A stretch of DNA of 40,092 bases from Chlorobiota bacterium (GTDB lineage Bacteria > Bacteroidota > Ignavibacteria > Tepidaquicellales > OLB5), in contig JAKEEM010000061.1 in the NCBI GenBank assembly GCA_022616535.1, positions 1-40,092 on the forward strand, given 5' to 3'. Below, piece by piece: positions 1 to 40,092 of this stretch. Within the stretch, counting starts at the first letter, position 1; every line of letters begins with the position of its first letter. Under the pieces are notes generated by a model, which was given only the letters and a program-made list of their open reading frames with translations, made no database searches and was not told the DNA's origin. The translations under genes and the position numbers were made by a program.

Positions 1-53
1 CTTTAAGTTAAGACTTTAAGTTAAGACTTTAAGTTAAGACTTTAAGTTAAGAC
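1..53. repeat. Four-copy 13-bp tandem repeat
   Basis: The unit CTTTAAGTTAAGA occurs four times in perfect tandem, followed by the first base of a further unit. The array touches the left edge and may extend beyond the window. The following bases to 250 are AT-rich and hold no gene; they form the upstream region of the SDR gene. Function is unknown. Confidence 0.9.
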
Positions 54-250
54 AAAAATAACGTTCTGCTTATTTTTTGCTAATGATATGGCTCACTCTT
101 TATTATGATTTATGTCATTGGACGGTTCCAAAAATAGGGATAATTTTATCCGCAAAATAACCTAATATTATTAGTTTTGCAATCTTTTGCCTCCCAATTG
201 ACTTAAGTTTTTAACAAAAAATTGATAATTTTGTATTTTAACTAGACTAT

Positions 251-1021
251 ATGCTGTCTTTAAAGGGTAAAACGGTTTTTATCACAGGCGCATCGAGCGG
301 AATTGGACTTGCGTCAGCAAAGGCATTTGCAAAAAAAGGAGCAAACTTAATTTTAGCGGCAAGAAGATTCGAAAATATTAAGAATATTGGTTCGAAACTC
401 TCAAAACAGTATAAAATTGAATGTAAAACCTTTAAGCTTGATGTCCGGAAGAAAAATGATGTTGAAAGTGTAGTCAAAAATCTCCCCGCAAAATGGAAAA
501 ATATAGATATTTTAGTTAATAATGCAGGGTTGAGCAGGGGTCTTGATAAGCTCCACGAAGGAAAAATTCCGGATTGGGATGAAATGATTGATACCAATGT
601 TAAGGGACTTTTATATATATCTAAAACTGTAATACCGTTAATGGTTAAAAGAAATTCCGGGCATATAATCAACATCGGCTCAATTGCCGGGCACGAAGTC
701 TACCCAAAAGGCAATGTTTACTGTGCTTCTAAACATGCGGTCGATGCAATTACAAAAGGGATGAGAATTGATTTAGTCGACACTAACATAAGGGTAACAA
801 CTATTGACCCCGGGCTTGTGGAAACGGAATTCAGTGTTGTGAGATTCCGTGGAAATGTTAAAATGGCAAAAGCTGTTTACACAGGTATAAAGCCGCTTAC
901 ACCGGATGATATTGCAGACGCAATAGTTTACGCGGCTTCAAGACCGGAAAATGTAGTTATTGCTGAAATGATTATACTTGCAAATAAACAGGCATCATCA
1001 ACAGTTGTTCACAGAACTTAA
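251..1021 (+). CDS. SDR-family NAD(P)-dependent oxidoreductase, YdfG-like
   Basis: A 256-aa classical short-chain dehydrogenase/reductase, expected to be a cytosolic NAD(P)(H)-dependent alcohol or hydroxy-acid dehydrogenase. The dinucleotide-binding motif TGASSGIG lies at residues 12-19 and NNAG at 90-93. The catalytic set is visible as Ser144 (NIGS), Tyr157 and Lys161 (YCASK). The stretches DTNVKGLLY, GHIINIGSIAG and DPGLVETEFS resemble the YdfG branch, which oxidises serine/3-hydroxy acids and reduces malonic semialdehyde; the substrate here is inferred only from that likeness. The ATG at 251 has no clear Shine-Dalgarno; a TAnnTTTG-like box (TAATTTTG, 226-233) lies just upstream without a well-placed -33 partner. 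The stop codon is followed directly by the start of the copper ATPase, so the two are probably cotranscribed although no functional link is obvious. Confidence 0.9.
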   Translation: MLSLKGKTVFITGASSGIGLASAKAFAKKGANLILAARRFENIKNIGSKLSKQYKIECKTFKLDVRKKNDVESVVKNLPAKWKNIDILVNNAGLSRGLDKLHEGKIPDWDEMIDTNVKGLLYISKTVIPLMVKRNSGHIINIGSIAGHEVYPKGNVYCASKHAVDAITKGMRIDLVDTNIRVTTIDPGLVETEFSVVRFRGNVKMAKAVYTGIKPLTPDDIADAIVYAASRPENVVIAEMIILANKQASSTVVHRT

Positions 1022-3271
1022 ATGAAAGAAACTCTGGAAAAAAATAATACGATTGAGCTTGATATTGAGCTTGATATAGAAGGAATGGACTGCCCTTCCT
1101 GCGCAATGAAAATTGAAAAGCGTCTGGGCAAGCTTCAGGGAATACAAAGCGCGAGGGTGGATTTGGGAAGCGAAACTGCTTCGATAAAGTTCTCCTCCGG
1201 CGGTGAGTGCGATATTGAGCTTATTAAAAACGAAATTGACAAGCTCGGCTATAAAGCAACCGAGCCCGAGGCAGATTTGGATGAAGAAATTTCCGAACGC
1301 GAAAAACATAAGGCACGAAGGAAATTCAGGGCGAAAATCATTACCAGCGTATCGCTTTCTATTATAATAGTAGTACTTGGAATGAAGGACCATATCGGCC
1401 TTTTAAGTTCCGTTTCGCATGAATTTGCAAATTGGCTCTCGCTCCCGCTTTCAACTGTCGTGGTCTTCTGGTGCGGCAGCAAGTTTTTGAAAGGTTTCTG
1501 GGCTGCGCTGAAATCCGGCACAGCGGATATGGATACCTTAATTGTCATCGGCACTATGTCCGCTTATATCTACAGCATTGTTATTATGCTTTTCCCGAAT
1601 ATCTCAGGTGAACATGAGCATATGGTTTACTTCGAAAGCGCGGCGATGATTATAACTTTCATTCTTCTTGGCAATTACCTGGAATTTAACCTTAAGAGCA
1701 AAACGCAGTACGCAATTAAGTCATTGATGAGCCTGCAGTCAAAGAAAGCCCTTGTGATTAGAAACGGCTCGGAGTATGAAATACCCATCAGCAAAGTCAA
1801 AACGGGCGATGTTGTTCTGGTTAAGCCCGGTGAGAGAATCCCCGTTGACGGTGTAGTAATAGAAGGCAGCTCGTCGGTTGATGAATCGATGATGACCGGT
1901 GAATCAATCCCCGTTGATAAAGTCACCGGCACAAAGGCAATTGGCGGAACGGTAAATTTAAACGGCTATTTGAAAATCCGCACCGAGAAAACAGTTAAGG
2001 AGTCATTCCTTTCAAAAATTATAACACTCGTTAAGGATGCTCAAAAATCAAAGCCGAAAATTCAGCGTATTGCCGACAGGGTTTCCGCTGTTTTTGTTCC
2101 ACTTGTAATATTAATTGCAATCGGAACTTTCGCGGTGTGGGATTTTGTAATCGGGCAAAGTTTAAGCTACTCGCTTTTAAAAGCTGTTTCAGTTTTAATC
2201 ATTGCCTGCCCCTGCGCACTGGGTCTTGCTACGCCGATTGCAATTGTGCTTGGAGTGGGTCGTGCTGCTGAATACAAAATCCTTTTCAATAATGCCCAAG
2301 CAATCGAAAATGTAAATAAAATTAACACAATCGTATTCGATAAAACGGGGACGCTTACTTACGCTAAGTTTCAGGTAACCGGTATTATAACCTACAGCAA
2401 CGGCGTGACTTACACGCAGGAGGACATTCTAAGAAAAGCTGCATCGATTGAAAATTATTCCGAGCATCCGATTGCAAGGGCAATTGTTGAGCATTACAAA
2501 AACTCTAACAGCTCGGACAGCTTGCTTAAAGTCGATGAGTTCAAAATAACCTCCGGTATCGGGGTAGAAGCGAAAATCGAAGGCAAAAAATATAAGCTTG
2601 GCGGAGCTAACCTGATAAATAAAGATAATCTGCATATTCAGTCAAATCCAGACGGGCACAAAAACATATACTTATTTGAAGACGAAAAGTTAATCGGTGA
2701 AATTCAATTGAGCGACAGGATTAAAGCTGGCGCTAAAGATGTTATCCGTAAACTGAAAAATGACGGTTACTCACTTGCACTGATTTCCGGCGACGGAAGG
2801 GAGGTTACGGAAAAAATTGCAGGCGAGCTTGGAATCGAAGATTTCCGTTCCGAAGTACTGCCCGATAAAAAACAGGATATTGTTGCACAAATGCAGAGCA
2901 AGGGCAGAAAAACAGCAATGGTAGGTGACGGCGTTAACGATGCTCCTGCCCTCTCAAAATCCGATTTGGGAATTGCAATCGGCACGGGGCAGGACGTTGC
3001 AATTCAGTCCGCAGATATAATCCTTGTTAAGGGCGATTTGGAAAATATCCTTGCGCTTTTTAAAATCTCGAAAAAAACTATCCGCATAATAAAGCAAAAT
3101 ATATTCTGGGCATTCTTCTATAACGCTGCCGCCATCCCGATTGCAGCTGGTGTGCTTGTGCCATGGGGCATTTCGGTATCCCCGGCAATAGCGGCAATGC
3201 TAATGGCATTCAGTGATGTTGTAACCGTTTTGTTCAATTCCCTCAGACTTAAATACGTGAAAATACAGTAA
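1022..3271 (+). CDS. copA: Copper-translocating P1B-type ATPase
   Basis: A 749-aa heavy-metal P-type ATPase that pumps monovalent copper out of the cytoplasm at the cost of ATP. One N-terminal HMA domain carries GMDCPSC (residues 21-27). The actuator TGES is at 292-295, the membrane metal site CPC at 396-398, the phosphorylated Asp440 in DKTGTLT, the nucleotide-binding HP motif at 482-483 (SEHPIARA) and the hinge GDGVND at 635-640. TM7 has the N-x6-YN-x4-P pattern ([14 protein letters not shown]) of Cu(+) pumps. TM8 reads MAFSD where Cu(+) pumps usually have MxxSS, so one typical ligand-region Ser is Asp; copper specificity is therefore likely but not certain. It starts immediately after the SDR stop codon. 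No copper-responsive regulator is visible nearby. Confidence 0.93.
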
Positions 3272-3286
3272 CATATAATCATATTT

Positions 3287-3305
3287 AAGTTCGTATACCG
3301 AACTT
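3287..3305. other. Short palindrome after the copper ATPase
   Basis: AAGTTCG (3287-3293) and CGAACTT (3299-3305) form a perfect 7-bp inverted repeat around a 5-nt loop, 16 bp past the ATPase stop. There is no T-run after it, so it could be a weak terminator, an mRNA-stabilising hairpin or an operator. Confidence 0.4.
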
Positions 3306-3480
3306 TGGGGAACATTCTAAATTTAAACTTGTTTATATTTACATTGTTAATTATCTTAGTATTAGGAAATACAAAGAGGAGGAAGAAAAGGCATTTTTTA
3401 GGCCTGCCAAGCCCAAACAAGTAATTAACAAGAATTTAAAAGTAAATTTTTCGATTATAAAACAAAAGGAGAATAATAAA

Positions 3481-4224
3481 TTGAAAAAGTTAGTTGCATT
3501 ATTTGTAATAACAGCAGCTTTTTTAAGTTTCAACAGCAGTACATATTCGCAGCCGCAGTTTACTATTCATTTAACCGGCGGTTACAATTTACCATTGCCT
3601 GATTTAAAGGGCGACCTTCTTGACTCAGCTGATTTAATGAATACTTTTGGGATGAAGTTAGGATACGGTTTCGGTGCCGATGGAAAATACTATTTAGGAA
3701 AAAAGAGAAATGTGGGTATTACCTTAGCATTAGGATACCAACTGTTTTCAAACAGTGAAGATACATCTCAGTATATTGGAAGAGATATTAAAACTAAGCT
3801 TAACGCATTTACAGTAGGCTTAGGTATTGAATATGCGTTTATGCCCAAGGGCAAAACCAATCCGTTCATAGGGGCCGAGTTCACAGGGCATTTTTTCAGC
3901 GGAAATACAGAATTTACCTCAGGAAGTACCAACTTCTCTGCTGACCTAAAGTCCGCTTCAAGGTTCGGACTTGGTATTGGCGCTGGTATTGACTTTGCAC
4001 TAAGCAAAAGCGTTGGTATAGTTGTAGGCGGTAAGTATCATCTTGCAAACTTGATTGGCAAGGAAGAACCGGATACTACAGCTATAAGCACTACCGAATA
4101 CCAGCTTGTTGATAAGGAATACACCGTAGGAACAACTACAATTGAAGCAAAAAACATATCTTACATTCAGTTCTACGCAGGTGTATCGTTCTTCCTCAAC
4201 CAGCCGAAGAAGATGAAGAAATAA
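3481..4224 (+). CDS. Outer-membrane beta-barrel protein, family copy 1
   Basis: A 247-aa secreted protein with a signal peptide (MKKLVALFVITAAFLSF..., cleavage probably near residue 24) and a body of alternating polar/hydrophobic strands rich in Gly, Tyr and Phe, typical of 8-strand-type outer-membrane barrels. Family marks shared with the next genes are GGYNLPLPDLKGD just after the signal, GIEYAFMPKGKTNPFIGAEF in the middle, SASRFGLGIGAGIDFA, and a terminal NISYIQFYAGVSFF strand followed by a basic tail. The start is a TTG at 3481, chosen because an AGGAG Shine-Dalgarno lies 7 bp upstream and the signal peptide begins there. It is first of four tandem paralogues; no ligand or function can be assigned. 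Confidence 0.8.
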   Translation: MKKLVALFVITAAFLSFNSSTYSQPQFTIHLTGGYNLPLPDLKGDLLDSADLMNTFGMKLGYGFGADGKYYLGKKRNVGITLALGYQLFSNSEDTSQYIGRDIKTKLNAFTVGLGIEYAFMPKGKTNPFIGAEFTGHFFSGNTEFTSGSTNFSADLKSASRFGLGIGAGIDFALSKSVGIVVGGKYHLANLIGKEEPDTTAISTTEYQLVDKEYTVGTTTIEAKNISYIQFYAGVSFFLNQPKKMKK

Positions 4225-4246
4225 ATAAATTTCTAAATCATAATTT

Positions 4247-4276
4247 AAAAAGGGAGTTGAAAAACTCCCTTTTTTT
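4247..4276 (+). terminator. Rho-independent terminator after barrel copy 1
   Basis: AAAAAGGGAGTT (4247-4258), a GAAA loop and AACTCCCTTTTT (4263-4274) form a strong stem that runs into a T-tract. It separates the first barrel gene from the second, so they are probably independent transcription units. Confidence 0.9.
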
Positions 4277-4332
4277 ATTGGCATAGTTTAATTAATTACG
4301 CATAGTTAATTAATCCAAGGAAGGAGAATAAA

Positions 4333-5061
4333 TTGAAAAAAATATTAATCTTAGCACTCTTAGTTTTATCGCCATATATATATTCCCAGCCAAAATTTAC
4401 CATAAACGTCTTTGGAGGATATAATCTCCCCCTGCCTGATTTAAAGGGTGATGTGTCAGATTCGGTCGACAGGGAAGGCACATACGTTACCAAAAACGGT
4501 TTTAATGCCGGTTTAATTGGCAAATACGCTGTGGATAAAAAAGGAATGTTTAGAATCACTTTAGGAGGAAGCTATAACAGCTTCAGTGGTGAAGGTGATT
4601 ATATTCATACAAATAATGTCAGCGTCCATAATAAAATTAACATTATAACTATAGGGGCCGGGGCAGAATATGCATTTCTGCCTAAAGGGAAAGCAAACCC
4701 CTTTTTAGGAGTTGACTTAACCGGCAATTTCTTCAGCGGAGAATATGAAGAAACAACAACTGCTATTACCGACCACGACGAAGGCACGGAAATTTTTAAA
4801 CTTAAATCAGCTTCAAGATTCGGTATTGGAGTAGGTGGCGGTGTTGATTTTGCATTTTCAAAAAATATTGGCGGTGTGGTCGGATTTAAATACCATCTTT
4901 CGAACCTAATCGGAAGGGATTACGATTCAATTGCCGCAGTTGGCGAATATAATTTAAACGATAAAGAAAGCGGTTCAATCAGCTCAAAAAATATTTCTTA
5001 CTTTCAATTTTATGCCGGCGTTTCATTTTATTTCGGGCATCCGAAGAAAATGAAAAAATAA
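4333..5061 (+). CDS. Outer-membrane beta-barrel protein, family copy 2
   Basis: A 242-aa paralogue of the preceding gene. It has a signal peptide (MKKILILALLVLSPYIYSQ, residues 1-19), then GGYNLPLPDLKGDV, GAEYAFLPKGKANPFLGVDL, SASRFGIGVGGGVDFAFSKN and the terminal strand NISYFQFYAGVSFYFG with a short basic tail, matching copy 1 block for block. Like copy 1 it starts with TTG after a good Shine-Dalgarno (AAGGAGAATAAATTG), which supports both TTG starts. It lies between two hairpin terminators and so looks like its own transcription unit. The role of this small barrel family is not known. Confidence 0.8.
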   Translation: MKKILILALLVLSPYIYSQPKFTINVFGGYNLPLPDLKGDVSDSVDREGTYVTKNGFNAGLIGKYAVDKKGMFRITLGGSYNSFSGEGDYIHTNNVSVHNKINIITIGAGAEYAFLPKGKANPFLGVDLTGNFFSGEYEETTTAITDHDEGTEIFKLKSASRFGIGVGGGVDFAFSKNIGGVVGFKYHLSNLIGRDYDSIAAVGEYNLNDKESGSISSKNISYFQFYAGVSFYFGHPKKMKK

Positions 5062-5082
5062 GATGCACTGTTTCTAATTTTT

Positions 5083-5108
5083 AAAGGGGCTCAAATGAGC
5101 TCCCTTTT
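5083..5108 (+). terminator. Rho-independent terminator after barrel copy 2
   Basis: AAAGGGGCTC, an AAAT loop and GAGCTCCCTTTTT form an imperfect stem (one G-T pair, one mismatch) ending in a T-run, about 20 bp past the stop codon. Confidence 0.75.
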
Positions 5109-5212
5109 TATTGTATCCTTATTTATGTATTATATTTTTAGTTTTCAAATGTTAAGATTGTAAAAATGGATACTGATTAACCAATTTAACTGATTAACTA
5201 ATCAACTAATTA

Positions 5213-5956
5213 ATGAGATATAAGAGCTTAATATTTTTAATTATTACAGCATTTGCATTTGTAAACATAACCAACAGCCAGCCAACAGCGATTGTTAAGT
5301 TTATAGGAGGATATTCCTTACCTTTGCCTGACTTAAAAGGCAACTTCGGCAATATGTATAACCAGTGGACAGGAAACGGTAATCCCGATACAAACACATT
5401 CTTTATGAAATCAGGCATAAACTACGGCATATTTGTGAAGTTCCCTGTAAAAAGAAACAGTAATGTAAATATAATCGGCGGAATTGCCTTCAACGTTTTC
5501 AACAATTCGATTTCCTACGACGATACGACCGGAAGGGGAGATTTCGATTTAACGCAGAGCATTCTTGGTGTAACGTTTGGCGCAGAATATGCTTTCCAGT
5601 CCAAAAAAAGCCGCTTTAATCCTTTCATCGGCGCGGAATTTATGTTAAACGTCTTCGGCGGAAGCTTGACAATCGAAACACCCGAAGGGACAACGGACCT
5701 TTCAATGAACTCAACCACACGCTACGGATTCCAGTTCGGCGCGGGAGCTGATTATGTTGTTCACAACAATATCGGTATTACTCTCGGCGTAAAATATGCG
5801 TTTGCAAACCTGCTCGGCAGGGAGTTTAAAGATGACATCGGTTCAAAATACAACTTAAATGACGGAGAATATACCTCAGGCGGCGTCACCTACCCCGAGA
5901 AAAATATTCAGTACCTGCAGTTCTACGGAGGAATGTCATTTTATTTCGGAAGATAA
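5213..5956 (+). CDS. Outer-membrane beta-barrel protein, family copy 3
   Basis: A 247-aa paralogue with signal peptide MRYKSLIFLIITAFAFVNITNSQ, followed by GGYSLPLPDLKGN, GAEYAFQSKKSRFNPFIGAEF, STTRYGFQFGAGADYV and the C-terminal strand NIQYLQFYGGMSFYFGR that ends almost at the stop, as expected for a BAM-recognised barrel terminus. Start ATG at 5213 gives the signal peptide directly, but no Shine-Dalgarno is visible. Only 29 bp separate it from the next gene, with no hairpin between, so copies 3 and 4 may be one operon. Sequence is clearly more diverged than copies 1 and 2 are from each other. Confidence 0.78.
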   Translation: MRYKSLIFLIITAFAFVNITNSQPTAIVKFIGGYSLPLPDLKGNFGNMYNQWTGNGNPDTNTFFMKSGINYGIFVKFPVKRNSNVNIIGGIAFNVFNNSISYDDTTGRGDFDLTQSILGVTFGAEYAFQSKKSRFNPFIGAEFMLNVFGGSLTIETPEGTTDLSMNSTTRYGFQFGAGADYVVHNNIGITLGVKYAFANLLGREFKDDIGSKYNLNDGEYTSGGVTYPEKNIQYLQFYGGMSFYFGR

Positions 5957-5985
5957 GTCTTCTTTATAATGATAAATAAAATCAA

Positions 5986-6885
5986 ATGAAAATAACAAAA
6001 TCCTTTCTGCTGCTTTTAACCTTCACTTCCATCACATTCTCGCAGTTCAATAAACCCTCGCTTCAAATCGGCATCGGAATTGCTGAACCGTTCGGCGATA
6101 TGAAAGGAACCTATTACAGGTATATCACCCTGCCATCGACCGGCTTTCAGTATATTGCAGCCGATACAAATCTCTACACAAACAATTACGGAGCAAAAAC
6201 GGGCTTAACGTTTTACGGGCTCGGCAAAATTAATTTCGATAAATATTCCGTCTCGAGAGGAGTAATCGGAATTTCGTTCAGCACATTCAACGCCTTTGAG
6301 CCGCGGAAAAACGGCAATATCGGCAAACTCTTTCAGAATCCCAACACAGGGCAAATAGACACGGTGCCCGTCGGGGCAAATTTCAGCTACACGTTCAATA
6401 CATTCAGCTTTTCGCTGGGTTTAGAGCTTGCACCGCTTTCGTTTACCGATAAAGTCAGCCCTTATTTCGGAGCAAGATTTTCATTCAACGGATTTAATTC
6501 AAAACTCTCCTACACAAGCAATAATATAGATACTACGGTTTTTTCAGCCGATGACTTCCGGATGGGCGTGATATTTGACGCAGGGATTGAGATGAAATTC
6601 AGCAAGGTCATAGGCTTAGTTGTTGGTGCAAATTATAACCTCGGCAATTTACTGCTTAAGAGCACCAGCAATTCAATAAACGACAATTACGAATGGGGCA
6701 AAACAAATGCATCGATTAATGATGAGGAGGGGCAGTTCTGGTCAAGCATATACAATCCGGTTATAAACAGCATAAATAAGCTTTACAGCTCAAAGCAAAA
6801 GAACATAAATTGGGCTTCATTTTATCTTGGAATAAATATTTATTTCAACACCGGCAAAACTACTAAGAAAGCTCCCAAAAAATAA
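5986..6885 (+). CDS. Outer-membrane beta-barrel protein, distant family copy 4
   Basis: A 299-aa protein with signal peptide MKITKSFLLLLTFTSITFSQ and strand-rich sequence. The element IGIAEPFGDMKGTYY corresponds to the GGY...PLPDLKGD block of the three upstream paralogues, and FSKVIGLVVGANYNLGNLL matches their NIG.VVG.KYHL.NLIG block. The last strand, NWASFYLGINIYF, is followed by a Lys-rich tail. It is about 50 aa longer than its neighbours, with extra loops near residues 35-60 and 230-265. Probably cotranscribed with copy 3; the LPS permease starts 10 bp downstream. Function unknown beyond outer-membrane location. Confidence 0.75.
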   Translation: MKITKSFLLLLTFTSITFSQFNKPSLQIGIGIAEPFGDMKGTYYRYITLPSTGFQYIAADTNLYTNNYGAKTGLTFYGLGKINFDKYSVSRGVIGISFSTFNAFEPRKNGNIGKLFQNPNTGQIDTVPVGANFSYTFNTFSFSLGLELAPLSFTDKVSPYFGARFSFNGFNSKLSYTSNNIDTTVFSADDFRMGVIFDAGIEMKFSKVIGLVVGANYNLGNLLLKSTSNSINDNYEWGKTNASINDEEGQFWSSIYNPVINSINKLYSSKQKNINWASFYLGINIYFNTGKTTKKAPKK

Positions 6886-6895
6886 TCGCGCTTTA

Positions 6896-7999
6896 GTGGT
6901 AACACAGATTGATAAATACATAGTTGCGCAATTCATAAAGATTTTTCTTTTTGCTCTTTTGTGTTTTGTTCTGATTTTTATCCTCGTTGACATGTTTGAA
7001 AACCTCGACAGGTTCATCGATAACAAGCTGAACTTCGGAATGATTCTAAACTACTACCTTTACTTTATTCCCGAAATTATTAAGCTGATTTCTCCTATTT
7101 CTGTGCTGCTTGCAACTTTGTTTACCGTAGGCAGAATGATTAACTTCAACGAAATTGTTGCAGTGAAAAATGCGGGCGTAAGTCTGCTTAGGTTTATGAT
7201 GCCCTTCATTGCAGTCGGAATTATTGTAACGGGGCTTTCCCTCTACTTCAACAACTGGATTGTTCCCGAAGCAAACAAAAAGAAATTCTTCATTGAAAGA
7301 AATTACCTCGGCAAATATAAACCGACCGTAGGATTAAATCGGCTTTATTTCCAGGATTCAAAAAACCAGCTCGTGCTGATAGACCAGTTTAAGGAGATTG
7401 ACCTTACTGCAAATAAAGTGTCAATCCAGCTTTACAAGGCGGATTCATTAACCGTTTTGCTGAAGCGCGTGGATGCAGAGCAAATGAAATGGGAATCGGG
7501 CTCGTGGGTATTAATTAACGCAATTGAGCGTGACTTTACAGCAAGCACTGAGCAGCTTAGAACCTACGCGCAAGTTAAGCCTGAAGAGATTGAAGGGCTG
7601 AACAAAATCAATTTAGTGCCCCAGCAGATTACCAAAAAGCAGCTTAAGCCGGATGAGCTGAACTACGGCGAGCTTGACGAATTCATCGGAAGCATGAAAA
7701 AAGGCGGGCAGCCGGTTGACAGGCAGCTTGTTGATTTTTATTCCAAAATCTCGTTCCCGTTCAGCAATTTAATTATCATAATTTTCGGCATCTCTATTTC
7801 AACCGGTTCAAAGCGGCGTAAAGGACTTGCTATGCAGTTCGGCATAAGCATACTTGTCAGCTTTATTTATCTCGGATTTGTAAAAATCTCGCAGTCGTTT
7901 GGCTATAACGGCGATTTAAATCCCCTGCTCACGGCCTGGCTTGCAAACATTGCATTTGCAGGGTTCGGGGGAATTAACCTTTACTTAAAGAATTATTAA
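6896..7999 (+). CDS. LptF/LptG-family (YjgP/YjgQ) permease
   Basis: A 367-aa inner-membrane protein of the LptF/LptG family, which with LptB and LptC extracts lipopolysaccharide from the inner membrane and passes it to the Lpt bridge. Layout is typical: N-terminal MVTQIDKYIVAQFIKIF and two or three TM segments to about residue 125, a periplasmic beta-jellyroll-like middle, and three C-terminal TM segments starting at the conserved YSKISFPFSNLIIIIFGI and continuing through FGISILVSFIYLGF. Family length is about 350-370 aa. LptF and LptG cannot be told apart with confidence from sequence alone. A GTG at 6896 is used as start because no ATG lies nearby in frame and the family's N-terminal pattern begins there. 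Its stop overlaps by 4 bp the stop of the convergent DUF3467 gene. Confidence 0.88.
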   Translation: MVTQIDKYIVAQFIKIFLFALLCFVLIFILVDMFENLDRFIDNKLNFGMILNYYLYFIPEIIKLISPISVLLATLFTVGRMINFNEIVAVKNAGVSLLRFMMPFIAVGIIVTGLSLYFNNWIVPEANKKKFFIERNYLGKYKPTVGLNRLYFQDSKNQLVLIDQFKEIDLTANKVSIQLYKADSLTVLLKRVDAEQMKWESGSWVLINAIERDFTASTEQLRTYAQVKPEEIEGLNKINLVPQQITKKQLKPDELNYGELDEFIGSMKKGGQPVDRQLVDFYSKISFPFSNLIIIIFGISISTGSKRRKGLAMQFGISILVSFIYLGFVKISQSFGYNGDLNPLLTAWLANIAFAGFGGINLYLKNY

Positions 8000-8331
8000 T
8001 TTATTTTTTCTTCTTTTGGCTTAACAAGCGGCTGGAAACCGAATCCCCCTTGCTGTGGAACTCCAAGCAGCTGAATCTCGCCGAACTGGTTTTCGTATTT
8101 CTCTATGTTATCCTTCAAAGCATTGAACAGCATCTTTGCGTGCTGGGGAGTCATTATAATTCTTGCACTGATTTTGGATTTCGGTATTCCCGGAAGAACC
8201 CTGGTAAAATCTATTATAAATTCCGCAGGGGAGTGAGAAATAATCGCAAGGTTTGAGTAAATACCCTCAGCTTCTTTTTCTCCGATTTCGATGTTGATTT
8301 GCTGTCCCTGCATATTATCTTTTTCAGCCAT
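7996..8331 (-). CDS. DUF3467 protein
   Basis: A 111-aa small soluble protein matching DUF3467 by its pattern: EAEGIYSNLAIISHSPAEFIIDFTRVLPGIPKSKISARIIMTPQHAKMLFNALKDNIEKYE, with the usual Pro-rich C-terminal tail. The family is widespread in bacteria and has no established function. The start ATG has a good upstream AGGAG (read on the minus strand, 8343-8347). It converges on the permease gene with a 4-bp overlap of stop codons and has no partner gene on its own strand. It is the last ordinary chromosomal gene before the interrupted tRNA at 8437. Confidence 0.85.
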   Translation of the reverse strand: MAEKDNMQGQQINIEIGEKEAEGIYSNLAIISHSPAEFIIDFTRVLPGIPKSKISARIIMTPQHAKMLFNALKDNIEKYENQFGEIQLLGVPQQGGFGFQPLVKPKEEKIN

Positions 8332-8436
8332 TTAAGTAACTCCTTTTTTTGCAAAATACTCATAATTCAGCTCACTTTCAAAGCAAATTCATTGATTTTG
8401 TGCCAATTTTAAGATATATTTGCATTTTGTATATAT

Positions 8437-8475
8437 TCCGCAGTAGCTCAGTTGGTTAGAGCATCTGACTGTTAA
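8437..8475 (+). tRNA. 5' half of tRNA-Asn(GTT), cut at the anticodon loop
   Basis: The sequence gives acceptor strand TCCGCAG, D-arm GCTCAGTTGGTTAGAGC, anticodon 5' strand TCTGA and the full anticodon loop CTGTTAA (anticodon GTT, Asn). The 3' anticodon strand should be TCAGA but reads GTATA, and no T-arm or acceptor 3' strand follows. The break falls exactly at the end of the 7-nt anticodon loop. That is where tyrosine recombinases using anticodon-loop sites exchange strands, and an integrase gene starts 118 bp later. I infer an element junction (attL-like). As it stands this tRNA cannot be functional, so another tRNA-Asn copy must exist elsewhere. Confidence 0.85.
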
Positions 8476-8592
8476 GTATAGTTAATTCCTCTAAATCACA
8501 CCGTAAAATCAATTTTTCTTCACTTTTAGTTCACTTTTAGTTACCTGCCTAAAATAGCTCGCTAATTTCTTTTATTTAACCAAGAAAGGAAA

Positions 8593-9654
8593 ATGAATAT
8601 GTTTCTTAGTAAAGGTTATAAAGGAATCTTTTACCTTTTTTATAAAGATGAGGTTACAGGAAAAAAGAAAAAAATTTCAACTAAAACAAAGCTTAAATCA
8701 GAGGCAAATAAATTTTTATTAACATTCAATCCTGAGACACAAGCCAAAAAAGCATTAAATATTGATTCGGAGTACCTGAAGGAATACACAATGAACTATG
8801 TTAAAACTAATCTCTCTAAATCATCTCAATATGTTTATGAGACAATTTTCCGGCATTTATTTAATCAGTTTGGAAACAAGCTAATAAAGTTATTCACCAT
8901 TCAGGATATTGAATCATACAAAAACGAAAGGTTAAAATCAGTTTCAAAAACATCAGTAAATATCGAATTAAGAACATTGAAAGCTTTATTTAATTATGCA
9001 ATAAAGTGGGGTTTTATTAATCACAATCCGGTTAAATATGCAAGGTTTTTCAGTGTTCCCGAAAAAGAAAGATTACATTTTACTGATGATGAAATCGAAA
9101 CACTTCTAAAAAACATTTCTGACCAAAACTTAAAAAACATAGTTTTATTTGGATTAATGACCGGTTGTAGATTAAATGAAATTCTTAACCTGCAATGGAA
9201 GGATGTGGACTTGCAAAGAAATTGTATTAAAATATGCAATAAACCAAATTTCCAAACAAAGACCGGAAAAATTAGAGAAATACCAATATCCGATAAGTTG
9301 AATGAAATTTTATATAAATTATATAACAACAGAAATAGAACAAATGTACTTGAAATTGACATGAACGAAAAATACGTTTTTTGCAGCAGGAATGGCTTTA
9401 GATTTAATAAAGGGTATATCTCAAGGAAATTTAAAAAATATTTGAGATTATCGGGATTACCCTAAATCCTGCATTTCCATTGTCTTAGACACACTTTTTT
9501 AACTCAACTTGCACGTAGAGGTGTTAGTATTTACCATTTAAAGCAAATTGCCGGGCATTCGGATATAAAAACAACGGAAATATATCTTCACACGGTTACA
9601 GAAGATTTAAGACAGGCCGTAAATAAAGTAAATCTTAATTTTTTGAAATTATAA
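8593..9654 (+). pseudogene. Tyrosine recombinase/integrase with in-frame stop
   Basis: A phage-type tyrosine integrase. Residues 1-290 run from an Arm-like N-terminus (GYKGIFYLFYKDEVTGKKKKIST) through the SAM-like core-binding domain to the first part of the catalytic domain, with Arg in GLMTGCRLNEIL. A TAA at 9463-9465 then interrupts it. The same frame continues to 9654 with HFHCLRHTFLTQLARRG, QIAGHSDIKTTEIY and a final LNFLKL, which supply the remaining catalytic His-x-x-Arg, His and Tyr. So this is one point nonsense mutation, not a frameshift. A truncated product would lack most catalytic residues. Position and direction beside the cut tRNA-Asn suggest it was the enzyme that integrated the element. 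A sequencing error is a possible alternative. Confidence 0.85.
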
Positions 9655-9670
9655 ATTAAACCTTTAAAAT

Positions 9671-10086
9671 ATGAAATCAAATGATATTAAGAACCAATTT
9701 ATAGAATTACGGGCTAAGGGCTTATCATTCGATAAGATAGTGAAGAATTGAAAACCTCTAAACCTGTATTGATTAAATGGAGCAGTGAATTTTCAAAGGA
9801 AATTGATAATCTAAAGTATCTTTACCTTGACGAAATTATTGAAAAAAATAATTTAATGAGAGAAAAAAGAATTGAGATGTTATCAATATTGCTAAATAAT
9901 GCATTAGAAGAAATCAAAAGCAGAGATTTGATAAATGTAAAGACAGGCGATTTACTAAAAATAATAATGGTTTTGGACAAAAAGTTAAAATCAGAATTCG
10001 AAGAAATTAAATATAATACCGGTGAGGTTGAGTCGTGGGATTGGCAGTTGGATAAGGAAGAAAAAATTTTATCATTACTTTACTAA
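9671..10086 (+). pseudogene. Small HTH protein broken by a frameshift
   Basis: The first 26 codons from ATG 9671 (MKSNDIKNQFIELRAKGLSFDKIVKN) end in TGA, and an overlapping frame continues with LKTSKPVLIKWSSEFSKEIDNLKYLYLDEIIEKN to 10086. Joined by one added base near 9745, they give a helix-turn-helix of the type GLSFDKIVKELKTSKPVLIKWS followed by a helical tail, about 138 aa. I infer a DNA-binding regulator or accessory protein of the integrated element, for instance directing excision; no family name can be given with confidence. It lies 16 bp after the integrase remnant in the same direction, so the two were probably an operon. If not a frameshift, the downstream TTG-started 112-aa frame could stand alone, but it would lack the first helix. 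Confidence 0.65.
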
Positions 10087-10300
10087 AACTTTACTATTGT
10101 TTTACTATAACTGATTGCGGTTACCACAAAAATGCCCTAATTTCCCAAATTCTTATATTAAAGAATAAATAATTAGAGTGATATTTATTTTTCGTTTATA
10201 AATCACATTATTTTTCGTTATTTAATCATTAATAAAAGGATTTTCAAATTTTCAGAACTATAAAAAAATAGGTTTTCAAGAAAATGATGTATTCAGCTCA

Positions 10301-10308
10301 TATTTTTG
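10301..10308 (+). promoter_or_regulatory. Candidate -7 box for the lipoprotein gene
   Basis: TATTTTTG fits the Bacteroidota TAnnTTTG consensus 56 bp ahead of the lipoprotein start. No TTTG is seen at the ideal distance upstream, so this is a weak prediction. The rest of the 277-bp gap after the HTH remnant is AT-rich with nothing else recognisable. Confidence 0.3.
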
Positions 10309-10363
10309 TATTTTAAGAAATAATAATAATCTATATATTTCCTTTTAGAAAGGATTGACATAA

Positions 10364-10846
10364 ATGAAAAAATCTATTTACTTCTTATTTTTAATTTCAT
10401 TATTCATTGGCTGTTCATCTTATCAACCCCCGAAAGATTATAAAGTTGAAAAAGAAACCACTTTGAGTAAATCCTATGATGTCGTCTGGCAAAATGTAGT
10501 TGATTATTTTGCAACACATAATACTCCTATAAAGACTATGGATAAGGGAACTGGTTTAATAGCTACTGATTATAATTTAACAGTTACGGAAGCATTGAAA
10601 TATATGGATTGTGGAGAAGCAGGAAATACATTAGGGGCACATCAACGAATTGAAGGACAAAGCGGGAATTTTAATATTTTATTGAAGAAATTAGACGAAA
10701 ATACAACAAAAGTAACCGCAAATGTTTTTTTTAATAGTATTCTTACTACCTATGGTGATAAAGGCGAAATATTGAAAAGTGAAAAAATAAATTGTAATTC
10801 TAAAGGCGTATTAGAAAAAGAATTGATTAGTAATATTTCAAGATAA
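10364..10846 (+). CDS. Small lipoprotein of unknown function
   Basis: A 160-aa protein with a lipoprotein signal: MKKSIYFLFLISLFIGCSSY, lipobox LFIGC with Cys17. The mature part contains SYDVVWQNVVDYFATHNTPIKTMDKGTGLIATDY, a pattern (Trp helix, then I...D..SGLI-like strand) seen in several envelope lipoproteins with small alpha/beta domains, but I cannot name the family. A Cys pair (Cys82 and Cys143 approximately) may be structural. It is flanked by a promoter-like box and a strong terminator, so it is a single-gene unit, a cargo-like arrangement within the integrated element. Membrane side is not determinable here. Confidence 0.7.
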   Translation: MKKSIYFLFLISLFIGCSSYQPPKDYKVEKETTLSKSYDVVWQNVVDYFATHNTPIKTMDKGTGLIATDYNLTVTEALKYMDCGEAGNTLGAHQRIEGQSGNFNILLKKLDENTTKVTANVFFNSILTTYGDKGEILKSEKINCNSKGVLEKELISNISR

Positions 10847-10865
10847 AATTAAAAAGCAGACATAA

Positions 10866-10890
10866 TTGGGGCTTAAAATGCCCCTTTTTT
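10866..10890 (+). terminator. Rho-independent terminator after the lipoprotein
   Basis: GGGGC (10868-10872), a short AT loop and GCCCC (10880-10884) are followed by TTTTTT, 20 bp past the stop codon. Confidence 0.88.
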
Positions 10891-11044
10891 ATTGATTCAA
10901 TTAGGACTCTACCCATATTTTAAAAAAATTTTCGGGACAAAGGTGGACAACCCAAAAGTATCACAGCTTGATATTTTTTTTCAAAAATATCTTGCTATTT
11001 TATTTCAATTTTAAAAAGAAAATCAAAAATTAAAGTAAAGGAAA

Positions 11045-12463
11045 ATGGAATTAAAGAAGAAAGACAAACCCCAATTTAAAGCTTCTTATAAAGGCAATCC
11101 AACAGAAGAAATTAGAAAGGAAGCTGAGGAAAAAACAAAAGAATTAAATGAATTTTGCGAAAGCATTATACAATCCTATAAAAAGGCAAGCTGCAAAGAT
11201 GAATTTGAACAAAGCTTCTTTATGTTGTGGTATAGTCGAGTAGACCGAACTGCGTTTTTTCATCAGATTATAGAATGTTTAAATTATTATGAAATTGACT
11301 TACCGAATTTTTTCTCCATTGAGAAAAAACTATACATGTCCACACAAGCCAAACTTAAAAAGATAGAAGAACAACGTAAAAAAGTTAACAATAAAGATAA
11401 TGGCAATAAAGATAATGGTGAAAAAATTCTTGAAAATGTTATTGATATGGGAGGTTCCAGAATTGAAATACATAGAGATAAAGAACAGAATCTAGAAGAT
11501 AAACTAAAATATGAATTGCAAAGGAAAGAGTTTGAAGAAAAAATTAACAATATTATTGACGAAGCAAAACAATTAATTCATAATGCAGTTTCTTATTCTG
11601 ATTATTTAAGCAAGTTAAAGCCAATTTACTATAAGCTACTTGATTCATCAGATACCTTTAATACATTTTGTCTTTATGAATGGTATTTAAGAATTAATCT
11701 TCCCTATCATGAAAAGTCTGAATGGAGAGATAAAATTCCCAAAATTAATCGTAACATAACATTTAGAACTGAAAAAAAATTTTCTTTGGAAGAAATCGAG
11801 AGTTTTAAAAAAGAAAGAGAAATGTTAGAAAAATATAAAAACGAATTTTATGTTATAAGACCTATGATTTTAAATGATAATTATGCCATTGGGAAAAGGG
11901 AAAATTTTATTCTTCAATTATTTGAATTATCTAAGAGTTATCCTGACCTAATTAAATTTATAAGTGATTCAGTTGAGAGACAGGTGCAGGGATTTTTAAA
12001 TAGGGATAATGAATACCAAAAATCTATGGAAGTGCTTAGAAATGAACAAATTATTATTTACAAGAAAATGATTAGTGTAATTGAAAAATTAAATATATCA
12101 GATAAAGAAAAGCAGAACGCTATTAATCAAATTGATGAGATGAACAAGAGATTATTATCCACAAATTTAAAATACAATATTTACTATCCTGAATATCAAG
12201 ACATTAAAGCTGAAATTGACAGAAATGAATTTAAGCCCGATGAGAGAAACCGGGCAAATGATTTAGGCATTAACAGTTTTAAAGAATGGAAATATGCTTT
12301 TTATGTTTTAGCCTTTAGAAACGAAAATAACCTGCATTTCAGGGAAATAGTAAAAGATGAAAGCGGAAATAAAATTGAATTTACAAAAAACTCACTGGAT
12401 AGCTGTTTTTCTATTTTTCACAATGCTTATAATACATATACTAATAGACAAGCTAAAAAATAA
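11045..12463 (+). CDS. Unrecognised 472-aa charged, helical protein
   Basis: I do not recognise this protein. It has no signal peptide or membrane segment. It is rich in Lys, Glu, Asn and Ile and is predicted to be mostly helical. Visible parts are: a lysine-rich N-terminus; an aromatic block FEQSFFMLWYSRVDRTAFFHQIIECLNYYEI (about residues 58-90); a low-complexity linker with NKDNG repeats (about 117-128); a second aromatic block FCLYEWYLRINLPYHEKSEW (about 208-227); a coiled-coil-prone stretch (about 330-385); and a compact end, FKEWKYAFYVLAFRNENNLHFREIV. The two aromatic blocks resemble each other loosely. It sits alone between the two broken integrases with no near neighbour on its strand, so it is probably cargo of the element. 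Confidence 0.65.
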   Translation: MELKKKDKPQFKASYKGNPTEEIRKEAEEKTKELNEFCESIIQSYKKASCKDEFEQSFFMLWYSRVDRTAFFHQIIECLNYYEIDLPNFFSIEKKLYMSTQAKLKKIEEQRKKVNNKDNGNKDNGEKILENVIDMGGSRIEIHRDKEQNLEDKLKYELQRKEFEEKINNIIDEAKQLIHNAVSYSDYLSKLKPIYYKLLDSSDTFNTFCLYEWYLRINLPYHEKSEWRDKIPKINRNITFRTEKKFSLEEIESFKKEREMLEKYKNEFYVIRPMILNDNYAIGKRENFILQLFELSKSYPDLIKFISDSVERQVQGFLNRDNEYQKSMEVLRNEQIIIYKKMISVIEKLNISDKEKQNAINQIDEMNKRLLSTNLKYNIYYPEYQDIKAEIDRNEFKPDERNRANDLGINSFKEWKYAFYVLAFRNENNLHFREIVKDESGNKIEFTKNSLDSCFSIFHNAYNTYTNRQAKK

Positions 12464-12627
12464 CATATCTTTACCACTAATACATCTGTAATAATTTGAA
12501 GTTTACACCTGTAATATTTTGTAGTTCACTTATATAATAATCAAAAGTTTATTTACGTAACAAAATAAAGTTTACGTAGGTATCTTTGATATATAATCAT
12601 CTCTTATTATCCTTACTAAAAAAATTA

Positions 12628-12665
12628 GAATTATTTGTCGTTCACGTATCGAATTATTTGTCGTT
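12628..12665. repeat. 15-bp direct repeat pair
   Basis: GAATTATTTGTCGTT occurs at 12628-12642 and 12651-12665, a period of 23 bp or about two helical turns. Such spacing is common for protein-binding iterons or recombinase arm sites. It lies in the 480-bp gene-free stretch (12464-12943) between the unknown protein and the second integrase. Confidence 0.75.
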
Positions 12666-12683
12666 ACTCAAAAGAAAAATACT

Positions 12684-12750
12684 AACGGTAACAAAGTTTC
12701 TTTTGAAGTGTTCCTTTCCTTCATTGATTTTCTTGGCCTTTGTTACCGTT
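12684..12750. repeat. Perfect 13-bp inverted repeat
   Basis: AACGGTAACAAAG (12684-12696) is the exact reverse complement of CTTTGTTACCGTT (12738-12750), with 41 bp between. It lies directly after the 15-bp direct repeats and about 190 bp ahead of the second integrase. It could be a recombinase or regulator binding region or the ends of a tiny relic. The rest of 12464-12943 shows only AT-rich sequence; a 62-codon frame across the repeat has no coding character. Confidence 0.75.
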
Positions 12751-12943
12751 TACTTTATTTTAAACCAAACTTGATATAAGCTACTTCCGCAAAAACGGTA
12801 TAAACTTTGATATGTGGGGTGTTGTATATTTGCTCATAAAGATTGTTTTTGTAATATGGTATTAAAAAAATTATGCGAGCTTGAAAATGCTGATGTGCGT
12901 CTAATCAGCTACCTTTTATTTATTATATACTAAACTTGGTAAA

Positions 12944-14061
12944 ATGGGAGTTGTAAAAGGATATAAAAATATTTGGTATTACAGGTTCATACAAACTAAC
13001 GGAAAGTATACAAAAAAGTCCCTGCATACAACAGATAGAGACGAGGCAGAAAGATTATCTCAGGTATTTATACGTGAACACCGTGAGGAAATGAAAGATT
13101 TTCAGGAAGTAACCTTGCATAAATTAAGACAGGATTTTGAGGAGTACCATATTAAGAATAAACCAAAGAAAACAAAAGACAATTACAGAATTGTATTCAA
13201 TGGATTAGAAAATTTACTTGGCTCTGAATTCATTATTAAAAATATACTTCCTGTTAACATTGAAAAATACAAACAGTCATTACTAGATGAAGGGAAATCC
13301 CCTGCAACGGTTAATTCATATCTAAGAAATGTAAGATGTATCTTCAATAAAGCAGTCCATAAATTCAAGTATCTGAAGGAAAACCCTGCAAATGAAGTTG
13401 AATTCCTTGAAGACCCGGAACGATTGAGAGATTTTAGTGAAACAGAAGTTAATCTGCTAGCAGAGAACATTAAAAACAAATTAATTCGGGTTGTTTTTTT
13501 GATTGCCGTGTATGCTGGTTTAAGAAAAGGTGAAATTTTACACATCAGATGGAAAGACATTGACTTTACAAATAAGACGATAAATATAATAAACAACAGA
13601 GCTTTCAAAACAAAGACAAGAAAAATCAGGCAAGTCCCAATCTCGGATGAATTATTTCATATAATTAAAGAAATACAATTTGAAAGATTTGGGGATAAAG
13701 AAAATAATATTATTAATCTTGAAGATTATTTACTTGAAAATTCTTACGGCAGCCCTTTTAACGGAAATTACATTTCTAGGGAATTTAAAAAATATTTAAG
13801 AGCATTTGCTTTGATGAGGATTATAATTTTCATTCCACACGGTTTACTTTCGCTACATTATCCGCTAAAAATGGTGTCCCTCTTGAACAAATACAAAAAA
13901 TAATGGGTCACACAAAGCTTTCTACAACAGAGAAGTATGTTAAAGTCGTTTCATCAGAAATGCATGAAGCTGTGAACAGAAATCATATTGAATGCATAAG
14001 AAAGAGATATTTAGATTCAAAGATTTATGACAGAGTTTTTGAATTGAGCAATCAAAGCTAA
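12944..14061 (+). pseudogene. Second tyrosine recombinase, frameshifted
   Basis: A tyrosine integrase related to the first one: N-terminal GYKNIWYYRFIQTNGKYTKKSL, core-binding helices, and a catalytic domain with Arg in AVYAGLRKGEILHIRWKDIDF. After FKKYLRAFA (about 13807) the reading frame shifts. The displaced frame continues FDEDYNFHSTRFTFATLSAKNG, QIQKIMGHTKLSTTEKY and ends at 14061, restoring the His-x-x-Arg, GH and Tyr motifs. Adding one G near 13807 would join the two parts into about 372 aa. The protein as read ends at 13903 with an unrelated tail and no catalytic Tyr. It probably marks a second insertion or the far side of a composite element. Confidence 0.85.
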
Positions 14062-14143
14062 AACTTTGGTTCCAAAAAGAAAAGTATACTCTACTTTAAA
14101 AGAAAATTGTTTTTTGTATATTAGTATATGAATTCATCAGACA

Positions 14144-15013
14144 ATGAATAAATTCTATCAAAAACAATTGCTAAAATACTCAAGAAAGGATTTAATTGCT
14201 TCTTGCATTTTATTTGAAAATAACCTTTACTTACAATCAATTTACATGTTTCAGCAAAGTGTTGAAAAAGCTGTCAAAAATTACGGTTTACTGACAGGAA
14301 TAGTTTCCATAAATGATTTGCAATGGAAAATTGGTCATAACCCGATAAAACTGTTTGAGATATTCTTGCATTTTAATGAAAAAAATGTTAAGAGGTTAGA
14401 AAATGCAAGAAAGGATAAAATAATAGGCAAAGCTAATTTCTTTCAAGATTTTGATATGTCAAAAGGTTTTGAGAATTTTCATAAAGCCAAGCAGGAAATC
14501 AATAAACTTAAAAAAACAGAGGTTCAAAAAAATAAAAACCTGTTAATTGATATATTCAACAATCTGCTTGACATTAACAGAGGAATTGAAAGATTAAAAA
14601 AGACTTCTTTAAAAGCTGAATTCATCCGGAATTGCTTCGACAAAGGACTGGAATATTCCAAAGATTTGCTTCAGAGGCTATCTCCTTTTAATGCAAAAAA
14701 AATTAAATTAGAAATTGATTACTTCATGAAAAAAGAGGTTAGTAAAAATAAAACAATACGAAAAGTAGCAAAACTATTAAGACTTCTTTTATTTGCCATA
14801 ATGATTGAACAAGCATTAATACACTTGTCAGTACTTGTCATTAAATTGGATACTAGACTAAGGTACCCTTCCGATAGCAATTCTCTGTTGAATACTCTTA
14901 CTAAAAAAGATACATTCATACGCATGTTGCCAGATTTTCAAGACCAGTTGCTGTTAATTATCAATCATCTTGAAAAATTTAACTTTCAATTAGCATTAGT
15001 GAAGACTCCCTAA
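14144..15013 (+). CDS. HEPN-domain protein
   Basis: A 289-aa soluble protein. Residues about 6-46 (KQLLKYSRKDLIASCILFENNLYLQSIYMFQQSVEKAVKNYGLL) match the start of HEPN domains, where a helix with D..A...L....LY precedes A...QQ..EKA.K. HEPN proteins are commonly RNA-binding or RNA-cutting partners in toxin-antitoxin and anti-phage systems. The classical catalytic R-x4-6-H is not evident, so ribonuclease activity cannot be claimed. The remainder is Lys-rich and helical with a hydrophobic segment near residues 205-230 (LLRLLLFAIMIEQALIHLSVLVI) that could be buried or membrane-associated. No nucleotidyltransferase partner lies beside it. It starts 82 bp after the broken integrase, in the same direction. 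Confidence 0.6.
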   Translation: MNKFYQKQLLKYSRKDLIASCILFENNLYLQSIYMFQQSVEKAVKNYGLLTGIVSINDLQWKIGHNPIKLFEIFLHFNEKNVKRLENARKDKIIGKANFFQDFDMSKGFENFHKAKQEINKLKKTEVQKNKNLLIDIFNNLLDINRGIERLKKTSLKAEFIRNCFDKGLEYSKDLLQRLSPFNAKKIKLEIDYFMKKEVSKNKTIRKVAKLLRLLLFAIMIEQALIHLSVLVIKLDTRLRYPSDSNSLLNTLTKKDTFIRMLPDFQDQLLLIINHLEKFNFQLALVKTP

Positions 15014-15145
15014 CCCTAAATGCTTCAGATAAGTCCGAACACGCAAATTGTGGGCTTTGAACCTGCCTTGCCTTAATTATCTTCACAAAAGCCATACGCC
15101 CTTTTATTATATTCCCGCCCTTGCGAGTCCCAGCCAAGTTTCATT

Positions 15146-15199
15146 TACAGTGTCAGATTTCGTCGCCCCGCTTCATAGTTTATGTGCGGGGCAACTGTA
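15146..15199. other. Nested stem structure in a gene-free stretch
   Basis: GCCCCGC (15165-15171) pairs perfectly with GCGGGGC (15186-15192) around a 14-nt loop, and TACAGT (15146-15151) pairs with ACTGTA (15194-15199) outside it. It lies in the 708-bp gap between the HEPN gene and the methyltransferase, in a patch of higher G+C than its surroundings (about 15045-15210 and again 15320-15385). Another hairpin, AAACCAGC (15475-15482) with GCTGGTTT (15495-15502), follows. Frames of 61 and 93 codons here have no start signals or coding character. The stretch may be a small RNA, a palindromic repeat or debris of an older insertion. Confidence 0.45.
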
Positions 15200-15721
15200 T
15201 TTCTCCCCCTTTAATAAAAGCATTAAGGTATAAAATCCTATTTTTAAAGTACTGTTTTGAGCAAATTATTTGTGACCCAAATTATTTGTTTATGCTTTTT
15301 CTTTTTGCGAAACTCATAGCCTCGCCGGAAATTAAAGCTCGGCTCGGCACGGGACAAAAGCCCTATTCGGACAGCCGCAAAATTCAATTTCATAAAAAAT
15401 AATTCGTTTGAAAACAACATTAGAAATGTTAAGGATTAATCGATTCGCCCAATAGGTGGGTTTTTACAACACTAAAACCAGCCTTCCCTACTAAGCTGGT
15501 TTCAGAACTTTATTTTTAAAATTATAAGGGTTATTTATGTACTCATAAGGGTATCTTACAAATTCATAGTGTTTTAACTTCTTGTATCAACCACTATACG
15601 AACTTAACCAAACACGTTAAGCTGAAAAATAGTCAATTGTATGAAACTAATGTAGCACTTTTTATTACCGTGAAGCAAGTAGGAATTGTGGGTTTATAAT
15701 AGGTTATTTAACTAAAATCTC

Positions 15722-17224
15722 TTACAATAAATTAGCTTCCATTTCAAGAAGTTTTTTTACGGTTACCAAATTTATATCAGCATCGCCAGTTTTATAAAGC
15801 CGCTTAACTTCTTTTTCCGCCTCACCTGAAAAACCAAAAGCAATAAAATAACCCTTGTCTCTGCCGTCCCTTTTCATAGCGGCATAAAAGTTGTCAATAT
15901 CTGGTCTGCCTACTTTATCCATTTGTTTTACCTGCACCGGGTAATATCTATCAACATCACCGAATAAATCCTCGCCTGCTTTTTTCTTTTTTTCCAATTC
16001 AATCGGGTAAAGTCTGCCGTCAATTCCAAAATCACCGGATTTTCTTTTATTAGGTATTCCGCTCATATCAGTCAATTGCCCTAATGCAATAACAGCCCAG
16101 TTCTGAAATTCAAAATGAGGCATTATCCTTAGCTCTGCTTCTGTTTTCCGTATATCGACAAGCTCAAAATCCTTTCCCTCGACAAGCTTAAAATCATCCC
16201 ATAAACGCTGAGACATTACACGGCAGGCAGTCGGTGAAACATCAATCCCAATCCATTTACGCCCAAGTTTTTGGGATGCAACTAATGTTGTGCCACAGCC
16301 ACAAAAAGCGTCAAGAACTACATCACCTTTATTAGAACTGGATGAAATTATCCTTTCCATTAGAGCCATTGGCTTTTGAGTAGGGTAACCAAGCCGTTCC
16401 TTTGCTTGTGCAGAAATTGGAGGGATGTCAGTCCATATTTCCTGCAAAGGTGCTCCTTTCATTTCCTCAAGATAACGTTTAAAGCTGGGTACACCGTTTT
16501 TGCTAATTTCAATAAACCCATTTTCATACAAAACCTCAAGTTTTTCTCTTATCGTTAATTCAGCAACTTCTTTATCTATAAGTTTTTGAACAGCCCAATT
16601 GGGTACTGCCCAATGCCTTTTTCGTGTAGATGGTTTATAGCCCTTCCATTCAATATTTGAATCCCCCTTTGTTACACCTGCACCTGTTAAATCACTTAAT
16701 CTGTATCTACCTCGTTTATCCTTGAACCGGTAGAAATTATTCAAATACTCTTCTTCGTATTCAGTATATTGCGGATGGAAAGTATATTTATCACTTTTTG
16801 TATAAAAAAATATTCTATCTGAGTTTCTACCGTATTGCTTCGGGTCATTATGAGCAGAGGTTCTTTTCCAAACAATTTCGTTTTTAAAATTATTAAAACT
16901 GAAAATTTCATCAAGCATAATTTTTACATAGTGGCTTGCGTGCCAGTCACAATGATAATAAAAACTCCCCGTTTTCTTCAGCACTCTGTATAATTTCTCA
17001 ACTCTTGGCCTCATATATCTAATATAAGCATCCGCATCGCCAAACCTGTCTGTAAAAGCTCTTTTTTCCTGCACATCGCCCCAAAATGTTTCATAATTCC
17101 TGTTGCTGTTAAACGGAGGGTCTATATATATCAGGTCAATTGATTCATCGGGTATTTCATCAAGCATTTTAAGGCAATCACCGCAGTAAATTGACCCGGT
17201 CTTAAGCTGATGCGATTTTTTCAT
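15722..17224 (-). CDS. DNA methyltransferase fused to an Mrr-like endonuclease domain
   Basis: A protein of 500 aa (502 if started two codons upstream), probably a single-chain restriction-modification enzyme. Numbered on the 502-aa form, the methyltransferase has the beta-class order: catalytic DPPF at 37-40, a variable central target-recognition region (about 120-280), then the AdoMet-binding motif DAFCGCGTT at 307-315. Such enzymes methylate the amino group of adenine (N6) or cytosine (N4). After about residue 370 comes FEFQNWAVIALG, GDFGIDG (399-405) and YPVQVKQ (430-436), the D...QxK arrangement of Mrr/PD-(D/E)XK nucleases. The start at 17224 is preferred because the paralogue at 25359-26327 begins there. 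It is divergent from the YCF48 gene. Confidence 0.85.
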   Translation of the reverse strand: MKKSHQLKTGSIYCGDCLKMLDEIPDESIDLIYIDPPFNSNRNYETFWGDVQEKRAFTDRFGDADAYIRYMRPRVEKLYRVLKKTGSFYYHCDWHASHYVKIMLDEIFSFNNFKNEIVWKRTSAHNDPKQYGRNSDRIFFYTKSDKYTFHPQYTEYEEEYLNNFYRFKDKRGRYRLSDLTGAGVTKGDSNIEWKGYKPSTRKRHWAVPNWAVQKLIDKEVAELTIREKLEVLYENGFIEISKNGVPSFKRYLEEMKGAPLQEIWTDIPPISAQAKERLGYPTQKPMALMERIISSSSNKGDVVLDAFCGCGTTLVASQKLGRKWIGIDVSPTACRVMSQRLWDDFKLVEGKDFELVDIRKTEAELRIMPHFEFQNWAVIALGQLTDMSGIPNKRKSGDFGIDGRLYPIELEKKKKAGEDLFGDVDRYYPVQVKQMDKVGRPDIDNFYAAMKRDGRDKGYFIAFGFSGEAEKEVKRLYKTGDADINLVTVKKLLEMEANLL

Positions 17225-17244
17225 AAGCATTAAATATTTAATCT

Positions 17245-17274
17245 AAAATAAAGCATTGTTATTTAAAGTTCTAT
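17245..17274. repeat. Intergenic block shared by both cassettes, copy 1
   Basis: A 30-bp stretch beginning AAAATAAAGCATTGTTA and ending AAAGTTCTAT differs at one base from 26366-26395. Both lie just upstream of a methyltransferase start on the minus strand, showing that the cassette duplication includes the divergent control region. It is probably part of the methyltransferase leader or promoter. Confidence 0.75.
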
Positions 17275-17310
17275 GTTTTTTAAACCCCCTAAAAAGTATA
17301 CAAGCATCAA

Positions 17311-17360
17311 AATATTAGGGTTAATCAAATATTAGGGTTAATCAAATATTAGGTTAATCA
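17311..17360. repeat. Three-copy 17-bp tandem repeat
   Basis: AATATTAGGGTTAATCA occurs twice in tandem (17311-17344) and is followed by a 16-bp copy missing one G (17345-17360). It lies between the divergent methyltransferase and YCF48 genes. Cassette copy 2 lacks it at the matching place. The rest of the 399-bp gap is AT-rich with nothing else seen. Confidence 0.88.
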
Positions 17361-17623
17361 AACTTTTAAATGATTTTACAAAAAATATTATCCAAACATT
17401 GAGCAACTCTATATATTTTTGAAAGTCGAGTTTTATTTATTTTTTCATAAAATATTTTAAGAATTTGAGCCATTCCATTATTTAATTTCCTAAATCAAGC
17501 AACATTTGCTAAAAATTCTACTTGCACGGAAGAAATTTAAGTATTAAATTGTCACAAAGCCCTTCAAAGAAATTGACTAAAAGGAGGCAATTCCTAAATG
17601 TTAATTCCAGCCGGAAAATAATT

Positions 17624-18835
17624 ATGAAAACAATCGCATTAATTACCTTAGCTTTATTTCTTTTTGTTAAGGCGGTGAACGCCCAATGGGTGCAAATTGC
17701 TACGATTGGCAACAATGACCTGCGCGGTGTAAAGTTTTTTAATGAACACACTGGTATTGTAGTTGGGCAGGGTGGCATTTGGCGTTCAACAAACAGCGGA
17801 GTGAACTGGACACAAGTATTACCTGAACAAAATTTGAATGCACTTTCCTTTTATGATATTAACAATGGTTTTGTTGTAGGAGATACTGGAAAAATTTACA
17901 GGACATATGATAATGGTTTAACGTGGCCACGTTTAGGAATTGGAATTACCACTAATAACCTTTATGGCGTATCATTTTCTACAATGAATCGATGTCACGC
18001 AGCTGGAGTGGGCGGAATTATAATGAGAACTTTAAACGGAGGCACTACTTGGAGTACTTTATTTTGGTCAGGGCAAGATATTTATTCTGTAATTATGAAT
18101 TATGATGGAGTCGGACTTACATTTGGAAGTGCTAATAATGAGGTAATTATAAGCACAGCCAATGGAGGAACAAATTGGCTAACAATACTGAATTCTCCGG
18201 GGAATAATTGTTATGACGGAACTTTTTTAAATAATACCGCAAATGTTTTAGTTATAGGAAATAATGGTAGAATAAGAAAGACAACAAATTATGGTTTGAA
18301 CTGGTCATTTCCTCAATCCAACGTTTCTGTAAATTTAAACGCCGTTACATTTATAAATGCCAGTGAAGCATATATTGTTGGAAATTCAGGAGTAATTATT
18401 AAGTCAACAGATGTAGGAGTGAACTGGACAAGCCAAACATCAGGGACGACAAGCAATCTCAAGGATATATCTTTTATTAATCAGCAAATTGGATGGACAG
18501 TAGGTAACAATGGTACAGTATTGAGAATAGGAATACCTGTTAGTATCACGAAGACAGGTGAGGTGTTGCCAAATGAATTTAGGTTATATCAAAACTATCC
18601 TAATCCATTCAACTCTGAAACGAAAATAAAATTTGCCCTTCCAACTGATGATTTTATTGATATGAGTTTATATGATATAACTGGCAGAAAAGTAGAGGAT
18701 TTGCTTAGTAAATTCCTTAAAGCAGGCTTTTATGAGATACATTTATCGGGTAATAATTTTTCAAGCGGAATATTTTTTTGTAGAACCAACGGGCAATCAC
18801 ATAATGGAATAATAAAATTAATCTTGATAAAATAG
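17624..18835 (+). CDS. YCF48/BNR-repeat secreted protein with T9SS sorting domain, copy 1
   Basis: A 403-aa exported protein. The ATG at 17624 is preferred over an upstream in-frame TTG because it begins a good signal peptide (MKTIALITLALFLFVKAVNAQ). The body is a run of about seven 40-45-aa repeats of the form GVKFFNEHTGIVVGQGGIW-RSTNSGVNWTQ, the beta-propeller pattern of YCF48/BNR proteins. In the photosystem assembly factor these bind other proteins; here the ligand is unknown. The last 80 residues form a T9SS sorting domain (YQNYPNPFNSETKIKF ... SGIFFCR ... IIKLILIK), so it should reach the cell surface or medium. The first 60 mature residues are nearly identical to the copy at 26602; later repeats diverge. 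Confidence 0.87.
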   Translation: MKTIALITLALFLFVKAVNAQWVQIATIGNNDLRGVKFFNEHTGIVVGQGGIWRSTNSGVNWTQVLPEQNLNALSFYDINNGFVVGDTGKIYRTYDNGLTWPRLGIGITTNNLYGVSFSTMNRCHAAGVGGIIMRTLNGGTTWSTLFWSGQDIYSVIMNYDGVGLTFGSANNEVIISTANGGTNWLTILNSPGNNCYDGTFLNNTANVLVIGNNGRIRKTTNYGLNWSFPQSNVSVNLNAVTFINASEAYIVGNSGVIIKSTDVGVNWTSQTSGTTSNLKDISFINQQIGWTVGNNGTVLRIGIPVSITKTGEVLPNEFRLYQNYPNPFNSETKIKFALPTDDFIDMSLYDITGRKVEDLLSKFLKAGFYEIHLSGNNFSSGIFFCRTNGQSHNGIIKLILIK

Positions 18836-18855
18836 TCTTAATTAGTTAAGAACGT

Positions 18856-18876
18856 AAAGTTTTTCCTAAACTTTTT
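18856..18876 (+). terminator. Weak hairpin terminator candidate
   Basis: AAAGTTT (18856-18862) and AAACTTT (18868-18874) form a 7-bp AT-rich stem with a 5-nt loop followed by TT and A-runs, 20 bp after the YCF48 gene. It may attenuate transcription into the lipoprotein gene. Confidence 0.4.
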
Positions 18877-18928
18877 AAAAAAAAATTAAAATTTAAAGTT
18901 AGAGTTAAAAACTAAAGGAGTAGAAAAA

Positions 18929-20503
18929 ATGAAATTAAAAGATTTTTCAATAATATTTTATTTTGTTATGGCATTTTTTTTAATTGCTTGCGATAGTAAA
19001 CTTCCTGTGGTTGATCCACCTGTTGTAATTCCTGCCTGTGTAGGGGGAGAAAAACAATGGACGAGTTTAACGGATGTTATGGGAGAAGATTGGACAGAAT
19101 TTAATGTTATTTTTGATAACGGAGGTGTAAATCCAACATTTCCTTTCTTGAAAAAAGGAAGAATCAATATTGGATATGGAAGCGTTCGGAAAGGAACGGT
19201 TCCTTATTCGATTCCACAGGGTAGTACCAGTGAAGATGGTTTTAATCAAGCTTGTGAAAATTTAAGTAATCAATATAGAGGTCCTTTTTTAAATTATGTA
19301 ATGGGTATGGATCGTTTTCTTTATCTTCCCCTAGGATACGAAGGAGTGGTAGGCTGGTCAAATGGACCCAATCACCCTGAGAATTATAGTAACTGGAGCT
19401 TTATTTTTTCAGGTAAGATACAAAGTACACACGGTAAAGAAGAAGAGGGACAAGAAGTTGTAGAATGGTGCTATGTCCACGAGGTGGGGCATCAAATAGC
19501 TATTACGGATCATGGGCCACATACCGGTAACGATGCTGATCATTGTATTATGCAGGGAGAATATGAATCAGGTATTCTTTCCAGATTTCAATTTTGTGAC
19601 AGACATATATGTATAATGTATAACCAATTTAACGATTACCTTGAAAAACTAAATAGCAATTTTTCATGCGAAATCAGTTTAGACAAAGCTCAATATATTG
19701 AAGGCGAGGCGGTTTGGGCAAGCCTTAAAGTAAAAAACGAAAGCTCAAAGCGCGATTCTTTGCCATACCTTGTAGGTAGTTTTTTAATTGGTGAAAGAAT
19801 GAAAGTAACGAATGAATCTGGTAAGGTTTCGTCTTATCACGGTTCTTCCGGACCACTTTTAACAACACCTTATAGGCATTTTATGCCATATGAGGATACA
19901 ACCTTTCACATTGAACTTAGCAATAACTTCGGTTTTGAATATGAAATCAACTCATATGATTATGGAAGAATGATTTCTTATTTCCCTCCGGGTAATTATA
20001 CTGTTCAATTTATTCTTAACGAGGCAGGGTTAATGAGCAATGCAGTCAGCTTTACTGTTACGGCACCTAACGAAGCTGAATCTACAAGGTTGGCTGAGCT
20101 AAGAACCATATATGGAATCAAGGAAAGAAAAGAGAGAATAGAAAAATATCACAGTTTTATAGAAAATAATAAAGGTAGTGTTTATATCCCACAGACTGTT
20201 TGGGTTATGAACTTTTGTTATGGTGTTTTATATCTGGGAGGAATGCGATTGGATGATAAAATCATACAAGTAAATAAATATTTTTTAGATAATTATTCTA
20301 ATTCTTTTTATTCTTCATTAGTAATACACACGATTTGGCGATATGAATACCAACAGACTAAAAGCGAAACAATTGCAAATAGAACATTGAAAGAAATAAT
20401 ACAAAAACACTCAGGAACTTTTGCAGCTAAAATGGCTGATTGGTGGCTAAATTCAAAAGAACCTTCTTTAAAAGATTTAGAACCTGAATCTAAAAAGAAA
20501 TAA
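18929..20503 (+). CDS. Metzincin-like metalloprotease lipoprotein, copy 1
   Basis: A 524-aa lipoprotein (lipobox LIAC, Cys21). Residues about 120-230 form a zinc-protease core: YVHEVGHQIAITDHGPH with HEVGH at 184-188 and further candidate ligands Asp194/His195, then HCIMQG (205-210), which looks like the Met-turn of metzincins. The order HExxH, a third ligand about six residues on, then the Met-turn supports a secreted or surface zinc peptidase; the target is unknown. From about residue 250 comes an immunoglobulin-like strand-rich domain (SLDKAQYIEGEAVWASLKVKN ... FPPGNYTVQFIL), then a helical tail. The start has AAAGGAG 11 bp upstream. Its stop overlaps an ATG of the giant T9SS gene by one base. 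The homologue at 27841-29813 is split into two ORFs. Confidence 0.82.
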   Translation: MKLKDFSIIFYFVMAFFLIACDSKLPVVDPPVVIPACVGGEKQWTSLTDVMGEDWTEFNVIFDNGGVNPTFPFLKKGRINIGYGSVRKGTVPYSIPQGSTSEDGFNQACENLSNQYRGPFLNYVMGMDRFLYLPLGYEGVVGWSNGPNHPENYSNWSFIFSGKIQSTHGKEEEGQEVVEWCYVHEVGHQIAITDHGPHTGNDADHCIMQGEYESGILSRFQFCDRHICIMYNQFNDYLEKLNSNFSCEISLDKAQYIEGEAVWASLKVKNESSKRDSLPYLVGSFLIGERMKVTNESGKVSSYHGSSGPLLTTPYRHFMPYEDTTFHIELSNNFGFEYEINSYDYGRMISYFPPGNYTVQFILNEAGLMSNAVSFTVTAPNEAESTRLAELRTIYGIKERKERIEKYHSFIENNKGSVYIPQTVWVMNFCYGVLYLGGMRLDDKIIQVNKYFLDNYSNSFYSSLVIHTIWRYEYQQTKSETIANRTLKEIIQKHSGTFAAKMADWWLNSKEPSLKDLEPESKKK

Positions 20504-20526
20504 TGGCAAATTTGAAAGGAATTATA

Positions 20527-23500
20527 ATGTCTAAATTAAAATTAATTTTAATTTCAACTGCTGTATTATTATTTGTATATTTGACTCACCCACTTAGTCC
20601 AGTAAGACAAGAGAAACTGAAGGAAAAGATGAATTTAAGAAAACCAGTTAAGTTAGATGAGGAAACAATGATAAAAATCGCTATCGCACAGTTAACCCAA
20701 GGGTTCGGAGAGTCTTTTAAATATCTCAGAGAACTTGAGGCAGGCAAGTATAGAATGAAGAAAAATAGTGAATATACACTAATTGAAGTTTTAAATCAGG
20801 AGGGTAATATCAAAGACTCATTTAAATTGAATTATATAACAAGCACTGAGGGTATTGTTAGTCTTGTTTTAAATGAGGAAGATTATCAACAATTAATCAG
20901 CTTCAAAAATAAAAGCAAAGTTAGAGAGAATGAGTTGCCCTCAAATTTTCCAGAGGTATTTAATAATATTTTATGGGATCAAGAAATTTTAAGATATGAC
21001 GAGGAGTATACTTTAGGGAAAATTTTTAATAGAGTGATAGCTTTGGATAAAACAGTGAACCAGTATGAGCTTGGCTCTGTTGTTTTTTATGATATAGACG
21101 ATGGAATTCTTATCCCTTATGATGATGGACAAGGAGCAAAATTACTAATATCGGATGGCGGATGGAGTAGCATTATGCAATTCGATGCAAGAAACACAAC
21201 CCAAATTAATTCGTATGGTTCTTTTGGAACGGGAAATAATAATTTCATTTTCAACAACGGAATTACGTTTGGACGGAGTTACTCACAAGGAGATGATGTT
21301 ATTTACCCGGTTTATATAGCTGACGTAGGTAATAACAGAATAATACTAATCGACTATGTCATAAATGAAGATAATGGAGCTGGATATTTCAATAGCAGTA
21401 CATTTTCAGTTTTTGTTGATAACCTTAAAAGTCCTTTTGATATATCTTACTTTTTTGCCACACAAGATGCTAACGACAAACTTTGGGTCAGTGAAGCGTC
21501 AGCTCGTCAACCAGCATTAACTTGTATTTCAAAAAGTGGCGAAATTGTACAAAGAGTAAAAGGATATAAATACGGTACATCAGGTGATAGTTTGCTTAAG
21601 GAATTCTCTCTCCCGAGATTATGCACATATAATTCTTTTGGAGCTCTGGTTTTTATAGACAATAAACGGAATGTTGTTGTTCCGTGTAAACTAGATACTA
21701 ACGGGTTTGCTACCATATATACTAATCAAAATGGAGATACAATAATTCAGTCTTATATTGAGCTAATTACTTTTCCTCAAGATTATCCTGTAACGTCAGT
21801 AAACATACAGAGAACATCATATGGAACTGGCTGGTACCCTTATCTGTGGATTACAACAAAGAATGAGGGAAATAATATTGCGATGGTTCATGCCTTTGCA
21901 TTGAATAGCAATGCCAATTGGGCTTATCTAGGTTCGGCTGATAGACCTAGAAATACAAGTTATTATTTCCGTGATTTGACAAACACGTTTTCTACAAATC
22001 ACTACTTTGATTTTTTTACATCTGAGATATGGACTGATGCCTATGGGCTTAGAAGATTTTTACCGTTTATAGAAATAAGAGATGATTATGTAGAATCATA
22101 TTGTATTGATAGTACGGATAGGTTATTGTGGAAAGCGGGCTTTACAAATGAGTGCTGGATTAAAGTTTGGGCAGAACGAAAAGTGAATTCTACGACTTGG
22201 GAGCAAGTAGCGATTAAGGAAATTGAAGGAAGTGTAAAACCCCCAAATACATATGAGGCAGTAATTTGGAGATTGAAAGGATATACCGCTATTTCTGGCG
22301 AAGACCCAATCGATATAAAGCTAAATATTCCTCTTAAAGACTACGTATTAGGTGGTAGTGTGAGATTACATGCAAGACTATATCCTGAGTATTTTGATTA
22401 TAATAATTTGAATCAATATGACCAGTATATACCGAGAGATTACGAAGTTGATGTCTTAAAAACCTGTTTACCCAAGCCCGGCGGCTGTCCATTCCTCTAC
22501 GTTAGAGACGAAAACCTTGATTACACAGTCGATAATAATCTCCTCCACCGCTCAGAGTTTACCCCAGGTGATATAACTGATGTTTATAAACTTCAAGTTA
22601 CTCCCTCAACTAGTGATAACAAGGTCGAGGTTTACCTAGTCGAAAACGAGGATGATTTAGGCTACATAGGCCAAGTCAAAATGTATGCTGTGGACTATCC
22701 AGATGACAAACGGCTCGCTATAACCGAAGATAACCAAATTGTAGTATACGATTCAGTTACAGTAAAAGCCGCTGACACCGTCTTGCTTAACGGCAATGAT
22801 ATTACTCCCAAGGTTCACTACCACCAACCAAACACTCCGGTAGACGGTTCAGCAGGAGACTATTTGCTTGCAAAATTTAACTATTTAACCCCACTTGTAA
22901 GAAATAACAAAAACAAAGATGTGAGAGGCAATTCTAAATCTTCACAAATCAACGATGCGAAAACAGGCAGAAATGAAAACACGAGTAAAGACAGTCAGAG
23001 TAATAATAAAGACAGGCAAAGTAATAATGAAAGAGCGAAGAGCATTGTCCCGCAGGGATGGTTACCCAAAACAAGCTCACGTGAAGGCGGGTTTCCTATT
23101 GCCTTTATAGCTGAATTAAGAAACGTAACCAATCCGGTTCCCGGTGTTAAAGACACAGCAGGTTACTTGACCGCTTACTCAATAACAGGTTCGCTCTTTT
23201 CCAGTCCATTTGCACGCAGGGAGCTAAGTTCTGTTGTTGTCCTGTCGCTCTTTGCCTCAGGGGATTTAGTAGACAGTCTTGAAATAGACTGGCAAAGCGC
23301 ATATAATCTGAAAAAACTTGGGATAGCAACTCTGGATTACAATAACTTTACAGCTAGGGAAATGTCCCTTGCAGAGGGTAAATACATAACTTTGACTGTT
23401 GATAGTAACATTACTACAATCCTAACAAGCATTGACGGCGAATACGGTGAGGTTAATTCATCGGCACTTTTAAAATTACAGTTCGATGCTTCTCAGCTTC

Positions 23501-23871
23501 CTCCTATTTCCTCTAACTATAAAAGGGAGTATGTTATAGAGGTAACCGGAAATTATGTAAACGGCGATGGTGATTCACCGTTAAGGGTTAAGACGGAATT
23601 ACCTTTGACTTACAGACTATCACAAAATTATCCAAATCCATTTAACCCTATTACAAAGATTAATTACGAACTTCCCAAAAACAGCCGTGTTAACTTAGTG
23701 GTTTATGACATTCTCGGCAGGGAAGTAATACGGCTTGTTAATAATGAAGTCAAGGAAGCTGGACGTTATACGGCTACATTTGATGCTCTTAACTTTGCTT
23801 CCGGAGTTTATTTCTATAGAATCGAAGCAGGTAATTTTGTTCAAAGCAGGAAAATGGTTTTGATAAAGTAA
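20527..23871 (+). CDS. Giant T9SS-secreted protein, copy 1
   Basis: A protein of 1114 aa from ATG 20527, chosen for its AAAGGA Shine-Dalgarno and because it begins the signal peptide (MSKLKLILISTAVLLFVYL); an in-frame ATG at 20503 would add eight residues. The N-terminal two thirds contain NHL-like strands (ISDGGWSSIMQFD, PVYIADVGNNRIILIDY) suggesting a propeller. At about residue 645 a very conserved part begins (CLPKPGGCPFLYVRDENL), followed by a charged, Asn/Lys/Ser-rich linker (about 798-850). The T9SS sorting domain ends the protein (LSQNYPNPFNPITKINYELP ... SGVYFYRIEAGNFVQSRKMVLIK). It follows the metalloprotease without a gap, so protease and giant protein are very likely made together. 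Function is unknown; surface adhesion or polymer binding are guesses. Confidence 0.85.
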   Translation: MSKLKLILISTAVLLFVYLTHPLSPVRQEKLKEKMNLRKPVKLDEETMIKIAIAQLTQGFGESFKYLRELEAGKYRMKKNSEYTLIEVLNQEGNIKDSFKLNYITSTEGIVSLVLNEEDYQQLISFKNKSKVRENELPSNFPEVFNNILWDQEILRYDEEYTLGKIFNRVIALDKTVNQYELGSVVFYDIDDGILIPYDDGQGAKLLISDGGWSSIMQFDARNTTQINSYGSFGTGNNNFIFNNGITFGRSYSQGDDVIYPVYIADVGNNRIILIDYVINEDNGAGYFNSSTFSVFVDNLKSPFDISYFFATQDANDKLWVSEASARQPALTCISKSGEIVQRVKGYKYGTSGDSLLKEFSLPRLCTYNSFGALVFIDNKRNVVVPCKLDTNGFATIYTNQNGDTIIQSYIELITFPQDYPVTSVNIQRTSYGTGWYPYLWITTKNEGNNIAMVHAFALNSNANWAYLGSADRPRNTSYYFRDLTNTFSTNHYFDFFTSEIWTDAYGLRRFLPFIEIRDDYVESYCIDSTDRLLWKAGFTNECWIKVWAERKVNSTTWEQVAIKEIEGSVKPPNTYEAVIWRLKGYTAISGEDPIDIKLNIPLKDYVLGGSVRLHARLYPEYFDYNNLNQYDQYIPRDYEVDVLKTCLPKPGGCPFLYVRDENLDYTVDNNLLHRSEFTPGDITDVYKLQVTPSTSDNKVEVYLVENEDDLGYIGQVKMYAVDYPDDKRLAITEDNQIVVYDSVTVKAADTVLLNGNDITPKVHYHQPNTPVDGSAGDYLLAKFNYLTPLVRNNKNKDVRGNSKSSQINDAKTGRNENTSKDSQSNNKDRQSNNERAKSIVPQGWLPKTSSREGGFPIAFIAELRNVTNPVPGVKDTAGYLTAYSITGSLFSSPFARRELSSVVVLSLFASGDLVDSLEIDWQSAYNLKKLGIATLDYNNFTAREMSLAEGKYITLTVDSNITTILTSIDGEYGEVNSSALLKLQFDASQLPPISSNYKREYVIEVTGNYVNGDGDSPLRVKTELPLTYRLSQNYPNPFNPITKINYELPKNSRVNLVVYDILGREVIRLVNNEVKEAGRYTATFDALNFASGVYFYRIEAGNFVQSRKMVLIK

Positions 23872-23883
23872 CAATACAGGAGA

Positions 23884-23978
23884 TTTAAAGCGGGCAGGTG
23901 AAACCCAAATAAGATGAACACTTCTTATTTGACCAAGTTCCGGTAGGGAAACTCAAGGTGAAGCCTGCCCGCTTAAAA
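23884..23978 (+). ncRNA. Conserved structured element after giant T9SS gene, copy 1
   Basis: An outer stem AAGCGGGCAGG (23888-23898) pairs perfectly with CCTGCCCGCTT (23964-23974). Inside it, CAAATAAGA (23906-23914) pairs with TCTTATTTG (23923-23931), and a core CCGGTAGGGA (23940-23949) follows. The inner stem and core recur at 33320-33380 after the second giant gene with different loop lengths. No T-run follows, so it is not a plain terminator. It may be a 3'-UTR RNA, a small ncRNA or a DNA recombination site; I match it to no known family. Strand is assumed from the upstream gene. Confidence 0.55.
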
Positions 23979-24055
23979 TTGCGAAACCCTAAATCATTAG
24001 TATTTTTAAAAACAAGTCTACATATTTTCATTAACTAATATTAACCATAGGTTAA

Positions 24056-24772
24056 TTGGAAAAGAAAATTAAATTTAGTTGGGTGGCGTTTGATTCTGCG
24101 GTGCTTCAATCCGGTATCGAGCAGAGTTTTACTTTTTTCAATTCCGAAACTAATATTGGAGAAAATGAAGTTCGCAAGTGGGAAAATGATTTCCTAAATT
24201 TATTGATTAAAAAAAGTAGTTTTAGAGAACTCTTACTAGGTGAGTTGTTCCTACCATTCACTACGAAATTTTTTACTCACATTAGGCAGCCTTTTATAAC
24301 TTATCATAATCATAAACCCGGCGATATAGACCTTCTGTTGGTTGACCCGTATAAACCAGAGTCGGCAATAGCTATTGAATGCAAAAAAGTTAATGTTACA
24401 ACGAGCATAGGTTCAGAAAGCGTTAATAAGCGAGAAAAAATAAGAAATGCTGTTAGTCAAGTAAAAGGTTTAATTGGTATGGGTTTTTCAAAGGTATATT
24501 TGATGGTTTTAATTGGGTCATATGGGGCTGATAAATTAGATGTGAACTATCTATACAGGGGGATAAGAGACGAAAGTTTTAAAAAGGTATATAACTTTCC
24601 AGACAGAGAGTATTTAGACGACAGAGCGGGGATTATCTTTGTTGAGATTGTTCAGCCAACAGGTGTTTCGATTAATTACAGAGGTGTATTTTTAGTGGGT
24701 ATAGATAGGTATGCCCAAGAACAAGCACAACCAAAGGACATTACTTTAAAAATAAAATCATTACTAACTTAA
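24056..24772 (+). CDS. PD-(D/E)XK nuclease-like protein
   Basis: A 238-aa soluble protein with the signature of the PD-(D/E)XK nuclease fold: an early Glu63 (LLGELFLPF), then KPGDIDLLLVD (Asp90/Asp92) and AIAIECKKVN (Glu108, Lys110), i.e. D-x15-E-x-K on consecutive strands. Such proteins are found among restriction enzymes and other defence nucleases. The latter half (SQVKGLIGMGFSKVYLMVLIGSYG) looks like the continuing alpha/beta core. It starts with TTG at 24056, for lack of a nearby ATG; no strong Shine-Dalgarno. The next gene follows after 39 bp and probably belongs to it. It lies exactly between the two copies of the large cassette. Substrate and exact family are unknown. Confidence 0.65.
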   Translation: MEKKIKFSWVAFDSAVLQSGIEQSFTFFNSETNIGENEVRKWENDFLNLLIKKSSFRELLLGELFLPFTTKFFTHIRQPFITYHNHKPGDIDLLLVDPYKPESAIAIECKKVNVTTSIGSESVNKREKIRNAVSQVKGLIGMGFSKVYLMVLIGSYGADKLDVNYLYRGIRDESFKKVYNFPDREYLDDRAGIIFVEIVQPTGVSINYRGVFLVGIDRYAQEQAQPKDITLKIKSLLT

Positions 24773-24811
24773 ACGTTATTGCATAACTTTTAAACCACTT
24801 AGCCGTTCATA

Positions 24812-25312
24812 ATGATATTTTTTAAAACTAAAATAACACAAGAGCAATTAGCCTTAGGCGTATTCAATTTTGTAAAAAATGCTGATTTGGAAAAAATAGC
24901 TCAATCAATATTTTCAAAAGAGATTTCCTCTAATCATCTAAAAAGATTTATTAGGGCGGAGCTATATATTATAATCTTGACAACAATTAAATACTATAAA
25001 GATAAGAACGCTGTAGTTCACTATTTACTTTATCTTATTTACGAGGAATTTTATTTAAACGAATATTCTTCATATGCCGAATTTCAAATTTTTTTCAATT
25101 CAGATTTTAAAGAGTTTCAAGAAATGATGGAAAAGGGTAAACGGATCGGTCAGGGCACCCTTTACGGTATTTCGTATTGGGTATTGAATGAACCTACCGG
25201 AGAAGTTGACCCGATTACACAAGTCAAAATTACAGAATACCTATTAATTTGCTTAGAGGAAATTAATAAAATGCATGAGAAATTCAGTAAGAGAATTAAA
25301 TTAATTGATTAG
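24812..25312 (+). CDS. Unrecognised 166-aa partner of the nuclease-like gene
   Basis: I do not recognise this protein. It is soluble and helical, without signal peptide. The N-terminal half is a run of amphipathic helices (ITQEQLALGVFNFVKNADLEKIAQSIF, HLKRFIRAELYIIILTTIKYY). A Gly-rich turn, GKRIGQGTLYGISYWVLNEPTGEVDP, lies near residues 110-135 and a final helix follows. It starts 39 bp after the nuclease-like gene in the same direction with no terminator between, so the two are probably one operon. It converges on the chimeric methyltransferase with only 46 bp between the ends. A role as specificity, immunity or accessory subunit for the nuclease is possible but only inferred from context. 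Confidence 0.55.
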   Translation: MIFFKTKITQEQLALGVFNFVKNADLEKIAQSIFSKEISSNHLKRFIRAELYIIILTTIKYYKDKNAVVHYLLYLIYEEFYLNEYSSYAEFQIFFNSDFKEFQEMMEKGKRIGQGTLYGISYWVLNEPTGEVDPITQVKITEYLLICLEEINKMHEKFSKRIKLID

Positions 25313-25358
25313 TGATATTGGACTATTTTTATTCTTTATCAGTAATATAAATAAAGTC

Positions 25359-26327
25359 TCAGTACTCATACAATATAAATATTTTAGAATCCTTTAAGCA
25401 ATTATACAATAAGAACTTGCTAATAATAATAGATATTTTATCTAAGTTAATTTTGGACTCAAGGAGTTTTTCTTTTAAAAGATAAATGGCTAAATTTATG
25501 TTGTCATCTGAAAGTAGACCGGTTATAATACCATCATAATAAATTAAAAGTTCGTAACTGTCGGCTTTTTGATATTTAGATAATATTTTCGCCTTATCTA
25601 AAATTCTTTTCGAGACAAGGTCGGCAAACATATGTTCAACAGCATCTCCTATTAAAGGTTTTTCTCCTCCTCTAAATTTAATCACTGGTTTCAATGTTCT
25701 TACGTATTCCTTTTCTAATTCTGTCTTCTCTAATTCAATCTCCCTATTGTTTGGGGAAGGGCTTGCTATATTATCTATTCTAAAAACTCTTCCATTTTCA
25801 TCAACATGCTTAAAAAATCTTTTCACATAATCATCATAACCTTGTGCGTCAAATGAGTATTGGCTGTTAAATGTATATTTTTCCCCTTTTGTGTAAAAAA
25901 ATATTGACTCAGTACATACGCCAAATTCATATGATTTGTGCTGAGTTTCACCTCTACCTGTTTTTCTTTTCCAAATAATTTCATTTTGAAAGTTATTGAA
26001 ATTAAAAATCTCATCAAGCATAATTTTAACGTAGTGGCTTGCGTGCCAGTCGCAATGGTAATAAAAGCTCCCCGTTTTCTTTAATACCCTGTAAAGCTGC
26101 AACACACGAGGTCTCATATAGTTTATATAAGCTTCGGCATCGCCGAACCTGTCCGTAAAAGCCCTTTTTTCCTGCACATCGCCCCAAAATGTTTCATAGT
26201 TACGGTTGCTGTTAAACGGCGGGTCTATATAAATAAGGTCAATCGATTCATCCGGTATTTCATCAAGCATTTTAAGGCAATCACCGCAGTAAATTGAGTG
26301 TGTTTTAAGCTGATGAGATTTCTTCAT
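25359..26327 (-). CDS. Truncated, chimeric DNA methyltransferase
   Basis: A 322-aa protein whose first 120 or so residues are nearly identical to the methyltransferase-endonuclease at 15722-17224 (IDPPFNSNRNYETFW, KKTGSFYYHCDWHASHYVKIM), including catalytic DPPF. The central target-recognition part then differs (TGRGETQHKSYEFGVCTESI). From about residue 200 on, the sequence (EIELEKTELEKEYVRTLKPVIKF ... YELLIYYDGIITGLL) is unrelated to copy 1. The AdoMet-binding motif DAFCGCGTT and the Mrr-like domain are absent. In beta-class enzymes that motif is C-terminal to DPPF, so this protein should be unable to methylate alone. I infer a recombination product that joined a methyltransferase head to another protein's tail. 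A separate tail-encoded function cannot be excluded. Confidence 0.75.
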   Translation of the reverse strand: MKKSHQLKTHSIYCGDCLKMLDEIPDESIDLIYIDPPFNSNRNYETFWGDVQEKRAFTDRFGDAEAYINYMRPRVLQLYRVLKKTGSFYYHCDWHASHYVKIMLDEIFNFNNFQNEIIWKRKTGRGETQHKSYEFGVCTESIFFYTKGEKYTFNSQYSFDAQGYDDYVKRFFKHVDENGRVFRIDNIASPSPNNREIELEKTELEKEYVRTLKPVIKFRGGEKPLIGDAVEHMFADLVSKRILDKAKILSKYQKADSYELLIYYDGIITGLLSDDNINLAIYLLKEKLLESKINLDKISIIISKFLLYNCLKDSKIFILYEY

Positions 26328-26365
26328 AAGTATTAAATATTAAGCACTACCAATTAATTTTGGCT

Positions 26366-26395
26366 AAAATAAAGCATTGTTAATTAAAGTTCTAT
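26366..26395. repeat. Intergenic block shared by both cassettes, copy 2
   Basis: Differs at one base from 17245-17274 and lies at the matching place upstream of the minus-strand methyltransferase. The flanking bases up to 26601 are AT-rich and do not keep the 17-bp tandem repeats of copy 1. Confidence 0.75.
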
Positions 26396-26601
26396 ACTTA
26401 AGACCTCCCCTACCCCTCACCTTTTTAGGACAATCCAACAAAAATTTCACCTAAATTTCTTCTAATTTTTGTTATTTTAATTAAATTTCTTACTTTCTGT
26501 CACATTTATAGCCCGACAATCGAAAAAATCGTTGGTTGAAATACTTAGTTTTAAAATATATTATTATATTTACAATAATTAAAACAAAACTCGGTTCTCT
26601 C

Positions 26602-27813
26602 ATGAGGAAATTAACCTTTTATATTTTCTTCCTGATTTCTTCCAACCTGTCTAATTCTCAATGGGTTCAAATAGCTACGATTGGAAACTATGACCTGCGC
26701 GGCGTAAAATTCTTTAACGAACACACCGGTATTGTTGTTGGTTCGGGTGGCATTTGGCGCTCAACAAACAGCGGAGTGAACTGGACACAGATACTGGCAG
26801 GCGAAAATTTAAATGGGCTATCGTTCCCTGATGCTAATACTGGCTATGCAGTTGGCGATAGCGGGAAGATTTATAAAACTATAAATGGTGGTTTAAATTG
26901 GGAACAACAAGGAATTGGTGTAACTACAAAAAAATTAAACTCGGTTTCATTTCCTAATAATATCTGGGGTTGGGCAGTAGGTGAGGATGGGTTAATACTG
27001 CATACATACAACGCAGGTAGTAATTTTGTAGTTCAGAACTCAGGTGTAGGCTATAATATTAACTATATTCAAATGATTGATGACCATACTGGCTATATTT
27101 GCGGTAGTGTTAACGAAGAAATATTTGGATTTACCGTCAATATCGGGATAAACTGGTTATGGACTTTTTATATGGGTGGAAATATCTTGAATGCACTTAG
27201 TTATATACCTGTAAGTGGAGGAGCTGTGCTTGCCGTTGGGTCAAATGGAAGAATTAGGAAAACTACGAACAATGGAATAAACTGGGTTGTTGCGACAAGT
27301 CCTGTAAATGTCAGTCTGAATAACGTTGTTTTTTTGGACGGCAGTACTGGCTACATAGCGGGAAATTCAGGTTACATTTTAAAAACGACAAATAGTGGAC
27401 TGAATTGGACAGTGGACGCTAATGTTACAACAAGTAATTTTAAAAACCTCTCATTTATAAATCAAACAACTGCTTGGGTGGTTGGAACGGGCGGTGTTGT
27501 AATTAGAACAGGTATTCCCGTTGGCATTTCAAATTCTGAAAATGAAATGCCTCAAGATTTTGAGCTAAAAAATTACCCCAACCCATTTAACCCGACTACT
27601 ATAATAAGTTTTTCGCTCCATGAGAATAGTTTTGTTAGATTAATAATTTATGATGTAATAGGAAATGAAATCCAGACCCTTGTAAGTGGAGAATTGAAAA
27701 AAGGGTATTATGAAATATTATTTGACGGAAGCAGCTTAGCAAGCGGATTATATTATTGCAGAATTGAGACAAGAAGTTTCAAAAAAACTATTAAAATGGT
27801 TTTAACAAAATAA
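26602..27813 (+). CDS. YCF48/BNR-repeat secreted protein with T9SS sorting domain, copy 2
   Basis: A 403-aa paralogue, the same length as copy 1 at 17624. ATG 26602 is used because the signal peptide MRKLTFYIFFLISSNLSNSQ begins there; the frame is open upstream but without coding character. Repeats such as GVKFFNEHTGIVVGSGGIW-RSTNSGVNWTQ and GYAVGDSGKIYKTINGGLNWE predict a beta-propeller. The T9SS domain is KNYPNPFNPTTIISFSLHEN ... SGLYYCRIETRSFKKTIKMVLTK. The first about 60 mature residues nearly match copy 1, while later repeats and the sorting domain are only moderately similar. It is followed after 27 bp by the second metalloprotease gene, so the two are likely cotranscribed. Confidence 0.87.
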   Translation: MRKLTFYIFFLISSNLSNSQWVQIATIGNYDLRGVKFFNEHTGIVVGSGGIWRSTNSGVNWTQILAGENLNGLSFPDANTGYAVGDSGKIYKTINGGLNWEQQGIGVTTKKLNSVSFPNNIWGWAVGEDGLILHTYNAGSNFVVQNSGVGYNINYIQMIDDHTGYICGSVNEEIFGFTVNIGINWLWTFYMGGNILNALSYIPVSGGAVLAVGSNGRIRKTTNNGINWVVATSPVNVSLNNVVFLDGSTGYIAGNSGYILKTTNSGLNWTVDANVTTSNFKNLSFINQTTAWVVGTGGVVIRTGIPVGISNSENEMPQDFELKNYPNPFNPTTIISFSLHENSFVRLIIYDVIGNEIQTLVSGELKKGYYEILFDGSSLASGLYYCRIETRSFKKTIKMVLTK

Positions 27814-27840
27814 AATTTTAAAAACTAATAATGATTAGTT

Positions 27841-28905
27841 ATGAAAAAGAATAATTATATTTTTCTACTTATATCTGTTATATGTTTAAGCAACCTTTTT
27901 ATTGCTTGCAGTGATGATGGCGAACAGCCAGAAGGCGGTGGTTCATCTAGCAATCCAAGAATAGAAATAGATAATGTAAATCCTCGGTTTCTTAATGTAA
28001 CCGATGAAAGCTTTGATGTTACAATAAAACTTTATGATGTAGATCCTCCCCAAACAGTTCATCTTGAAATAAGAAAACATGATTCACCGACCTGTGATGC
28101 TTTCTCTGAGTCTTTCACAGCAGGTTCTTCCTACTCAAGGCTGGTTTATACAGATAGTTTGCAATCAATTTGCCTATCCCCTAATTCTATTTTTCGAATA
28201 ACTGTCTGGTTTGATGATAACGGGACAATTCATCGTGATTCTGTTTATTATCAATGGGGTACGCCACCTCCAGTATTCATTACCAGCACGGTTAATGTGG
28301 AAACTTGGCGAATGACATATGTTGGTGACACCTTAGCCGATACTATATCAAGAAGTATAATTAGGTCGTTCAATCCTTCAGATTCAAATTATGTTAAAGT
28401 TCCTATATCATTTGACCCTTTACGGGTTATTGAAAATGATACGGAATTTGTAGCCGCCGATCTTGACGACCTTGGTGGCCAACTGGATGATTACTCGAGG
28501 GTGTATGACAGCAGTACTAGCAATAAAAAAATATTTTTTGCTCGCTCCTCAACTTTATTAGGGGTACTTGGACTCTCACATCATAATGATGTTAATTATA
28601 AGAACTGGAGTTTCGTATTTAAAAAGAATATTGATACTTTATTCGCAATATTGTACAATGACACGAGCATAGCAAATTATGTCGGGGTTCACGAGATGCT
28701 TCATCAATTAGGATGGATACCGAATGAGGAGCATAATAAACACCTAGGATATTTTTCAACTAAATGTGCTATGCTAGGCGGTGATCAGCTCCAAAACAAT
28801 TTTTACAATGAAATACGAACATACACTCCTCAATACAGAGTATGTACTTATCATGCTATGAAATTGAGGACTAAATTAGGATTTATACCAGAGGTAGAAC
28901 TTTAA
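27841..28905 (+). CDS. Metzincin-like metalloprotease lipoprotein, copy 2 (catalytic part)
   Basis: A 354-aa lipoprotein (lipobox FIAC, Cys23) followed by a Gly/Ser-rich spacer. An Ig-like domain (about 35-140) precedes the protease core. The zinc site reads VGVHEMLHQLGWIPNEEH, with HEMLH at 284-288 and candidate third ligands further on, then KCAMLGG as a possible Met-turn. It corresponds to the first half of the 524-aa protein at 18929 but has an additional N-terminal domain. It ends soon after the catalytic region, and the domain that follows in copy 1 is encoded by the next ORF in another frame. Whether this is gene fission or a frameshift is unresolved. Confidence 0.75.
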   Translation: MKKNNYIFLLISVICLSNLFIACSDDGEQPEGGGSSSNPRIEIDNVNPRFLNVTDESFDVTIKLYDVDPPQTVHLEIRKHDSPTCDAFSESFTAGSSYSRLVYTDSLQSICLSPNSIFRITVWFDDNGTIHRDSVYYQWGTPPPVFITSTVNVETWRMTYVGDTLADTISRSIIRSFNPSDSNYVKVPISFDPLRVIENDTEFVAADLDDLGGQLDDYSRVYDSSTSNKKIFFARSSTLLGVLGLSHHNDVNYKNWSFVFKKNIDTLFAILYNDTSIANYVGVHEMLHQLGWIPNEEHNKHLGYFSTKCAMLGGDQLQNNFYNEIRTYTPQYRVCTYHAMKLRTKLGFIPEVEL

Positions 28906-28961
28906 AATATTCTTCTGCATCCTTAAATAAAATAGAACACGAGATCCATGCTCCTTTTGTT

Positions 28962-29813
28962 ATGAAAAATTTAATGAACGACAAGTATTCTCTTAAGATG
29001 TCTTTAGCGAAAAGAGAGTACAAAAAATATGAACCTGTAATTGCACAATTCGAACTTGTAAACCACGATTCAAACCCGATGCCGATTTATAATCTTTTTG
29101 AAGAGGATTCGGAAGAGCCCGGTGTGATAGTTATAGATGAAAAAGGTAATAAGTTGGAAATAAATAATGGAGTCAAAGCGTATTTTGTTCCATGGATCCA
29201 CACAATTCTACAACCTGGTGATACACTCATAATTTCTATGGCTATTAATAATTGGGGGAGTGAAGCAAGTCCATCAGAGAAATGGTTAGATTATGATGAT
29301 AATATTTATTTTGGAGAATTTGGATATTTCGAACCTGGGAATTATAAAGCTTATTTCTATTTTAACAACATAGCTCAAGAAAGATATTCCACTTCACTTC
29401 AGTCAAATGAAGTTGAATTTACCGTTAAAGAACTGAGTGAGGAGGACAAGAATGTTTTGAAATTATATAGGGATTTACGTAAGCAAAGGAAATTCGATAA
29501 AATTACTTTGGATTATCCGGATAATATTTTTTCAGAACATGTATACGCTAGAAATTTATTGACTAAATATTTAGGTAAAACCTCTTATAATACAATAGAG
29601 GTTTTTAATAACTTTGTAAATAAATATCCGAATTCATTCTATTTGTTGGACTGGAATTTCTTAAGTATATTTTTAAAAAGTGCATCTGATTTTAAAGGTA
29701 ATCATCAGGAAGGGATAAACCTAATTCTAAATATACAGACATCGGAAACTTTAAAGAGAGTTTTAAAAAACAGGGCTTTTTTGCGTTACATATTTCCTGA
29801 CATTGAAGAATAA
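28962..29813 (+). CDS. C-terminal half of the copy-2 metalloprotease, separate ORF
   Basis: A 283-aa protein matching the second half of the intact homologue at 18929-20503: YSLKMSLAKREYKKYEPVIAQFELVN corresponds to its FSCEISLDKAQYIEGEAVWASLKVKN, and the Ig-like domain (EPGNYKAYFYFNN) and helical tail (FNNFVNKYPNSFYLL) follow in the same order. It has no signal peptide. Its frame is open back to about 28875, before the stop of the upstream ORF at 28905, and is offset by two bases, so an indel near 28875-28905 could have split a single gene. If it is translated alone it would stay in the cytoplasm, where the domain would have no obvious partner. I regard it as more likely part of a broken gene than an independent protein. 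Confidence 0.6.
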   Translation: MKNLMNDKYSLKMSLAKREYKKYEPVIAQFELVNHDSNPMPIYNLFEEDSEEPGVIVIDEKGNKLEINNGVKAYFVPWIHTILQPGDTLIISMAINNWGSEASPSEKWLDYDDNIYFGEFGYFEPGNYKAYFYFNNIAQERYSTSLQSNEVEFTVKELSEEDKNVLKLYRDLRKQRKFDKITLDYPDNIFSEHVYARNLLTKYLGKTSYNTIEVFNNFVNKYPNSFYLLDWNFLSIFLKSASDFKGNHQEGINLILNIQTSETLKRVLKNRAFLRYIFPDIEE

Positions 29814-29954
29814 TTTTTTAAAAAGTTAAAGATTGGATTTATTTACTAATATTTCAGAAAATGTCCTAATGATTTTCATAATTATGAAGGTTTTCTCAAT
29901 TTCTACAAAGTAATCTAAAATACATCAAATATAAAAATTTTTTAAAATTTTAAA

Positions 29955-32900
29955 ATGAAAAAAAGTAAATTATCATTGATAGTCTTAACAGTTTTCTTAT
30001 TTTCTTTTAACATTTATTCTCAATACAATTTAAAAGAAATTATAAATAAAGTTGACCCTAAGGGGCCGGTTGAACTACCTGACAGCGTTCAAATGCGTCT
30101 GCTTGTTGACCAGATTTTACAAATTTACGGTAAGTCATTTGTTTATTATAATGAACTTAAATCAGGTAGTTTCAAATTTAAAATAAAAAATGACAGAAAT
30201 TCTGAATATAGCATTCAGATAAATTCTACAGATAGAAAAAGTATTGAAATTAAGGTTAATAAAATAGAATCTCCCTTGGGGGGATATTATTTGGCTTTAG
30301 ACGATAATGAAATGAAGAAATTTCTAACATTTCGTGCCAAGGCTTTTGGCTTTAGAAGCGGACAGAGCAGTCCTATAACTATTATTGAAAGAGACAACAT
30401 TTTAGTTGATAAAGAGATACTGCCGATTGAAGAATTACAGCCTGAGCAAAGGAGAATATTAGATAGAGACCTTGTTTATAATAATTTTGTAAATCAATGG
30501 GGAAATGAATTGGAATTATACCAGCTTTGTCAGGAAGGAATTTTACTTCCTTACCAGAGCGGACATAGCAAACTCCTAACTCTCGATAATGGATACAGCA
30601 GTATTATTTACTATGATGAAGGTGCTATGGATGACGAAGACGAACCACTAAACCGAACCTACGGCTATTGGGGTGATGACCCCGGAGAGTTTATGAATCC
30701 GATGGGAATGTGTGTCGGTCGTAAGTTCCAGCAAGGAAACGATGACATATACACGATTTATGTTGCCGATATGTATAATCTACGTGTAAGAGTTGTAAAT
30801 TATGTTGCGGATATAACCTTTAATAAATATGGAACTTTTGATAACAACTCATTTAGGAATGCGGCTCATGTAACCTATCCTTATGATGTTAGTTACTTTA
30901 AAAATTATTCTGATACAGCGAATGACAAAATTTGGGTAACCAGAGCACACCCTACCCAAAACTTTTTAAGCTGTATATCTGTAACCACAATCCCCTTTTG
31001 GAGCGGAGGTGAAGTTCAAACGTTTACCGGATACAAGTATGAAAATACTGGTCAATATTTTTTCTTTGAACCGGTTCATTATCAAGGCTTGCTGTTTACA
31101 ACGGTGGTTTTAGCGCTTTATGTTTCATAGATAACATTAGAAACTGCCTTGTAGGTTGTTTACTGGACAGCAATGGATTAGGGGTAGCTGAGGAAATTTC
31201 CGAGCGAGAAAACTATATTATTGCAAGCGAAATGATATACTTTCCTGAATCCCAAGTGATTAATTCTGTTTCATTTCATAAAACGCCTCTCTCTCACAGC
31301 TTGTGGCCCAGTTTATGGGTAACCACACCCTCTTATATTCATCATTTAAAAATGAATAATAATGCTCATATTCAGTACTTAGCATCTTCAAGACTTCCAG
31401 AAAACTCCTTAGAATATTTTACTAATTTAAGGAATACAATTTGCACTGACGGTGTTTATGATATTTATACGATTGAAAATTGGACAAACTCAAGAGGCCT
31501 TAGAAAATATTATCCTTTCTGTGATATTCATTCTGGAATTCTGGAAAATTACTGTGAGGATAGCTTGGATATGGTGAGATTTAAAGCAACCTTTACAAAC
31601 GATTGCTGGCTTTATCTTACGGCTAAGAGGAAAAACAAACAAGGCAATTGGGAAACAGTGAAAATAAAAAAATTAAACGGTGGCGTAGTAGATACTACTT
31701 TTGCAATCAAATGGCAGCTTGCTGGGTGGAATCAGGACAGCGACGATTTATTTATAAATTTACAATTGGATTTGCCGATGGAAGATTACGTTTTAGGCGA
31801 CTCTGTTTTATTGGGAGTAAGAATATACCCTGAGTATTCTAATCCCGGTCAATATTTTGATAGCGACCATATTTACAACGAATATAAATCTTACGTTAAA
31901 AAATCTTGTCTCGTCAAGCCCGGCGGTTGTCCATTTTTATACGTTAAAGACGAAAACCTCAATTACACAGTTGATAACAACCTCCTCCACCGCTCTGAGT
32001 TTTCAAGCGGTGATATAACCGATGTTTATAAATTACAGGTTAACCCCTCAACCAGTGGTGGTAACGTTGAAGTATATATTGTCGAAAATGAAGATGATTT
32101 AGGTTACATCGACCAGGTTAAAATGTATGCTGTGGACTATCCAGATGACAAACGGCTTGCCATAACCGAAGATAACCAAATCGTTATATTTGATTCTGCA
32201 ACGGTAAAAGCCGCCGACACCGTCTTGCTAAACGGCAACGATATTACACCCAAGGTTCACTACCACCAGCCAAACACACCAGTAGACGGCTCAGCAGGGG
32301 ACTATTTGCTTGCAAAATTTAACTATTTAACTCCGCTTGTAAGAAGTAACAAAAACAAAGATATAAGAGGCGATTCTAAATCTCCACAAATCAACGATGC
32401 GAAAACAGGCAGAAATGAAAACGCGAGTAAAGACAGGCAGAATAATAATGACAGGCAAAGTAATAATGAAAGAGCAAAAAACATTCAAACTAACTCACGT
32501 GGAGGCGGATTCCCTATTGCCTTTATAGCTGAGGTAAGGAATGTAACTAATCCGGTTCCCGGTGTTAAAGATACAGCAGGTTACTTAACCGCTTATTCAA
32601 TAACAGGTTCGTTATTTTCAAGTCCTTTTGCACGCAGGGAACTAAGCTCTGTAGTTGTCTTACCGCTATTTTCAGAGTCCGATTTGGTAGATAGTCTTGA
32701 AATAGACTGGCAAAGCGCATATAACCTCAAAAAGCTTGGCATAGCAACACTGGATTATACCAACTTCACTTCTACTCAAATGACATTGGCAGAGGGTAAA
32801 TACATTACCTTAACAATTGACAGCAATATAACCTCAATCTTAACAAGCGTAGATGGCAAATATGGCGAGGTTAATTCTTCTGCTCTTATAAAATTAGAGT

Positions 32901-33286
32901 TTGATGCTTCTCAGCTCCCACCGTTAGGCAACAATAAAAGGGAATTTGTAATCGAAGTAACAGGAAGGTATGAAAATGGCGATAGCGATTCACCGTTAAG
33001 AGTTAAACAGGAGGTACCCTTAACGTTCAGACTATCGCAAAATTACCCGAATCCGTTTAACCCTGTAACAAAAATCAACTATGAGCTACCCAAAAACAGC
33101 CGTGTAAACTTAGTCATTTATGATATTCTTGGCAGGGAAGTAATGCGGCTTGTCAATAATGAATTCAAAGAAGCCGGACGCTATACTGTTACATTTGAAG
33201 CACAAAACTTTGCTTCTGGAGTTTATTTTTACAGAATTGAAGCGGTGAATTTTGTACAGAGCAAGAAAATGGTTTTGATTAAATAA
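29955..33286 (+). pseudogene. Giant T9SS-secreted protein, copy 2, frameshifted
   Basis: From ATG 29955 the frame runs 391 codons: signal peptide MKKSKLSLIVLTVFLFSFNIYSQ, then NHL-like strands (YTIYVADMYNLRVRVVNY). It leaves the homologous frame just after EPVHYQG at about 31087. The other frame carries on with LAVYNGGFSALCFIDNIRNCL and stays open to 33286, containing the conserved block CLVKPGGCPFLYVKDENL, a charged linker and the T9SS domain (LSQNYPNPFNPVTKINYELP ... SKKMVLIK). Adding one base at 31087 would restore about 1110 aa, the size of copy 1. The last about 450 residues are highly similar to copy 1, the first about 640 much less. As read, the product would lack the sorting domain and could not be anchored by T9SS. 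Confidence 0.85.
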
Positions 33287-33297
33287 AAATAATTAGA

Positions 33298-33415
33298 AAG
33301 GCGGGCAGGCAGGACCCCCCAAATAAGATGTTTAAAACCATTCTTATTTGAAATTAATTGACTGGGAACACCGGTAGGGATATTCCTGTTAATAAAAAAA
33401 ACCTGCCACCGTTTT
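33298..33415 (+). ncRNA. Conserved structured element after giant T9SS gene, copy 2
   Basis: Equivalent to 23884-23978. CAAATAAGA (33320-33328) pairs with TCTTATTTG (33342-33350) around a 13-nt loop instead of 8, and the core CCGGTAGGGA is at 33371-33380. The outer stem GGCAGG/CCTGCC (33304-33309 or 33308-33313 with 33402-33407) is shorter and partly degraded compared with copy 1. Same position, about 20 bp after the gene. Function unknown. Confidence 0.5.
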
Positions 33416-33484
33416 GTTTACTAACTTTTCTCGTAGGGTAATGTTTTTTATAGCTTGAAATCATCAAAGAAATTTTATATTTTT

Positions 33485-33549
33485 TAGCTGTTTAAAAGGT
33501 AAAACATTCTAACTTTTACGCTCAATTACCTTTTAGCTATTCAAGAAAA
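33485..33549. other. Overlapping inverted repeats upstream of the tracrRNA region
   Basis: TAGCT...AAAAGGTAA (33485-33502) pairs with TTACCTTTTAGCTA (33536-33549), while GTAAAA (33499-33504) can instead pair with a nearby TTTTAC. The two pairings share the bases GTAA and so partly exclude each other. It lies between the structured element and the tracrRNA terminator. Confidence 0.4.
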
Positions 33550-33595
33550 ATAAAAAGCCCAGAAGAAATGTCATTGTCTATACAATATACAGTTC

Positions 33596-33704
33596 ATAAA
33601 ACAACAATCCCGCTTTTAAGCGGGACTGATGTAAAATTTTCACAACGGAATAATCCTTATTGTGATTTTAGCTTTCAAATTAAAGCTCTAATGATATTTG
33701 ATAC
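33596..33704 (-). ncRNA. tracrRNA of the type II-C system
   Basis: The plus strand at 33659-33706 is a degenerate copy of the reversed CRISPR repeat (TTGTGATTTTAGCTTTCAAATT, then GATATTTGATAC), so a minus-strand RNA would carry the anti-repeat AATTTGAAAGCTAAAATCACAA that pairs with crRNA. Reading on, AAGGATTATTCC with flanking CACAA/TTGTG forms a nexus-like hairpin. It ends in the terminator TCCCGCTTAAAAGCGGGA (33608-33625) and a T-rich run. This is the standard order of tracrRNA parts for Cas9. It is divergent from cas9, and its 5' end is estimated from the promoter boxes at 33708-33739. Confidence 0.88.
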
Positions 33705-33707
33705 ACT

Positions 33708-33739
33708 CAAATATAATAACAAATATACTTAATTCAAAA
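33708..33739 (-). promoter_or_regulatory. Bacteroidota-type promoter for the tracrRNA
   Basis: On the minus strand TTTTG (33735-33739) is followed after 19 nt by TATATTTG (33708-33715), a full match to the TTTG / TAnnTTTG promoter pattern. It would start transcription near 33702. A second TATATTTG (33720-33727) lies 12 bp further upstream. The -33 box overlaps the cas9 start codon, so tracrRNA and cas9 expression may interfere. Confidence 0.7.
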
Positions 33740-36700
33740 TGAAAAAAATTCTTGGCCTAGATTTAGGCACAAATTCAATCGGTTGGGCTTTGGTTGAAAA
33801 ACCGGAAAATGATACTAAGCAAGGGAAAATATTAGGATTGGGAAGTCGAATTATTCCAATTGGTGATGATAAAACTAACTTTGAACAGGGTTTAGCACTA
33901 ACGAGAAATGCTGATAGAAGAAGATACAGAGGTGTTAGAAAACTTAATAAAAGGTATAAACAACGAAGAAACAAATTAATTTATGTGTTAAAGGAATTGG
34001 GAATCTTGCCTGATTTTATAAAATGGGATGGTGAATTTCCAGAACCTACAAAAATACAAAAACTATCCATAAAACCAATTGATAAAGGAAGTAAACAACA
34101 GAATGCTTTAGAAATATTTGAATTAAGAAGTAAAGCACTCAATAAAAAGGTAGAATTAAAAGATTTTGGAAGAATTTTATATATACTTGACCAACTAAGA
34201 GGTTATGCAGGCGGAGGAGATAATGAAGAAGATAAAACAAATAAAAAAGAGAATGACGAAAAAACAGAAGATGCTTCTATAAAGAAGTATGAAGTAAAAA
34301 TTGATGTTGTAAAAATATTATCAGAGCCAAAAGTAGTTGGCAAAGTCAAGTCAAGAAGAGGAAAAGATGAAGGGAAAGAAATTCCCGAGTATGAAATAAC
34401 TGTGGTAACGTCTGACGGTGAAGAATATACTGGGACGACGCTTTTGGATATATTAAAGCAAAATGAAGAATTTGAATTAGAATTAAGAATTAGAAGGAAT
34501 AAAAAAGATGAAATCTCGTCAGTAAAATTATCCCTTCCAAAAAAATCAAACTGGAGAGTTGAATTTGAAAAGTTAGAAAAAGAGCTTAATGAAACTGGCG
34601 AGCACATTTCAGAGTATTATCACAGAAAATTAACTGAAAATCCATGGTATAGAGTTAGAAGCCATGTTATACTTCGTTCAAGATATAAAGCAGAGTTTGA
34701 TGAGATTTGGAAACAACAGTCGCAACATTATGATTTTCTAAACAATACACCAAAAGATGTTTTAGAAAAAATTGCTAAATTTCTTTTCCCAGGTGAAAAA
34801 GAAAGCCAAAAGAAATATAGAGAAGAAGCAATCAATAAGGGCTTAAAACATATTATAAAAGAACAAATAATATACTATCAGCGTCCACTCAAACCGCAAA
34901 TGAAATTAATTGGAAATTGCCGCTATGAAAAAGAACTAAAAGTCTTACCAATTAGTCATCCATTGCAGATAGAATATACCATTTGGCAGCAAATTAATAA
35001 TTTAAGCATCAATACAGTTACCGATGTAAGCGGTAAAAAGCAGTATTATGACAGATCTTTAAACGCGGAACAAAAAGAATTATTATATGAGTTATTACAA
35101 AATCAAAAGGAACTCAGCTATAAAGTTATAACTACAAAATTAAAACTTAGGGATAAAATAGATTACCTAAACGGTCTGAATTTCAAAGCTAAACTAAAAG
35201 GCAATGAAACTAAAATAACTATTAAAAAAACGCTTGGTGATGAACTTTTCGCTAAGCTTTCGTTAGATGACGCTGAAAAACTAACAGAGTTATGGAGAAT
35301 ACTTTACAATTGGTTTAAAGATGACAACGTTATATTAGAAACAAATGAATACGATACAAACCCAAGGAAATATCAATTCTATAATCCTAATAGCGATAAC
35401 GAATATGATGCGCAAAGTGAACGAGTCCAATCTATAAATAACTTTCTTAAATTAGAATTAGGTAATGAATATGAAAGAATAATTAATAGAGAACTTCTCT
35501 TAAAAATAGCAAAACTTAGATTTAAACGCTCTTATCGTTCATTATCAGCAAAAGCTATTAATAACATCTTACCTTTAATGAAAGCTGGTAAATATTATTC
35601 AAATGATTCAAATAATAATAATATAACTAATAAGATTATAAAATTAAAAAACGATGAGTATGTCGAAACAATTGAAGACTCCCTTATAGACTATCATAAA
35701 AAGTATCCTGATTGTTTTATCGGAGGGGGCTTGAAGTCCTCTGATGCAGCCATGCTTGTATATGGTAAACATACCACAGAAGAATTTGAGGGTGTTAATG
35801 ACTATCATAATATTAAAACATTTGAGCAAAGAAAAAAAGAAGACCCTCAAAATACAGATAAATATACCTTAAGAAATCCTATTGTTGAACAAATTACAAA
35901 TGAAACATTGCAGGTTATTAAAAGTATTTGGAAGCAGTATAAGATAAAACCCGATGAAATAAAAATAGAGCTCTCGCGTGAATTAAAAAACAATGCTGAA
36001 GAAAGAAATAAAATTTATAAAGCAGTTCTACGGAACGAAAAAGAGAATAAGCGAATTAAAGAAAGGCTCGCAGAGCATAACATAGAATTGTCTTTATCAA
36101 ATATTGAACGATACAAATTATGGGAACAGCAAAATTATCTATCACCTTATACTTCAGAGACAATACCTTTAAATGAATTATTCGATATTAGAGAATATGA
36201 CGTAGACCATATTATCCCTCGCTCTAGATTTTTTGATGACTCACTTGCAAATAAAATTGTATGTGAAACTAAAATTAATATCGAAAAAGGCAATCGTACT
36301 GCTTGGGAATATATTAATTCTGGTTCAACCGAAGATAAAATCCTAAACGTGGAAAATTACATTGAACACGTAAATAAAATATTTTTCGGTCGTAAAAGAA
36401 AAAATCTTTTGTTAAAAGAAATCCCTAAGGATTTTGTTGAAAGACAAAAAAAAGATTCTCAGTATATTTCAATTAAAGTAAAAGAAGAATTAGAGAAAAT
36501 TGTAGGGACCGAAAATGTTAAAACCTCAACCGGAGGAATAACCGATTATCTTAGGCAGCATTGGGGTTTAAATGAAAAATTTAAAGAAATTACCAAGCAT
36601 AGATATGAATTGATGAGCAAAATGTGTGATGAAAATTGGGTGGAAGAAATTCATAATCCCCAAACTAATAAAACTTCTCTGAAAATTAAAAACTGGAGTA

Positions 36701-38019
36701 AACGTTTTGACCACCGTCATCATGCTCTGGATGCGTTAGTAGTTGCGCTGACAGAACAATCTCACATTCAAAGATTAAATAATTTAAATAAAGAATTGCA
36801 AAAATGGTTAAACGATAATAAGCAAGAAATAAAACAAAACTTCACTGGCTCAGATGAAGAGCTAATGAATGAATTTCTAAATCTCTCAAAAGAAAAACGT
36901 GAAAAGATTATTGAAAAAATGCCCAGCTTCAGAAAATTTGATGTGCCTTGGCCTAATTTGCCAGACGAAACCAAACAAAATCTTGAATCAATAATAGTTT
37001 CTCATAAACCAAAACAGAAACTACTCATACAAAAAGATAAAAATGGTCAGATAATGCTAAAGATAAGAGGGCCCTTGCATCAAGAAACATATTATGGGAA
37101 AAACGATACATACAGATTACCTGTTTCAAAACTTTCAAATAAAACTGATATTGTTAAATTTATTGATTTAAAAATAGTCAGTAAATCCATCGCGGAAACT
37201 CTAAAAAAACATTTAAGAAAGTATAATAATGATGCAAAGGATGCTTTCTCAGAAGAAGGGATCACACAACTAAATAAGGAAAGAAAACACAAGTTACGAG
37301 CCGTAAAGGTAAGATATGCAAAAGATGATGACAAGGAAACTAAATTACAGCCGCTAGATAAAAAATATTACCCTAAAAATTCAATACTAGTAAAAACCGG
37401 CTCAAATTATTGTTTTGCTATCACTGAAAAAGAAGGTAACAGAAAATTTGGCATTATTCCGTTTTTTGATTCAGTGAATCTTTTGAAAGAATCAATACAA
37501 GAAGGAAAGAAGAATAAAGAGTTAGTTATACGAGAATACTTTGAAAATACATGTGAAACCACAAAAGGTAGCAGATTACTTTTCACATTATCGCAGGATG
37601 ATTTAGTGTATTTTCCTAAAGAGGACGAGGAAAATATACCACTTAAAGAAAGTGAAAATAATTACAAAGAATTTTGGAATAATATCGATAGAAATAGAAT
37701 TTTTAATGTCGTCAAATTTACAGGTAATACTTGCTATTTTACCCAGCATAACATTTCACAAGAACTATCTTACAGACAAATAGAAAACCTAGGCTCTGAC
37801 GATATAAAAACCAAGCCTAAAACTTATAATGAATTCGGCAGTAATGATGGTTGTTGTCCTTATATTTACAAATTAGACGATGGTTCATTTCACCAAAATA
37901 ATCAGCTCAATAAAATGCTCAGCAAAAATCCTAAAGGAACAACTTTTGCAATTCAAGATACCTGTATCAAAATCTCAGTTGACCGCCTGGGAAATATAAA
38001 ACCTGCTGTCTATGATTAA
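33739..38019 (+). CDS. cas9: Cas9 endonuclease, subtype II-C
   Basis: A 1426-aa RNA-guided DNA endonuclease; with tracrRNA:crRNA it cuts both strands of matching DNA next to a PAM. RuvC-I starts at ILGLDLGTNSIGWALVE (Asp8), followed by an Arg-rich bridge helix (NADRRRYRGVRKLNKRYKQRRNKL). RuvC-II is IKIELSRELKNN (Glu744). The HNH domain has YDVDHIIPRS with Asp823/His824, Asn838 and Asn847. RuvC-III is DHRHHALDALVVAL (His995, Asp998). All catalytic residues are present. A lysine/glutamate-rich insertion of about 110 residues (about 154-265) follows the bridge-helix region. The C-terminal wedge/PAM-interacting part is strand-rich. The length suits Bacteroidota II-C enzymes. ATG 33739 has no clear Shine-Dalgarno. 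The last 8 bp overlap cas1. Confidence 0.97.
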   Translation: MKKILGLDLGTNSIGWALVEKPENDTKQGKILGLGSRIIPIGDDKTNFEQGLALTRNADRRRYRGVRKLNKRYKQRRNKLIYVLKELGILPDFIKWDGEFPEPTKIQKLSIKPIDKGSKQQNALEIFELRSKALNKKVELKDFGRILYILDQLRGYAGGGDNEEDKTNKKENDEKTEDASIKKYEVKIDVVKILSEPKVVGKVKSRRGKDEGKEIPEYEITVVTSDGEEYTGTTLLDILKQNEEFELELRIRRNKKDEISSVKLSLPKKSNWRVEFEKLEKELNETGEHISEYYHRKLTENPWYRVRSHVILRSRYKAEFDEIWKQQSQHYDFLNNTPKDVLEKIAKFLFPGEKESQKKYREEAINKGLKHIIKEQIIYYQRPLKPQMKLIGNCRYEKELKVLPISHPLQIEYTIWQQINNLSINTVTDVSGKKQYYDRSLNAEQKELLYELLQNQKELSYKVITTKLKLRDKIDYLNGLNFKAKLKGNETKITIKKTLGDELFAKLSLDDAEKLTELWRILYNWFKDDNVILETNEYDTNPRKYQFYNPNSDNEYDAQSERVQSINNFLKLELGNEYERIINRELLLKIAKLRFKRSYRSLSAKAINNILPLMKAGKYYSNDSNNNNITNKIIKLKNDEYVETIEDSLIDYHKKYPDCFIGGGLKSSDAAMLVYGKHTTEEFEGVNDYHNIKTFEQRKKEDPQNTDKYTLRNPIVEQITNETLQVIKSIWKQYKIKPDEIKIELSRELKNNAEERNKIYKAVLRNEKENKRIKERLAEHNIELSLSNIERYKLWEQQNYLSPYTSETIPLNELFDIREYDVDHIIPRSRFFDDSLANKIVCETKINIEKGNRTAWEYINSGSTEDKILNVENYIEHVNKIFFGRKRKNLLLKEIPKDFVERQKKDSQYISIKVKEELEKIVGTENVKTSTGGITDYLRQHWGLNEKFKEITKHRYELMSKMCDENWVEEIHNPQTNKTSLKIKNWSKRFDHRHHALDALVVALTEQSHIQRLNNLNKELQKWLNDNKQEIKQNFTGSDEELMNEFLNLSKEKREKIIEKMPSFRKFDVPWPNLPDETKQNLESIIVSHKPKQKLLIQKDKNGQIMLKIRGPLHQETYYGKNDTYRLPVSKLSNKTDIVKFIDLKIVSKSIAETLKKHLRKYNNDAKDAFSEEGITQLNKERKHKLRAVKVRYAKDDDKETKLQPLDKKYYPKNSILVKTGSNYCFAITEKEGNRKFGIIPFFDSVNLLKESIQEGKKNKELVIREYFENTCETTKGSRLLFTLSQDDLVYFPKEDEENIPLKESENNYKEFWNNIDRNRIFNVVKFTGNTCYFTQHNISQELSYRQIENLGSDDIKTKPKTYNEFGSNDGCCPYIYKLDDGSFHQNNQLNKMLSKNPKGTTFAIQDTCIKISVDRLGNIKPAVYD

Positions 38020-38968
38020 GCGAACCCTGTACTTCGGCTCGCCTGCACATTTAAGTTGTAAATCGGAACAGCTTATAATAGACTTTCGTCCAGAACAGCT
38101 TGAAATTAACTTTATTGACTACTCTGATTATGACGCAAGATATGATAACCGTAAAGATTTAAATAAAACAATTCCAATTGAAGATATTGGAATAATTATA
38201 ATAGACCATTATGGAGTAACCATATCTCACTACTTGCTCTCAACACTTCTCGAAAACAACGCAGCGGTGATTACCTGCAATAACGCCCACCACCCAACGG
38301 GAATGATGCTGAACCTTGACGGCAACCAGATTCAATCAGAAAAGTTCCGCGCTCAAATAGATGCTTCTGCCCCGCTGAAAAAACAGCTCTGGCAGCAGAC
38401 AGTTCAGGCAAAAATCAAAAATCAGGCAGGGCTTTTAAAGCTGAAAGGGGTCCCTGTTGACAATATGCTTAAATGGGCTAAAGATGTTAAATCCGGAGAC
38501 TTGGAAAACCACGAAGCCCGCGCCGCATCATTTTACTGGAAAGCAATATTTCCTGATAACCTTGATTTCTACCGCTCTCGCTCTGGTCCGCCACCAAATA
38601 ACCTGCTTAACTATGGCTATGCAATTTTAAGAGCAATTACAGCCCGCTCGCTTACAGCTTCTGGGCTTTTGCCAACTCTTGGAATACACCATCATAATAA
38701 ATACAACGCATATTGTTTAGCAGATGATATAATGGAGCCGTTCAGGCCCTTTGTTGATAAAATCGTTTGTGAAATTACATGTAACGGTACAGAGACGGAG
38801 GAACTTACTCCTAAAACTAAAAAACAACTTTTAGAGATTGCCTCCTCAGACATATTTATAGACGGGGAAAAAAGCCCCTTAATGGTTGGCATTCAAAGAA
38901 CCACCGCCTCACTTGCAAAATGCTTTGATGCAAAGGCAAAAAAGATTTTATATCCTGAACTTGCATAA
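38012..38968 (+). CDS. cas1: Cas1 integrase, type II
   Basis: A 318-aa Cas1, the metal-dependent integrase that with Cas2 inserts new spacers into the array. The N-terminal beta-strand domain begins RTLYFGSPAHLSCKSEQLII. The helical catalytic domain has Glu168 (ENHEARAASFYW), His in LGIHHHNKYN (226-228) and Asp in CLADDIMEPFRP (238/239), the three metal-binding positions. The PPNNLLNYGYAILRA segment is typical of type II Cas1. Its ATG lies inside the end of cas9 (ATGATTAA overlap), so the two are translationally coupled. Codon use from about 38230 on looks more G+C-rich than cas9. Confidence 0.97.
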   Translation: MIKRTLYFGSPAHLSCKSEQLIIDFRPEQLEINFIDYSDYDARYDNRKDLNKTIPIEDIGIIIIDHYGVTISHYLLSTLLENNAAVITCNNAHHPTGMMLNLDGNQIQSEKFRAQIDASAPLKKQLWQQTVQAKIKNQAGLLKLKGVPVDNMLKWAKDVKSGDLENHEARAASFYWKAIFPDNLDFYRSRSGPPPNNLLNYGYAILRAITARSLTASGLLPTLGIHHHNKYNAYCLADDIMEPFRPFVDKIVCEITCNGTETEELTPKTKKQLLEIASSDIFIDGEKSPLMVGIQRTTASLAKCFDAKAKKILYPELA

Positions 38969-39034
38969 ATTATTCCTTTCTGCACACACCTGTTGCAATA
39001 TAAACGGGGTTAAGCAGGGTTTTTTATAAACAAA

Positions 39035-39364
39035 ATGAAACTAGACGAATACCGCATTATGTGGATACTCGTATTTTTTGACCTGCCGACAGACACTAAA
39101 AAGGATATAAGGAACTATACTCGTTTTCGTAAGGGTATTATGAAAGACGGCTTTGATATGTTCCAGTTTTCCATTTACCTCAGGCATTGTATGAGCAGGG
39201 AAAACAGCGACGTCCATGTGAAAAGAGTTAAATCTGTTCTGCCGCCAAAGGGGCATGTAGGGATTTTAAGAATCACCGATAAACAGTTTGGTGAAATTGA
39301 GATTTTCTACGGCAGGAAAAAAGAGGAGGTAAAGCCCCCGCCCCAGCAGTTAGAGCTGTTTTAA
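39035..39364 (+). CDS. cas2: Cas2, type II
   Basis: A 109-aa Cas2 with the ferredoxin-like fold start IMWILVFFDLPTDTKKD (Asp16 at the usual acidic position), then YTRFRKGIMKDGFDMFQFSIYLRHC and the strands GHVGILRITDKQFGEIEIFYG. The Pro-rich end KPPPQQLELF is a common tail in type II Cas2. It holds the Cas1 dimers together in the spacer-integration complex. It lies 66 bp after cas1 on the same strand, with no clear terminator between. No csn2 or cas4 follows, which together with cas9 length places the locus in II-C. Confidence 0.96.
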   Translation: MKLDEYRIMWILVFFDLPTDTKKDIRNYTRFRKGIMKDGFDMFQFSIYLRHCMSRENSDVHVKRVKSVLPPKGHVGILRITDKQFGEIEIFYGRKKEEVKPPPQQLELF

Positions 39365-39386
39365 CCTAAAAAGTATTTCTGTGCCC

Positions 39387-39473
39387 TGACTTTCCCGCCT
39401 GCTGTGGGCAGGTAAGTCGGGATTACGGGCATTACCCAAATCACGGGCTTTAGCCCTTATTGATTTTGGGTAT
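39387..39473 (+). terminator. Hairpins after cas2
   Basis: Two stem-loops follow cas2: TCCCG...CGGGA (39393-39422) enclosing CCTGC/GCAGG, and TACCCAAATCA (39433-39443) with TGATTTTGGGTA (39461-39472) enclosing GGGCTTTAGCCC. The second is followed by TTTCTTCT, so it may end the cas transcript. It may also be an intergenic palindromic repeat. Confidence 0.5.
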
Positions 39474-39489
39474 TTCTTCTCACGTTCAA

Positions 39490-39523
39490 TAAAAAAAGTC
39501 CGTCTCACGTAAAGAAACGGACT
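39490..39523 (-). terminator. Rho-independent terminator of the CRISPR transcript
   Basis: On the minus strand AGTCCGT (39517-39523), a 13-nt loop and ACGGACT (39497-39503) are followed by a run of seven T (39491-39497). It lies between the array and cas2 and ends transcripts that come out of the array toward the cas genes. Confidence 0.85.
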
Positions 39524-39595
39524 ATCTTCTCTGACGATTTTTTTAATCCTAAAATGTTTGTAACTACCTTGTTTTAATGACGATACGGAAATTAT

Positions 39596-40092
39596 GTTGT
39601 ATCAAATATCGTCAAAGAACAATTTGAAAGCAAATCACAACACTTAGCTAATGAATCCCTTTATAAGAAATGTTGTATCAAATATCGTCAAAGAACAATT
39701 TGAAAGCAAATCACAACAGTTGGTAGTTTGACCAAGTGTTATGCCAAGTTGTATCAAATATCGTCAAAGAACAATTTGAAAGCAAATCACAACTAAAATA
39801 ACTATTTCTTGTAACGTGTTTCTGTTGTATCAAATATCGTCAAAGAACAATTTGAAAGCAAATCACAACTGCAAAATAGTCCTTAGCTCGGTTTCAGCGG
39901 TTGTATCAAATATCGTCAAAGAACAATTTGAAAGCAAATCACAACTCTGTGGGGTCTTTGCCCGCAACAACGGCTGTTGTATCAAATATCGTCAAAGAAC
40001 AATTTGAAAGCAAATCACAACAAGCTATCTCTCGGCTTTGGGTTCCTGTATGTTGTATCAAATATCGTCAAAGAACAATTTGAAAGCAAATC
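39596..40092 (-). CRISPR. Type II-C CRISPR array, seven repeats seen
   Basis: Six complete 46-bp repeats start at 39596, 39672, 39748, 39824, 39900 and 39976, and a seventh at 40052 is cut by the window end after 41 bp. All are identical over the visible bases. The six spacers are each exactly 30 nt. In the crRNA sense (minus strand) the repeat begins GTTGTGATTTGCTTTCAAAT, the start seen in Bacteroidota II-C repeats, and ends GATACAAC. The anti-repeat in the tracrRNA fits this sense. The array continues beyond the window, so its leader end is not seen. Confidence 0.98.
39603..39634 (-). promoter_or_regulatory. Promoter-like boxes inside each CRISPR repeat
   Basis: On the minus strand each repeat contains TTTG (39631-39634 in the first) and, 20 nt further, GATATTTG (39603-39610), seven of eight bases of the TAnnTTTG box counting n as free. 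Transcription would start at the repeat end or first spacer bases, giving single crRNAs. The same holds for every repeat copy. Confidence 0.55.

Follow-up and report, generated by a model that had tools for sequence, protein, structure and literature searches.

The window, a stretch of 40,092 nucleotides from the genome of a Chlorobiota bacterium, contains a tandemly duplicated gene cassette, and a short structured element stands at the end of each cassette copy (Table 1). The order in the cassette is a DNA methylase gene on the minus strand, a gene for a YCF48-like protein that carries a type IX secretion tail, a gene for a putative secreted protease, a giant gene and the element. The protease had no Pfam match and was recognised by a metalloprotease-like motif seen by eye. 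Homology between the cassettes was detectable from inside the methylase genes up to the element, which forms its right edge. The earlier note had located the element after two giant genes. This is correct for copy 1, whose gene encodes 1122 amino acids, but the giant gene before copy 2 is split into two ORFs (391 and 684 amino acids), and its read-through match, with an identity of 66%, contains two TGA codons. Since both copies of the element occupy homologous places in the tandemly duplicated cassette, they go back to one duplication. The description of the element as recurring is therefore right in that two copies exist, but the direct repeats indicate a single tandem cassette duplication and not an independent recurrence.

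Table 1. Positions of the host genes, the cassettes and the parts of both element copies in the window
Feature	Position	Strand	Evidence or remark
Gene preceding copy 1, for a 1122-aa protein with a type IX secretion sorting domain at its C-terminus	20503..23871	+	Pfam PF18962, 1.6e-10
ORF of 684 aa preceding copy 2 (C-terminal part of the paralogous gene)	31232..33286	+	Pfam PF18962, 1.3e-10
391-aa ORF, N-terminal part of the paralogous gene	29955-31130		Separate ORF
Cassette copy 1, comprising the methylase gene in part, the genes for the YCF48-like secreted protein and the putative protease, the giant gene and the element	16779..23978		Direct repeats
Cassette copy 2	25870..33413		Direct repeats D1-D4, D7-D9, D16 and D17 versus cassette copy 1
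Element copy 1, whole	23887..23974	+	Sequence read; covariance-model match of 96.7 bits (model built from copy 1 itself); fold z -5.4
Copy 1 outer stem, left arm AAGCGGGCAGG	23888..23898	+	Perfect 11-bp complement of 23964-23974
Copy 1 inner hairpin CAAATAAGA-(8 nt)-TCTTATTTG	23906..23931	+	Arms 23906-23914 and 23923-23931; loop TGAACACT
Copy 1 core hairpin AGTT-CC-GGTA-GG-GA-AACT, holding CCGGTAGGGA	23936..23953	+	Structure comparison with copy 2
Copy 1 core CCGGTAGGGA	23940-23949	+	Sequence read
Copy 1 outer stem, right arm CCTGCCCGCTT	23964..23974	+	Followed by AAAATTG, no T-run
Element copy 2, whole	33298..33413	+	Sequence read; covariance-model match of 87.6 bits (by construction); fold z -2.8
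Copy 2 outer stem, left arm GGCGGGCAGG	33300..33309	+	Pairs imperfectly with right arm
Copy 2 inner hairpin CAAATAAGA-(13 nt)-TCTTATTTG	33320..33350	+	Arms 33320-33328 and 33342-33350
Copy 2 core hairpin AACA-CC-GGTA-GG-GA-TATT, holding CCGGTAGGGA	33367..33384	+	Structure comparison with copy 1
Copy 2 core CCGGTAGGGA	33371-33380	+	Sequence read
Copy 2 outer stem, right arm CCTGCCACC	33402-33410	+	Followed by GTTTTGTTTA

The divergence between the two cassettes is mosaic. The N-terminal halves of the methylases and the C-terminal halves of the giant genes are about 78-90% alike, and the C-terminal halves of the methylases and the N-terminal halves of the giant genes differ strongly. To judge from the sequences, this pattern suggests repeated recombination or gene conversion. 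The two DNA methylase genes (15722-17230 and 25359-26327, both on the minus strand) are nearly the same in their N-terminal half; one of the enzymes carries an Mrr-like nuclease domain, and the other is short and may be truncated. Two ORFs adjoining the short methylase gene (24056-25312) had neither a Pfam nor a PADLOC match, and the first of them contains a possible nuclease-like motif as seen by eye.

The architecture of the element reported in the earlier note was confirmed in its main parts. The 9-bp inner stem CAAATAAGA/TCTTATTTG and the core CCGGTAGGGA are identical in both copies, the inner loop measuring 8 nt in copy 1 and 13 nt in copy 2. Copy 1 has a fully paired outer stem of 11 bp. 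An outer stem GCGGGCAGG/CCTGCC is common to both copies; in copy 2 its left arm agrees with that of copy 1 but the right arm is imperfect, and 88.9% of the outer-stem cells are paired across both copies. The remark that no T-run follows applies to copy 1 but not to copy 2, where the element is followed by a T-rich stretch (GTTTTGTTT; 6 T in the 8 positions of GTTTTGTT). A third helix was found around the core of both copies, with a GGTA loop, a CC/GG closing, a GA bulge and a variable lower stem, which is AGTT/AACT in copy 1 versus AACA/TATT in copy 2. Two pairs of this stem are changed on both sides between the copies and one pair is mismatched in copy 2. The earlier account lacked this third helix and its two compensatory changes. 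Because there are only two sequences, the covariation in the core hairpin cannot reach significance, and the observed value was matched by 113 of 500 shuffles.

On the plus strand both copies folded as RNA more stably than 200 dinucleotide shuffles (z values in Table 1). The minus strands folded about as strongly, so that folding does not tell the strand of the element. Between the copies all 18 nucleotides of the inner stem and all 10 of the core are identical, while loops and linkers are altered in length and sequence. The 130-nt regions after the two stop codons have 11 9-mers in common, whereas shuffles share 0.1 on average and at most 3, and the flanks downstream of both copies showed no similarity above shuffles. 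In the last 92 codons before the element pS was 0.59, dS about 1.2 and the identity at fourfold sites 47%, which is nearly saturated; over the whole shared C-terminal part of the giant genes dS was 0.83 and dN 0.08. That the stem and core blocks are identical despite nearly saturated synonymous sites argues for a constraint on the element. The blocks look conserved by selection, as judged from a single pair of copies in a cassette with conversion-like tracts elsewhere. The core CCGGTAGGGA by itself is a weak marker, as it occurs four times in the genome and the two occurrences outside the element are apparently coding.

The element starts 12-17 nt past the stop codon (about 16 nt in copy 1 and 12 nt in copy 2). 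In a strict scan of 90 nt of 3' flank, 13 of 27 other genes of the same genome with the same secretion tail were followed by a canonical terminator, compared with 10 of 224 control windows. The median distance from the stop codon to these terminators is 20 nt, and most of them begin at 17-26 nt. The element thus lies in the ordinary terminator slot of such genes, which favours a role as terminator or in the 3'-UTR. A consensus scan of the plus strand (23.70-24.30 kb and 33.20-33.80 kb) detected no terminator at the element itself or between it and the next co-directional gene, which begins at 24056 after copy 1 and at 33739, with Cas9, after copy 2. A canonical intrinsic terminator has a GC-rich stem near the last codon of the transcript, a loop of 3-8 nt and a U-tract directly after the stem. 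The element has the GC-rich stem soon after the stop codon but not the short loop, and the U-tract is missing from copy 1 but present in copy 2. As the outer stem of either copy surrounds roughly 65-90 nt of branched structure and copy 1 has no T-run, neither copy is a canonical intrinsic terminator.

With moderate confidence, the element is regarded as a lineage-specific, elaborated 3'-UTR or terminator-type structure that was copied with the cassette. Location, folding, conservation above the synonymous level and the changes in the third helix support the view that a conserved structure stands at the 3' end of these genes; a 3'-UTR element was among the proposals of the earlier note. It holds the place of a terminator and probably also its role. 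It would be a transcribed 3'-UTR structure that follows the gene of a cargo protein of the type IX secretion system (T9SS) and replaces the intrinsic terminator there. The hairpin behind this gene in the ancestral cassette may have been enlarged into a branched structure, in which a GC-rich GGCAGG/CCTGCC outer stem surrounds the CAAATAAGA hairpin and the CC-GGTA-GG hairpin, and this enlarged structure would then have been copied once, along with the whole cassette. As the 3' end of the messenger the element could stop or pause the polymerase, block 3' exonucleases, or do both, and the transcript would as a result be kept out of the next co-directional gene. We infer that the element is transcribed and that it is active as a terminator or stabiliser. 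The inner stem and the core are identical to the letter, which suggests an extra sequence-specific contact beyond the need of a plain terminator.

The main rival to this terminator-type reading is a lineage-specific structured regulatory RNA, either an sRNA released from the 3'-UTR or a protein-binding 3'-UTR element, with the inner stem and the CCGGTAGGGA core as recognition parts; a passenger repeat, a recombination site and chance survival come after it. A regulatory RNA is rather unlikely, and slightly less likely is the narrower version, a lineage-restricted structured RNA of three helices on the 3' ends of T9SS-cargo messengers whose CC-GGTA-GG-GA core binds a protein or which releases an sRNA. 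The letter-for-letter identity of inner stem and core next to changed loops and linkers, at a nearby pS of about 0.5-0.6, would be expected of such an RNA, as would a core hairpin whose pairing was kept through two double changes. However, this covariation is not significant with two sequences, no sigma-70-like promoter was found at copy 1, and neither the model nor the pattern searches yielded a relative beyond the two copies.

The model was a covariance model of the two sequences, aligned after manual shortening of the linkers of copy 2; the large searches made with it used the stricter filters of Infernal, which weak relatives could escape. In the genome itself the model found only the two copies, and nothing convincing turned up when 148 relatives and, for the class, 391 genomes were searched, in collections with one genome of the genus. 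The absence of further matches is an outcome that the earlier note had named as refuting, and a new ncRNA family, as had been considered, is thus unsupported. Four weak model matches of 20-25 bits (L205-L208) were rejected, as they had either no core or no arms. The exact pattern of half-stem and core gave one extra match in 395 genomes of the phylum, attributable to chance (L199; the stem is absent and the sequence looks coding), and none in viral contigs. A pattern of core and right arm matched only copies 1 and 2 when 59 relatives were searched. With blastn, only short chance matches were obtained in 99 relatives and the genome itself; BLAST found nothing in phages and, in plasmids, a 22-nt match (E 0.3) inside a restriction gene. 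The statement that no family matches was borne out by Rfam, which gave no match in the window at the gathering threshold, and a permissive search gave only matches at chance level and no riboswitch.

The secretion tail itself is common in the genome, with at least 150 places, and the element stands behind only two of those listed; it is missing from at least 148 further genes that have this tail. It is also absent behind the homologues of the giant gene examined in related genomes (G004, G005, G007 and G020). In G007 the homologue is followed by a plain intrinsic terminator (AAAAAGGAACG...CGTTCCTTTTTTA), in G004 a convergent gene overlaps the stop codon, and in G005 and G020 the 3' sequence is simpler. 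The absence of relatives holds for the collections searched and is no proof of uniqueness.

The outer stem brings in the second rival, which is improbable: a palindromic DNA repeat, non-autonomous mobile or REP-like, akin to the dispersed CCTGCC/GGCAGG palindromes, that has no function for the gene and was present before the duplication. The arm sequence GCGGGCAGG is over-represented in the genome (38 occurrences versus 11 in the reversed control), and the CCTGCC...GGCAGG palindrome, mostly in the form CCTGCCTGCWGCAGGCAGG, had 61 matches versus none in the reversed control. One such palindrome (G000:C50:20197-20216) also contains GCGGGCAGGCAGG of copy 2. The arms of the element, however, have the order GGCAGG...CCTGCC, which is the reverse of that in the palindrome, so that the element is not simply a palindrome with an insert. 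Moreover, the inner stem and core occur in no dispersed repeat, the model found only two places in the genome, and a repeat without function should lose identical blocks at such divergence. Judging by these shared words, the outer arms may nevertheless be derived from, or shaped by, the dispersed palindrome motif.

The 19-bp palindrome CCTGCCTGCWGCAGGCAGG and its near variants are dispersed and mostly intergenic among the copies viewed (e.g., C2:21037-21055 and C35:827-845). In 0.7 Mb of loci from other genomes it is all but missing, with three matches in all. Nesting of the palindrome in terminator stems was seen in single cases (L213 and L183) and was discarded as a general feature, flank pairing being 4.56 overall versus 4.26 in shuffled sequences.

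It is very improbable that the element is a site of DNA recombination, with a cruciform or attC-like structure, that served to exchange or duplicate the cassettes. The exchange of cassettes through the element had been suggested in the earlier note but found no support, as no copies are present at the other cassette edges: on the left side of either cassette homology fades inside the methylase gene, and the genome has no third copy. Detectable homology of the cassettes does end on the right with the element, but plain divergence would likewise place the boundary at the last sequence that is conserved. In favour of such a site, copy 1 folds well as single-stranded DNA (z -5.7) and the window has tyrosine recombinase genes (8593-9465 and 12944-13903); against it, copy 2 barely beats shuffles (z -1.6) and these genes are 10-25 kb distant. 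Integron attC sites have outer boxes, GTTRRRY and RYYYAAC, at the ends of an imperfect palindrome. Such boxes are absent from the element, whose arms GCGGGCAGG and CCTGCCCGC contain neither GTT nor AAC. Equally remote is coincidental preservation of ordinary intergenic DNA, with similarity left from the duplication and perhaps aided by gene conversion: the copies do lie at homologous positions, conversion-like tracts are present (dS 0.30 in one stretch of 80 codons) and a further intergenic part of the cassette, D16, has 79% identity, but the identical blocks coincide with the stems and core and are interrupted by several indels, unlike a conversion tract, and the flanking non-coding DNA has no similarity above shuffles.

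Several neighbouring features of the contig were recorded. Its first 52 nucleotides consist of a 13-bp tandem repeat, CTTTAAGTTAAGA. The two tyrosine recombinase genes are both in its left half and suggest a past insertion of a mobile element. A type II CRISPR-Cas locus extends over 33739-40092, with Cas9 (1426 aa), Cas1, Cas2 and an array of 46-nt repeats at a spacing of 76 nt, which runs off the contig end. The likely tracrRNA is encoded on the minus strand upstream of cas9 (33600-33708), with an anti-repeat at 33660-33705, AAGGATTATTCCGTTGTG, and a terminator, CCCGCTTAAAAGCGGG, with a T-rich tail; it had no Rfam match. The element was also considered as the tracrRNA of the adjacent Cas9, and this was rejected because the anti-repeat sits elsewhere and on the other strand.

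Most likely, then, the element is a gene-end structure of an unusual kind that evolved locally, and not a new RNA family of wide distribution. If this is true, it shows on a small scale how a hairpin of the terminator type can develop into a branched 3'-UTR structure under sequence constraint, here in a little-studied lineage of the Bacteroidota/Chlorobi group, probably the Ignavibacteria to judge from related records. The case also illustrates that two similar copies in one window can stem from a single gene duplication. Its wider value will be modest until more genomes of the genus exist.

Several known systems can be compared with the element. Riboswitches and other Rfam families are likewise multi-helical with a conserved core, but the element lies 3' of genes and has no match at the gathering threshold. 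By eye, CCGGTAGG was taken to resemble the c-di-GMP-I riboswitch and 'AGGGAA...GGTGAA' the cobalamin riboswitch; neither likeness was borne out by Rfam, and the second motif is not kept in copy 2. The element was further set beside the target cruciform of diversity-generating retroelements (PMC3240598). Both are DNA that can form hairpins, close to the 3' end of a gene whose product is secreted or on the cell surface. The paralogues here, unlike the targets of such retroelements, have mostly synonymous differences (dN 0.08, dS 0.83) that are not adenine-directed, and no reverse transcriptase was found among the 27 window proteins that were scanned with Pfam. Palindromic repeats of the REP/BIME type at 3' ends act as mRNA stabilisers and attenuators (PMC2267715). 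Like them, the element is a structured palindromic sequence just past a stop codon, and it contains the GGCAGG/CCTGCC words of the palindrome of this genome. REP families, however, are dispersed in many copies, and the two copies of the element come from one cassette duplication. The intrinsic terminators behind T9SS-cargo genes of the same genome differ from the element in their short loop, since the element has two further hairpins, sequence-conserved inner parts and, in copy 1, no T-run. They resemble it in that they stand soon after the stop codon of the same kind of gene, have a GC-rich stem and form the sole hairpin before the next gene.
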